From: an uncultured beta proteobacterium
GTDB taxonomy: Bacteria > Pseudomonadota > Gammaproteobacteria > Burkholderiales > Burkholderiaceae_C
Length of the DNA: 48,426 nt
Direction: 5' to 3'
Assembly (NCBI GenBank): GCA_903906695.1
Contig: CAIVLG010000081.1
Coordinates: 1-48,426, forward strand
Positions 1-48,426 of this stretch are shown in pieces. The position numbers and the translations under genes are program-made. The notes below the pieces were generated by a model. It made no database searches. It saw only the letters and a program-made list of their open reading frames with translations, and was not told where the DNA came from. How positions within the stretch are numbered: position 1 is the first letter of the stretch; every line of letters begins with the position of its first letter.

Positions 1-281
1 TCGCGCGAGATCAACTCCTCGGCAACACGCACGGCGTCGCCCGGATTGGCGTTGTCATCACGCGTGATCAGCTCAACCTGTTTGCCATTGACGCCGCCGC
101 TGGCGTTGACTTCATCGACCGCCAGCTCCATACCTTTCTTGTAGGGTTCCAGAAAGGCCGGCTGCGCCTTGTAGCTGTTGACCTCGCCGATCTTGATCAC
201 GCCCTGCGCATGCGCTGCGGGCAGCAAAGCACAAGTCATGGCAAAGCCGGCCGTGTACAGCATCGTTCTTAGCATCTTCAT
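1..281 (-). CDS. Branched-chain amino acid-type ABC transporter substrate-binding protein (truncated by window edge)
   Basis: Only the N-terminal ~93 residues are in the window; the gene continues past the left edge. It starts at an ATG with a GAGGAGA ribosome-binding site. The first ~26 residues form a Sec signal peptide (Lys/Arg start, hydrophobic core, AHA-type cleavage site). The mature start (GVIKIGEVNSYKAQPAF...) and the later GGVNGKQVELITRDDNANP segment are typical of LivK/Peripla_BP_6 periplasmic proteins. It is the last visible gene of the minus-strand run that carries the molybdenum hydroxylase and enamidase, 105 bp after the PF06684 gene. I infer that it binds the substrate of that pathway or a related acid; ligand specificity cannot be read from this fragment. 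Confidence 0.85.
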   Translation of the reverse strand, partial: MKMLRTMLYTAGFAMTCALLPAAHAQGVIKIGEVNSYKAQPAFLEPYKKGMELAVDEVNASGGVNGKQVELITRDDNANPGDAVRVAEELISR

Positions 282-331
282 GTCAAAGTCTCCTCAAATA
301 AAAGTTAAAAAAACAGGCTGGCAAAGTAGCA

Positions 332-358
332 TGGATGCCGGATCGAGTCCGGCATGAC
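332..358. repeat. Half copy of the dispersed palindromic repeat
   Basis: A perfect inverted repeat, ATGCCGGAT-CGA-GTCCGGCAT-like, followed by GAC. It matches the right arm of the longer element found at 1745, 7944 and 27248. It lies between the PF06684 gene and the binding-protein gene, where it could form an mRNA hairpin. Confidence 0.75.
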
Positions 359-386
359 AACGGTATATCGCGAACTTTCATCTCCC

Positions 387-971
387 TTATCTCAGGCCGT
401 CCTGGCCCACGATCTCACTAACCTGCAAACCACCAATGCGCGGCAAGGGGCGTCCGTTGGCTGTGACCACCACCGCGACCACGATCTCATTGGCGCGCGG
501 CGCGTCGCTGACGCGAGCCTCCATCGCGTCAAAGTGGCTGCGCACAAAGGCCGCATCCTTGTGCCCCAGCGGCACATCGAGCGCACTTCCAAGGCCGCCC
601 ATCTTCTTGGCCGAAGGCACTAGTGCCGCGCCCTTCTCGACCGCCTTGCGCAACGGGGCGCCGAGCTTGGGGTGCAGAATGGCTGCTGCATGCTCAAGCT
701 CGCCAGCCTCTCCCACAATGGCGCCCTTGCCATAGCTTTGCGCCTGCGCCGGCGTGATGCCCAGGGCCTCGACACACTTCTGCCCAAGCAGGCCGCCAAG
801 TTCCTCGCCGATGGCGATCAGTTCGTCAAGCTGCTGCGAATATTTGCCAGCATAAGGGTTCTCAATCACCGCCATGGCCAATGCCCGGCGTGTCGGAGGG
901 CTGACGGCCTGACCCATTTCAATCAGGGTTTCGTCCACCTGAACAATGATTTTTCTGATCTTTGCGCTCAT
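387..971 (-). CDS. PF06684 (DUF1185) 'amino acid synthesis' family protein, copy A
   Basis: 194 residues from the ATG preceded by GAAGGAAAG; an in-frame start 18 codons further up lacks support and overlaps the gene before it. The protein begins MSAKIRKIIVQVDETLIEMG and carries the family blocks YGKGAIVGEAGELEHAAA, the VPSAKKMGG segment and LDVPLGHKDAAFVRSHFDA. Structures of family members have a chorismate-mutase-like trimeric fold, but the name 'amino acid synthesis' rests on genome context and the reaction is unknown. Its paralogue lies directly upstream, 35 bp away. Both sit at the distal end of the hydroxylase/ring-reductase/enamidase operon. I infer a role late in that pathway, acting on a dicarboxylate or semialdehyde product. 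Confidence 0.85.
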   Translation of the reverse strand: MSAKIRKIIVQVDETLIEMGQAVSPPTRRALAMAVIENPYAGKYSQQLDELIAIGEELGGLLGQKCVEALGITPAQAQSYGKGAIVGEAGELEHAAAILHPKLGAPLRKAVEKGAALVPSAKKMGGLGSALDVPLGHKDAAFVRSHFDAMEARVSDAPRANEIVVAVVVTANGRPLPRIGGLQVSEIVGQDGLR

Positions 972-1006
972 GGTCTTTCCTTCAGATGTTGGTGGTGGGC
1001 CCGGCT

Positions 1007-1648
1007 TCAGCGCAAGCCGTCCCATTTGCTGACGGCGCTCGCTGCCAGGCCGCCGACGCGGGCGTGGACCCGCGGCCCCGTGCTCATTACCAGAATAAAA
1101 ACAATCTCCTGTGCCGACGGCGCACCCGGAACACGGACTTCCATCGCGTCGAAATGGCTGCGCACATAACTGGCGTTGATGTGCGTCAGTGGCACGTCAA
1201 GCGTGGCGCCGGGGCCACCGACTTTCTTTGTCGATGGCACGATCGCCAGCGCGTTGCCGGGCTGGCCGGTTTTCAGATCGACCTGTCCCTTGGCGTAGGC
1301 GCTGCGCTCACCTTTCCAGCCCAGCAGTTCGCGCATGGCGTAACCTCCCGGTACATGCCAGAGCGCACCGTGCTCCAGTTCTCCGTCGGCGCCGATGATG
1401 GCCCCTTTGCCATAGCCCTCGATGCGCTCGGCTGGCACGTTCATGGCCGCCAGCAGCCGCTGCGCCATCTCGACGCCGACCGGCTGCAGCTCGTCCATCA
1501 TGGGCAGGATGTTGGGTTCAAAGCGACCCGCAAAGGGATTCGTCAGCACCGCGCCGATCGCGCCACGCACAAGAGGTATTGCCGCGACCGGACCAAATTC
1601 ATGGTGGATTTGCTCCACCTGCGTAAAGATGCGTCTGATTTCAATCAT
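1007..1648 (-). CDS. PF06684 (DUF1185) 'amino acid synthesis' family protein, copy B
   Basis: 213 residues, starting MIEIRRIFTQVEQIHHEFG. It is clearly paralogous to the next gene: shared GYGKGAIIGADGELEHGA, PSTKKVGGPGATLDVPL and YVRSHFDAMEVRVPGAP blocks. It differs by an insertion of about 20 residues around residues 100-120 (WHVPGGYAMRELLGWKGER). Conservation of the acidic/His GELEH block and the Arg-Ser-His-Phe-Asp block suggests both copies keep an active site, possibly as hetero-oligomer partners or for different substrates. The reaction is not known. It follows the UPF0280 gene by 21 bp and is probably co-transcribed with the whole minus-strand operon. Confidence 0.85.
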   Translation of the reverse strand: MIEIRRIFTQVEQIHHEFGPVAAIPLVRGAIGAVLTNPFAGRFEPNILPMMDELQPVGVEMAQRLLAAMNVPAERIEGYGKGAIIGADGELEHGALWHVPGGYAMRELLGWKGERSAYAKGQVDLKTGQPGNALAIVPSTKKVGGPGATLDVPLTHINASYVRSHFDAMEVRVPGAPSAQEIVFILVMSTGPRVHARVGGLAASAVSKWDGLR

Positions 1649-1669
1649 GAAGTGATTCCATCCCGTCTT

Positions 1670-2716
1670 TCATGCAAATACCGCGCCAGTTTGCAGCTCG
1701 GCCAGGGGAGAAGAAAATTGCAAAGGTACTGGGTTGAAAAGGCCGTCATTGCGGACTTGATCCGCAATCCATGGCCCCGACCGCCTGGATACCGGGTCAA
1801 GCCCGGTATGACCGCGGTGTATCGACACTTCTCGATCCTCCAAGGTCCTTCGCGCGAGTTCCGTTTCCGCTGTGTCAGTAACCAGCACCTGCTGCTGGCA
1901 CACCAGTGCCGCCGACCAGATCAAGCCGGCGCGCCGCAAGGCTTGCGCCCGCAGCCATCCGGCACGCAAGGCCTGCAGCACCAGTCTGGACTCCAGCGGT
2001 GGCACATCGACCGTGACCAACATTTCGCCTAGATCGGAATCGTCTTTCAGATCACACGCAGGTCGGCGCACGATGCGCTCATCGGGCACATCGACCGCAT
2101 TGGCAATCACCGTGGCTGCTGCGTCGGCCGCCGCTGCGGTGGCGGCCAGCACCGTCACGCTGTCGGCAATGCCCAGCGAAAAACTGCGGCCGCGCCAGCC
2201 GCTGGTGGCCACTCCGCGCACCGGCATACGGCTGCTTACTTCAAACTGGCCGTCACTGTCTATGCCGCGGCGCAATGTCTGCGCATCAAGGCGCGCCAGG
2301 TCAGCGTACAGACCGACACGCACCGACTGCGAGGGTGCCAGGTACAGAGCGATGTCGCCACCGTTGTTGATCCAGGCACGCTCCACCCCCGCACGGTCGT
2401 AGCAACCGACAAGTTCCTCGGCAACGGCACCCGCCACTGCCGCCATCGGCGTGATGTAGCTGGCACTGTAAGGCTGACAAGCCTGCCACATGCGTCGTGC
2501 GATGCGCCCCTGCAGGGGGCAGCGACCACCGACCGGCAAACGCAACAATGGCAGTTCGCGCACCAGTTCATCGAGCACGGGCTGAAAGCGCTGCCACGCA
2601 GCTTCATGCGCTGCTTCGAGTGCAGCGACACTGCCCTCGGCACCGACGATGATGTCGATCGGCCCATGCTGAAAATGCCAGCGGCCATCGGAGAAGCGTG
2701 TGCGGGTTGCAGTCAT
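1670..2716 (-). CDS. UPF0280 (ApbE-like) family protein with a repeat-encoded C-terminal extension
   Basis: 348 residues from the ATG 14 bp after the upstream stop; no strong ribosome-binding site is visible, so coupling to the upstream gene is likely. Segments such as GRWHFQHGPIDIIVG, PYSASYITPMAAVAGAVAEE, WINNGGDIALYL and ATSGWRGRSFSLGIADSVTV are the family blocks. UPF0280 proteins are distantly related to the FMN transferase ApbE, and the GGDIAL element is shared with it. Function is unproven; covalent flavinylation or flavin handling for the neighbouring reductase is a guess from context. Family members are usually 240-290 residues. Here roughly residues 302-324 are translated from a copy of the dispersed palindromic repeat and about 24 more follow before the stop, so the natural C-terminus has probably been replaced or extended. 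Confidence 0.8.
   Translation of the reverse strand: MTATRTRFSDGRWHFQHGPIDIIVGAEGSVAALEAAHEAAWQRFQPVLDELVRELPLLRLPVGGRCPLQGRIARRMWQACQPYSASYITPMAAVAGAVAEELVGCYDRAGVERAWINNGGDIALYLAPSQSVRVGLYADLARLDAQTLRRGIDSDGQFEVSSRMPVRGVATSGWRGRSFSLGIADSVTVLAATAAAADAAATVIANAVDVPDERIVRRPACDLKDDSDLGEMLVTVDVPPLESRLVLQALRAGWLRAQALRRAGLIWSAALVCQQQVLVTDTAETELARRTLEDREVSIHRGHTGLDPVSRRSGPWIADQVRNDGLFNPVPLQFSSPLAELQTGAVFA
1745..1812. repeat. Full copy of the dispersed palindromic repeat, inside a coding region
   Basis: Two palindromic arms (GTCATTGCGGACTTGATCCG... and ...CCGGGTCAAGCCCGGTATGAC) separated by a short spacer. The layout matches the copies at 7944 and 27248. This copy lies within the 3' part of the UPF0280 reading frame, which passes through it without a stop. 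Confidence 0.85.
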
Positions 2717-2730
2717 GACTGTTGTGCGTT

Positions 2731-4266
2731 TCAGCCCAACATGGGCGGCTGTCCCAGCGGCCATGGATTGTTGGCAGAGGCCTGCAGCCACTGTCTGGCC
2801 AGCGGCGCACCTTCACTGTGCCAAGCGCCCCTTTGCAGCGCATCTTCGAGCGTGCGCACATAGTCCATGTGACCCCCGAGGGCGCGGTAGTCCGCCGTCT
2901 TCATGCTGAATTCGATAGGCGCAATGATGGCCGGCGTGGGCACGGTACCAAAACTGTTGTCGGGCATGCGCATGACATCCACCATCACCGTGATGCCGCC
3001 GCCCGGCCAGACGTAAGCCGGCGCACCGCCGCAGGTCACGTTGACCAGCCCGTTCTTGATGGCACGTGTCAGCAGCACCGGGTTCTCCGTCACACCGGCA
3101 CGCAGGCTGCCACCAGCGCCGGCCAGAAAAAGTACGGTCGTCAGCGAGGGTTCGCAGTTTTCACCGACGCGCTCCACCACGGCGCGCACCTCGGCCGGCA
3201 TTTCCTGCTCAACCGGTTTCAAGGCCTCATCCAGCACGTACCAGCTGGCATGCTCGCCGGTGGTCGAGGTCATCAGCAGACGCAAGCCGGGCCAGGCCAC
3301 TTTGGCGTCCCAGCCCTCGATGATGGACAGCGGATCGGCGATGTCGGTACCGCCCCAACCGGTGCCCGGATTGGCCACTTGAAAATAGCGCCCGGGCGTG
3401 GACTTGCGACCGTGCATCTGGATGCCGGAGGGCCGCATGTCGAGACAGCGCCCGGCCTGATGTTCGGTCAGCACGCCAGTGATGTGGTCGTCCACCACCA
3501 CCACCTCGTCGGCCTTGCCGAGCAGTTGCTCGGCGAAGATGCCGACGGTGGCGGAGCCGCAACCGACGCGCATGCGTTTTTCCTCGACACCGTTGACGAT
3601 GGGCGCTCGACCGGCCTGTATCAGGACCTCGGAGCCGCCCTCAATCGAGAGCGCCACCGCCTGCTTGTTGCCCAGCGCCTCCATCATTTCGACCGTCACC
3701 CGCCCCTCTTTCTTGCTGCCACCGGTGAGGTGATGCACACCGCCCAGAGAAAGCATCTGCGAGCCGTACTCGGCGGTTGTCACGTGGCCAACGACCTCGC
3801 CCTTGCAGCGCACAGGAGCCTGCTCCGGTCCCAGAAAACGGTCGGTATCGATCTTTACCTTCAAGCTGCAGTAGCTGAAGATGCCCTCGGTCACCACCGT
3901 CACCGTATCAACGCCCGCCACCGTGGACGAAACAATGAACGGCGCTGGCTTGTAGTCGGGGTAGGTGGTTGATGAACCGACACCGGTAATGAAAACATCG
4001 TCACCCGTGATCGGTTCTGCGGGCGGTGTCTGCGCATCGGCAGCGTCATGGCGTTCCCGCGCGAGAAACGGAACCAAGGCCGGTTCTGCCTTGCTCAACT
4101 CGCGGCGCAGCATCAGCACCGGATCAACGCGCACCAAGGTACCGTCGCGATTCGCATAGCGGTCGCAGGCACCCATGCGACCGTTGGTGATCTGGCACAA
4201 CACCGGGCAGGCATTGCATGCAATCTTCTGGTTTGGTGCACCGTCAATTCTTTTGGATCCGGTCAT
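2731..4266 (-). CDS. hnr: 6-hydroxynicotinate reductase-like iron-sulfur/flavoprotein
   Basis: 511 residues from the ATG 22 bp after the hydroxylase stop. The N-terminus carries four cysteines (C17, C20, C24, C34) in IACNACPVLCQITNGRMGAC, suited to a [4Fe-4S] cluster. The rest (FITGVGSSTTYPDYKPAPFI, YGSQMLSLGGVHHLTGGSKK, GGTDIADPLSIIEGWDAKVA, TCGGAPAYVWPGGGITVMVD) resembles, from memory, proteins annotated as 6-hydroxynicotinate reductase. In Eubacterium barkeri that enzyme uses reduced ferredoxin to convert 6-hydroxynicotinate to 1,4,5,6-tetrahydro-6-oxonicotinate, the substrate of enamidase. An enamidase-like gene and a molybdenum hydroxylase in the same operon make a ring-reductase role likely. 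Whether the ring is nicotinate or another N-heterocycle cannot be decided from sequence. Confidence 0.75.
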   Translation of the reverse strand: MTGSKRIDGAPNQKIACNACPVLCQITNGRMGACDRYANRDGTLVRVDPVLMLRRELSKAEPALVPFLARERHDAADAQTPPAEPITGDDVFITGVGSSTTYPDYKPAPFIVSSTVAGVDTVTVVTEGIFSYCSLKVKIDTDRFLGPEQAPVRCKGEVVGHVTTAEYGSQMLSLGGVHHLTGGSKKEGRVTVEMMEALGNKQAVALSIEGGSEVLIQAGRAPIVNGVEEKRMRVGCGSATVGIFAEQLLGKADEVVVVDDHITGVLTEHQAGRCLDMRPSGIQMHGRKSTPGRYFQVANPGTGWGGTDIADPLSIIEGWDAKVAWPGLRLLMTSTTGEHASWYVLDEALKPVEQEMPAEVRAVVERVGENCEPSLTTVLFLAGAGGSLRAGVTENPVLLTRAIKNGLVNVTCGGAPAYVWPGGGITVMVDVMRMPDNSFGTVPTPAIIAPIEFSMKTADYRALGGHMDYVRTLEDALQRGAWHSEGAPLARQWLQASANNPWPLGQPPMLG

Positions 4267-4288
4267 GGTTGCAAATGTAGCGTGAGTC

Positions 4289-7057
4289 TTATTTTTTCGC
4301 CAGGATCGCTGCGCGCACCCGGTCCGGTGTCGCCGGGATTTGACGGATCCGCACGCCCACGGCCTTGTGGATCGCATTCAGAATGGCGGGCGCCGTCGCC
4401 ACCAGTGCCGGCTCGCCCACGCCCTTGGCGCCATAGGGTCCGAGCGGCTCGCTGTCTTCGATGATGTGAACCGTGATCGGTGGGATGTCACCCACCGTCG
4501 GGATCACGTAATCGTGCAGGTTGTCGGTGCGCCCACTGATGTACTCTTCCATCAGGGCCAGACCCAGGCCTTGCGCCACGCCGCCGTGGATTTGCCCTTC
4601 GACCTGCGTCGGATTGACAGCGCGTCCCACGTCATGCGCGGCATGAATGTGCAGCACCCGGACCGTGCCGAGTTCGATATCGACCTCCACTTCGGCAATC
4701 TGGGCCGCAAAGCCGTAGGTCGCGTAGGGCACGCCCTGACCGTTGGCATCGAGCGGCACGGTCGGCGGATTAAAGTAGCCTTGGCCCGAGAAAACATCGC
4801 CGCGATCACTGGCCGAAAGGCTCGCCAGGTCCAGTTGGCGTTCAACATCTCCGTCGAGGCCAGTGAGGATACCTGCGTCCAGGCGCAGGCGGGTGCTTTG
4901 CCCCAGATCCAGCGCCTGCAGCAGCTGACGCCGAAGATCTTCACCGGCGAATCTGGCGGCATTGCCGGAGACGAAGGTCTGACGCGACGCCGAAGACTTG
5001 CCTGCATCTTCGGTCAGATCGGTATCGCCCATCACCTGATCAATCAGCGCCACCGGCAAACCCACCGCGTCGGCAAATATCTGCGGTATCACGGTGCCGC
5101 TGCCCTGGCCTATTTCCTGCGCGCCGTTGTAAAGCATCAAGCGGCCGTCGCGGCGCAGAGCGCCCACCATGGTGGAGGGATTGGCGATCACGGTGTTGCC
5201 GATGCCATACCACATGCTGGCCACGCCGACACCGCGTCGCAAGGGGCTGCTGTTCGCTTCGGCCCGGGTGTTGAAGGTCTGCACCATCGCCCGTGCCGTC
5301 TGCCAGGCCGGTCGCAACACCTCCAGGCACTGCACCATGCCCACACTGGCCGCAAGCACCTGTCCGGTGGCCGTCGCCTGACCGACGCGAATCGCGTTCT
5401 TGAGTCTGAACTCGAACGGGTCGATGCCAACCTTGTCCGCGAGTTGGTCGAGCAGGGCCTCGGTCACGATGTGCGCCTGCGGCACACCGAAGCCGCGAAA
5501 CGCACCCGAGATGGCGTTGTTGGTGTACACCGCCCTGGTCAGCGCCCGCAGATGTGGCACATAGTACGGACCGGTCGCGTGCACCGGCACCCGATTGGCC
5601 ACTGTGCTGCCCCAGCTGGCGTAAGCACCGGTGTTGAAATCACCGTGAAAATCCAGCGCGGTCAGCCGACCCTCGGCGTCACAGCCGAAGCGGGCGCGAA
5701 TGCGTGACGGGTGTCGCTTGGTGGTGGACTGCATCGATTCCAATCGACTGTAGACCGTGCGCACTGGGCGCTTGAGCTGCCACGCTGCCAACGCCAGCAG
5801 CGGTTGGATCGATACATCGAGCTTGCCACCAAAACCTCCACCCACCGCCGAAGGCACGATGTGCACGGCCTGCTTCGGTAGCTTGAGCACACGCGCCACC
5901 TCGTCGCGGTCCATCACCGGGGTCTGAGTGCAGGCGAAGATGCGCAGGCGCTGCTCGCCGTCCTGCTCGAACACTTCGGCGTAACCCGCTTCCGGTTCGA
6001 TGTAGGCATGCTCGACATAGCTGGTGCGGTATTCATCTTCGGCCACAAAGGCCGATTGCGCCAACGTGGCAGCGGCGTCGCCCTTGACGACACGACCACG
6101 GCACAGCACGTTTTCTGGGGCAAAGCCGTGCAACAACGCACCGGTCGCCGTCAGTGCCTTCTCGCTGGTATCGAGCGGCTCCTCGACTTGCCAGCTGATG
6201 GGGATGTCACCCTCGTCAATCGCCTGGACTGCCTCCATGGCACCGACAATGAGCAGCACGGCCTCGCCGCGCATGCGCACATGGCCGTCCGCCAGCACCG
6301 GCTGATCCTTGGGTTCCGCAAAGACCGCAAAGCTGTTTTCCGGCACATCCGTGGCGCTGAAGACAGCGACCACCTGCGGATGCCGGCGCTTGAAGGCGTC
6401 AAGGTCGCCGAGCGTGAAGCTGGCACGCGCATGCGGCGAGCGCACCGTTCGCAGCCACAGACTATCCACCGGATACTGGTCAGCACCAAACTTTTCGGCG
6501 CCGGTGATCTTGGCCTGGCCGTCGAGTCGGGCCAGCCGTGCACCGACTGCGTGACCGGCAGCGGGCGCAGGTAGATCGAACTGGCCGTGCGCAACATCGA
6601 GCACCGCCTCGATGATCTTGCGGTAGCCGGTGCAACGACACAGCACGCCTGCCAGGCCATCCTGCACCTGCTGTTCGGTCGGCTTCGGATAGCGTCGCAG
6701 CAGGTCAGAGGCAGCCATCAACATGCCCGGTGTGCAAATGCCGCATTGCGCCGCACCGTGGGCCAGGAAAGCCTGCTGCAATCGGCCGATCTTGCCGTCG
6801 CAGGCCAGTCCTTCAACCGTGGTCACGTCCCGGCCGTCGCACTGCGCCACCGCCGTGATGCACGAGCATATCTGCCGGTCGTCGAGCAGCACGGTGCAGG
6901 CACCGCAGTCGCCCGAATGGCAACCGATCTTGGTGCCAGTCAAACCCAGATCGTCGCGCAGCAAATCCGACAAGCGCTTTGCCGGGTCGGCGAGGACCTC
7001 GATCGCCTTGCCGTTCAGGTTCAGACAGATTGTCTGCATGGCAGCGGTCTTATTCAT
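4289..7057 (-). CDS. Molybdenum hydroxylase, fused [2Fe-2S] and molybdopterin subunits (xanthine dehydrogenase family)
   Basis: 922 residues. Residues ~8-85 form the plant-type [2Fe-2S] domain (C46, C51, C54 and C64 or C66). Residues ~90-160 form the helical [2Fe-2S] domain (CGIC at 105-108, CRC at 140-142). From ~172 on is the large molybdopterin subunit, with GGGFGGK, GAFRGFGVPQ and the C-terminal GAKGVGEPA motif carrying the catalytic Glu. The small and large subunits are normally separate in CoxSL-type enzymes; here they are fused, as in the Desulfovibrio aldehyde oxidoreductase Mop, but an FAD subunit is encoded directly upstream. The start overlaps that gene's stop (ATGAATAA), so the two are probably translationally coupled. 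Such enzymes hydroxylate N-heterocycles next to nitrogen with water as oxygen source. From context I infer hydroxylation of nicotinate or a similar ring before reduction. Confidence 0.92.
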   Translation of the reverse strand: MNKTAAMQTICLNLNGKAIEVLADPAKRLSDLLRDDLGLTGTKIGCHSGDCGACTVLLDDRQICSCITAVAQCDGRDVTTVEGLACDGKIGRLQQAFLAHGAAQCGICTPGMLMAASDLLRRYPKPTEQQVQDGLAGVLCRCTGYRKIIEAVLDVAHGQFDLPAPAAGHAVGARLARLDGQAKITGAEKFGADQYPVDSLWLRTVRSPHARASFTLGDLDAFKRRHPQVVAVFSATDVPENSFAVFAEPKDQPVLADGHVRMRGEAVLLIVGAMEAVQAIDEGDIPISWQVEEPLDTSEKALTATGALLHGFAPENVLCRGRVVKGDAAATLAQSAFVAEDEYRTSYVEHAYIEPEAGYAEVFEQDGEQRLRIFACTQTPVMDRDEVARVLKLPKQAVHIVPSAVGGGFGGKLDVSIQPLLALAAWQLKRPVRTVYSRLESMQSTTKRHPSRIRARFGCDAEGRLTALDFHGDFNTGAYASWGSTVANRVPVHATGPYYVPHLRALTRAVYTNNAISGAFRGFGVPQAHIVTEALLDQLADKVGIDPFEFRLKNAIRVGQATATGQVLAASVGMVQCLEVLRPAWQTARAMVQTFNTRAEANSSPLRRGVGVASMWYGIGNTVIANPSTMVGALRRDGRLMLYNGAQEIGQGSGTVIPQIFADAVGLPVALIDQVMGDTDLTEDAGKSSASRQTFVSGNAARFAGEDLRRQLLQALDLGQSTRLRLDAGILTGLDGDVERQLDLASLSASDRGDVFSGQGYFNPPTVPLDANGQGVPYATYGFAAQIAEVEVDIELGTVRVLHIHAAHDVGRAVNPTQVEGQIHGGVAQGLGLALMEEYISGRTDNLHDYVIPTVGDIPPITVHIIEDSEPLGPYGAKGVGEPALVATAPAILNAIHKAVGVRIRQIPATPDRVRAAILAKK

Positions 7058-7898
7058 GGATAGCCTCTTCGATGGCACGCCTGACCAGCGTCAGCGCTGC
7101 ATCGCGCCGGTACGCGGCGCTGCCGCGCACATCGTTTATGGGGCTGAGCACCTGCAAGTCCTGCGGCTCGGCCAAAGCCGACAAGCCGCTCGCCGCGCGG
7201 CGCCCCAGCAGCTTTTGTTCCAGAGTGCGCAGTCGTTGCGCCACTTCGGAGCAGGAGCCCACGGCAATGCCGGCGTGGCGGATAACACCCCCAGCGTCGG
7301 TGTCGATCAGCACCGACACCATGGCGATAGAGATCACCAGATAGCGTCGGTTGCCAAGCTTGACAAAACTCGATCGCGCACACTCGCGCCGCGGCACCAG
7401 GATGGCGGTCACCAGTTCCCCGGGCAGGCGCGCAGTGCGCCGGTTGCCCAGCACAAACTGGCTCAGTGGCACACAGCGCCGACCCGTGAGCGAGGCCAAT
7501 TCCACCTGTGCGTCCAAAGACAGCAGCACCGGAATGCCGTCCGCCGATGGCGATGCATTGCAGACGTTGCCGGCCACAGTACCGACGTTCTGCACCTGGA
7601 TGCCACCCACGTCGCGAGCCGCCTGTTGCAGACCACGAAATTGTGCGGGCAAGGCGGCGCGGGCAATCTGACTCCAGGTCACCGTCGCGCCAATGCGCCA
7701 TTGCGTTCCATCGTCATGCAGGGTTTGTAACTCGGGCAGCGCCGTGATGTCCAGCACCGATTCGGTGATCGCCTGACCACTGCGTGCGGCATAGAAATCG
7801 GTGCCCCCCGCCAGAATCGTCAAGGGCTGCTGCGCCAGGGCACTCAAGGCTTCGTCAAGGCGCTGCGGCCGCAGATAAACGCAAGTCGTGCTCGTCAA
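7050..7898 (-). CDS. Molybdenum hydroxylase FAD-binding subunit
   Basis: CoxM/XdhB-type FAD subunit of ~282 residues. It has the FAD pyrophosphate motif AGGTDF near residue 30 and the second flavin motif NVGTVAGNVCNASPSAD. I place the start at a TTG with an AGAGAGG site 8 bp upstream, because this gives the normal family length and begins just before CVYLRPQRLDEALSAL. The frame stays open for 40 more codons to an ATG, but that part is translation of the dispersed palindromic repeat at 7944 and is unlikely to be natural protein. The C-terminus overlaps the start of the fused Fe-S/Mo subunit. It passes electrons from the Fe-S clusters to an acceptor, NAD or ferredoxin; which one is not visible. 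Confidence 0.85.
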   Translation of the reverse strand: MTSTTCVYLRPQRLDEALSALAQQPLTILAGGTDFYAARSGQAITESVLDITALPELQTLHDDGTQWRIGATVTWSQIARAALPAQFRGLQQAARDVGGIQVQNVGTVAGNVCNASPSADGIPVLLSLDAQVELASLTGRRCVPLSQFVLGNRRTARLPGELVTAILVPRRECARSSFVKLGNRRYLVISIAMVSVLIDTDAGGVIRHAGIAVGSCSEVAQRLRTLEQKLLGRRAASGLSALAEPQDLQVLSPINDVRGSAAYRRDAALTLVRRAIEEAIHE

Positions 7899-7943
7899 TT
7901 CGGGTGCCTCTCTGACGGAAACAGGACTTGCTGATATCCCGTT

Positions 7944-8012
7944 GTCATTGCGGGCTCGACCCGCAATCCAGTGCATGCGTGGCACTGGATCCCGGATCGA
8001 GTCCGGGATGAC
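7944..8012. repeat. Full copy of the dispersed palindromic repeat
   Basis: Left arm GTCATTGCGGGCTCGACCCG and right arm CCGGATCGAGTCCGGGATGAC flank a ~16-bp spacer. It sits between the enamidase stop and the FAD-subunit start, in the operon's transcribed leader, and is open in the FAD-subunit frame. Confidence 0.88.
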
Positions 8013-8066
8013 AAACAACGTACATCCGCCATTTTTTCCATTTCCTTCTCTTGTCGCGTGCTATGC

Positions 8067-9266
8067 CTAACGCGCCGGAGCCAGCACCACGGGAATTTCG
8101 GTGGCCGGCGGCGTGTTGCGGCTGCGGCCACAGCGCACGATGCCGTCAATCATCACCATGCCAACGCCCGGGATGTCGCCCAGCGCAATGCTGTCAAGCA
8201 GGTCACGTCCGGCGGAATGCTGGGCCTTGTCCATAAAGACAAAATCGGCAGCGCGCCCGACTTCGATCAGGCCGCAGTTCAGATTGCGCAGGCGCGCCGT
8301 GTTGCCGGTGGCAAAGCAGAACACCAGTTCTGCCGGAATGCCACCCAGGCTGGACAGCAGCGCCACCATGCGCAGCATGCCCAGCGGTTGCACGCCCGAG
8401 CCGGCCGGGCCGTCGGTGCCCAGAATCACGCGGTGCGGACACTTGAGCGCCAGCGCGGCCTGCGCTGCGGCAATGGCCACTTTCTCGTTGCCGTTGTGAA
8501 CAATCTCGATGGCCCGCGACGACTTTTCGCAAAGCTCGCAGACATGGGCCTCCGACAGCGCGGTGTGGCCGCCGTTGATGTGGCCAATGACGTCGGCGTC
8601 GGCTTCGAGCACAACGTCTTTGTCGATCAAACCCGAACCGGGGATGGAAGGCCCACCGGTGTGTATCGTGCTCTGGATGCCGTACTTGCGGGCCCAGCGA
8701 ACCATCTCCGCAGCCTCGTAACCGGCCTTGACGGAGCCCAGTCCAACCTCGCCCAGCAGTGTCACGCCGGCGTCGGCCAGGTCCTTGAAGTCCTGCTCGA
8801 CCATGCCTTTTTCGATGATGGGAGCGCCGGCCAGCACCTTGACGCCGCCGGGGCGGAAATTGTCAAAGGCGCGCTGCGCCGTGATCGCCAGGGCTTTGAG
8901 GCCGACGATGTCTTTGGGGCGCCCCGGCAGATGCACTTCACCGGCCGAGATCATGGTGGTCACACCGCCATTCATGGTGGAATCGATCCAGCCGGTCTGG
9001 TTCTGCCGTGGTGTCCAGTCGCCAAACACGGGGTGCACATGGCTGTCGATCAGACCCGGCGCGACGCAGGTGCGCCGCGCATCGATCACGGTCTGTGCCT
9101 GTGCAGTGTCGCAGTCCGCCTCCTTGCCTACGGCAACGATCAGCCCATCGTTGATGACCACCGTATCCGCGTCCAGAACGGGACCGTCGATGTCACCCGA
9201 CAGCAGCAGGCCGATATTTCGGATCACAACTTTTCCGGACTTTTCAGTCGGCGCTGCAGTAGCCAT
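8067..9266 (-). CDS. ena: Enamidase-like cyclic amidohydrolase
   Basis: 399 residues, ATG with AAGGAG eight bases upstream. The ordered blocks VIRNIGLLLSGDIDGPVLDA, TMNGGVTTMISAGEVHLPGR, LLGEVGLGSVK and the SRNTPPA tail closely resemble Eubacterium barkeri enamidase as I recall it. That enzyme hydrolyses 1,4,5,6-tetrahydro-6-oxonicotinate to 2-formylglutarate and ammonia. Candidate metal ligands are H76 and H78 (DSHVHP), a bridging E173 in GEVGLG instead of the usual carbamylated Lys, H202 (IHTGG), H229 (GHING) and D285 (GTDGP). It is the first gene of the compact catabolic run, 101 bp below the TetR gene, with a possible operator in that gap. A related cyclic enamide or lactam is the alternative substrate. 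Confidence 0.88.
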   Translation of the reverse strand: MATAAPTEKSGKVVIRNIGLLLSGDIDGPVLDADTVVINDGLIVAVGKEADCDTAQAQTVIDARRTCVAPGLIDSHVHPVFGDWTPRQNQTGWIDSTMNGGVTTMISAGEVHLPGRPKDIVGLKALAITAQRAFDNFRPGGVKVLAGAPIIEKGMVEQDFKDLADAGVTLLGEVGLGSVKAGYEAAEMVRWARKYGIQSTIHTGGPSIPGSGLIDKDVVLEADADVIGHINGGHTALSEAHVCELCEKSSRAIEIVHNGNEKVAIAAAQAALALKCPHRVILGTDGPAGSGVQPLGMLRMVALLSSLGGIPAELVFCFATGNTARLRNLNCGLIEVGRAADFVFMDKAQHSAGRDLLDSIALGDIPGVGMVMIDGIVRCGRSRNTPPATEIPVVLAPAR

Positions 9267-9329
9267 GGCGGACTCCTTTGGTGCAGGTACAGCAACTCCG
9301 ATGTTGACACCGACGCGCTGATTTGGTTA

Positions 9330-9351
9330 AGTGTTTACAACATTCAGTGTA
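9330..9351. promoter_or_regulatory. Candidate operator upstream of the enamidase operon
   Basis: AGTGTT and AGTGTA are separated by 10 bp, with an internal ACATTCA. The same hexamer pair, separated by 8 bp and with the complementary TGAATGT inside, lies upstream of the AOR gene at 11799. Both operons flank the TetR gene, so this may be its binding site. Inferred from two sites only. Confidence 0.35.
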
Positions 9352-9367
9352 GCAGAGCAAACAGCGC

Positions 9368-10051
9368 TCAGGCACGCGCAACGACGCGCAAAACCGCATC
9401 GGTAACGACGCTCTCCCAATGCGACAGGGCGGCTGCGGCTTCAAGGTCCTGCCCCAAAAAGGCTGAGAGCGTAAAGCGATTGGAAAGGTAGAAGTAGCAC
9501 AGCGATGCAATCGTCAGGTAAACATCGCGTGCCTGCACGTCGGGGCGGAACACGCCCTTGGCGATGCCGCTCCTGAGCACCTGATCCAGGATCGCGATGG
9601 CGGCGCTGGAATACTCGCGGGCCCGCATCGACTTGGAGATGTGCACGCCGCGGTGCAGGTTTTCGCTGTTCAGCAGGGTGATGAATTCCGGGTGCTTCTG
9701 GTAATAGTTCCAGGTGAAGAGCACCACCGTGCGGAGTGACTCGATCGGCTGCTCCATGTCCAGATCGACCTTGGCTTCGGCTTCGCAAAAGCGCCGGTAA
9801 ATTTCTTCCAGCGCGGCAATGAACAAGCCTTCCTTGCTGCCGAAGTAGTAATAGATCATGCGGTCATAGGACTTGGCCGCTTTCGAGATTTTCTCGACCC
9901 GACCGCCGGCAAAGCCGCCCTTGGCAAAGACCTTGATTGCCGCCTTCAGGATGCCCTCGCGTGTTGCCTGCGCCGCAAGCTTGCGCATGCCGGGCCGCTT
10001 CAGCGCCGCAGTCGTGCGACTTCTCTTGGCTTGAGGCACCACCGTGGCCAC
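9368..10051 (-). CDS. TetR/AcrR-family transcriptional regulator
   Basis: 227 residues if the GTG start 16 bp after the AOR stop is used; an ATG 21 codons in (MRKLAAQATREG) is the alternative. The helix-turn-helix spans about residues 30-75 (ILKAAIKVFAKGGFAGGRVE, then YDRMIYYYFGSKEGLFIAAL). The C-terminal ligand domain contains HPEFITLLNSENLHRGVHI, a pattern seen in TetR regulators of N-heterocycle and pyrimidine catabolism such as NicS and RutR relatives. It sits between the AOR gene and the enamidase operon, in the same direction. I infer that it represses one or both in response to a pathway intermediate. Confidence 0.88.
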   Translation of the reverse strand: MATVVPQAKRSRTTAALKRPGMRKLAAQATREGILKAAIKVFAKGGFAGGRVEKISKAAKSYDRMIYYYFGSKEGLFIAALEEIYRRFCEAEAKVDLDMEQPIESLRTVVLFTWNYYQKHPEFITLLNSENLHRGVHISKSMRAREYSSAAIAILDQVLRSGIAKGVFRPDVQARDVYLTIASLCYFYLSNRFTLSAFLGQDLEAAAALSHWESVVTDAVLRVVARA

Positions 10052-10067
10052 GATTCAGAAACCGAGC

Positions 10068-11783
10068 TCAGGCGGTGGCGAGCAACTGGTCGAGGCAGCG
10101 GTTGACCTCGCTGGCGCGATGGCGCGCCAGATTGCCGGTGGGCGCCAGCGCCTCGTCATAAAAAAAGGTCGGCAGCTCGTCGTCCTGGTCCGTGAAACCG
10201 GCCTGTCGGTTGAACTCCCACTCAAGTTCCAGCACTTCGCGTCCGATCTTCTTCAGAAAAGATTCCTCCAGCGCGGTGCCGTGCGCATCGTTGAGCGCGG
10301 TCACGATCAACTGCGGATTGGTGTCGGTCACGGAGCGCCCGAAGATGCAGAAACCCAGGGAATCGGCTGCGGCTGACGACACCTGCGCGCCCAGGCTCGC
10401 GGCCACCAGTTCGTCGGTGCTCTTGCCCTTGCAATCAAAGGCGGGGAGGTTGCCCGCCGTGTGATCCGCCCCCTGCGCCGTCAGCATCATCGAGATGCCG
10501 GTGACCTCGATCACGCGCGGATCGTAGGCACTGATACCCTGGCGTTTGATGACCGGCACGCGCGCCACCTTGAAATGCTCACCAACCCGAAACGCCCCGT
10601 GCGCCAGCAGGCGTCCGCGCTCGTTGCCCAGTCGAATGTCGTCCAGCGCACGCATCATGAAATCGGCATCGCCAAAGGCCGCCTGCCCGGCTTCCATCAG
10701 CACGCCCAGCGTGGCGCCGAGTTCAATGGTGTCTATACCCAGGTCGTTGGCGACCGCGTTCAGGCGCGCCACATCATCGGGGTCGTGCAAGCCACAGTTG
10801 CTCCCGACCAGTCCCAACGTTTCGTATTCCAGCGGTGACACCAATTCCTGGCCCTTGTCGTCGAAATAGACGTTGCTGCATTCGATCATGCAACCGGGCA
10901 TGCAGTCGTGCGCCGTCTTGCCGCCGCGCGACAGATTGAGTTCGCGGATGTAGGCGCCGCCGAGCTTGAACGGGCCATCCTTCTCTTCGACCATGCGCCC
11001 GGCGCTGAAGTTGCGCACCGGCAGACCACCGATGTAGTTGGTCAAATCCGCCACCATCGCAGTACCCAGGCGCTTGAAGTTGTCGATGGCCGGTTCCTTG
11101 CCGAGCTTGGCACCGTATTCGCGAACCGCGCCCATGACCTTTTGCCGATCATGAAAGGTCGGCATCTTGTGCGTATCGACGACGATGGCCTTGACTTTCT
11201 TGGTCCCCATCACGGCACCCACGCCACCGCGCGCCGCCAGCCGGGACGGCCGGCCATCGGTATCGGCAAAGGAAATTCCGGACATCAGACCCAGGTACTC
11301 GCCAACCGGGCCGCAGATGGCAAAGCTGATCTTCTTGCCGTATCTCTCGAGCAGCAGCCGCGCCACCTCGTTATTGCCCTTGCCCAGATAGGGCTCGGCG
11401 CTCTCAAACGCGATCTGGCCGTCCTTGGTAATGCGAATGACGGTCCACTCCGGTGCTGCGGCGTGCAACGTGAAGCCGGCAATTTCAAGTTGCCCGAGTG
11501 CGAAGCCGAAGCTGCCCCCCGTATTGGCCTCCTTGATGCCGCCGGTGAGCGGACTCTTGCAGCCGACGCTGAGGCGATTCGCATTGGAAAAGTTGGTACC
11601 GGCAAAGGGACCGGCCGAAAAGATCAACGGGTTCTGCTCCGACATCGGATCGACCGTAGCCGCGCCCATATCAAGCAGCTTTCGGGCGATGAAGTAGCGC
11701 CCGGCGCGAACGATCGCCTCGCCTTGCAGTTCTTCGGTCTGGATCGATTGGTCCGGCAGATGGATGTCGAGGTACTTGCGCAT
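10068..11783 (-). CDS. Aldehyde:ferredoxin oxidoreductase (AOR), tungsten/molybdenum bis-pterin family
   Basis: 571 residues, slightly short of the usual ~600. The N-terminal AOR_N domain includes NPLIFSAGPFAGTNFSNANR and NTGGSFGFALGQLEIAGF. Cluster cysteines are C294, C298 and C302 (CMPGCMIEC) and C479 in DSLGFCIFG. The family oxidises aldehydes to acids, reducing ferredoxin, with a tungstopterin or molybdopterin cofactor. No ferredoxin or NADH-linked partner subunits like those of the Aromatoleum aorABCDE operon are beside it. Enamidase would yield an aldehyde (2-formylglutarate in E. barkeri) and the ring reductase needs reduced ferredoxin, so this AOR could close that redox loop; this is inference. 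It is followed directly by the TetR gene and probably co-transcribed with it. Confidence 0.9.
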   Translation of the reverse strand: MRKYLDIHLPDQSIQTEELQGEAIVRAGRYFIARKLLDMGAATVDPMSEQNPLIFSAGPFAGTNFSNANRLSVGCKSPLTGGIKEANTGGSFGFALGQLEIAGFTLHAAAPEWTVIRITKDGQIAFESAEPYLGKGNNEVARLLLERYGKKISFAICGPVGEYLGLMSGISFADTDGRPSRLAARGGVGAVMGTKKVKAIVVDTHKMPTFHDRQKVMGAVREYGAKLGKEPAIDNFKRLGTAMVADLTNYIGGLPVRNFSAGRMVEEKDGPFKLGGAYIRELNLSRGGKTAHDCMPGCMIECSNVYFDDKGQELVSPLEYETLGLVGSNCGLHDPDDVARLNAVANDLGIDTIELGATLGVLMEAGQAAFGDADFMMRALDDIRLGNERGRLLAHGAFRVGEHFKVARVPVIKRQGISAYDPRVIEVTGISMMLTAQGADHTAGNLPAFDCKGKSTDELVAASLGAQVSSAAADSLGFCIFGRSVTDTNPQLIVTALNDAHGTALEESFLKKIGREVLELEWEFNRQAGFTDQDDELPTFFYDEALAPTGNLARHRASEVNRCLDQLLATA

Positions 11784-11798
11784 AGGCGACTCTCAGTC

Positions 11799-11818
11799 AG
11801 TGTTCTGAATGTAGTGTA
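11799..11818. promoter_or_regulatory. Candidate operator upstream of the AOR gene
   Basis: AGTGTT and AGTGTA separated by 8 bp with internal TGAATGT, matching the site at 9330 in hexamers and, inverted, in the core. An adjacent imperfect palindrome, GTACGC-N7-GCGTGC, follows at about 11815-11833. Confidence 0.35.
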
Positions 11819-11867
11819 CGCTTAATTGGCGTGCAGTCACCACCTCTCGCCGGTCACCCCAGCGTAG

Positions 11868-12944
11868 TCAGGACGCCAGCGTCGGATAGTCCGTGTAGCC
11901 CTTGGCATCTGGCGTGTAAAAGGTGGCCATGTCCGGCGCATTGAGTGAAGCATTGGCGCCCATGCGGTCAACCAGATCCGGATTCGCCAGGAAGGGGCGG
12001 CCAAAGGCGATCAGATCGGCCTGGTTTGCGGCGAGGGCGCTTTCGGCACTGGCTCGGTCAAAGCCGCCGGCCAGGATGAACGGACCTTTGAATGTGGCGC
12101 GCAGCAAAGCCTTCAACTCGGCCGGCACCGGCGGCGCGCCCATCGCCGAATGGTCAAGCACGTGGAGATATAGCAAGCCCAGCGCAGAGAGCTCAGTCAC
12201 CAGCGCCAAATATTGCGCATCGACTTCAGGGAAGGCGCCGGTGCCATTGAAGACGCCATAGGGCGACAGCCTGATCCCGACACGCTCGGCCCCAATGGCT
12301 GACGACACTGCGCGCACGAGTTCCAGCGCAAACCGGTTGCGCCCCGTTATGCCATCACCGTAGGCGTCGCTGCGTTGGTTGACGTTGGGATTCAAGAACT
12401 GCTCGATCAGGTAGCCATTGGCGGCGTGCAATTCAATGCCATCGAAGCCGGCCTCAATCGCCAGTGTGGCAGACCGGGCGAATTCTGCGACGGTTGCTGC
12501 AATATCTTTTTCGGTCATGACGCGCGGCCTGCTGTGGGGCTGCATTCCCAGGGCATCGGTGTACATCTCGCCCGGGCAGGCCACGGCCATGGGACCGATC
12601 ACCTCGGCGCCCGCGGGGAGGTTGGCGGCATGCGAAACGCGACCCGTGTGCATCAGTTGCACCACGATCTTGCCACCCCGGGCATGCACCGCATCCGTCA
12701 CCAGCTTCCAGCCCTGCACCTGGTCTGCATTGAACAGGCCGGGGATGCGGGCATAGCCCAGACCGTTTGGCGAAGGGGAAACACCCTCGGTCACGATCAG
12801 GCCCGCCGAGGCACGCTGACCGTAGTACTCGGCCATCAATGCGTTTGGCGTATTGGCCTGCACGGCCCGGCTACGTGTCATCGGCGCCATGACGGTCCGA
12901 TTGCTCAGTTGCAGCTTGCGAGCGGTAAATGATTCAAAAAGCAT
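11868..12944 (-). CDS. Old yellow enzyme-family alkene reductase (NemA-like)
   Basis: 358 residues; I chose the ATG with AAGGAA upstream, giving MLFESFTARKLQLSNRTVMA. It is an FMN-binding TIM barrel with the family landmarks VMAPMTRSRA, GLIVTEGVSPSPNGLGY, VQLMHTGRVSH, the substrate-binding HAANGYLIEQFLNP motif with the His-x-x-Asn pair, and ILAGGFD with FGRPFLANPDLV near the C-terminus. OYEs reduce activated C=C bonds with NADPH. It lies 84 bp upstream of the AOR gene on the same strand, with DUF924 50 bp before it. A link to the heterocycle operon is possible but unproven; a general electrophile-detoxifying role is equally likely. Confidence 0.93.
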   Translation of the reverse strand: MLFESFTARKLQLSNRTVMAPMTRSRAVQANTPNALMAEYYGQRASAGLIVTEGVSPSPNGLGYARIPGLFNADQVQGWKLVTDAVHARGGKIVVQLMHTGRVSHAANLPAGAEVIGPMAVACPGEMYTDALGMQPHSRPRVMTEKDIAATVAEFARSATLAIEAGFDGIELHAANGYLIEQFLNPNVNQRSDAYGDGITGRNRFALELVRAVSSAIGAERVGIRLSPYGVFNGTGAFPEVDAQYLALVTELSALGLLYLHVLDHSAMGAPPVPAELKALLRATFKGPFILAGGFDRASAESALAANQADLIAFGRPFLANPDLVDRMGANASLNAPDMATFYTPDAKGYTDYPTLAS

Positions 12945-12994
12945 GGTGATTCCTTGGGTGGGTCGAAACAAACAGTCCACCAGCCGAGTCGCTT

Positions 12995-13540
12995 CTAAAA
13001 CGACGAGCCCGGTGTTTGCAGAACGTCGAACTCTTGTGGCGTTGAGGTACGGCCCAGAAGGGTATTGCGGTGCGGGTAGCGTCCGAAACGGTCGATCACT
13101 TCCTTGTGGCGCAGCTCAAAATTCAGGTTGTCCTCCATACCAAGCGCACTGAACAGAGAAACTGCCAGCGTGTGAATCAGCGGCGACTCGCTGTGCATAT
13201 AAGGCATATAGAGAAAGGCCCGACGCTCGACTGCGAGCTCGTGGTCGGCCTCGACCGCCACCGCCGTTTGTGCCAGCCCCAGCGCCAGCGCATCACAGAC
13301 AAAGGCTTGTGGCTGCTCCCGATAAATATTGCGCGAGAACTGGTCCAGCACAATGATCTCAGCCAGGCGACCGCTGGCTGTCTCGCGCCAATCATAAAGC
13401 TCACATTGCGCGGCAACTCGGTGCAAGGCGCCGAAGCGCGACTCGATCAGCTGGTCGAAGTCATCTGATCGCGCCCACCACTGTTTGGGTGCTATTTCCT
13501 CAAACCAGAAATTGAGGACGGATTCGGATGTTTGACTCAT
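12995..13540 (-). CDS. DUF924 (PF06041) family protein
   Basis: 181 residues, ATG with AGGAG nine bases upstream. It shows the family pattern: VLNFWFEEIAPKQWWARSDD at the start, IIVLDQFSRNIYR in the middle, FLYMPYMHSE, and HKEVIDRFGRYPHRN near the end. The fold is helical and TPR-like; the conserved His/Arg/Trp residues suggest a small-molecule or protein-binding site, but no function is established. It probably shares a transcript with the alkene reductase 50 bp downstream. Confidence 0.88.
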   Translation of the reverse strand: MSQTSESVLNFWFEEIAPKQWWARSDDFDQLIESRFGALHRVAAQCELYDWRETASGRLAEIIVLDQFSRNIYREQPQAFVCDALALGLAQTAVAVEADHELAVERRAFLYMPYMHSESPLIHTLAVSLFSALGMEDNLNFELRHKEVIDRFGRYPHRNTLLGRTSTPQEFDVLQTPGSSF

Positions 13541-13542
13541 TG

Positions 13543-13877
13543 CTATTTGCTCCTGAGCGAAGGCATGACAAAGGGCGCAATGGTAACCTTGCGGAAGGAG
13601 GACGAGAGCGAGGGGCAGCGCATGCCATGTTCAGGCAAGGTCAGTCTGTGTTCAACAAGGTGGTGCATGAAGACGCCGGGCAACGCGGTGTTGACCAGTC
13701 CCTGACGGACTGAGCTGATGCAAGCGGCCGCCATCGAACCGTTAAGGTCGATTGCGCCCGTGGCGTCCTCGATCACATAGCTCTCAGCTTCCTCTCCAAG
13801 TCGGGAATGAACACCTGAACGGTTTCCCAGAACAGGTCAAATGGAATAGACTGCTGCGGCATTGAAGCAATCGATCC
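13543..13877. other. Gap between convergent/divergent units with no recognised gene
   Basis: On the minus strand a 29-codon frame (13773-13862, ending LERKLRAM) joins through a GTGA overlap to a 77-codon frame (13543-13776, starting MIEDATGAIDLNG) that stops 2 bp before the DUF924 start. Neither matches a family I know, and neither has a clear ribosome-binding site. They may be remnants of a deleted gene next to the LysR fragment. Confidence 0.35.
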
Positions 13878-13993
13878 TTGGATAGTCAACTCACATTCTC
13901 AGAAATATGCACCTCTTTGTGGAAGAGACCAAGGCAGGCAGTTTCAGGCGCGCGGCGGAGGTTTTTCCCGTTGAGAAGATGGCGAACTTATGA
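13878..13993 (+). pseudogene. LysR-family regulator N-terminal remnant
   Basis: A TTG-started frame reads MDSQLTFSE and then shifts; the neighbouring frame continues MHLFVEETKAGSFRRAAEVF. Joined, they resemble the first helices of a LysR-type helix-turn-helix (xLFVxVxxxGSFxRAAE). The rest of the regulator is missing. The second frame ends in TGA overlapping the ATG of the following reductase gene (ATGA), so translation of the remnant could still feed that gene. Confidence 0.5.
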
Positions 13994-14979
13994 TCCTGAT
14001 CATCGGCGCGGGCGCCGTCGGCACCACCTTGGCGGCGTACCTGACATTGGCAGGCCAGCCGGTGCGCCTTCTGATGCGCGAGCGGGACATGGCAGCGTTC
14101 CAAGGCCTGCCGCACCTGACGGTGGATGGTGTTGCGGGCAGAAAATCACTGAAGGTAGTGAAACCGGAACTCTCAACGACGCTCGATCTGACCGGCGTTG
14201 ACTATCTGCTGCTCTGCGTCAAGTACGCGGCGCTGGATGACGTTCTTTCGCAGTTGCCAGCTACCTTGCCCGTCGGCTTGACCCTGGTGTCGGCCCTCAA
14301 CGGGGTTAGTGCGCTGCCCCGGCTGAGGCAACGCTATCCCACCAGTCGGCTTGTCAACATGACCGTCATGTTCAACGCGCAACTGCTCTCGCCGCTGCAC
14401 GCACAGATCACAACCCTACCGCAGATCATCATCGACAGCGATGACGCGAAGCTGCTTGACCTGTTCGACCTCAGCGGCATGGAGGTCAAGCGCGCACAAG
14501 GCGAGGCAGATGCCTGGGGCAAGCTGCTGCTCAATCTCGCCAACGCAGTGTGTGCGCTGACCCACAGCAGCGCCAAGGATCTTCTGACGCTGCCGGACCT
14601 GCGCGCGATCTACGCCGCGGTGCTGGACGAAGCCGTCGCGCTGATCGAGCACGCGGGCATTGCTTACCGCTTGCCGATGCCGCTGCCCTACAAGCTGTTC
14701 CGCCAACTCATCCTGCACGGCGGACCCCTGCCCTGGTGGATCGCCAGGCTGCGCAACGGCCTGCAGGAAGGCTCCTACCCGTCGATGGTGGCGGACATCG
14801 AGCGCGGCCGCAGCACCGAAGTGAATCAGCTCAACGGCGAGATCGTCAATCTGGGTCGTGCGCAGCGGCGGCCGTCACCCGTCAACGCCGAGATCGTCGC
14901 GCTGGTGCAGGGTCTTGAAGGCAAGCTCCCGCCACCCTACTTGACGCCCGCCGAACTGCGCGAGCGGCTGCGGGTCTGA
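13990..14979 (+). CDS. Ketopantoate reductase-like (PanE/ApbA) 2-oxoacid reductase
   Basis: 329 residues. The N-terminal NADP(H)-binding Rossmann domain starts at residue 1 with MILIIGAGAVGTTLAAYL. The C-terminal ApbA_C helical domain includes WGKLLLNLANAVCALTHSS, where the catalytic Lys of the family lies in W-x-K, and the ERGRSTEVNQLNGEIV block with the conserved Glu/Asn. PanE reduces 2-dehydropantoate for coenzyme A synthesis, but many catabolic paralogues reduce other 2-oxo acids. Nothing nearby belongs to pantothenate synthesis, so the substrate is open. The start overlaps the end of a LysR remnant, and the gene stands alone before a TetR promoter. Confidence 0.85.
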   Translation: MILIIGAGAVGTTLAAYLTLAGQPVRLLMRERDMAAFQGLPHLTVDGVAGRKSLKVVKPELSTTLDLTGVDYLLLCVKYAALDDVLSQLPATLPVGLTLVSALNGVSALPRLRQRYPTSRLVNMTVMFNAQLLSPLHAQITTLPQIIIDSDDAKLLDLFDLSGMEVKRAQGEADAWGKLLLNLANAVCALTHSSAKDLLTLPDLRAIYAAVLDEAVALIEHAGIAYRLPMPLPYKLFRQLILHGGPLPWWIARLRNGLQEGSYPSMVADIERGRSTEVNQLNGEIVNLGRAQRRPSPVNAEIVALVQGLEGKLPPPYLTPAELRERLRV

Positions 14980-15022
14980 AAACCGCCTTTGCATTTTCTG
15001 TCTTGCGGCGTCAGTCTTGAGG

Positions 15023-15051
15023 TTGACTTTTGGAAGAGACTGGTCTAATCT
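15023..15051 (+). promoter_or_regulatory. Sigma70-type promoter and operator of the TetR gene
   Basis: TTGACT (15023-15028) and TAATCT (15046-15051) are separated by exactly 17 bp. GACTGGTCTA (15038-15047) overlaps the -10 box, and the same motif (GACCGGTCTA) recurs at 15796 before the transport operon. Only 7 bp separate the -10 box from the ATG, so transcription should begin at or next to the start codon. Confidence 0.6.
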
Positions 15052-15058
15052 GCGACCG

Positions 15059-15736
15059 ATGAATTCTGTTCAAGCAAGCTCCGCACCGACGGTCAGGACC
15101 GATGGATCTGCCGGCAGCGGCACCTCTGCCGTGCGCAATCGCTCGCAGCGTGCGGCCGGCCGTTTCGATACACGCCAGGCGCTGGTCTGGTGCGGCACCG
15201 AACTGCTGACCGAGCGCGGGTTTCAGGTCACCGGGATCGAAGAGGTGCTCAAGCGGGTCGGCGTCCCGAAGGGCTCGTTCTACCATTTCTTCAAGAGCAA
15301 GGACGAATTTGGTGCAGCGGTAATTGAGAACTACGTCGCCCTGTACGTGCGCAAGATGGACCGGATCTTCAACAACAAAGCAATTGCACCTTTGGCAAGG
15401 TTGAAGGAGTTTATTGAAAACGCCAAGCACGGCATGACCAAATTCGACTTCCGGCGCGGCTGCCTGATTGGCAACCTGGGGCAGGAGTTGGCAAGCCTGG
15501 ACAATCAGTTCCGGGAGCAGCTTGAGGCGGTGCTGGTGTCCTGGGAAGACCGCGTTGCGGCCTGCCTTGAAGAAGCGATCCAGATCGGCGAGATCGCCAC
15601 CGGCAGTGATGCCCATGCACTTTCCAGGTTCTTCTGGATTGGCTGGGAGGGTGCCATCCTGCGCTCTAAGCTGACGCGCACCCTGGCCCCGATCGATCAG
15701 TTTACCGACATCTATTTCAGCAAAGTCGCGGTTTGA
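15059..15736 (+). CDS. TetR/AcrR-family regulator of the adjacent transport/CoA operon
   Basis: 225 residues from ATG; the leader is only a few bases and has no ribosome-binding site. The first ~35 residues are a Ser/Ala/Arg-rich tail. The helix-turn-helix follows (TRQALVWCGTELLTERGFQV, then VGVPKGSFYHFFKSKDEFGA). The C-terminal domain contains RRGCLIGNLGQELASLDNQF, the pattern of AcuR/NemR-type TetR proteins, in which the Cys can be a sensor. The GACYGGTCTA motif in its own promoter and upstream of livG resembles the TAGACC half-site bound by that subfamily. I infer autoregulation and control of the downstream eight-gene operon by an acyl-CoA or acid. Confidence 0.9.
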   Translation: MNSVQASSAPTVRTDGSAGSGTSAVRNRSQRAAGRFDTRQALVWCGTELLTERGFQVTGIEEVLKRVGVPKGSFYHFFKSKDEFGAAVIENYVALYVRKMDRIFNNKAIAPLARLKEFIENAKHGMTKFDFRRGCLIGNLGQELASLDNQFREQLEAVLVSWEDRVAACLEEAIQIGEIATGSDAHALSRFFWIGWEGAILRSKLTRTLAPIDQFTDIYFSKVAV

Positions 15737-15788
15737 TGAGCAAGTCGTCCGGCCGAGATGGGCGTGCAGGAAGGGTAAACACCTATTT

Positions 15789-15817
15789 TTGAGACGACCG
15801 GTCTATTGCAATAATTC
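15789..15817 (+). promoter_or_regulatory. Probable operon promoter with TetR operator
   Basis: TTGAGA (15789-15794) and TAATTC (15812-15817) are 17 bp apart. Between them lies GACCGGTCTA (15796-15805), containing the perfect palindrome GACCGGTC and matching the site in the TetR promoter. The -10 box is very close to the livG ATG, and no ribosome-binding site is seen. The exact -10 assignment is uncertain. Confidence 0.45.
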
Positions 15818-15820
15818 ATC

Positions 15821-16588
15821 ATGCCCCAGTCTTTGTTGGTACTCGATCAGATCGCCAGGAATTTTGGCGGCGTTCAGGCTGTCAGGGCTTTGACTTTTTC
15901 AATCGGTCGCTCGGAAATTGTGGGTTTGATCGGCCCCAACGGCTCGGGCAAGTCGACATCGGTCAATTTGATCTCAGGCACCTTGCCGGTGTCGGCCGGG
16001 ACCATCCGTTTCGACGGACGGGTCGTCAATCAACATCCGATCAGCGCGCGGGTTCCGCTGGGCCTGTCCAGAACATTTCAGACGACCAGCGTTTTTCCCG
16101 AATTCACCGTGCTCGATCAGGTGCTGACGGCGTGCCACAGCAGTTTCCGTCTGAATCCGATCCGCGCCGTCGCGCGCTCAGCGGCCTCGCGTGCCGAAGA
16201 AGCCCAACAGCGCCACAAGGCACTCGAAATCATCGCCTTCGTGGGACTGGCCGAAGTGGCTGATCAAACTGCGGCGTCGATTTCTTCGGCTCAGCAGAGA
16301 TTGCTGATGATCGCCACAGCGCTGGCCAGCGAGCCCAAGTTGATCTTGCTGGACGAACCCGCTGCGGGCATGGTGGCGAAGGAGCGCAAGGATTTATCAC
16401 AGCTGATCCTGGGCATCCGTGAGCGGGGCATCGCGGTGCTGGTGATTGAACACCATATGGGCCTGATCATGGAAGTGTGTGAGCGCATCGTGGTGCTGAA
16501 TTTCGGACAAAAGATTGCCGAAGGCACACCGGCTGAAATTCGGGCCAACCCGGCGGTGATCGACGCCTACCTGGGCGGAGCGCACTGA
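15821..16588 (+). CDS. livG: Liv-type ABC transporter ATP-binding protein LivG
   Basis: 255 residues; first gene of an operon in which adjacent genes overlap by 1-4 bp or are closely spaced. Walker A is GPNGSGKS, Walker B is LILLDEPAAGM and the switch His lies in VLVIEHHMGLIMEV. The C-terminal INxxVIxAYLG element marks the LivG/BCA_ABC_TP_C class. The signature motif is degenerate: ASISSAQQRLL replaces the usual L(S/P)(G/Y)GQQR, which may lower ATPase activity or reflect adaptation to LivF. It works with LivF on the cytoplasmic face of the LivHM permease to import an organic acid or amino acid. Confidence 0.93.
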   Translation: MPQSLLVLDQIARNFGGVQAVRALTFSIGRSEIVGLIGPNGSGKSTSVNLISGTLPVSAGTIRFDGRVVNQHPISARVPLGLSRTFQTTSVFPEFTVLDQVLTACHSSFRLNPIRAVARSAASRAEEAQQRHKALEIIAFVGLAEVADQTAASISSAQQRLLMIATALASEPKLILLDEPAAGMVAKERKDLSQLILGIRERGIAVLVIEHHMGLIMEVCERIVVLNFGQKIAEGTPAEIRANPAVIDAYLGGAH

Positions 16589-17289
16589 TGCTCAGCGTCA
16601 CGGACTTGCGCGCCGGTTACGGCAAGGTGGACGTGCTACACGGCATCAGCCTGACGGTCGGCGCATCCGAGTGTGTGGCCCTGGTCGGTGCCAACGGTGC
16701 TGGCAAGAGCACCACGCTCAAGTGCATCTGCGGCCTGATCGAGACCCGCTCCGGAACGATCGAATTCGAGGGCCAGCGCATCAACGGCCTGCCCGGGCAC
16801 AGCATTGTGCGCCGCGGCATCACGATGTGCCCGGAAGGGCGACAGGTCTTTCCAGAAATGTCGGTGCTGGAGAACCTGGAGATGGGCGCGCACACACGGT
16901 GCGACAGCCGCCAGCGCGCCGACCTGGAAGAAATGCTGGACTTGTTTCCGGTGTTGCGAGACCGCATCCGCCAGCGCGCCGGCACGCTCTCGGGCGGTGA
17001 GCAGGAGATGCTGGCGATCGCGCGGGCCCTGATGTCGCGACCCAAACTCTGCATCTTCGATGAACCGTCCCTCGGGCTGGCGCCCAAAATCGTCGCCGAA
17101 GTCGAGCAGACCCTGGCCCGGATCAAGGCCATGGGCACCACGATCCTGCTGGTCGAACAAAACGCTTCGATGGCGCTGCGACTGTCGGATCGCGCCTATG
17201 TATTTGAAGCCGGCGAAATCGTCCTGCAAGGCAGTGGTGCCGAGTTGCGGGACCACCCCGAAGTCAGCAAGGCCTACCTCGGCTATTGA
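16588..17289 (+). CDS. livF: Liv-type ABC transporter ATP-binding protein LivF
   Basis: 233 residues; its ATG overlaps the livG TGA by one base. Walker A is GANGAGKS, the signature is LSGGEQEMLAIARAL, Walker B is LCIFDEPSLGLAP and the switch region is LLVEQNASMALRLSD. The short C-terminus without the LivG tail and the ICGLIETRSGTIEFEGQRIN segment fit LivF. It pairs with LivG as the second nucleotide-binding subunit of the importer. Confidence 0.95.
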   Translation: MLSVTDLRAGYGKVDVLHGISLTVGASECVALVGANGAGKSTTLKCICGLIETRSGTIEFEGQRINGLPGHSIVRRGITMCPEGRQVFPEMSVLENLEMGAHTRCDSRQRADLEEMLDLFPVLRDRIRQRAGTLSGGEQEMLAIARALMSRPKLCIFDEPSLGLAPKIVAEVEQTLARIKAMGTTILLVEQNASMALRLSDRAYVFEAGEIVLQGSGAELRDHPEVSKAYLGY

Positions 17290-17346
17290 TCGGCTTACCC
17301 TCAAGCGTGCGTATTTTTGATTGTCAATTTAACAGGAGACCTAACG

Positions 17347-18576
17347 ATGAGTACTTTTAGAAAGCATTTCGTGACGACGGCATTGATCGGGGCGCTCGGC
17401 GCCGGACTGGGACTGTCAGCATTGGCGGCCGAGAAGGAACTGCTGGTCGGCGTGAACGATGCCCTGACCGGTCCGGGCGCGGTCTATGGCCTGCCGCAGT
17501 CCAATGCGGTGCAGATGGCCGCCGAGGACATCAATGCCCACGGCGGCATCAAGGCCGGCAGCGACAGTTACAAGATCAAGGTGATCAGCAATGACGACAA
17601 GGCCAATCCGACAGAAGCCACCAACAGTGTGCGCAAGCTGATCGACCGCGACGGCGTCAAATACCTGTTGGGCTTTTGCTGTTCCGGTTCGACCAGCGCA
17701 GTGGCTTCCTTCATCGAGAAGGAAAACGTGGTCATGCTGGTGGGCAATGCCGCCGAGCGCGCCATCACGGCCAAGGGGACGCCGAATCTGTTTCGCACCC
17801 GGCCACCGGCTGATTTTACGGGCGCTGCCGCAGGAACTTTTGTCGCCAAGCGGGGCGCCAGAAACATCGCCGTGATCGGCTCGCTCGATGTCTCTTTCTA
17901 CACCCAATATCTGGATGCGTTCGAACGCGAACTGGTCAAGGCCGGAGGCAAGATCGTTGCCAAGGAGACCTTTGGCCTGAAGGACCGCGACATGACACCG
18001 CAACTGACCAAGGTGCGCGCCCTCAATCCCGATGCCCTGCTGGTACTGGGCTACGTCGAGCCGGCCGCATTTGTCTACCGCCAGGCGACCGAGCTCGGCA
18101 TGAAGTTGCCGCGTTACGGCTTCACCAGTGGCAGCGAGGAACAATTTCTGAAGGTTGCGACCAGCGAGCAAATGGAAGGCGTCTGGGATCTGAGGCCGAC
18201 CGAGCTGACCATCGAAGCGCTCGACGCCAACGCCAAGACCTACGTTGCCAACTACACCAAGAAGTTTGGCGCAGCCCCATCGCCGAGTTCGCCCTACGCT
18301 TACGACCAGATGTACGTTCTCAAGAACGCGATTGAAAGCGCTGGCGGAGCGGATGACGTCAAGAAAGTGCTGACGGCGATACGCAAGCTCGGTGTACCGA
18401 AGGAAGCGGTCATGAAGTACCTGCCTACCGCTGGCACGATGTTCGATGTCAACGGTCAGGCTTACACCTCCAATGGCGCGTTCCAGTGGCAAAAGGGCAA
18501 ATGGGTCTATGTGTCCGACCTGCCGTCTGACACCAAGACCTATTCGGATTACCTGTTCAGCCTGCGTGGCAAATAG
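17347..18576 (+). CDS. Liv-type ABC transporter periplasmic substrate-binding protein
   Basis: 409 residues from the ATG six bases after AGGAGA; an upstream in-frame start lacks a site. Signal peptide residues 1-~29 (Arg-Lys-His, hydrophobic core, LSALAA cleavage). The Peripla_BP_6 fold follows: LLVGVNDALTGPGAVYGLPQ at the N-terminal lobe, FCCSGSTSAVASFIEKENV at the ligand-binding serine region and the inter-lobe segment FTSGSEEQFLKVAT. Such proteins bind branched-chain amino acids but also aromatic or aliphatic acids. The acyl-CoA ligase and dehydrogenase in the same operon favour a carboxylic acid ligand. Confidence 0.92.
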   Translation: MSTFRKHFVTTALIGALGAGLGLSALAAEKELLVGVNDALTGPGAVYGLPQSNAVQMAAEDINAHGGIKAGSDSYKIKVISNDDKANPTEATNSVRKLIDRDGVKYLLGFCCSGSTSAVASFIEKENVVMLVGNAAERAITAKGTPNLFRTRPPADFTGAAAGTFVAKRGARNIAVIGSLDVSFYTQYLDAFERELVKAGGKIVAKETFGLKDRDMTPQLTKVRALNPDALLVLGYVEPAAFVYRQATELGMKLPRYGFTSGSEEQFLKVATSEQMEGVWDLRPTELTIEALDANAKTYVANYTKKFGAAPSPSSPYAYDQMYVLKNAIESAGGADDVKKVLTAIRKLGVPKEAVMKYLPTAGTMFDVNGQAYTSNGAFQWQKGKWVYVSDLPSDTKTYSDYLFSLRGK

Positions 18577-18622
18577 GCGGCGGCAAGCGGCGCAATCCCG
18601 GTTCTGAAAACACGGCTTGACG

Positions 18623-19480
18623 ATGATCGAGATTGTTCAACAAGCCATCAACGGCCTGGCGATCGGGGCGGTCTATACCTTGATCGCCCTGGGGTTGACC
18701 GTCGTCTTCGGCATACTGGGGATCGCCCATTTTGCGCACGGCTCGGTCGCCATGTTCGGCGGCTATCTCACCTTCACGTTTGCCGAGCGTTTCGGGCTGC
18801 CCTTTTTTGTCGCCATGGGCTTGGCCATGGTGGTGGGCGCGCTGGTCGGCCTGCTGATTGAGCGCCTGGCCTATCGACCGGTGCGCGACGCGCCGCACAT
18901 CAATGCCTTCATCATCGCCCTGGGCCTGACCATGATGATCGAGGGCATCAACCTTCTCATTTTCGGCGCCGATCAAGTGGTCATCCAGACCCCCTACCGC
19001 GGCGTTTTCAATGTCGCCGGCATTGCCATTGCGGAGCTGCGCGTGCTGGTGATTCTGACGGCCTGCGTGTTGATTGCCGTGATTGCCCTGTTGATCAACC
19101 GCACCAAGACCGGCAAGTCGATTCGCGCCGTCGCGCAGAACCGCCAGGCGGCCGTGCTGATGGGGGTCAACGTCGGCATGGTCTCGCTGGTTGTGTTTTC
19201 GATTTCATCGGCGCTCGGAGTCGCCGCCGGGGCGCTGATCGGTGCCTTGCTCGCAATTGCCCCGGGCGTCGGTGAAGGCCTGGCCGTGAAGGGCTTTGCG
19301 GTGCTGATCCTGGGCGGGCTCGGTTCCATTCCGGGCGCCATCGCCGGCGGACTGATCCTGGGTGTCAGCGAGGCGATGGCAGCCGGTTTCATTTCATCGG
19401 CCTACAAGGATGTGATCGCGTTTCTGGTCATGATTGTGGTGCTGTTGTTTCGGCCCGAAGGCCTGCTGGGCAAACGATGA
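18623..19480 (+). CDS. livH: Liv-type ABC transporter permease LivH
   Basis: 285 residues, with eight or so hydrophobic segments. It opens MIEIVQQAINGLAIGAVYTL, the family hallmark, and contains the LIERLAYRPVRDAPHINAFI block and the cytoplasmic coupling loop RTKTGKSIRAVAQNRQAAVL that contacts the ATPases. The C-terminus VLLFRPEGLLGKR is typical. It overlaps livM by 4 bp (ATGA). Confidence 0.95.
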   Translation: MIEIVQQAINGLAIGAVYTLIALGLTVVFGILGIAHFAHGSVAMFGGYLTFTFAERFGLPFFVAMGLAMVVGALVGLLIERLAYRPVRDAPHINAFIIALGLTMMIEGINLLIFGADQVVIQTPYRGVFNVAGIAIAELRVLVILTACVLIAVIALLINRTKTGKSIRAVAQNRQAAVLMGVNVGMVSLVVFSISSALGVAAGALIGALLAIAPGVGEGLAVKGFAVLILGGLGSIPGAIAGGLILGVSEAMAAGFISSAYKDVIAFLVMIVVLLFRPEGLLGKR

Positions 19481-20460
19481 AGCAAGACCTCCCGCGCCGC
19501 AGCGGCATCGCCACCTTGCTCGTACTGTCGCTGCTGCTGCCGCGCATGATCACGGTGCCGTATTTCATGCACCTGATCATCCTGGCGCTGATTTGGGTCA
19601 TCCTGGCGCAGGGCCAGAACCTGATTCAGGGCTTTGTCGGCTACGTCTCGATTGCACAAGCCGGATTCATGGGCATCGGCGCCTATTTCTCGACGCTGCT
19701 GAGCGTCAAACTGGGGTGGCCGGTCTGGATGACGATCTGGATGACGCCGCTGTTTACGGGTCTGGTTTCGGTTCTGGTGGGCTATCCGAGTCTGCGCGTC
19801 AAAGGGCATTACTTTGCCATCGTGACCCTGGCCTACAACATGGTGATCTTCACCATTCTGCTGACGTTCAGTTCGCTCACCGGGGGCGAAGCCGGTATTT
19901 CCAACGTGCCGCGGCCCGGCGGATTCTCGGTCTTCGGATGGAGCGTCAACTTTGAGGGCCGCAGCAACACCTATTACTACTTTCTGGTTCTGATGTCCGC
20001 GTTTGTGGCGACCGGACTGTGCGCCTGGATTCTGCATTCCCGGGTCGGGCGCGTGCTGGTGGCCATCCGACAGAACGAGACGCTGGCCGAGGCCATCGGC
20101 GTCAGCACCTGGCGCTACAAACTATTTGCCTTTGTCGTGAGCGCGGCGCTGGCCGGTCTTGCCGGCGCCCTGTACGCGCATTACATCGGATTTCTGAATC
20201 CGGAGCCATTCGGTGTCGATCAGTCGCTCAACGCCATTCTGGCCGTGATTCTGGGTGGCAGCGGCACCCTGACCGGCCCGGTGGTGGGCGCCTTTGCAGT
20301 CACCTTCCTGCCGGAATACCTGCGCATTGCCGACAGCTACCGGCTCGTTACCTACGGCTTCATTCTGGTTGTCGCCACCATCTTCCTGCCGCGCGGCCTG
20401 GTGCCGGTGGCGCAAGACGCCTATGCCCGCGTCAAGTCTTTGATCACCAGAAAAAAATGA
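19477..20460 (+). CDS. livM: Liv-type ABC transporter permease LivM
   Basis: 327 residues. The N-terminal GQNLIQGFVGYVSIAQAGFM (family pattern N-L-x-x-G-x-x-G-x-x-S-x-x-Q-x-x-F), the YPSLRVKGHYFAIVTLA block and the EAA-like loop RVGRVLVAIRQNETLAEAIG identify LivM. Multiple membrane segments fill the rest, and the C-terminus LPRGLVP is standard. ATGA overlaps join it to livH upstream and to the acyl-CoA dehydrogenase gene downstream, so import and catabolism are translationally linked. Confidence 0.95.
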   Translation: MKQDLPRRSGIATLLVLSLLLPRMITVPYFMHLIILALIWVILAQGQNLIQGFVGYVSIAQAGFMGIGAYFSTLLSVKLGWPVWMTIWMTPLFTGLVSVLVGYPSLRVKGHYFAIVTLAYNMVIFTILLTFSSLTGGEAGISNVPRPGGFSVFGWSVNFEGRSNTYYYFLVLMSAFVATGLCAWILHSRVGRVLVAIRQNETLAEAIGVSTWRYKLFAFVVSAALAGLAGALYAHYIGFLNPEPFGVDQSLNAILAVILGGSGTLTGPVVGAFAVTFLPEYLRIADSYRLVTYGFILVVATIFLPRGLVPVAQDAYARVKSLITRKK

Positions 20461-21593
20461 CCGAGCTCAGAGACGATGAACTGCGCTTGCTCACGCGCAC
20501 CCGTGAGTTTGCGCAGACCCAGGTTGCTGCGCAGGCCGAACGCTGGGCGCGCGAACAACGCAGTTGCGCGGCCTTACTGCCGCTGGCGGCCGAGATCGGC
20601 CTGCTGGGTCTGCAAGTGTCCAGAGCCCGCGGTGGTTTGGCGATGTCGTTTGCCTGCAAGGCGAAGGTGGCGGAGATTCTGGCCGAAGTCGATTTTGGCG
20701 TGGCCATGTCGCTCATCAACAGCCATAACGTGGCCGAGCAGCTGGCCCGACTGGCGCGGCCGGCAGTGGCCGAGCGCTATCTGCCCGACTTGATGGCAGG
20801 CCGGATCAGCGCCTGCACCGCCTTGACCGAGTCCACTGCAGGCTCCGATTTCGCAGCGATCCAGACCCGTGCACTGTCGGTCCCTGGCGGCTGGCAGCTC
20901 GATGGCGCCAAGACCTGGATTACCAACGCGGTCGATGCCGATCTGATCGTGGTCTACGCGCAAACCCGGGCCGACGCGGGTGCGGCCGGCATTGCGGCGT
21001 TTGTCGTCAACACGCAGGGCGCCGGTTTTCATCGGAGCTCTGGCAACCCGATCGGACCTGTCGCATCGATGGGAACGGGTGGGTTTAGCCTGCAAGGCTA
21101 CTTCTGCCGCGAAGATGAGTTGCTTTCACCACCCGGCGAAGCCTTCAAGGACATACTGCACGCCATCAATGGTGCCAGAACCTACGTCGCTGCGATGTGC
21201 TGCGGCATGGTCGGAGAGGCGCTGCGTGTGGCAAGCGCGTTCGGTCATCAACGACAGACTTTCGGCATGACCTTGCATGCGCACCAGGGTTGGCGCTGGC
21301 AACTGGCCGATGCCTCAATTGACCTGGAAGCGGCGCGCCTGCTGGTCAGGCAGGCGGCCGAGCTGATCGATGGCGGCGTCGACGCCCAGGGCGCGTCTGC
21401 CCGAGCCAAGGTCTTTTCCACCCGCATGGCCTGCAAACACATTGCAGCGCTGATGCATGCGATGGGTGCAGAGGGTTTGAGCGAACACTATCCACTGGTT
21501 CGCCATCTGGCAGCCGCACAGGTGGCAGGACTGGTCGATGGTTCAACCGAAATGCTGCTGGAACGAATCGCCAGGGAACTGAAGGCGGCATAA
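20457..21593 (+). CDS. Acyl-CoA dehydrogenase family flavoprotein
   Basis: 378 residues from the ATG overlapping the livM stop; the frame is open further upstream, but that part lies over livM. Family blocks are CTALTESTAGSDFAAIQTRA (flavin/substrate loop), LDGAKTWITNAVDADLIVVY and FGHQRQTFG. The usual catalytic Glu of the C-terminal YEGT motif is Asp here (VDGSTEMLLERIAR), and no Glu is evident at the alternative isovaleryl-CoA-dehydrogenase position (INGARTYVAAM). It may therefore use Asp as base or have a shifted active site. It presumably introduces a double bond into the CoA ester made by the operon's ligase. Confidence 0.9.
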   Translation: MTELRDDELRLLTRTREFAQTQVAAQAERWAREQRSCAALLPLAAEIGLLGLQVSRARGGLAMSFACKAKVAEILAEVDFGVAMSLINSHNVAEQLARLARPAVAERYLPDLMAGRISACTALTESTAGSDFAAIQTRALSVPGGWQLDGAKTWITNAVDADLIVVYAQTRADAGAAGIAAFVVNTQGAGFHRSSGNPIGPVASMGTGGFSLQGYFCREDELLSPPGEAFKDILHAINGARTYVAAMCCGMVGEALRVASAFGHQRQTFGMTLHAHQGWRWQLADASIDLEAARLLVRQAAELIDGGVDAQGASARAKVFSTRMACKHIAALMHAMGAEGLSEHYPLVRHLAAAQVAGLVDGSTEMLLERIARELKAA

Positions 21594-21640
21594 ATTTGTA
21601 GCGGCTTGCTGGCAGGCCTTGTTTCAGAAGGAAGAAATTG

Positions 21641-22654
21641 ATGCGTGTATTTCAGATTGAAGGCGATTGGGGCATGGACCGGCTCCGCTTATCGCAGCGG
21701 CCCGAGCCGCAAGCCGGACCGGGCCAGGTGCTGGTTCGGATGAAAGCCTCGTCGCTCAACTACCGCGATCTGGTTGTGCCCGAGCGCGGCTACGGCAGCT
21801 TCACCGGGAACCTGCCCCTGATCCCGGTGTCGGACGGTGTCGGCGTGGTGTGCGAAGTGGGCCCTGGCGTGCGGCGTGTGGCAGTCGGTGACCGCGTATG
21901 TCCGACCTATTTTCAGAACTGGGTCGGCGGTGAACCCGATCTGGAACGACTGACCCAATCATTGGGTGGCCCGCTCGACGGTACCATGGCCGACGTCATG
22001 TGCCTGTCAGAGCAGGGCGTGGTCAAGGTGCCCAAGCACTTGAGCGATGCCGAAGCCGCGACTTTGCCCTGCGCAGCGCTGACCGCCTGGAGTGCCTTGT
22101 GCACGCTCGGCAGCGTCAAGGCCGGCGACCGCGTGCTGATCCAGGGGTGCGGTGGCGTGGCGCTGTTCGCGCTTCAGTTTGCCAGACTGCTGGGCGCCCA
22201 TGTGACGGTCATTACCTCCAGCGAGGAACGGATACAGCGGGTGCTGCAACTGGGCGCAGACGCGGCGATCAACTACCGTGCCGTACCTGAGTGGGCCAAG
22301 GCGACACGCGACATCACTCAGGGTCGCGGCTACGACCTGATTGTCGAACTGGGCGGCGAGAAGACATTGCCGCAGTCTCTGCGCTGCGTCCGTCCTGGCG
22401 GCACGCTCGCCATGATCGGCATTCTCTCGGGCAGTTCCATGGCAACATCGCTCGGACTCATCATCACACGCCAGGTGCGGCTGCAGGGCGTCACGGTGGG
22501 TCATAGGGACGGCTTTGAAGCCATGCTGCGCGCCATCGACCAGCACAAGATCAAGCCAATACTGGACCGGACCTTTGACTTTGCAGAACTGAAAGAGGCC
22601 ATGGCTTACCTCAAGAGCGGCGTCCAGTTCGGCAAGGTCTGCATTGCGCACTGA
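21641..22654 (+). CDS. Medium-chain dehydrogenase/reductase, zinc-independent quinone oxidoreductase-like
   Basis: 337 residues, ATG seven bases after AAGGAAG. The catalytic N-terminal domain contains SSLNYRDLVVPERGYG, as in zinc-free QOR/enoyl reductases. The NAD(P) domain follows with VLIQGCGGVALFALQFARLL and TSSEERIQRVLQLGADAAIN; the Ser-Ser-Glu-Glu after the second strand leaves coenzyme preference open. No cysteine pattern for structural zinc is seen. In this operon, between an acyl-CoA dehydrogenase and a ligase, reduction of an enoyl thioester or of an alpha,beta-unsaturated carbonyl is the likeliest role. Confidence 0.88.
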   Translation: MRVFQIEGDWGMDRLRLSQRPEPQAGPGQVLVRMKASSLNYRDLVVPERGYGSFTGNLPLIPVSDGVGVVCEVGPGVRRVAVGDRVCPTYFQNWVGGEPDLERLTQSLGGPLDGTMADVMCLSEQGVVKVPKHLSDAEAATLPCAALTAWSALCTLGSVKAGDRVLIQGCGGVALFALQFARLLGAHVTVITSSEERIQRVLQLGADAAINYRAVPEWAKATRDITQGRGYDLIVELGGEKTLPQSLRCVRPGGTLAMIGILSGSSMATSLGLIITRQVRLQGVTVGHRDGFEAMLRAIDQHKIKPILDRTFDFAELKEAMAYLKSGVQFGKVCIAH

Positions 22655-22683
22655 AACCAGCATTGAAAGATAAGAGAGCCGCC

Positions 22684-24219
22684 ATGCTGTTCCCGATTGA
22701 CGCCAGAACTGCAGACCCGTCAAAAATTGCGTTTCAGATCTGTGAAACGGGTGAACAGGTCAGCTACGCAGAGCTCGAAGCGCGGGCCAATCAGGTGGCG
22801 CAACTGCTGCGCTCGCTGGGCGTGCGGCCGGGCGACCATGTCGCGGTTCTCATGAAAAATCATCGCCGCTTTCTGGAAGCCTGTTTCGGCATGGATCGCT
22901 GTGGTGTTTACTACACCACCATCAGCACGCGCCTGACCGCCGATGAGGTCGCCTACATCGTTGCCGACTGCTCGGCAAAAGTGCTGGTGGTCTCAGCCGA
23001 CCTCGATCAAATCACGGCGACGCTACGACCGTTGCTGCCAGCTCATGTGCATTGTTTCAGCGTCGGCGGATCGCTGCCCGGCTTCGGGGACTGGGAAGAT
23101 TCGGTCGACCGCGCGGCAACATCGCCCATAACGGACCAGCGCCAGGGTCTGGACATGCTTTATTCCTCGGGCACGACGGGCCGGCCCAAGGGCGTCAAGT
23201 GGCCGATGAGCGATGCGCCGGCGGGGCAGCGAACCATGCTGGTGAACCTGCTGCAACCGCTGTTTGCTTACGGCCCGCAATGCCGCTATCTATCGCCAGC
23301 GCCGCTCTATCATGCGGCGCCGCTGCGACACTGCATGACAGTCATCAAATTGGGCGGCACCGTTTTCGTAATGATGAGTTTCGATGCCAGACGATCGCTC
23401 GAAATGATTGAGGTGCATCGCCTGACCCACAGTCAGTGGGTGCCGACCATGTTCGTGCGCCTGCTCAAGTTGCCGGCGCAGGAACGTGCGCGCTTCGATG
23501 TCTCGTCGCTGCAGGTCGCGGTACATGCCGCCGCACCCTGTCCGATCAATATCAAGGAACAGATGCTGGATTGGTGGGGTCCCATCATCCACGAGTATTA
23601 CGCGGGCACCGAGAACAATGGTTTTTGCTCGATCACCTCGCAAGAATGGTTGCAACACCGGGGTTCGGTGGGACGCGCCAGCCAGGGCAAGCTGCACATC
23701 TGTGATGAAGACGGCGTCGAATTGGCCGCCGGTGAGACCGGGCTGGTCTACTTCTCTGATGGCCCCGTCTTTAGCTACCACAATGACCCGCAAAGAACGG
23801 CGCAGTCCAGAAATGCCCGGGGCTGGACCACGCTGGGTGACATCGGGCGCCTGGATGACGAGGGCTACCTGTATCTGGTCGACCGACGTGCCTTCATGAT
23901 CATCTCGGGCGGCGTCAACATCTATCCGCAGGAAGCGGAAAACATTTTGATCGGCCACCCGAAGGTGCTCGATGTGGCCGTGATCGGTGTGCCCAGCGAA
24001 GACCTGGGCGAAGAAGTCAAAGCAGTCGTTCAGCCAGTCAACCCGCACGACATCGGACCCGAATTGGCGGCCGAGCTGATGGAGTATTGCAGGCAGCGAC
24101 TGGCCTCCTTCAAGTGCCCGCGAACGGTGGACTTCGACCCTGATCTGCCGCGCCATGCCACCGGAAAGCTCTATAAAAAGCTGGTTCGCGACCGCTACTG
24201 GGCAAGGCCCGGAACCTGA
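22684..24219 (+). CDS. AMP-forming acyl-CoA synthetase (ANL family)
   Basis: 511 residues; the ATG after AGAGAG was preferred to one seven codons upstream. Core motifs in order are A3 MLYSSGTTGRPKGVK, A5 EYYAGTENNGFCSI, A7/A8 TTLGDIGRLDDEGYLYLVDR with the hinge followed by ISGGVNIYPQEAEN, and A10 with catalytic Lys in ATGKLYKK. It resembles long-chain and bile-acid/cyclohexane-type CoA ligases in which YSSGTTGRPKG is followed by KWP. It activates the imported acid to a CoA ester in the cytoplasm and is the last gene of the operon; a TPP riboswitch leader begins ~95 bp downstream. Confidence 0.93.
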   Translation: MLFPIDARTADPSKIAFQICETGEQVSYAELEARANQVAQLLRSLGVRPGDHVAVLMKNHRRFLEACFGMDRCGVYYTTISTRLTADEVAYIVADCSAKVLVVSADLDQITATLRPLLPAHVHCFSVGGSLPGFGDWEDSVDRAATSPITDQRQGLDMLYSSGTTGRPKGVKWPMSDAPAGQRTMLVNLLQPLFAYGPQCRYLSPAPLYHAAPLRHCMTVIKLGGTVFVMMSFDARRSLEMIEVHRLTHSQWVPTMFVRLLKLPAQERARFDVSSLQVAVHAAAPCPINIKEQMLDWWGPIIHEYYAGTENNGFCSITSQEWLQHRGSVGRASQGKLHICDEDGVELAAGETGLVYFSDGPVFSYHNDPQRTAQSRNARGWTTLGDIGRLDDEGYLYLVDRRAFMIISGGVNIYPQEAENILIGHPKVLDVAVIGVPSEDLGEEVKAVVQPVNPHDIGPELAAELMEYCRQRLASFKCPRTVDFDPDLPRHATGKLYKKLVRDRYWARPGT

Positions 24220-24247
24220 CGTTCGCTCGCAGCCGATCTGTGCCCCT

Positions 24248-24277
24248 TTGGGGTCGCTCGAAAACAGGTTATACAAT
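24248..24277 (+). promoter_or_regulatory. Probable promoter of the thiamin operon
   Basis: TTGGGG and TACAAT (five of six consensus -10 bases) are separated by 18 bp, about 40 bp upstream of the TPP riboswitch. A reasonable position for the start of the leader RNA, but the -35 box is weak. Confidence 0.4.
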
Positions 24278-24313
24278 TCACGCGCTGGCCTGCTTCAAGC
24301 GGTCCGGCAAACG

Positions 24314-24395
24314 CTAGGGGTGCTGGTTGTCGCGAGCTGACCGGCTGAGAAAAAACCCTGGAACTTGATCAAGGTAATTCTTGCGCAGGGAAGCG
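24314..24395 (+). promoter_or_regulatory. TPP riboswitch (THI element)
   Basis: The conserved core is present in order: GGGGTGC, then GGCTGAGAAAAAACCC, then GAACTTGATCAAGGTAATTC and CGCAGGGAAGCG. These correspond to the P2/P3 CUGAGA pyrimidine-binding loop and the P4/P5 pyrophosphate-binding helices of thiamin pyrophosphate riboswitches. The 5' strand AGGGGTGC can also pair with GCACCCC near 24432, about 25 bases before the ribosome-binding site AAGGAAA, suggesting control by switching between the two pairings. It precedes a TonB receptor, a PnuT-like permease and a kinase. Confidence 0.95.
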
Positions 24396-24463
24396 ATGTT
24401 GATTCCGTAGGGCCTGAGCCCGACTCTTTCTGCACCCCCCTGCCGTCGACTAAGGAAATTTCG

Positions 24464-26638
24464 ATGGCATTCAATTTGAAACTGACAGCACTGCTTGCCG
24501 CGCTCGCCGCAGGCGCGCCCCTCTCGCTGTTCGCACAAACCACGGCGCCTAGCCTGCAAGCCATCACGGTGACGGGCAAGACGGCGCCGCTGCTCGATGT
24601 CGACAATGCCGACGTTGGCGGCTTTGCGGCACCGCTGGCCAGGACCCCGCAGAGCGTGACGGTATTGACGTCTGATCTGCTGACCGAGATTGCGGCGCAA
24701 TCGCTGTCACAGGTCCTCAAACTGGACGCCTCGCTGGACGACAACTACAACACGACCGGCTATATCGAAAACCTCTCGATTCGTGGTTTCTTGCTGGATC
24801 AGAGTGGCAACTTCCGGCGCAATGGGCTGGCCGTTTCGAACTACGTTCCGGTGGCGCTGGAGACCATGGAACGGATCGAGGTACTAAAAGGCGTCTCAGG
24901 CCTGCAGTCCGGCGTTTCCGCACCGGGTGGACTGGTGAACTATGTGAGCAAGGTGCCGATGAAGGAAGCCTTCACCAACGCAACGTTCGGGCTCGACGGC
25001 AATGGCGGCAGCAAGTTGCACATCGACAGCAACACCGTGCTCGGCAGCGTCGGTGTGCGCGTGAATCTGGTCGATGAGCAGTTGCACACGCACTTCGACC
25101 AGGCCAATGGCACGCGCCAGCTGCTCAGTCTGGCACTGGCCACGGCCCTGAGTGCCGACACTTCGGTATCGGCTGATCTTGAATACCAGTACAAGAGTCA
25201 ACCGTCGGTGCCGGGGCTCGGGCTGCTTGACGCCAATGGCACCGGCATCGGTGACAGCTTGCCGGCATCGATCAATCCGCGTCTGAACCTCAACAATCAA
25301 CCCTGGTCTTTGCCGTTTCAGGTCAGCAGCACGACAGCCCAGATTGCCGTCAGCCATCGTTTGAATGCCGACTGGAAGGCTCACTTTGCGGCCAGCACAC
25401 AGACCACGCTGATCAACGACCGAATCGCATTCGCTGACGGTTGCAACAGCGCGGCCATCTATGTCTATCCAGGTCTGTGTGGCAACGGCGATGTCGACAT
25501 CTACGACTACCGCAGCGAAGGCGAGAGGCGCAGCCTGTCGAGCTGGGACGCCCATCTGGACGGCAAATTCAACGCACTCGGCATCACGCACACGACGCGT
25601 CTTGGCCTGAGCGGACGCAGCGTCCACGCCGACCTGCCGCCGATGCAGGCCTATAACTATGTCGGCACCAGCAACATCTACGCGCCAGTCGTCATGCCAT
25701 CCGACCCCTCACTCACGGTCTTGAATACCAATAGCCGCGAGCGCGCGGTCGAAGCCTATGCCACGCTGGCGTCGCAGCTGAGCGCTGGTCTGCAATCGTT
25801 TGTCGGCGTGCACGTCTCCCGCTTGAGCCGCAGCAGTGAGCAAAGCGATGGCTCGACAGCGGTCTCGTTCGAGCAGACCGTCAGCACGCCATGGGCAGGT
25901 CTGGCCTGGTCGCCGACCGAGACGGCCATGTTCTACGCATCCTGGGGTCAGGGCGTCGAACTGGAAGCGGTGCCAAATCGCCCGGCCCTCTTTGCCAACT
26001 ATGGCCAGACCTTGCCTGCGCTCAAGAGCGAACAGACTGAGGTCGGCCTGAAATGGCAAGCCCATCCGCGGCTTCTGGTCAGCAGCGCCCTGTTCAGCAT
26101 TGACAAGCCCTATGCGGACGATCAGCCGGGCTCCACTTCGGATGCGCTGCCGGTTCGCGTGGCGGGTGCCAAGACCGCACGGCATCGTGGTCTTGAGGTC
26201 ACGGCGGCTGGCCGTCTCGGAGACGCACTGTCGCTGCAGGCAAGCCTGATGGCGCTGGACGCCCGTTATACGCAGGCGGTCGACCCGGCCCTGGTGGGAC
26301 AGCGTGTGACCAATGTTCCGCGCTTCAAGAATTCCGTGTTCGCAGACTACAAGCTGGCGGCAGTTCCCGGGCTTTCGCTCAATGCACTGGCAAGTTTCGA
26401 GAGCGGCAAGACGGCAACTGCCGATGGCAGCGTCGAATTGCCGCAATCCTGGCAGCTTGACGCCGGACTGAGCTACCAGCATCGCATCGCAGGCCAATCC
26501 ACGCTGTGGCGCGTGAACATCGAAAACCTCACCGACCGCATCTACTGGCGCGAGGCGCCCACCACGGCCTGGGGTGGCATCTACCTCTTCCCCTCGACAC
26601 CGCGCACCGTGCGCGCCAGCGTGACACTGAATTTTTGA
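24464..26638 (+). CDS. TonB-dependent outer-membrane receptor, predicted thiamin transporter
   Basis: 724 residues from the ATG after AAGGAAA; a start 33 codons up would lie inside the riboswitch. Signal peptide residues ~1-25 (LPLSLFAQ-type end, here APLSLFAQ). The TonB box region TAPSLQAITVTGK follows, then the plug domain (ARTPQSVTVLTSDLLTEIAA, NLSIRGFLLDQSGNFRRNG, MERIEVLKGVSGLQSG) and a 22-strand-type barrel ending in the required terminal Phe (VTLNF). In form it is a siderophore-type receptor, but the TPP riboswitch and the PnuT and kinase genes after it point to uptake of thiamin or a phosphate ester across the outer membrane, as predicted for other TPP-regulated receptors. Confidence 0.92.
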   Translation: MAFNLKLTALLAALAAGAPLSLFAQTTAPSLQAITVTGKTAPLLDVDNADVGGFAAPLARTPQSVTVLTSDLLTEIAAQSLSQVLKLDASLDDNYNTTGYIENLSIRGFLLDQSGNFRRNGLAVSNYVPVALETMERIEVLKGVSGLQSGVSAPGGLVNYVSKVPMKEAFTNATFGLDGNGGSKLHIDSNTVLGSVGVRVNLVDEQLHTHFDQANGTRQLLSLALATALSADTSVSADLEYQYKSQPSVPGLGLLDANGTGIGDSLPASINPRLNLNNQPWSLPFQVSSTTAQIAVSHRLNADWKAHFAASTQTTLINDRIAFADGCNSAAIYVYPGLCGNGDVDIYDYRSEGERRSLSSWDAHLDGKFNALGITHTTRLGLSGRSVHADLPPMQAYNYVGTSNIYAPVVMPSDPSLTVLNTNSRERAVEAYATLASQLSAGLQSFVGVHVSRLSRSSEQSDGSTAVSFEQTVSTPWAGLAWSPTETAMFYASWGQGVELEAVPNRPALFANYGQTLPALKSEQTEVGLKWQAHPRLLVSSALFSIDKPYADDQPGSTSDALPVRVAGAKTARHRGLEVTAAGRLGDALSLQASLMALDARYTQAVDPALVGQRVTNVPRFKNSVFADYKLAAVPGLSLNALASFESGKTATADGSVELPQSWQLDAGLSYQHRIAGQSTLWRVNIENLTDRIYWREAPTTAWGGIYLFPSTPRTVRASVTLNF

Positions 26639-26641
26639 AGC

Positions 26642-27328
26642 ATGCTGGCCGCTGCCTTCACGCTACTGAGCACGGCCGTCACCTGGCTGGAGTTGCTGGC
26701 GTTTGCACTGGCGCTGGCCAACATCGCCTGCAATGTGTTCGAGATCCATTGGGGCTGGCCGCTAGCGATCGCCGCCAGCCTGCTCTACGCCTGGCTGTTC
26801 TACGCCAGCAAGCTCTATGGCGAAGCCGGCGTCAACCTGTTCTTCGCAGTCACGGCAGTATGGGGTTGGTGGCAGTGGCTGCGCGGACACCGCAGAGGTT
26901 CGAGTGCCTTGCTGCGCATCGATAGTCTCGACCTTCGCGGCCTCATGAGGTGCATTGCCGGCTACGCGGTCGCCTGGTTGCTGCTGGCCCTTTTATTGCG
27001 TAGCATCACCGACTCCGACGTGCCCTGGGCCGACGGTTTTGTGACGGCCGGCAGCATCATCGGAACACTTCTGCTCGGACGCAAATTGATCGAGAACTGG
27101 CCGGTCTGGTTGCTGGTCAACGCAGCCAGCGTCGCGCTCTTTGCCTACAAGGGGCTGCACCTGACCGTTGTGCTTTACGTGATCTTCTTCTTCCTCGCAA
27201 TCTGGGGCTGGATCGGCTGGAAGAAGCGCATGGACGGCTCCCAGCGTGTCATGCCGGGCTCGACCCGGCATCCAGGGTCTGCGAGCACTGGATTGCGGAT
27301 CAAGTCCGCAATGACAAATCGCAGGTAG
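26642..27328 (+). CDS. pnuT: PnuT-type thiamin permease (PnuC superfamily)
   Basis: 228 residues with about seven membrane segments. PnuC-family landmarks are NIACNVFEIHWGWPLAIAAS, YASKLYGEAGVNLFFAVTAV with WGWWQW, and WLLVNAASVALFAYKGLHLT. PnuC members import nicotinamide riboside; the TPP-controlled branch, PnuT, imports thiamin by facilitated diffusion with trapping by phosphorylation. The TPP riboswitch upstream supports that branch. The last ~26 residues (from about residue 203) are translated from the dispersed palindromic repeat, so the native C-terminus probably ended near WKKRMDGSQ. It is 3 bp from the receptor gene and 2 bp from the kinase gene. Confidence 0.9.
   Translation: MLAAAFTLLSTAVTWLELLAFALALANIACNVFEIHWGWPLAIAASLLYAWLFYASKLYGEAGVNLFFAVTAVWGWWQWLRGHRRGSSALLRIDSLDLRGLMRCIAGYAVAWLLLALLLRSITDSDVPWADGFVTAGSIIGTLLLGRKLIENWPVWLLVNAASVALFAYKGLHLTVVLYVIFFFLAIWGWIGWKKRMDGSQRVMPGSTRHPGSASTGLRIKSAMTNRR
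27248..27315. repeat. Full copy of the dispersed palindromic repeat, inside a coding region
   Basis: Arms GTCATGCCGGGCTCGACCCG and GATTGCGGATCAAGTCCGC followed by AATGAC, in the same layout as the copies at 1745 and 7944 but with the arm types exchanged (CCGG arm first). It encodes the C-terminus of the PnuT protein and ends 16 bp before the kinase start. Confidence 0.88.
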
Positions 27329-27330
27329 CA

Positions 27331-27864
27331 ATGACAATAGCGCGCCTGATCTGCATCCTTGGCGCCGAGAGCACCGGCAAGACCACGCTCGCGCAATCGC
27401 TTGCAAGCCATTTCGCCTGTCCCTGGGTGCCGGAGTATCTGCGTCAATTCTGCGATGAACACGCGAGAACGCCGGCGCGCGAAGAACAGGCATTGCTGAT
27501 CAGAAGGCAGCGGGAAGGTGAACTTGCGGCGCTGGCTCAAGCGAAGCAGCAGCGGGCGTCGTTTGTTTTCTGCGACACGGCGCCGCTGCTCACCGCCATC
27601 TACAGCGACTACATCTTCGGCGACCGGTCGCTCCATGGACAGGCCCGAGCGCTGCATCTGAACTACAGCCTTACGTTGTTGCTGGCGCCCGATCTGGAGT
27701 GGATCGCCGACGGCCTGCAGCGCGACGGAGAGCATGTTCGCGCGCCGGTAAATCGGCTAATAGAGCAAGAACTCACTGCGCTGGCACTGCCCTTTGTGCA
27801 GATTGGAGGCACAGGCGACAGGCGTGTGGCCGCCGCCTTGCAGGCCATCGAGCAACTCGCTTGA
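27331..27864 (+). CDS. NadR-like P-loop kinase, candidate thiamin kinase
   Basis: 177 residues. Walker A is LGAESTGKTTLAQSLA at residues ~10-25, followed by VPEYLRQFCDEHAR and the acidic DTAPLLTAIYSDYIFG segment. This is the pattern of the ribosylnicotinamide-kinase domain of NadR, without the adenylyltransferase domain. In NAD salvage this kinase traps the riboside brought in by PnuC. As third gene of a TPP-riboswitch operon, it more likely phosphorylates thiamin entering through PnuT; that assignment is from context. No other thiamin gene is in the window. Confidence 0.8.
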   Translation: MTIARLICILGAESTGKTTLAQSLASHFACPWVPEYLRQFCDEHARTPAREEQALLIRRQREGELAALAQAKQQRASFVFCDTAPLLTAIYSDYIFGDRSLHGQARALHLNYSLTLLLAPDLEWIADGLQRDGEHVRAPVNRLIEQELTALALPFVQIGGTGDRRVAAALQAIEQLA

Positions 27865-28171
27865 CGCTTTGCCGCTGCCGTCGAATCTGAAAACAGGCAA
27901 ATTGAGTGTTCGCCTGCGCATTGTTGGACAGGTTAGCTTGTCCAAAGACCACGGGCGAGTGACCCAAGCACCTAGTGGGGCTGGGTTGTTCTCGGAGCTT
28001 TTTCTAGCCTACCTTTCGGTGCTAGTGTCCTGTTCCCGCCGCATGACGCACCATTGGCCTTTGGTCGGAGCGTGTTCGTGTTGCGTTCCGGCCCTGGGCA
28101 AGGGTCGTGACACAATTGGCTGATGGAATGGCAAGGTAGATATCCTGGATGGATGACGAGGAATTTGCTTC
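27865..28171. other. 307-bp non-coding gap at the left border of a lower-GC insert
   Basis: No gene, tRNA or terminal repeat is recognised. Base composition becomes less GC-rich toward the nuclease-like genes. It ends with GAGGAA, the ribosome-binding site of the next gene. Confidence 0.5.
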
Positions 28172-28963
28172 ATGAACATGCTCATCGAAAAACTTAAACC
28201 GAAGGAGCGTCGCGGCAGCAAACCCCGTTGTCACTTTCTGACCCACGGCAAAGCCGATGAGGTGGCTGCGGCCCTCACAGCGTTGGTGGCACCGTTTGCA
28301 AGCGTATCCCCAGAAGACTGCTGGATGCCTGTCGGCTTTTCTGACGTGCAAGAGGCTGAGTTGAACAGGGCACCGCGCCTGCTGAATGCGCAGATTCGCT
28401 CGCAGCTAGGCGCGTGGTGGCTACCTGCTGACCGGCAAACGGCCAGAACGCCAAATTTTGATATTGCTAGCACTTGCACGATAGGCGGCACGCCTGGGTT
28501 GCTGTTGTTTGAGGCTAAGGCCCATGCTCAGGAGTTGCGTAAGGAAGAAGTTGGCCGCGCGCTCGACGCAGATTCATCGGATGAACGCAGAGCGAGCCAC
28601 GGCACGATTGGTACGGCCATTGCCGAGGCAGCCGACGGCTTGGCGCGGGCGACTGGTGCACCTTGCCACATTTCCCGTGACACGCACTACCAAATGTCAA
28701 ACCGCTTTGCCTGGGCCTGGAAGTTGACCGAACTAGGTGTTCCGGTGGTGCTGGTCTACCTTGGGTTCCTAGGTGCTGACGAAATGCAGGACCAGGGTGC
28801 GCCCTTTGCAAGCCATGCCGACTGGCAGCAACTGGTCCAAACCCACAGTGCACCGCTCTTTCAGCTGGACCCGTGGGAGCGGAGATGGACCTGCAATGGG
28901 CATAGTCTGGTACCGTTGATCCGTTCGGCCTCGCAATCCCTTGCGGAGCAAGATGCCTGCTGA
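28172..28963 (+). CDS. Uncharacterised protein with PD-(D/E)xK nuclease-like motif (A)
   Basis: 263 residues, ATG nine bases after GAGGAA. I do not recognise a named family. A nuclease-type core is suggested by PNFDIA (D97), then FEAKAH (E114-x-K116) on a hydrophobic strand, followed by YQMSNRFAWAWKLTELGVPV leading into the strand VVLVYLGFL; this spacing and order fit the PD-(D/E)xK fold. The N-terminal ~90 residues have no visible motif. It overlaps the next gene, which also has a DxxExK element, by 11 bp, so the two are probably made together. Codon use is less GC-biased than in surrounding genes, suggesting recent acquisition. A role in defence or DNA processing is possible but not shown. 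Confidence 0.6.
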   Translation: MNMLIEKLKPKERRGSKPRCHFLTHGKADEVAAALTALVAPFASVSPEDCWMPVGFSDVQEAELNRAPRLLNAQIRSQLGAWWLPADRQTARTPNFDIASTCTIGGTPGLLLFEAKAHAQELRKEEVGRALDADSSDERRASHGTIGTAIAEAADGLARATGAPCHISRDTHYQMSNRFAWAWKLTELGVPVVLVYLGFLGADEMQDQGAPFASHADWQQLVQTHSAPLFQLDPWERRWTCNGHSLVPLIRSASQSLAEQDAC

Positions 28964-30164
28964 CAAAATAGTCTTTAAGGTAGGTGCTGAGGGTGGTTCG
29001 CTAGCGATCCTTCGCTACTGCGATCAGAACGGTGCACCCCGCTACATCGTTCAAAAGGACGGAAGCACTCTGCTTGACATGCTTAACGACGATGACCGTG
29101 AGGGCCTGTCATCAACAGTGACGACAGGCGGCATCAGTGAATTTGATCAGGCGCTGGCAATCAGTAATCCGAGTCAATGGGTTCGCCTCGTCCCAGTGTT
29201 CGTTCACCCGAGCTATCTTGAACGGGTATTACAGGAAGTCGAGAGACATGGCGGGCCAGCCCAAAGAAGCCGTTGGGCAAATCTACTCACAGTTGGATCG
29301 GATGCAGACATGCCAGCCAACAGCATTCTCTCGGGAACCAAGGACATCATTAACCGATGCTTCTTGGGCAGTTCTCATGGAACAAAGTCTTACCGGCATA
29401 TCAGTGAGGCGCGAAGGCTCCGTGGATCTCCCGTCAATTTTGATGCGGAAACGATGTTGCGACGATTGCTTGATCAAATTCGCATAAATCTTGAATGTCG
29501 AAACACAGAATCAACATCGCAGTCGAACTGGCGAGATGATCCACTACGAAAGATCAGCCCGAATAACAAGAGCAAAGAGGTTCGCCTCGAACGCGCGATC
29601 GCCGCACTGGACCGAAAGCCGCGAGACTGGTGGAACCAGATGCCTATTGCATCGGGCATCGTTCGCTCTCAGGCGGACCGTCGCCGTGCAATTGACCTGA
29701 TCCACGATTGCAGTGATGGGGACAACGAATTTGATTTCATTGAATTGAAGATCGACAGCGACAACCCACTCTTCGCACTCATGGAAATTGTGCTGTATGG
29801 TTTGGTCTACCTTGCCCTTCGTACTCAACCTGATGCACTTTCACAGGCCAGTCGTGATGCGCGAGTATTCAAGGCGGAGAAGATTAACTTGCGTGTGTTG
29901 GCGCCTGGCGACTACTACAAGCCTTACTCCCTTGACTGGCTGCACGATGAACTTAACGCAGCGTTAGCCACCATAACCCGCGAGCAGTTTGCGGGGCGGC
30001 TTTCCATGACCGTCAGCAGCCATTGGCCGGATGCACTTGAAGTGTGGAACGAGAAGATTTTGACCGATCAGCAGACTTTATTGTCTGTTTTAGACATCGG
30101 CAATTGGCACAAGGCATATTGCACTCGGCGTGGTCAACAAGGGCACGGACCCGGTTGCCAATAA
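28953..30164 (+). CDS. Uncharacterised protein with C-terminal PD-(D/E)xK-like motif (B)
   Basis: 403 residues; the ATG preceded by GCGGAG lies inside the end of gene A. Residues 1-~110 (KIVFKVGAEGGSLAILRYC, GSTLLDMLNDDD, LVPVFVHPSYLERVLQEV) look like a small stand-alone protein domain that I have seen elsewhere without known function. The remainder has NEFDFIELKIDSDNPLFALM (D261, E264-x-K266), typical of a nuclease metal site, preceded by D248 and D255 and followed by a helix and strand. The middle (residues 120-240) is basic. It is thus a candidate fusion of a sensor or adaptor with a nuclease fold. Lower GC than the flanks; no transposase, integrase or methylase is adjacent. Confidence 0.55.
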   Translation: MPADKIVFKVGAEGGSLAILRYCDQNGAPRYIVQKDGSTLLDMLNDDDREGLSSTVTTGGISEFDQALAISNPSQWVRLVPVFVHPSYLERVLQEVERHGGPAQRSRWANLLTVGSDADMPANSILSGTKDIINRCFLGSSHGTKSYRHISEARRLRGSPVNFDAETMLRRLLDQIRINLECRNTESTSQSNWRDDPLRKISPNNKSKEVRLERAIAALDRKPRDWWNQMPIASGIVRSQADRRRAIDLIHDCSDGDNEFDFIELKIDSDNPLFALMEIVLYGLVYLALRTQPDALSQASRDARVFKAEKINLRVLAPGDYYKPYSLDWLHDELNAALATITREQFAGRLSMTVSSHWPDALEVWNEKILTDQQTLLSVLDIGNWHKAYCTRRGQQGHGPGCQ

Positions 30165-30630
30165 ATTCAGCAGCAGTTGATCTGAACTTGCCGGATTTTC
30201 CGTCTCAAGATCCATCTGGATTTCAACTATGGATCTTTCCCGAGATGATGACAAGCCAAACTCCGTTCAGCATGCCGGGTGGATCTGGCTACCGGGGCAC
30301 TCAGCTATGCGGCTGTCCCCTGGCCTGATGCCGCTTCGCAAAGCACACCGGCAGCCAGATCGTTCAAGCGGGGTTCGCGTGCGACGTGCGCGAACCTCTG
30401 ACGCTGCTTTCCGAGGGCGCCGCAGTGGGTGGCGTAGCGAAATAAAGGCGGAGCCCAAGGGGCGGGGGACATTCGCGGAGTCATCCACTGCGGCGCTCTC
30501 GGTCCACACACGCCCGTGACTCCAACTTGCAAAAGCAATCTGCCTCAGACAGGCATGGCTCGAACGATGTCACGAATTTCGGAACTATGAACAGCTCAGT
30601 CTGAACGATGACTGTAGTGAACTTTATTTA
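30165..30630. other. Non-coding or decayed stretch at the right border of the insert
   Basis: About 470 bp without a convincing gene. Open frames exist on both strands (e.g. 30229-30519 plus), but they are Arg/Ser-rich, lack ribosome-binding sites and match no family I know. This could be a degraded mobile-element end. No inverted terminal repeats were found by eye. Confidence 0.4.
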
Positions 30631-30652
30631 GCAAACGATTGTTTGGTATACT
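30631..30652 (+). promoter_or_regulatory. TetR operator and -10 box of the mutase operon
   Basis: CAAAC-GATT-GTTTG is a perfect palindrome (30632-30645), immediately followed by TATACT (30647-30652), a strong -10 box. The -35 region is poor. The core GCAAACGATTG recurs as GCAAACGCTTG in the promoter of the convergent TetR operon near 37890. A repressor bound here would block the promoter. Confidence 0.6.
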
Positions 30653-30676
30653 TTTCCTAAAGGTAAACCAGTTGCA

Positions 30677-31264
30677 ATGACCGTTCCACCAAGGTCTCAT
30701 ATCGACAGCCGATTGCCGCGCGTACTCGACGAGGCGGCACGGCTGTTTCGCAGCAAGGGCTTCGAAGCCACATCGGTACGCGACATTGCGCGCGCCGTCG
30801 GCATGCTGCCGGGCTCGCTGTACTGTCACTTTGCCACCAAGGAGGAGTTGCTGGCGGCGGTCTACCTCAAGGGTGTGGAGCAGATCAGCAACGCCGTGCA
30901 GATAGTGATTCAACGACATGACGACCCCTGGGACCGGCTTGAAGCAGCCTGTATTGCGCACCTCGAATCGATCCTGCATGATGACGACTATGCCCAGGTT
31001 GTGATCCGCGTTCGCCCTGCCGACGTTCCGGTAGCCAACCAGAACCTGATCGACTTGCGCAACCGCTACGAAGCCTTGTTTGTGGCTCTGATCAAGGCCT
31101 TGCCTTTGCAGCGCGGCACCGACCGGCAGGCGCTTCGCCTGATGCTGATGGGTGCGCTGAACTGGTCGCAAACCTGGTACCGCGCGGATGGCAAGTTCAA
31201 GGCACGCGCCATTGCCCATAAATTTGTCGCCCTGCTGCGCCAGGGTCAAGAGGTGAAAACGTGA
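30677..31264 (+). CDS. TetR/AcrR-family regulator, first gene of the mutase operon
   Basis: 195 residues. Helix-turn-helix: RVLDEAARLFRSKGFEATSV, then VGMLPGSLYCHFATKEELLA. The C-terminus has LMLMGALNWSQTWYRADGKF, the pattern of KstR2-type TetR proteins that sense acyl-CoA thioesters. The stop overlaps the GTG of the mutase small subunit (GTGA), so regulator and enzyme are translationally coupled. Its palindrome CAAAC-GATT-GTTTG adjoins the -10 box, implying autorepression. An acyl-CoA substrate or product of the mutase is a plausible ligand. Confidence 0.9.
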   Translation: MTVPPRSHIDSRLPRVLDEAARLFRSKGFEATSVRDIARAVGMLPGSLYCHFATKEELLAAVYLKGVEQISNAVQIVIQRHDDPWDRLEAACIAHLESILHDDDYAQVVIRVRPADVPVANQNLIDLRNRYEALFVALIKALPLQRGTDRQALRLMLMGALNWSQTWYRADGKFKARAIAHKFVALLRQGQEVKT

Positions 31265-31683
31265 AGCAAGAAGTCATTCCCAAAGTGCTCGTGACCAAGA
31301 TCGGTTTTGATGGCCACGACCGCGGCAGCCGCGTGGTGGCGGCCGGCTTGCGCGACGCCGGCATGGAAGTGATCTACACGCCACCCTGGCAGGAAATCGC
31401 CGCCGTCGTCAAGCTGGCCACGGAGGAGGATGTCGATGTGATTGGTATTTCGTCGCTGGCGACCGACCACCTGATCGTGCCCAAGCTGATGGCTGCCTTG
31501 CGCGATGCCGGCCTAACCGATGTCGCGGTCATCGTCGGCGGCATCGTGCCCGATGAAGACGAAGCCATGTTGCTTGCGGCGGGTGTGGCGCGCGTCTTTC
31601 ATCCGGGCAGTTCGATGTCCGACATTGCCAGCTACGTGCGCGAGCTGACGGTCGCCGGGCGGTCCCGTCGCATTGCCGCCTGA
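31261..31683 (+). CDS. B12-binding small subunit of an acyl-CoA mutase
   Basis: 140 residues from a GTG preceded by AAGAGGTG. It is the cobalamin-binding Rossmann-like domain: base-off/His-on motif DGHDRG (D-x-H-x-x-G) at residues ~18-23, ISSLATDH as the S-x-L element and VIVGGIVP as the GG element. The free-standing small subunit places the enzyme with the two-subunit mutases (IcmB, HcmB, archaeal MCM) rather than the fused methylmalonyl-CoA mutases. The large catalytic subunit follows after 27 bp. Confidence 0.95.
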   Translation: MKQEVIPKVLVTKIGFDGHDRGSRVVAAGLRDAGMEVIYTPPWQEIAAVVKLATEEDVDVIGISSLATDHLIVPKLMAALRDAGLTDVAVIVGGIVPDEDEAMLLAAGVARVFHPGSSMSDIASYVRELTVAGRSRRIAA

Positions 31684-31710
31684 CCCCGCTTGTACTTTGG
31701 AGCTCCTGCA

Positions 31711-33390
31711 ATGAACAAACCTGTTTCTGAAGAATTGCTGTCTGAAGCCGACGCTTTTGGCACCTGGCAAAAGGACTATGCCGCCAGCATTAGCACGGAC
31801 AAGAATATTGTCAACCGCTCGGGCGTTTCCATCCAGCCGATCTACACCCAGCGCGACTGGAATTCCGCAGACCACAGTTCCGACCTCGGCCTGCCAGGGC
31901 AAGCACCCTACACGCGGGGGATCTATGCCACCATGCACCGTGGCAAGACCTGGTCGCAGCGCCAGCTTACCGGTCTGGGTACACCGGCCGAGTACAACGC
32001 GCGTCTGCTGGATGTTCTGGCGCAAGGCGCCACGGCGGTGTCCCCGATCCCTTGCAATTCAGTGTTCCGTGGCTACGACATGGATGAATCCCACATCGAA
32101 TTGCTGGGCACCTGTGGCACGGTGATAAATACCACCTCGCATATGGACCGCGCTTTGCAGGGTGTCGATCTGGCAAAGATTTCGTGTGCCCAGAACGATC
32201 CGACCCCATTCACGCTGCTGGCCTTCATGCTGGCCGCTGCGCGCCGTCGTGGCACCGACTGGAAGATGATCAGCGGCACATCGAATCAGAGCGACTACCT
32301 GAGCCACTATGTTGCCAATCACATGTTCTTTCGCATCGCCCTGCCAGGCGCGCGGCGCATCCTGACCGACCATATCGAGTTCTGCAACCGCTACCTGCCC
32401 AAATGGAATCCGATGTCAGTGGTCGGCCAACACACGCAGCAGGCCGGCGCCACGCCGGCTGAAGCAGTGGCCTTCACGCTTTGTACCGCGATCCAGAATG
32501 CCAGGGATTGCATCGCGCGCGGCATGGACCCGGACCAGTTTTTGCCGCGTTTCACCTTTTTCTTCGACGTCTCGATCAGTTTCTTCGAGGAAATTGCCAA
32601 GTTCCGCGCGGCACGCCGGATCTGGACCGGTCTGACGCGCGACGTGCTAGGTGCCAAGGATCCGCGCTCCTGGCGCTTCAAGTTTCATGCCCAGACGTCG
32701 GGCGTCGATCTGACGCGCCAGCAGCCACTGAACAATATCTCGCGCGTTACGGTGCAAGCCATGGCCGGCATCTTCGGTGGCCTGCAGTCGCTGCACACCG
32801 ACGCTTTCGACGAGGCCCTGTCGTGCCCCAGCGAATTCGGCGCCCGCATTGCCATCGCCACGCAAAACGTGCTGCGCGAAGAAGCGCACCTGACCGACGT
32901 GATCGATCCGCTGGGTGGCAGCTTTTACATCGAGACTCTGACCGACCAGATGCAGGCCCAGATTGAGCGCGTGATGAAGAGGGTCGAAGATGCCGGTGGC
33001 ATGTACAAGGCGGTTGAATCCGGCCTGGTGCAAGGGATGATCGGCGAGTCAGCGCGAAAATTCCAGCATCAAATCGATTCCGGCGAGCAGACCGTGGTCG
33101 GTGTCAATGCGTATTGCGTCGATGAGGACAGCAGTGCCAGAACGATCAACACGCGCCCAGACCGCTCCAGCATGCAAGCGCTGATCGACGAGTTCAAGGT
33201 TTACAAGGCGCAGCGATCACAAGGCGATGTGCAACGTGCCCTCGACGCGCTGGCGCGCTCGGCAGGCGACGCCAAGGACAACGTGTTTGGTCGCGTCGTC
33301 GAAGCGGCCGAGGCCGGTTGCACCCACGGCGAGATTTGTCATACGCTCAGGCGCGAGATGGGTTTTGGCCAGGTGCAGGCCGTCGTGTGA
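31711..33390 (+). CDS. Coenzyme B12-dependent acyl-CoA mutase, large subunit, unknown substrate
   Basis: 559 residues, ATG after TTTGGAG. It is the CoA- and radical-binding TIM barrel of the methylmalonyl-CoA mutase family: [105 protein letters not shown]. Positions that set substrate are unlike any characterised mutase I can recall. RQL (Leu86) stands where MCM has Tyr, isobutyryl-CoA mutase Phe and 2-hydroxyisobutyryl-CoA mutase Ile. Asn203 replaces the carboxylate-binding Arg of MCM (Gln in ICM and HCM), and Gln240 precedes the conserved His241 where Tyr is usual. A dicarboxylate like methylmalonyl-CoA is therefore unlikely. The GTPase/thioesterase fusion overlaps its stop. Confidence 0.93.
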
Positions 33391-34649
33391 GCCAGCGGCA
33401 CCATCCTGCGCACGACTGGAAGATCACGCCCGGCCTGCTGGCGGGTGACAGACGCGTCGTTGCGCGCACCATCAGCCAGATCGAGCAGGGCGAGCTCAAT
33501 GCCGAGGCTTTGTCGGCGGCGCTGCGCCCCCACCTGGGACGCTCTCACGTACTGGGCATTACCGGAGCGCCAGGCGCCGGCAAGTCAACGCTGATTCATG
33601 CCTTGCTCGGCGAGATGCTGGCGCGGGGTTTGCGTGTCGGCGTCGTGGCGGTGGATCCGTCGAGTCCGATCAGCGGCGGCGCCGTGCTCGGGGACCGTGT
33701 CCGAATGGGCCAGCACGGCGCCCATCCCGATGTCTTTATTCGCTCGCTGGCGGCACGCGGGCATTTGGGTGGCTTGTCGCACAGCACCGAGCAGATCGTC
33801 GATGTGCTCGACGCGGCGGGGTTCGACACCATCATCGTTGAGACCGTCGGGGCCGGGCAGTCGGAAGTCGAGATCATGCGCGTTGCCGATACCCGGGTCG
33901 TTGCTTGCCCGCCTGGTCTGGGCGACAACGTGCAGGCGATCAAGGCCGGGATTCTGGAAATTGCCGACCTGCTGGTGGTGACCAAGTCCGACCTGGCGGG
34001 CGCAGACGCCACCATGCGCGACCTCAAGGACATGCTGCATCTGCGCGCCTCGTCCGCCAACCCCTGGACGGTACCGGTGCTCGGATGCTGCGCCAGCAAG
34101 AACGAAGGGGTGGCCGATTTGCTCGATCGCATCCAGGAGCATGCCAGCGTGGCCGGTCGTGGCCAACGCCTGCAAGGACGAGCAACGCCCCGTGTGCAAG
34201 GCGAGCCCTTGCGTGGCAAATCACTGGTGCTGCGACTGGCAGTTGCTGATCCATTCGCCTGCTCGCTCGGCATCACCTGCACCGAGGCCGACCAAGGCAG
34301 TGCCACAGTGTCGCTGACGCTGGACCAGCGCCACCTTAACTTCAACGGCACCTGCCATGGCGGCGTCGTCTTCGCATTGGCGGACACCGCCTTCGGACTG
34401 GCTTCGAACTCCCACGGCAAAGTCGCCGCAGGCATTGATGCCCACGTCACCTACCAGCAGGCTGCACGCGCCGGTGACATCTTGACGGCCAGCGCTGTGG
34501 AGGTATCGAGGTCGCGCAAACTGGCGGTCTATCGGGTCGACGTGACTCGCCCAGACGGCGCGATCATTTCAAGCTTTACCGGCACCGTCTACATCACCGG
34601 GGTCGATGTTGCCGTGCCCGGCCAGGCAGCACTTCAGGAAACGATATAG
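33387..34649 (+). CDS. MeaB/ArgK-type G-protein chaperone fused to a PaaI-like hotdog thioesterase
   Basis: 420 residues from a GTG overlapping the mutase stop (GTGA). Residues ~10-265 are the MeaB GTPase: P-loop GAPGAGKS at 60-67, [33 protein letters not shown], the DxxG-like [12 protein letters not shown] and G4 as TKSD. MeaB proteins load and repair the B12 cofactor of the mutase. They are normally ~320 residues with a C-terminal dimerisation arm, which seems to be missing. Instead, residues ~275-410 form a hotdog domain with the PaaI motif [21 protein letters not shown] have not met this fusion before. It suggests a thioesterase acting on the mutase substrate, product or a stalled CoA ester. 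Confidence 0.9.
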
Positions 34650-35122
34650 GCGGCAGTTCCGGTTGACAACAACTCGCCGTTGGCGCCCAGGAACTCCATG
34701 CGGGTTGTGGCTACACGCGAACCCAGACGCAAGACCTCGGCCTGCAGCAGAAAGTGCTCGCTGATGGCCGGGCGCAAATAATCGATTCGCAGATCAATAG
34801 TGCCGATCCGCCCAAACCGGTGCAAGCGTTGCAACAGCGGCTCATCCATATGGCGTGCGCCAATCGCGGCCATGACGGCAAGCCCGGCCATCGCGTCGAG
34901 CCCGGCGCTGACAACACCACCGTGAAGCCGGTTGAAACTGAAGTGCCCGATCAGTTCGCGCTTCATGTCGATGCGGCCCCTGACCTCAGTCGGTTTGAGC
35001 GACGTAATCTTCAAGCCCAGAACCTGGTTGAAGACAATCATTTCCTCGAAGATCTTCTTCAAGCCGGCGACGAATTCGTCTTCGAACTCAATCGGTTCTG
35101 GTGCAGGAGTTTTCTTGATCAT
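34634..35122 (-). CDS. YigI-like hotdog acyl-CoA thioesterase
   Basis: 162 residues. FNRLHGGVVSAGLDAMAGLA and FGRIGTIDLRIDYLRPAISE match the E. coli YigI class of medium-chain acyl-CoA thioesterases; the start MIKKTPAPEPIEFEDEF is charged. It hydrolyses acyl-CoA to acid and CoA, probably regenerating CoA or clearing dead-end esters. It is the last gene of the minus-strand unit with acyl-CoA dehydrogenase and SDR, 10 bp after the former. Its 3' end overlaps that of the mutase-GTPase gene by 16 bp, so the two operons converge. Confidence 0.88.
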   Translation of the reverse strand: MIKKTPAPEPIEFEDEFVAGLKKIFEEMIVFNQVLGLKITSLKPTEVRGRIDMKRELIGHFSFNRLHGGVVSAGLDAMAGLAVMAAIGARHMDEPLLQRLHRFGRIGTIDLRIDYLRPAISEHFLLQAEVLRLGSRVATTRMEFLGANGELLSTGTAAYIVS

Positions 35123-35132
35123 GGCATCGTTC

Positions 35133-36305
35133 TCACAGACCGAGCTGGCGCGAGGCCAGCTCCTTCATGATTTCCTCGGTACCGCCGCCTATCATCATGA
35201 CTTTGACCTCACGGTAGATGCGCTCGCAGGCGGTGCCCCGCATGAAGCCCATACCGCCCAGAATCTGGACGCCCTGATCGGCGCAAAACTGCATCGTCTG
35301 GGTCGCATGGTTCTTCAGCAGGCAGACCTCGGCCACCCACTGTGACCCCTTATCGGCCTTGTCGCCCGAGTCTGCTCTTGCGGACACGGCGTTTAGCCAG
35401 GCGCGCGTCGATTCGATTCGCATCTTCATGTCCATCAGCTTGTGGCGGATCACCTGGTGATCGACCAGCGCTGTGCCAAAGGTCTTGCGCTGACGGGCCC
35501 AGGCCAGTGCCTCGTCGTAGCAGCACTCGGAAAAGCCCAGCGCCATGGCCGCCATCGAGAGACGCTCGCCATTGAAGTTGGTCAGGATCATCTTGAAGCC
35601 GCTGCCCTCTTCACCGACCAGATAGCGCGCCGGCACTCGCACGCTGTCAAAACGCAAATGCGCGGTGTCGGAGCACAGCCAGCCCATTTTCTTGAGGGCC
35701 GTACGCGACAGCCCGGGCAGATGTCCCGGCACCATCAGCATCGAGATGCCACCCGGCCCCTTGTCCTTCGGATTGGTGCGCACGGCAACCGTCAGCCAGT
35801 CGGCGCGCATGCCGGAGGTGATGAAGACCTTTTCGCCATCGACCACGTACTCGTCACCTTCCAGTCGGGCCGTCGTGCGCAGCGACATCACGTCGGTGCC
35901 GCCACCGGGTTCGGTAATGGCCAGCGCCGCTATCTTTTCGCCGCGCAATACGGGCGGCACCACTTCCTGCTGCAAGGCGGCGCTGCCATGGCGAATCACG
36001 GGCGGCAGGCCAATGTTGTGGCTGAACAGGCTGGCCATCAGGCCGCCACTGCCGCCGACGCGCGCCATGGCCACCGTCATCGCATTGCGCAGCTTCCACG
36101 GTGCTGGTGTACCGCCCAGTTCTTCCGGATAGCCCATCGCCAGCCAGCCCACTTCAGCGGCACGCTGGTACAGGCTGCGCGGGAACTCGCCGGCCTCCTC
36201 CCAATCGTTCAGGTGCGCGGCAACTTCGGTCTGGATAAAGCGGCGCGCGGCGTCAGCCAGCAGTTGTGCGTCTTCTTCAACGTTTTCGATCGATGGCATG
36301 TTCAT
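35133..36305 (-). CDS. Acyl-CoA dehydrogenase
   Basis: 390 residues from the ATG that overlaps the SDR stop (ATGA); an upstream in-frame start lies over the SDR gene. Family motifs are IAALAITEPGGGTDVMSLRT, YVVDGEKVFITSGMRADWLT, ARQRKTFGTALVDHQVIRHK and CADQGVQILGGMGFMRGTAC. Near the C-terminus VMMIGGGTEEIMKELASRQL has Gly where short- and medium-chain enzymes have the catalytic Glu, as in isovaleryl-CoA-type dehydrogenases; there the base comes from another helix, here possibly Glu in FNGERLSMAAMALG. This suggests a branched or bulky acyl-CoA substrate. It likely acts in the same pathway as the convergent mutase operon. Confidence 0.93.
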   Translation of the reverse strand: MNMPSIENVEEDAQLLADAARRFIQTEVAAHLNDWEEAGEFPRSLYQRAAEVGWLAMGYPEELGGTPAPWKLRNAMTVAMARVGGSGGLMASLFSHNIGLPPVIRHGSAALQQEVVPPVLRGEKIAALAITEPGGGTDVMSLRTTARLEGDEYVVDGEKVFITSGMRADWLTVAVRTNPKDKGPGGISMLMVPGHLPGLSRTALKKMGWLCSDTAHLRFDSVRVPARYLVGEEGSGFKMILTNFNGERLSMAAMALGFSECCYDEALAWARQRKTFGTALVDHQVIRHKLMDMKMRIESTRAWLNAVSARADSGDKADKGSQWVAEVCLLKNHATQTMQFCADQGVQILGGMGFMRGTACERIYREVKVMMIGGGTEEIMKELASRQLGL

Positions 36306-37207
36306 TCCTTGGGCAACGGCGTTTCGACCTGAAACACCTTGGGAGTCTGGGCACGGTGAAAGCCCTCGAACGGTTTGATGGCGGCGCGCTGCTGCACCTC
36401 TTTCGAGGCCGCCCGCATCGGCCAACCCATGCGGACCTGCGGCCGGGCGCCATCGACGCGCAGCGTGCTACCGCTGATGAAGGAGGCAGCTGGACTGAGC
36501 AGAAAGACAATGGCGGCCGAAGTTTCGGACTCGGTGCCAAAGCGGCCCAGCGGCACCGTCTTGGCCATCTCGCGCAGCATCGGACCCATCTCCAGCGGGT
36601 ACTTGTCCATGCCGCTGGAGGCGATGTAACCAGGCGCCACCGCATTGACGCGCACACCGCGGCCGGCCCATTCGATGGCAGCGGTCTCGGTAAAGCTGAC
36701 CATGCCGGCACGCGCAGCACCGCTGTGCCCCATGCCCGGCATTGAGCCCCACATGTCGGCCACGATGTTGACGATGGCGCCACCGTGTTTATTCATGCTC
36801 TGCAAAAAGCACTCGCGCGCCACCAGAAAGCCGCCGGTCAGGTTGGTGTTGATGACGGCATCCCAACCCTTGGCGCTGATCGCCTCCAGCGGCGTCATGA
36901 ACTGGCCACCGGCATTGTTGACAAGGCCGTCGATGCGTCGCTGCGCAGCGACGACCGCCGCAATAGTCTGCTTGACCGCCTCCTCATCGCGGATGTCGCA
37001 GACGTGAAAGCTGGCGCTGCCGCCGTCCTGCACGATCTCGGCCACCACGGCCTGCAGCTTGTCGGCCTTGCGGCCCAGCAGCACCGCGTGCGCACCCAGC
37101 GCTGCCAACTCATGCGCCACACAGCGGCCAATGCCGGAACCACCGCCGGTAATCAATACCACCTTGCCAGCAAACAAAGTCGGGCTAAAAACGGAACCGT
37201 AACCCAT
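36302..37207 (-). CDS. SDR-family oxidoreductase with atypical active site (2,4-dienoyl-CoA reductase-like)
   Basis: 301 residues; the ATG five bases after AAGGAG overlaps the TetR stop by one base. The Rossmann motif VLITGGGSGIGRCV and LVNNAGGQFMTPL are standard. At the usual Tyr-x-x-x-Lys site the sequence is GHSGAARAGMVSF, so Tyr and Lys are replaced by Ser and Arg, with His one place before. Peroxisomal 2,4-dienoyl-CoA reductases have a comparable H-x-G-x-A-K segment lacking the Tyr. NADPH-dependent reduction of a dienoyl- or enoyl-CoA, or oxidation of a hydroxyacyl-CoA, would fit the acyl-CoA dehydrogenase next to it. The C-terminal ~50 residues after the SDR core are an uncommon tail. 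Confidence 0.88.
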   Translation of the reverse strand: MGYGSVFSPTLFAGKVVLITGGGSGIGRCVAHELAALGAHAVLLGRKADKLQAVVAEIVQDGGSASFHVCDIRDEEAVKQTIAAVVAAQRRIDGLVNNAGGQFMTPLEAISAKGWDAVINTNLTGGFLVARECFLQSMNKHGGAIVNIVADMWGSMPGMGHSGAARAGMVSFTETAAIEWAGRGVRVNAVAPGYIASSGMDKYPLEMGPMLREMAKTVPLGRFGTESETSAAIVFLLSPAASFISGSTLRVDGARPQVRMGWPMRAASKEVQQRAAIKPFEGFHRAQTPKVFQVETPLPKE

Positions 37208-37854
37208 CAACACTCCTTCAAGAACAAAGCCACAACAGCGTCGGTGAGTTCATCGAGCGACGCGCTTTTTTTTCGATCAAACCACTGCACCGACCAGTTC
37301 AGTGCGCCCAGAATGAAGAGCCTTGACAGCTTTACCGGGGCGCGTAAGTGACCGCTGGCATGCAGCGCCTCCAGCACCGGCGTCCAGGCCGCTTCGTAAT
37401 CGGCCTGCAGTGCAGCCAGCAGAGCGCGTTGACCCGGATTCAAGGATCGGTGTTCGTACAGCATGACCGGAACAAAATCATTGCCAGGTCCGAGCAGGGT
37501 TTCGAAGTGGGCGCGGATCAGCCGCCTGATCTGGCCCAGCGGCTGATCCGCTTGGACCCCTCGCAACGCCTTGGTCTGCCGCGCAATCGCAGCGTGCATG
37601 CCCTCTTCCATGACAGCGCACAGCAAGGCATCCTTGGTCTTGAAATGATAGAAAGGTGAACCGCTGTGCATGCCAACGGCCGCGGCGATGTCGCGCGTGC
37701 TGGTGGCATCGAATCCTTGGCGTCGGAACAGTCGGGCCGCAGCAGTCAGTAACTGGTGGCGCCGATTGCCGTCGTCACGCTCATCCTCGGTCTTGGGCGG
37801 ACGTCCGCGCGCTCGCTTGTGTTCTTCGTGACTTGGTGAAACTACGGCTGTCAT
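37207..37854 (-). CDS. TetR/AcrR-family regulator of the convergent acyl-CoA unit
   Basis: 215 residues. A basic N-terminal tail (KRARGRPPKTEDERDDGNRR) precedes the helix-turn-helix (LLTAAARLFRRQGFDATSTR, then VGMHSGSPFYHFKTKDALLC). The C-terminal domain ends in LFILGALNWSVQWFDRKKSA, the same block as in the mutase-operon regulator, so the two are paralogous KstR2-like proteins. It is the first gene of its operon and overlaps the SDR start. The promoter leaves about 2 bases of leader, so it is probably translated from a leaderless message. Confidence 0.9.
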   Translation of the reverse strand: MTAVVSPSHEEHKRARGRPPKTEDERDDGNRRHQLLTAAARLFRRQGFDATSTRDIAAAVGMHSGSPFYHFKTKDALLCAVMEEGMHAAIARQTKALRGVQADQPLGQIRRLIRAHFETLLGPGNDFVPVMLYEHRSLNPGQRALLAALQADYEAAWTPVLEALHASGHLRAPVKLSRLFILGALNWSVQWFDRKKSASLDELTDAVVALFLKEC

Positions 37855-37862
37855 TGCCCCGC

Positions 37863-37899
37863 AGCATAACCAGCTTGCCTATTTTTGGCAAGCGTTTGC
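37863..37899 (-). promoter_or_regulatory. Promoter and operators of the TetR-SDR-dehydrogenase-thioesterase operon
   Basis: Read on the minus strand: -35 TTGCCA, a 17-bp spacer, then -10 TATGCT, eight bases before the ATG. The -35 box overlaps GCAAACGCTTGC (37888-37899), which shares its core with the operator of the mutase operon. A perfect inverted repeat GCTTGCC-N7-GGCAAGC (37873-37893) lies in the spacer and -35 region, a second candidate operator. Confidence 0.6.
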
Positions 37900-38151
37900 T
37901 TTGTATAAATATCATGGATGAACGTCGGTCGTTCCCTGGCACATGGAGTGCGCACAATCCCAGGCCTTGAGACTCCTACCCTGCGTCGGCCTGGCCAAGC
38001 TCCCAAGCAGCACAGCTCGAAAAGTTCAGGGATACGCCACGACCCTTCATTTTGTGATCAACTGACGCGTTCTGTGCTGAGAGGCGTCGTTGCCGGCGGG
38101 GTAACATAGTGAACTGCGGCAATGGCGCAAGCAAGTTGCGCACCCTGTTTC
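37900..38151. other. Intergenic gap without recognised features
   Basis: Divergent spacer between the TetR operon and the protease gene. A short plus-strand frame is open, but it has no ribosome-binding site and no family resemblance. No promoter for the protease gene could be picked with confidence. Confidence 0.4.
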
Positions 38152-38796
38152 ATGAAATCAATTGTCCCGACATTGTCTCTGTTGCTGGTCTTGCAAGGAC
38201 AAGCATTGGCGCAGACGACGACCCTTGGTGGCCTGCTGGGTGACAGGGCATTGTTGATCGTCAACGGCAAACCGCCCAAGATCGTTGCGCAAGGCGAGAC
38301 CTATCAGGAGGTGAAGGTCATCTCAATTCAAGGTGACCAGGCGCTGGTCGAGATAAAGGGCGTACGGCAAACTTTGCGAGTGGGTGAATCTCCGGTCAGC
38401 GTGGGCTCACATGGATCCGGTGTTTCCGGCAACCGGATAGTGCTTGACGCACGCAGTGGCGGACATTATTTCGCTCTTGGGCAAATCAACGGACAGTCGG
38501 TACAGTTCGTATTGGACACCGGCGCCACGTTTGTGACCTTGGGTGCTCCAGAAGCAACAAGGTTAGGCATAAATTACGAGTCGGCCCAGGTATTTCCAAT
38601 GGCAACGGCTAACGGCATGAGCTATGGATGGCGAATACGTCTCCAAATGGTCAAGATAGGCGACGTCACTCTTTACGATGTACCTGCGTCAGTGGTCCCG
38701 ACGGCAACACCTGTGGTGCTGCTTGGAAATAGTTTTCTGTCTCATTTCCAGATGACACAAGCCAATGGGCAAATGATTCTTCAAAAACTCTATTGA
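38152..38796 (+). CDS. Secreted retropepsin-like (clan AA) aspartic protease
   Basis: 214 residues from the ATG that yields a clean signal peptide (MKSIVPTLSLLLVLQGQALAQ); an ATG ten codons earlier is possible. Residues ~30-90 form a small beta-rich domain (ALLIVNGKPPKIVAQGETY, then VKGVRQTLRVGE-like text). The protease domain follows with the catalytic motif FVLDTGATFVTLG at ~120-132 and the second hydrophobic-hydrophobic-Gly motif VVLLGNSFLSHF. These TIGR02281-type proteins are periplasmic and probably act as dimers, one Asp each; substrates are unknown. Its 3' end faces the membrane-anchored Mrr-like gene 23 bp away. Confidence 0.85.
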   Translation: MKSIVPTLSLLLVLQGQALAQTTTLGGLLGDRALLIVNGKPPKIVAQGETYQEVKVISIQGDQALVEIKGVRQTLRVGESPVSVGSHGSGVSGNRIVLDARSGGHYFALGQINGQSVQFVLDTGATFVTLGAPEATRLGINYESAQVFPMATANGMSYGWRIRLQMVKIGDVTLYDVPASVVPTATPVVLLGNSFLSHFQMTQANGQMILQKLY

Positions 38797-38819
38797 GCGC
38801 GTCGCGCCAACGTTCGCAG

Positions 38820-39710
38820 CTAGCCAACCTCTCTGGTTCCCCGGCACGCCGGGAAGTCACTGCAGCCCCAGAAATAGCTGCCCGGGGCACTGCCTTGTTC
38901 ATCCGTGCGCTGCACCATGGGCTTCGAGCACTGCGGGCACGGTGGGGTGACCGGGTAGGTCAGTGAAAATTCCTCACGCAACATGGGCGCTGGCGCTTTG
39001 TTCTCGCGTGCCTCCTGAGCCTGTCTGATCAACTTCAGGAGGGCCGGACCGTCCACCAGTTTGAGATCGCGGCCTCTGGCGAAATTCCTGGCTTCGCTGG
39101 TGAAGCCGCCGGACGTGACCAGATAGCCCGCGGCAGCCCCTTCTGCGGCCATTGCAGCATAGAGCTCTCGCACGACCGAGGCGCCCACAGTGAGGGCCTT
39201 CCACTGTTTGCAATGAACCAGGAATGTCTCGTTGCCTTTGCGCAGGCGCAGGTCAACGGCGCCTTCGGCCGCGACGCCACTGACTTCCATGACCAGATAA
39301 CCCTGCAATCTGAAAGCCTCGCCGACAAGAATTTGAAACTCCTGCCAGCTGATGCCAGCCAGAGCTTCGACAGCATAGCCATTGGCTACGCTGCCGGTCG
39401 GTCCTCTGCGACGGCGGCGATAGGCAGAGATCATCGCACCGACCACCAACACTCCCGGCAACACGTACTGGCCCATAGTCGCAAGTGACCGCCACGTGGA
39501 TTTCGTCACCATGGAGCCGACCTGCCCAGGTGCAAGCGCCTGCAGTACCACCTCGGAAGCGACGCGATGAAGCAGAAGGTAAGACACTACGGCCAGCGCA
39601 CAAGCGACCCACCAAGGCAGCATGGCAATCACGTCCAGCAAGGTGTCTGCCGCGCCGCGGCTCGTTTTGTCCATTTGGCCTTTGTCGATCATCGGTCCCT
39701 GTATCTTCAT
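38820..39710 (-). CDS. Membrane-anchored Mrr-like (restriction endonuclease-fold) protein with C4 zinc ribbon
   Basis: 296 residues, ATG after GGAGTG. Two hydrophobic segments (residues ~30-50, VIAMLPWWVACALAVVSYLL, and ~80-100, YVLPGVLVVGAMISAY) bracket a short loop. A basic stretch YRRRRR precedes the Mrr_cat-like domain (ISWQEFQILVGEAFRLQGYL, VDLRLRKGNETFLVHCKQWK with D and the Q-x-K variant of E-x-K). The C-terminus is a topoisomerase-type zinc ribbon: CPQCSKP and later WGCSDFPAC. This domain set occurs in many proteobacteria; function is unproven, but modified-DNA cleavage at the membrane or another nucleic-acid role is conceivable. Confidence 0.85.
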   Translation of the reverse strand: MKIQGPMIDKGQMDKTSRGAADTLLDVIAMLPWWVACALAVVSYLLLHRVASEVVLQALAPGQVGSMVTKSTWRSLATMGQYVLPGVLVVGAMISAYRRRRRGPTGSVANGYAVEALAGISWQEFQILVGEAFRLQGYLVMEVSGVAAEGAVDLRLRKGNETFLVHCKQWKALTVGASVVRELYAAMAAEGAAAGYLVTSGGFTSEARNFARGRDLKLVDGPALLKLIRQAQEARENKAPAPMLREEFSLTYPVTPPCPQCSKPMVQRTDEQGSAPGSYFWGCSDFPACRGTREVG

Positions 39711-39955
39711 GCTGCACTCCACGCGAATCTGGCCGGGCGCGAGGCGCGCCGCGGCTTAGGATAACAGGTCAAACAGGCGCTTGGTATTACAAACGGACGT
39801 TCATAGAACCTTGTTCGACATGATGTCGTAGATTCGGCGCAACAACCATCTTGGCGACTGCGCGAGGCCAACAACGCCGCCTGAAGCCTGGCGTACCATC
39901 AAGCAAGGCACCGAACTCGCGGTCGTCCTGCAATCTTTCAACCGGAGAAACAAGC

Positions 39956-40399
39956 ATGAGCCTCAAGCAACAACTCCAGCCTGCCGCCGCCGCAGGGCTG
40001 GACCATTGGCACGCGATGGTCGCCAAAGCCGATCTCAAGGAACTCGCAACGCTACTGCACCCGGACGCGGTGTTTCGTTCGCCCATGGCGCACAAGCCCT
40101 ACCCCAGCGCACAGGCGGTGGCGTTGATCCTCAACACGGTGATGGGTGTGTTCAGCAACTTTCAATACCACCGCCAGTTTGCCAGCGAGGACGGGCTGAG
40201 TGCCGTGCTGGAATTCAGCGCCACTGTCGGCGACAGGGCGCTCAAGGGCATCGACATCATTCGGTTTGACGGCCATGGGAAGATCGTGGATTTTGAGGTT
40301 ATGGTGCGGCCCATGAGTGGGCTGCAGGCATTGGGAGCCAGGATGGCACAACAACTGGGTGCGATACTGCCTGGCTATCAGGCGGTCCAAATCAAATAG
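39956..40399 (+). CDS. SnoaL-like (NTF2-fold) protein
   Basis: 147 residues from the ATG eight bases after GGAGAA; an upstream in-frame start is not supported. The single alpha+beta domain shows GLDHWHAMVAKADLKELATL, LLHPDAVFRSPMAHKPYPSA and IDIIRFDGHGKIVDFEVMVR, typical of SnoaL/NTF2-like small enzymes or binding proteins. No catalytic role can be assigned. The ~245-bp gap between it and the divergent Mrr-like gene holds no recognisable gene. Confidence 0.85.
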   Translation: MSLKQQLQPAAAAGLDHWHAMVAKADLKELATLLHPDAVFRSPMAHKPYPSAQAVALILNTVMGVFSNFQYHRQFASEDGLSAVLEFSATVGDRALKGIDIIRFDGHGKIVDFEVMVRPMSGLQALGARMAQQLGAILPGYQAVQIK

Positions 40400-40421
40400 T
40401 ATTCAACTTCGGGCGACAGAA

Positions 40422-40565
40422 GCCACGGCGCACCCTACAGCGGCGATGGCGACTGTGATCGGAGTCAAGCATCCGAAGCGAGATGAATGCCCCTTGCTGT
40501 TCGTGGTTCGCAAGGCCAAGGCCGCTCATGAAAAAGCGGCGAAACTGACTTTCTGGCAGCCTTAG
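40422..40565 (+). pseudogene. C-terminal fragment of an AlkK-like acyl-CoA ligase
   Basis: The frame reads ATAHPTAAMATVIGVKHPKR and then DECPLLFVVRKA. This closely resembles the C-terminal subdomain of medium-chain fatty acyl-CoA ligases (xVxHPAVAxAAVIGVxHPKWDERPLL). No N-terminal part is present, and the remaining tail is short and ends in TAG overlapping the stop of the convergent PaaK-like gene. It is a degenerate remnant of a deleted ligase. Confidence 0.65.
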
Positions 40566-41821
40566 CTGTAACTGCGTGCATCCTCGATCACCTTGCCATC
40601 GTTGGGCAGGCTTCCAGGCAAGAGGAACTCGACATCGCCCCGGAGCTTGGTGACATCGCGAATCGCCTCGCCGATCTTGGCGGCAAGCGCGTCGGGGCCG
40701 CCGCAGGCGGTCTCGACCTTTAGCGTCATGGCGTCATTGGCCATCTCGCCAGTAACTACGAGCCGGGCGCGCGCCACTTCGGGAAAGCGCTTGACGATAT
40801 CGGCAACCTGACCCGGGTGCACAAACATGCCGCGGATCTTGGTGGTCTGGTCGGCGCGGCCCATCCAGCCCTTGATGCGGGTGTTGCTGCGTCCGGTCGG
40901 GCACGACCCGGCCAGCACCGCCGACAAGTCGCCGGTCCCAAAACGGATCAGCGGGTAGTCGGGGTTCAGCGTTGTCACCACCACTTCGCCGACTTCGCCG
41001 ACGGCAACCGGATTGCCAGTGCCGGGGCGCACGATTTCGACAATCACGTCTTCGTCCAGGACCAGGCCTTCACGCGCCTGGGTCTCGTAGGCAATGGATC
41101 CCACGTCGGCGGTCGCATAGCACTGGTAGCCCGCGATACCGCGCTCGGCAAACCAGTCGCGCAAGGAGGGTGGAAACGCCTCACCGCCAAACATGGCTTT
41201 CTTCAAACTCGGCAGGGCGACGCCCATATCGGAAGCCTTGTCCAGGATGATCTTGAGGAAACTCGGCGTGCCAATGTAGCCGGCAGGCTTTAGCTGGGCC
41301 ATCGCCTGAACCTGTTGCTCGGTCTGTCCGGTGCCTCCCGCAAATACGGTACAACCGAGCGCGTGGGCGCCAGTCTCCATCATCGATCCGGCGGGCACAA
41401 AGTGATAGCTGAAGCAGTTGTGAATCAATTCGCCGGACCGAAATCCTGCGGCATAGATGGCACGCGCCATGCGCCAGTAGTCTTTGGCGGCGCCCTCGGG
41501 TTCGTAGATGGGCCCGGGACTGGAAAAGATGCGCGGCATGTGCTCGCCGTAACGGATGGCGCTGAAGCCGCCGAACACATCGCCAGCGCTGCTCGCTCGG
41601 CTGGCTTGCTGACGCTCCAGCAACTCGTGCTTGCGAATCACAGGTAAGTTTGCCAGCGCCTGTCTGCTGGTCACCAGTGCCGGATCGACATCCTGCAGAA
41701 TTTCAGCCAGGGCCAGCGAAGAATTTTTTGCGCGGGCCACCTGGCGTGGCAAGGCCGCCAGCAACGCGGACTCTCGCGCAGCGCTGTCACGCGTTTCCAG
41801 CGCATCGTAATGTTCAGACAT
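40562..41821 (-). CDS. PaaK-like acyl/aryl-CoA ligase
   Basis: 419 residues from the ATG after GGAGAAAGAG. It is a phenylacetate-CoA-ligase-type ANL enzyme: IFSSPGPIYEPEGAAKDYWR replaces the usual Ser/Thr/Gly-rich A3 loop, followed by FGGEAFPPSLRDWF, YQCYATADVGSIAYETQARE, VVTTLNPDYPLIRFGTGDLS, RADQTTKIRGMFVHPGQV and the C-terminal DGKVIEDARSYS, where the Lys would serve the adenylation step. It likely activates an aromatic or short acid to its CoA thioester with ATP. It follows livF by 57 bp and ends the Liv cluster. Confidence 0.92.
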   Translation of the reverse strand: MSEHYDALETRDSAARESALLAALPRQVARAKNSSLALAEILQDVDPALVTSRQALANLPVIRKHELLERQQASRASSAGDVFGGFSAIRYGEHMPRIFSSPGPIYEPEGAAKDYWRMARAIYAAGFRSGELIHNCFSYHFVPAGSMMETGAHALGCTVFAGGTGQTEQQVQAMAQLKPAGYIGTPSFLKIILDKASDMGVALPSLKKAMFGGEAFPPSLRDWFAERGIAGYQCYATADVGSIAYETQAREGLVLDEDVIVEIVRPGTGNPVAVGEVGEVVVTTLNPDYPLIRFGTGDLSAVLAGSCPTGRSNTRIKGWMGRADQTTKIRGMFVHPGQVADIVKRFPEVARARLVVTGEMANDAMTLKVETACGGPDALAAKIGEAIRDVTKLRGDVEFLLPGSLPNDGKVIEDARSYS

Positions 41822-41878
41822 GTAACTCTTTCTCCAGGGCAATGAACAGCGCTGTGCCGTTAAGTGGGTTGACAAATC

Positions 41879-42688
41879 TCAAGCCAGCCAGCGCTTGCGC
41901 CGCTTGTAACTCTTCACGTCCTTGAAGCTCTTGCGCTCGCCTCCACCCATGCCGAGGTAGAACTCCTTGACGTCTTCGTTGCTGGCAAGGTCGCTGGCCA
42001 CGCCATCCATGACCACTCGGCCTGACTCCATGATGTAGCCGTAGTCAGCGTATTTCAGCGCCATGTTGGTGTTCTGCTCGGCCAGCAAAAAGGTGACCTT
42101 TTCCTTGTGGTTGAGGTCCTTCACAATCTCGAACACCTCCTGCACAATCTGCGGCGCCAGCCCCATGGAGGGCTCATCGAGCAGCACCATGCTGGGGTTG
42201 GCCATCAGGGCGCGGCCGATGGCGCACATCTGCTGTTCGCCGCCCGAGGTGTAGGCTGCCTGACTGGTACGTCGGGTTTTAAGGCGCGGAAAATAGGCAT
42301 AAACCTTTTCCAGATTGGTGCTGATCTCGGTCTTGCTCTTGCGCGTGTAACCGCCGGCAAGCAGATTTTCTTCAATCGTCAGGTGCGCGAAACAATGGCG
42401 TCCCTCCATCACCTGGACCACGCCGCGGCGTACCAACTCGGAGGGTGAGAGGTTCTCGATGCGCTCGCCGCGCAATTCAATTGAACCCTTGGTGACTTCG
42501 CCACGCTCGCCGCGCAGCAGATTGGAAACAGCCCGCAGCGTGGTGGTCTTGCCGGCGCCATTGCCACCCAGGATGGCAACGATCTTGCCTTGGGGCACAT
42601 TGAGCGAGACGCCTTTGAGCACCAGAATCACATGGTTGTAGATAACCTCGATACCGTTGACGTTGAGGACGATGTTTGCGGGTTCCAT
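41879..42688 (-). CDS. livF: Liv-type ABC transporter ATP-binding protein LivF
   Basis: 269 residues. Walker A is GGNGAGKTT, the signature is TSGGEQQMCAIGRAL, Walker B is MVLLDEPSMGLAPQIV and the switch region is FLLAEQNTNMALKYAD. A lysine-rich C-terminal extension (FKDVKSYKRRKRWLA) is common in the version of this transporter linked to acyl-CoA synthetases. A strong hairpin separates it from the binding-protein gene upstream. Confidence 0.94.
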   Translation of the reverse strand: MEPANIVLNVNGIEVIYNHVILVLKGVSLNVPQGKIVAILGGNGAGKTTTLRAVSNLLRGERGEVTKGSIELRGERIENLSPSELVRRGVVQVMEGRHCFAHLTIEENLLAGGYTRKSKTEISTNLEKVYAYFPRLKTRRTSQAAYTSGGEQQMCAIGRALMANPSMVLLDEPSMGLAPQIVQEVFEIVKDLNHKEKVTFLLAEQNTNMALKYADYGYIMESGRVVMDGVASDLASNEDVKEFYLGMGGGERKSFKDVKSYKRRKRWLA

Positions 42689-42703
42689 ATAGTCTTGCCT
42701 TTA

Positions 42704-42739
42704 CCAATCGGCAGCACTGCTCGCAATGCTGCCGATTGG
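42704..42739. other. Strong RNA hairpin between binding-protein gene and livF
   Basis: CCAATCGGCAGCA and TGCTGCCGATTGG form a perfect 13-bp stem around a 10-base loop. There is no U-tract, so it is probably an mRNA stabiliser or partial attenuator that favours the upstream binding-protein message, as REP elements do in other importer operons. Confidence 0.7.
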
Positions 42740-42763
42740 ACTGTCATTGCCGCCTCTGAGCTT

Positions 42764-42790
42764 GTCATCCCGAGGCTGACCCGGGATGAC
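42764..42790. repeat. Half copy of the dispersed palindromic repeat
   Basis: GTCATCCCGAGGCTGACC continuing to CGGGATGAC forms one CCGG-type arm of the repeat. It lies in the spacer downstream of the binding-protein gene. A GTCATTGC fragment of a left arm is visible about 20 bp before it. Confidence 0.7.
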
Positions 42791-42817
42791 ATGCTAAGTA
42801 GACAACGACAGGTCAAA

Positions 42818-44131
42818 TCAGGATTGGCAATCCGCCGCAGTGCGACGGGTCATCTTCTTGTCCGCGAGGTATTTTTCGCCACCGTCCTTGATCATCGGCT
42901 TGAGAATCTGTTCATCAGCCTGATACCAATCCGAGGACGGGTTCCACTTGCTGCCGTTCCAGTCCTGAATGCGAGCCCAGGTCGAACCCATGTGGTCCTG
43001 GCAAGAGGCGCTGACCGGGCGGATGACGCCGTTAAAGCCGAGTGCGTCGAGCTTCTTCTGGTCGAGCGCGAGGTTTTCCAGGCCCCAACGCACCTGCTCG
43101 GTGGTCATGACCTTGCCCTTGCCAAAACGCTCCTGTGCCCGGCGGACAGCCTCGACCGACAGCATTGAGATCACGATGCCGCGGGTGTAGAGAACCGATC
43201 CGACTTCGTCTTTGGGTCCCGAGCCCTGGCCTTTTTCATGCACAAATTTGAGTACGTCCTGTATCACCTTGGCCTGTTGGCCTGAGCTGTGCATTGCCAG
43301 CGCGTGATAGCCCTTGGCACCTTCACCGACGTCCTTCACGTCCGGCTCGGCACCTGCCCACCAGACTCCGTACATCTTGTCGCGCGGGTAGCCAGTGGCT
43401 TGTGCTTCTTTCAGAGCGGTTGAGTTCATGACACCCCAACCCCACAGCAGCACATAGTCTGGCTTGGATTGACGAACCTGCAGCCAGGTTGCCTTTTGTT
43501 CCACGCCGGGTGCGGTCACCGGTAGCAACTGCAATTCGAAGCCGTGCATCTTGGCGCGTTCCTGCAGCAGTGGAATTGGCTCCTTACCGAACGGACTGTC
43601 GTGGAAGACCAAGGTAATTTTTTTGCCTTTGAGCTTGTCCACGCCGCCCAGGCTCTTGCCGATATGCTGGATCAGGATGTCGGCTCCGGTCCAGTAGCTA
43701 CCCAACAAGGGGAAATTCCATTTGAAGGCCATACCGTCCTGAGAAACCGCCAGGCCATAACCCACGGTCAGCAGGGGCATTTTGTCGGCTGGTGCTTTTT
43801 CAGTCAAAGCAAAGGTGATACCGGTGCTCTGCGGATCAATCAATGTGACGCCGGGTCTGCTCTTCAGTCGCTCGTAGCATTCAACGCCACGGTCAGTCGC
43901 ATAGGCGGTTTCGCACTCCTCGAACGTGATCTTGACGCCATTGATGCCGCCATCTCGTGCGTTGATCATCTTGAGATAGTCCTGCTTGCCGTTGGCCCAG
44001 GGAATGCCGTTAGGGGCATAGGCACCGGTGCGGTAGGAAAGGAGCGGAAAGAACTGCTCCTTGGCCTGGGCGAATGCCACAGACCCCACCGAGGCGATGA
44101 GGGCCGCCACTGCGATGTTTCTAATTTTCAT
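42818..44131 (-). CDS. Liv-type ABC transporter periplasmic substrate-binding protein
   Basis: 437 residues, ATG seven bases after AGGAGA. Signal peptide residues 1-~22 (MKIRNIAVAALIASVGSVAF then AQA). The mature protein begins with KEQFFPLLSYRTGAYAPNGI, a variant of the Peripla_BP_6 N-lobe, and contains GAEPDVKDVGEGAKGYHALA and a C-terminal DGGEKYLADKKMTRRTAADC segment. It is longer than the LivK norm and belongs to the ligase-associated group, which probably binds aromatic or fatty acids rather than leucine. Confidence 0.92.
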   Translation of the reverse strand: MKIRNIAVAALIASVGSVAFAQAKEQFFPLLSYRTGAYAPNGIPWANGKQDYLKMINARDGGINGVKITFEECETAYATDRGVECYERLKSRPGVTLIDPQSTGITFALTEKAPADKMPLLTVGYGLAVSQDGMAFKWNFPLLGSYWTGADILIQHIGKSLGGVDKLKGKKITLVFHDSPFGKEPIPLLQERAKMHGFELQLLPVTAPGVEQKATWLQVRQSKPDYVLLWGWGVMNSTALKEAQATGYPRDKMYGVWWAGAEPDVKDVGEGAKGYHALAMHSSGQQAKVIQDVLKFVHEKGQGSGPKDEVGSVLYTRGIVISMLSVEAVRRAQERFGKGKVMTTEQVRWGLENLALDQKKLDALGFNGVIRPVSASCQDHMGSTWARIQDWNGSKWNPSSDWYQADEQILKPMIKDGGEKYLADKKMTRRTAADCQS

Positions 44132-44180
44132 GCTGGTCTCCTAAGTGTTTAGCACCGACGGTGCCGGGTTGACAAAAAAA

Positions 44181-45257
44181 TCAATGAGGAAATGGCCACA
44201 GCCTTAGCTTCTGCTTGCCCACGCTCCAGAGCTTGGCAAGGCCATGCGGTTCGACGATCAGGAACCACACGATCAGGGCGCCAAAGATGATCAACTCTGC
44301 ATGCGAAGTGACCGCCGTGGAAATCACGATGCCTATCGCAGTTCCGAATAGTGGCAGGAACTGGTTCAGCGCAATCGGCAAGACGACAATGAAAGCTGCG
44401 CCGAAGAAGCTGCCCATGATCGAACCCATGCCGCCGATGATGACCATGAACAGCAATTTGAACGACAGGTCAACCGAAAACGCTGCTGGCTCCCAGGCGC
44501 CCAGATAGACAAAACCCCATAGCGCACCGGCAACCCCAACAATGAAGGAACTCACAGCGAAGGCGCTGAGCTTGGCGTACATGGGGCGGATGCCGATCAC
44601 GGCAGCTGCCACGTCCATGTCGCGGATCGCCATCCACTCGCGACCAATCGCGGAGCGCACCAGGTTCTTGGCCATCAGCGCCAGCAGCACCAAAATAGTC
44701 AGGCAAAAGATGTATTTGGAGAACGGACTATCGATTGGCAGACCGAATACTTGCAAGCCCGACACCGAAACGGAGCCAGAGGTGGAATCGTGGGTGAACC
44801 ACTTGATGCGCAGGAACATCCAGTCACTAAAGAACTGCGCGGCCAACGTAGCAACCGCCAGATATAAGCCTTTGACCCGCAGGCTGGGCAAGCCAAACAG
44901 AATGCCAAATGCGCTCGAGCACAGGCCCCCCAGAATCAGTGCGGGAATCAAGGGCATGTTAGGCACCCGCACAAAGAAGTTAAAGGCCGCATAGGCACCG
45001 ACCGCCATGAAGGCGCCCGATCCCAGCGATATCTGGCCGCAATAACCGACCAGAATATTCACGCCCAGCGCTGCCAGCGACATGATCAAAAAGGGAATGA
45101 AGATCGCGCGGAAGAGGTAATCGCTGCTCAACATCGGGACCACAATATAGGCCGCCGCGATCAGCAGGAGCACAGCCCAGCGATCTTGCGCAATGGGAAA
45201 TATCTGCTGGTCGGCACGGTAGCTGGTCTTGAATTGACCATTTTCTCTGTAAAACAT
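44181..45257 (-). CDS. livM: Liv-type ABC transporter permease LivM
   Basis: 358 residues. The first ~30 residues are cytoplasmic (MFYRENGQFKTSYRADQQIF), a common N-terminal tail in ligase-associated LivM. The core has NILVGYCGQISLGSGAFMAV, FGLPSLRVKGLYLAVATLAA and the coupling loop AIGREWMAIRDMDVAAAVIG. About ten hydrophobic segments. It follows livH by an 80-bp spacer containing a perfect hairpin. Confidence 0.94.
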   Translation of the reverse strand: MFYRENGQFKTSYRADQQIFPIAQDRWAVLLLIAAAYIVVPMLSSDYLFRAIFIPFLIMSLAALGVNILVGYCGQISLGSGAFMAVGAYAAFNFFVRVPNMPLIPALILGGLCSSAFGILFGLPSLRVKGLYLAVATLAAQFFSDWMFLRIKWFTHDSTSGSVSVSGLQVFGLPIDSPFSKYIFCLTILVLLALMAKNLVRSAIGREWMAIRDMDVAAAVIGIRPMYAKLSAFAVSSFIVGVAGALWGFVYLGAWEPAAFSVDLSFKLLFMVIIGGMGSIMGSFFGAAFIVVLPIALNQFLPLFGTAIGIVISTAVTSHAELIIFGALIVWFLIVEPHGLAKLWSVGKQKLRLWPFPH

Positions 45258-45328
45258 AGGGCTTTCTAATCAGTTGGGGACAGAGCAAATTTGATGCGCA
45301 AATCTTGGTCTGTTCCGCAAGGTTTCAT

Positions 45329-45351
45329 GATCGCGTATTTCATACGCGATC
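45329..45351. other. Perfect hairpin at the livH stop codon
   Basis: GATCGCGTAT and ATACGCGATC pair over 10 bp around a 3-base loop; the livH TGA lies in the loop and stem edge. No U-run follows, so partial termination or protection of the livH message is more likely than full termination. Confidence 0.65.
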
Positions 45352-46275
45352 AATAATTTTTTCGCCGAACAAGCCTTGCGGCCGGAACAGCAGGAATACC
45401 AAGGCCAGTACATAGGCAAACCAGATCTCGATGCCGCCTCCCACATAGGGCCCCAAGAATACTTCCGACAGTTTCTCGCCGACGCCGATGATGAGACCGC
45501 CGATGATGGCGCCCGGCACTGAGGTGAGTCCACCCAATATGACGACTGGTAGCGCGCGCAGCGCAACCGTGGTGAGTGAGAACTGAACACCAAGCTTGCT
45601 GCCCCATATCATGCCGGCCACCAGCGCGACAACGCCCGCCACGCACCAGACGATGACCCAGATGCGGTTCAAGGGAATGCCGATAGACTGAGCTGCCTGA
45701 TGATCGTCAGCGACGGCGCGCAAGGCTCGTCCAGTTGTCGTCTTCTGGAAGAACAGGCTGAGCAAAGTCACCAGCACAGCGGCGATTAGGGCCGCATAAA
45801 GATCCTCCTTATTGATCAGGAGACCCCCCTCGAACACGCTTTCAAACGCCATGATCGGGTCTTTCGGCATGCCGATGTCGATCTTGTAGATGTCACTGCC
45901 AAAAATGGTCTGCCCGACGCCATCCAGAAAGTAGCTTATGCCCAGTGTCGCCATCAACAGTGTCGTGGCTTCCTGGTTGACCAGATGGCGCAGGGCAAGA
46001 CGCTCAATCAACCATGCCACGGCAAACATGATGGCCCCTGCCACGATGAAGGCTGCGACGTTCGCGAGCAGCGGATTGGCGAGGCCGGTCCAGGCCGGAA
46101 TCCACTCGGCAAAGCGGGCCATGGCCAGGGCTGCGAACAGCACCATCGCACCCTGCGAAAAATTGAACACGCCGGACGCCTTGTAGATCAGCACAAAGCC
46201 CAGCGCCACCAGGGAATACAGCATGCCGACCATCAGGCCGCCGAGCAATGTTTCCAGAAAAGAGGCAATCGTCAT
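45340..46275 (-). CDS. livH: Liv-type ABC transporter permease LivH
   Basis: 311 residues, ATG after GGGAGAA. LLGGLMVGMLYSLVALGFVL at the start, LIERLALRHLVNQEATTLLM, the ATPase-coupling loop KTTTGRALRAVADDHQAAQS, LPVVILGGLTSVPGAIIGGL and the C-terminal LLFRPQGLFGEKII identify LivH. It lies 17 bp after livG and forms the permease with LivM. Confidence 0.95.
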   Translation of the reverse strand: MTIASFLETLLGGLMVGMLYSLVALGFVLIYKASGVFNFSQGAMVLFAALAMARFAEWIPAWTGLANPLLANVAAFIVAGAIMFAVAWLIERLALRHLVNQEATTLLMATLGISYFLDGVGQTIFGSDIYKIDIGMPKDPIMAFESVFEGGLLINKEDLYAALIAAVLVTLLSLFFQKTTTGRALRAVADDHQAAQSIGIPLNRIWVIVWCVAGVVALVAGMIWGSKLGVQFSLTTVALRALPVVILGGLTSVPGAIIGGLIIGVGEKLSEVFLGPYVGGGIEIWFAYVLALVFLLFRPQGLFGEKIIDRV

Positions 46276-46292
46276 TGTTATTCTCCCGCGGC

Positions 46293-47075
46293 TCAGTGAC
46301 CGGCGCCCAGATAGGCGCTGATCACTTCTTCGTTGTTGCGTACCTCGTCCGGTGTGCCGTCGCCGATCTTCTTGCCGTAGTCCAGCACCACGACACGGTC
46401 AGAGATGTCCATCACGACGCCCATGTCATGCTCGATCAGGACCACCGTCGTGCCGAATTCTTCGTTCACATCCAGCACGAAGCGGCACATGTCCTGCTTT
46501 TCTTCGACGTTCATCCCCGCCATCGGTTCATCGAGTAGCAAGACCTGTGGCTCCATGGCCAGGGCGCGTCCAAGGTCGACGCGCTTTTGCAGTCCGTAGG
46601 GCAACTGGCCGACCGGAGTCTTTCGGTGCGCCTGGATTTCCAGAAAATCGATGATATGTTCAACCGCCTCCCGGTGCTGTTCTTCTTCCCGTTGCGCCGG
46701 ACCGATGCGCAAGGCCTGCCACAGTAAATTGCTTTTGATCTTCAGGTTGCGCCCGGTCATGATGTTGTCGATGACGCTCATGCCTTTGAACAGCGCCAGG
46801 TTCTGGAAGGTGCGACCAATGCCCATGACCGCCACCTGATGACTGTCCATGTGACTGAAGGCCTTGCCGCGAAACGTGATCGAGCCGCGTTGCGGCGTGT
46901 AGACCCCATTGATGCAATTGAGCATCGAGCTTTTGCCAGCGCCGTTCGGTCCGATGATGGCCCGGATTTCATGCTCCCGGACATCGAACGAAATATCCGT
47001 CAGCGCCTTGACGCCACCGAAGCTCAGTGAAATGTTGTTGACGTCAAGAATGACGTCGCCGATCTTCTTGCTCAT
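46293..47075 (-). CDS. livG: Liv-type ABC transporter ATP-binding protein LivG
   Basis: 260 residues. Walker A is GPNGAGKS, the signature is LPYGLQKRVDLGRAL, Walker B is VLLLDEPMAGMN and the switch region is VLIEHDMGVVMDISD. The tail EVISAYLGAGH is typical. The start overlaps the stop of the acyl-CoA synthetase gene (ATGA), so ligase and importer are co-translated. Confidence 0.95.
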   Translation of the reverse strand: MSKKIGDVILDVNNISLSFGGVKALTDISFDVREHEIRAIIGPNGAGKSSMLNCINGVYTPQRGSITFRGKAFSHMDSHQVAVMGIGRTFQNLALFKGMSVIDNIMTGRNLKIKSNLLWQALRIGPAQREEEQHREAVEHIIDFLEIQAHRKTPVGQLPYGLQKRVDLGRALAMEPQVLLLDEPMAGMNVEEKQDMCRFVLDVNEEFGTTVVLIEHDMGVVMDISDRVVVLDYGKKIGDGTPDEVRNNEEVISAYLGAGH

Positions 47076-48426
47076 GCCGCCGCCTTGACTGGTGCAAAGG
47101 TCTTTGTGTCCTCGATTCGCAGCGTCGCACTGACGCTGCCGCTGCGGCCGTCTTCGAACTTGACCTGGGTTTCGATGAACTGCGATGTCTTGCCACCGTA
47201 TAAGGCGTCGATCAGGACGTCGTATTTTTCAGCAATGAAGCCACGGCGGACTTTGTTGGTTCGGGTCAATTCGCCGTCATCGGCGTCAAGTTCCTTGTGC
47301 AGGACCAGAAAACGGCTGACCTGTGAGCCAGCCAGCAGGACGTCCACGCTGAGGTCGGCATTGACTGTTTCCACACACTCCTTGATCAGCTGGTAGACCT
47401 CGGGTTTTTGTGCCAGATCGGTATAGCCGGCATAAGGCAGGTTGCGGCGTTCAGCCCAGTTCCCGACGGCGTCAAAATCGATATTGATCATGACGCAGAC
47501 TTTTTCCCGGCCATCGCCGTAGGCCACAACTTCCTTGATGTGGGGGAAGAACTTGAGCTTGTTTTCCACGTACTTGGGCGCGAACATCGCGCCGTCGTTG
47601 GCGCCGCCCTTGATGCGGCCGACGTCCTTCACACGGTCGATGATCTTGAGATGGCCATGGGCGTCCAGGAAGCCGGCGTCGCTGGTGTGGTACCAGCCGT
47701 CCGCGCTCAGCACTTCGGCCGTAGCAGCCGGGTTCTTGAAATACTCCTTCAGCAGTCCGGGTGACTTGACCAGGATCTCGCCGTTCTCGGCCACCTTGAT
47801 TTCAACGCCGGCGCAGGGCACACCCACGGTGTCGGCGCGCGCTTCGTTGTCAGGCTGCAGGCAGACAAATACGGCAGTCTCAGTCGATCCGTAGAGTTGT
47901 TTGAGGTTGATGCCGATGGAACGGTAGAAGCTGAACAGATCGGGGCCAATGGCCTCGCCGGCAGTGTAAGCAACGCGCACGCGACTCATGCCAAGGTTGT
48001 TACGCAAGGGTCCATAGACCAGCAGGTTGCCCAGCGCGTACAGAACCGAATTGGCCAGGCCGATCGGTTTGCCATCCATACGGGTCGGTCCGACCCTTTT
48101 GGCGACGCTCATGAAGTAGTTGAACATGCGGCGCTTGAGGCTACCGGCGTCTTCCATTCGAATCATGACGCTGGTGAGCAGGCCTTCAAACACCCGTGGT
48201 GGTGCAAAGTAATAGGTGGGTCCAACTTCTTTCAGGTCGATCGTGACAGTGGCTGCCGATTCAGGGCAATTCACCACGTAGCCACAGGAAAGCCATTGCG
48301 CGTAGCTGAAGATGTTCTGACCAATCCAGGCGGGCGGCAAATAGGCCAACACGTCTTCGGCGTGGGTAAGTTTGTCGAACTCGGCTCCAGCGCGGGCCCG
48401 GTTCAGCAGTGAATCGTGGGTGTGCA
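47072..48426 (-). CDS. Long-chain acyl-CoA synthetase (AMP-forming), N-terminus beyond the window
   Basis: About 451 C-terminal residues are visible; the frame is open to the right edge, so the true start lies outside. Motifs include LYGSTETAVFVCLQPDN (A5), GWYHTSDAGFLDAHGHLKII (A7), DRVKDVGRIKGGANDGAMFA (A8) and the TRTNKVRRGFIAEKY segment with the C-terminal Lys. It resembles the FadD15-type synthetases encoded at the head of Liv-type clusters in betaproteobacteria. Likely role: ATP-dependent CoA activation of the acid imported by this transporter, at the inner membrane or in the cytoplasm. Confidence 0.92.
   Translation of the reverse strand, partial: HTHDSLLNRARAGAEFDKLTHAEDVLAYLPPAWIGQNIFSYAQWLSCGYVVNCPESAATVTIDLKEVGPTYYFAPPRVFEGLLTSVMIRMEDAGSLKRRMFNYFMSVAKRVGPTRMDGKPIGLANSVLYALGNLLVYGPLRNNLGMSRVRVAYTAGEAIGPDLFSFYRSIGINLKQLYGSTETAVFVCLQPDNEARADTVGVPCAGVEIKVAENGEILVKSPGLLKEYFKNPAATAEVLSADGWYHTSDAGFLDAHGHLKIIDRVKDVGRIKGGANDGAMFAPKYVENKLKFFPHIKEVVAYGDGREKVCVMINIDFDAVGNWAERRNLPYAGYTDLAQKPEVYQLIKECVETVNADLSVDVLLAGSQVSRFLVLHKELDADDGELTRTNKVRRGFIAEKYDVLIDALYGGKTSQFIETQVKFEDGRSGSVSATLRIEDTKTFAPVKAAA

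Follow-up and report, generated by a model that had tools for sequence, protein, structure and literature searches.

The gene cluster for nicotinate fermentation in Eubacterium barkeri was reportedly described by Alhapel in 2006, and the 6-hydroxynicotinate reductase of this organism is said in the same work to carry a covalent flavin. The PDB entries 2vun and 3hrd are the E. barkeri enamidase and nicotinate dehydrogenase, respectively. A nicotinate cluster was published in 2012 for four alphaproteobacteria (Azorhizobium caulinodans, Bradyrhizobium japonicum, Rhodopseudomonas palustris and strain SG-6C); that report gives an identity of 42% between the reductases of SG-6C and E. barkeri, and reports the reductive route for aerobic Azorhizobium (PMC3511419). 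In PMC9304392, A. caulinodans is paired with E. barkeri under the wording 'anaerobic pathway'. A sequence-only reading of the present locus had regarded the route as a novelty for aerobes; we dropped this view because of the Azorhizobium report, and the cluster proved to be common.

Here we analysed a window of 48,426 nucleotides, the whole stretch of DNA under study, from an uncultured beta proteobacterium. Counterparts of nicotinate dehydrogenase, 6-hydroxynicotinate reductase and enamidase are common to the window and the E. barkeri cluster. However, the hydroxylase of the window is one fused chain with an FAD subunit, whereas that of E. barkeri has four subunits, and the window carries a pair of PF06684 proteins, while the later E. 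barkeri genes, from 2-formylglutarate onward, have no counterpart among the 11 proteins scanned between positions 387 and 14976 (the gene at 12995-13540 lies outside the scan, and the far side of the cluster is truncated by the contig end). We predict with good confidence that the cluster is a reductive nicotinate catabolic operon, in which the hydroxylase (MOFE plus FAD subunit), a 6-hydroxynicotinate-reductase-like protein (HNR) and an enamidase-like amidohydrolase (ENA) act in series.

Organization of the gene cluster

The genes, their families, their linkage and the replacement pattern described below are read directly from sequence. ENA, the FAD subunit, MOFE, HNR, a UPF0280 protein, two PF06684 proteins (AA1 and AA2) and the start of a transporter gene lie in one minus-strand run, which confirms the layout given by the sequence-only reading, and all genes named in that reading are present. 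The same strand carries genes for a TetR regulator (9368..10051), which has a homologue within the stretch at 70 of 80 betaproteobacterial loci (the best 80 of at least 595), and for the LivK-type substrate-binding protein of an ABC transporter (1..281, ATG at 281-279, truncated by the contig end), which also comes after AA1 in L021, L101, L102, L103 and L106. The LivK-type gene and a gene for an aldehyde:ferredoxin oxidoreductase family protein (AOR) were absent from the earlier description.

In the best reading, the route would run from nicotinate through 6-hydroxynicotinate and tetrahydro-6-oxonicotinate (THON) to 2-formylglutarate. Specifically, MOFE and the FAD subunit would hydroxylate nicotinate to 6-hydroxynicotinate, HNR would reduce the latter to 1,4,5,6-tetrahydro-6-oxonicotinate (THON), and ENA would hydrolyse the cyclic enamide of THON, freeing ammonia and forming 2-formylglutarate. 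We infer these substrates and reactions for this organism, along with the accessory roles: the ABC transporter may import the substrate, UPF0280 may serve HNR in maturation or with a cofactor, the PF06684 pair may work on the ring-opened product, toward glutarate, and AOR may be part of the pathway. Enzyme matches, cluster precedent and the pattern of gene replacement all support the earlier proposal that an N-heterocycle, most likely nicotinate, would be hydroxylated, reduced and hydrolytically opened.

Identity and spread of HNR

HNR (2731..4266, minus strand, start chosen at 4266) matches no Pfam family. Among 12 sequences, of which that of L013 is annotated with a later start, Cys23 and Cys33 are invariant and Cys16 and Cys19 are retained in at least 90%, in agreement with the proposed N-terminal Cys4 site. 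A kinship with DUF39 was considered; a search of three HNR proteins against Pfam at E values up to 10 returned just weak matches to GCV_T_C (0.004-0.03), and the HNR profile has a single, chance-level match in the PDB (E 1.5). HNR shares 58-78% identity with the homologues found on 26 plasmid records, whose products are given as 6-hydroxynicotinate reductase in 17 and as hypothetical in 3, with no product in 6. Relatives are encoded in at least 595 stretches of genome contigs and, in an even sample of 398 Pseudomonadota genomes that includes the window genome, in 32; the cluster is therefore not a chance assembly, and the idea that reduction of the nicotinate ring belongs to anaerobes is corrected.

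Similar clusters, but of the NicAB type, occur in Variovorax, Acidovorax, Polaromonas, Paraburkholderia and others (loci among L022-L100), with HNR 69-81% identical to that of the window and, where seen (67/79), enamidase 74-90% identical; they likewise contain UPF0280, PF06684, the transporter and mostly TetR. Among the best 80 of the betaproteobacterial loci, 62 have NicAB, just one (L021, from the window's genus) has MOFE, and 17 have no hydroxylase in the stretch. In family f66, all nine sampled loci combine NicAB, ENA (counted genome-wide) and AA1 without AA2, whereas the window combines MOFE, ENA, AA1 and AA2.

Exchange of hydroxylases

As proposed earlier, the hydroxylase joins a 2Fe-2S part, at the N-terminus, and molybdopterin-binding domains in one fused chain (MOFE, 4289..7057, minus strand, start chosen at 7057), and has an XDH-type FAD subunit (7050..7916, minus strand, start tentative). 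MOFE matches chains A, B and D of 3hrd with 264.7, 217.7 and 148.2 bits, the sum of which exceeds the best single PDB chain (1dgj, 385.3 bits), while the FAD subunit is closer to 4zoh_B (111 bits) than to 3hrd_C (92 bits).

Molybdenum hydroxylases shift substrates easily, and MOFE scores below the cut-off of every NCBIfam model that it matches, including selenium-dependent xanthine dehydrogenase (580 bits, cut-off 830) and aldehyde oxidoreductase (543 bits, cut-off 1100). The same chemistry might thus be applied to a related N-heterocycle, such as another pyridine carboxylate, or 6-hydroxynicotinate made elsewhere might be the input. We consider this quite improbable, given the resemblance of ENA, and of the hydroxylase in its Mo and Fe-S parts, to the nicotinate enzymes of E. 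barkeri, and given that NicAB and MOFE interchange beside the same HNR.

Across 126 loci, 80 carry a NicAB-type hydroxylase, a label that goes by the annotation of the submitters and by a layout of Mo domains together with cytochrome c, 26 carry MOFE and none carries both; two plasmid records annotate such genes as nicotinate dehydrogenase. A search of the window genome found no orthologue of NicB with cytochrome c domains, the best match being 42% in a 781-aa frame elsewhere. The window's HNR falls in a set of eight rows (support 97) consisting of five from its own genus, all with MOFE, and three from Polaromonas, all with NicAB. Its MOFE groups instead with those of L104 (support 100) and L105 (support 98), which belong to other families of the order and carry a caprolactamase-like HyuAB pair (HYU). 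The window's genus therefore combines a core of the NicAB lineage and a MOFE that comes from a different lineage of Burkholderiales, as would result if its NicAB-type hydroxylase had been exchanged for MOFE and the FAD subunit, and this argues for nicotinate as the substrate of MOFE.

Exchange of ring-openers

In the PDB, ENA (8067..9266, minus strand) has by far its best match in 2vun, the enamidase of E. barkeri, with 369 bits along 381 residues (E 2.5e-109), against 30 bits for the next entry, and is by this homology a predicted enamidase. Its metal ligands (HxH, Glu, two His and Asp) are all retained, as the sequence-only reading had it. HYU is an alternative to ENA: among the 32 HNR genomes, 16 have ENA only, 14 have HYU only, two have both and none has neither, so the two complement each other as putative ring-openers.

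The two hydroxylases and two ring-openers replace each other at the HNR loci in all four combinations: of the 126 loci, 69 have NicAB with ENA, 16 MOFE with HYU, seven MOFE with ENA and four NicAB with HYU, the remainder being two MOFE loci with both openers and 28 incomplete loci. These counts are of sequences, uncorrected for kinship; they leave out the short loci L001-L010, L106 with its truncated HNR and, among the 26 plasmid matches, 16. Three HYU loci (L015, L016 and L148) show no hydroxylase within the stretch read. On an HNR tree of 81 rows, with betaproteobacteria thinned, the fewest changes required are five for the hydroxylase and three for the ring-opener.

UPF0280 as a partner of HNR

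The UPF0280 (COG2122) protein (1670..2716, minus strand, start chosen at 2716) matches family model NF003322 with 402.8 bits (cut-off 290), and its C-terminal tail is extended by an in-frame repeat. At all but one of 125 loci (124) UPF0280 stands behind HNR, a linkage that would suit a flavin transferase attaching a covalent flavin such as the one reported for the E. barkeri HNR. A profile comparison with 11 ApbE proteins gave a probability of 93 (E 2.8e-7), the controls against HNR giving 0.2 and 0.1. However, UPF0280 columns 100-207 of 309 align to ApbE 142-255 of 276, that is, to the C-terminal half of ApbE only, the ApbE HxxDPxTG segment lies opposite a gap, and the Pfam ApbE model stays below its cut-off on UPF0280. 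According to PMC5764234, the COG2122-ApbE homology likewise seems to stop short of the flavin-binding region, and we regard flavin transfer as doubtful. The same paper describes COG2122 as needed for homocysteine synthesis together with DUF39, in a system with NIL/ferredoxin, and mentions persulfide handling as proposed by others. Both systems tie UPF0280 to one enzyme system, but the partner here is HNR; a sample of 249 Pseudomonadota yielded no DUF39 (PF01837), so UPF0280 has another partner in this setting.

PF06684 proteins and their probable role after ring opening

AA1 (387..971, minus strand) and AA2 (1007..1648, minus strand) match PF06684 with 239.1 and 221.5 bits (curated cut-off 27). 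The nearest solved structure is 2qtp (SPO0826, 290 bits) for AA1 and 3byq (BB2672, 170 bits; 2qtp, 125 bits) for AA2. Among HNR genomes, the AA1 subfamily occurs in 18 of 18 with ENA and in one of 14 others, and in two genomes ENA adjoins the PF06684 pair apart from HNR. The pair therefore probably handles the ring-opened product, and this company with ENA supports the earlier suggestion of a part after ring opening. AA1 is not strictly bound to the enamidase, because the four NicAB loci with HYU and L013 also carry it.

A regulatory or structural role outside the enzymology of the pathway is conceivable, though not the likelier case. The family may comprise environmental sensors according to PMC2954203, attempts to detect an effect of HcdD failed according to PMC7913881, the MOFE loci with HYU L105 and L151 lack PF06684 in the stretch, and a genome search of G197 found none at all. 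Against this, 11 residues (Lys82, Glu91, Glu93, His94, His100, Ser120, His137, Arg144, Ser145, His146 and Asp148) are invariant in 13 members of both subfamilies, and the family keeps company with the enamidase. Further PF06684 copies, at the five loci inspected among L182-L190 (L182, L183, L186, L188 and L190), have varied neighbours of FAA-hydrolase, flavin-reductase, monooxygenase or epimerase type that give no clear lead to function. According to PMC7913881, TgnF of the trigonelline pathway is homologous to the PF06684-type protein of that study and stimulates succinate semialdehyde oxidation.

AOR and a possible supply of electrons

AOR (10068..11783, minus strand) also adjoins the cluster in L021 and L102, with 87-88% identity among the three proteins. 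It might oxidize the aldehyde from ring opening and charge ferredoxin for HNR, in keeping with this adjacency and with ferredoxin-NADP reductase (FPR), which lies near HNR in 56 of 80 NicAB loci and was not found in genomes G000, G027, G029 and G033. We consider this unlikely, since the 20 kb of L101 contain no AOR, AOR has another orientation toward HNR in the window than in L021 and L102, genomes G011 and G386 do contain FPR, and FPR lies near HNR in MOFE loci L013, L019, L020, L153, L163 and L164. A link between FPR loss and the MOFE swap, suggestive within the genus, is not claimed because of the FPR in G011 and in these six loci.

Implications

What is new here is comparative, namely the swaps and which helper genes accompany which step. 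UPF0280 gains HNR as a second fixed partner, beside DUF39. The swaps are a natural test of function, since enzymes that stand in for one another at the step preceding or following one reductase would be expected to act on a common substrate, and they make testable the roles of MOFE as hydroxylase, of HyuAB as THON lactamase and of PF06684 in a step after opening. Tentatively, PF06684 may convert 2-formylglutarate to glutarate semialdehyde, with HyuAB as a lactamase replacing the enamidase on THON. If the former holds, PF06684, a family without known function, would act on 2-formyl-dicarboxylates or their enamines, TgnF would do likewise on a product one carbon shorter, and this step would set the proteobacterial route apart from that of E. 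barkeri.

Organization of the gene cluster

Contig C81 belongs to a genome of 4.42 Mb. The minus-strand cluster comprises, in the order of transcription, TetR, an enamidase (ENA), a FAD subunit, a fused 2Fe-2S/Mo hydroxylase (MOFE), a 6-hydroxynicotinate reductase homologue (HNR), UPF0280, the PF06684 proteins AA2 (1007–1648) and AA1 (387–971), and a LivK-type binding protein, of which only the start precedes the contig end. With our choice of gene starts, the intergenic gaps from HNR to AA1 measure ~14 to 35 bases. A gene of the aldehyde:ferredoxin oxidoreductase family (10068–11783) lies upstream of TetR, beside the operon; of three informative genus mates, two also have it next to the cluster, but on the opposite strand. 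Palindromic REP-like repeats lie between operon genes (332–360 and 7933–8014), except the one at 1745–1814, which is in frame within the tail of UPF0280, whose end, GAVFA, still matches relatives; by itself, the short core of the repeat is no more frequent in the window than chance would allow (5 matches versus 3.1 expected). Elsewhere in the window, a gene from the nicotinamide mononucleotide transporter family comes after a TonB-dependent receptor gene (24365–27328), and a MeaB-type GTPase that continues into a thioesterase-like domain comes after a methylmalonyl-CoA-mutase-like subunit (31690–34649).

The nearest PDB relative of the window ENA is the E. barkeri enamidase, and the combined score of three nicotinate dehydrogenase chains from E. 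barkeri is the best in the PDB on MOFE; for the FAD subunit, 4zoh_B (111 bits) outscores 3hrd_C (92 bits). Among the matches listed, the nearest named relatives of the window HNR are Burkholderiales by name, and 17 of 26 plasmid records annotate their HNR homologues as 6-hydroxynicotinate reductase. PMC3511419 describes a comparable cluster in Azorhizobium caulinodans, Bradyrhizobium japonicum, Rhodopseudomonas palustris and strain SG-6C, with tetrahydro-6-oxonicotinate reaching TCA-cycle intermediates via glutarate in A. caulinodans. PMC9304392 places A. caulinodans and E. barkeri together on this route, which it terms anaerobic.

Hydroxylases and ring-openers are exchanged around HNR

At least 595 stretches of genome_contigs match HNR in one scan, and HNR occurs in 32 of 398 evenly drawn Pseudomonadota genomes (window genome included) and in 6 of 36 searched genomes of the window's genus. 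We labelled 126 loci, with the window outside the count: the best 80 of the at least 595 stretches, betaproteobacterial by name, 10 plasmid loci (of 26 plasmid matches), 5 (of 6) and 31. The ring-opener label is genome-wide for the 31 and reflects the content of the stretch only for the others. Complete combinations pair NicAB, an alternative hydroxylase, with ENA in 69 loci, MOFE with HYU, a caprolactamase-like HyuAB pair, in 16, MOFE with ENA in 7 and NicAB with HYU in 4, while MOFE occurs with both openers in the genome in 2. The hydroxylase is unseen beside ENA in 12 loci and beside HYU in 3, the opener is unseen beside NicAB in 7 and beside MOFE in 1, and 5 show neither; NicAB and MOFE occur together in 0 of 126. 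The HyuA and HyuB of one locus (L012) score best as caprolactamase subunits (482.5 and 309.2 bits, below the cut-offs of 1000), and we found nothing in the open-licence papers searched joining nicotinate with caprolactamase. A Rieske-type ring-hydroxylating oxygenase gene, whose product might demethylate an N-methyl pyridine ahead of the pathway, lies inside or next to the cluster in L013, L019 and L104.

Genome-wide, ENA (≥60% identity) is present in 18 and HyuB (≥65%) in 16 of the 32 HNR genomes, with both only in G181 and G251 and neither in none (Fisher p 5e-7, kinship ignored). The HNR tree (81 rows, betaproteobacterial rows thinned) requires at fewest five changes for the hydroxylase and three for the ring-opener, and five independent pairs on it, a number too small for testing, give no sign that the two are coupled.

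On the HNR tree, the window and four MOFE-carrying genus mates group with three NicAB-carrying Polaromonas loci (8 rows, group value 97), whereas the window's MOFE groups with L104 (100) and L105 (98), MOFE+HYU loci from other families of the same order. By these conflicting groupings, the hydroxylase of the window was most likely swapped in, with the core and enamidase retained. A NicB orthologue was not found in the window genome.

UPF0280 accompanies HNR

UPF0280 comes after HNR in 124 of 125 loci, and in the sole exception the stretch ends 142 bases past HNR. Locus L166 (G075), whose HNR is split over two overlapping frames and so may be broken or misassembled, was excluded from this count. 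The UPF0280 profile matches 2o34 in the PDB at 6e-11, with four further matches at chance level. Pfam ApbE falls below its cut-off on UPF0280 (E 0.0022 in L014 and 0.023 in the window), and when the profiles of UPF0280 and of 11 ApbE proteins are compared, the match over the ApbE C-terminal half has a probability of 93, versus 0.2 and 0.1 for HNR controls. According to PMC5764234, COG2122 is required for homocysteine synthesis in Desulfovibrio, and its flavin-binding part is doubted. Given the partial ApbE match and these findings, UPF0280 may serve HNR in flavin, sulfur or cluster handling. The open-licence papers searched yielded nothing joining ApbE or UPF0280 with 6-hydroxynicotinate.

PF06684 proteins are probably tied to ring opening

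AA1 and AA2 represent separate PF06684 subfamilies, nearest to 2qtp and 3byq, respectively; PMC2954203 describes both structures as hexameric, with a variant of the Bacillus chorismate mutase fold. AA1 (≥60% identity) is present in 18 of 18 ENA genomes versus 1 of 14 HYU-only genomes (G439; Fisher 4e-8, kinship ignored). By locus, it occurs in 80/80 with NicAB, 7/7 with MOFE+ENA and 1/16 with MOFE+HYU, and thus tracks NicAB as well as ENA; PF06684 was not found in the stretch of two MOFE+HYU loci (L105 and L151).

In G181 and G251, the HNR loci carry AA2 only, and the enamidase lies elsewhere in the genome, adjoining an AA2-AA1 pair with no HNR within 20 kb. This separation from HNR argues that PF06684 is tied to ring opening, not to HNR. 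Near this enamidase lie genes for nucleoside hydrolase, Bmp-type binding protein and members of the isochorismatase family, which could supply nicotinate from nucleosides. In L180 and L181, with no HNR in the stretch, an enamidase and a PF06684 pair accompany genes for an ABC transporter of the nucleoside type, nucleoside hydrolase and members of the isochorismatase family, a set by which nucleosides resembling nicotinamide riboside might be turned into nicotinate.

As PMC7913881 reports, attempts to detect an effect of the BCM-like protein HcdD failed, and its homologue TgnF has a stimulating effect on succinate semialdehyde oxidation in Acinetobacter, the source cited there being on the trigonelline pathway. 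We infer that the substrates of the PF06684 proteins are 2-formyl-dicarboxylates.
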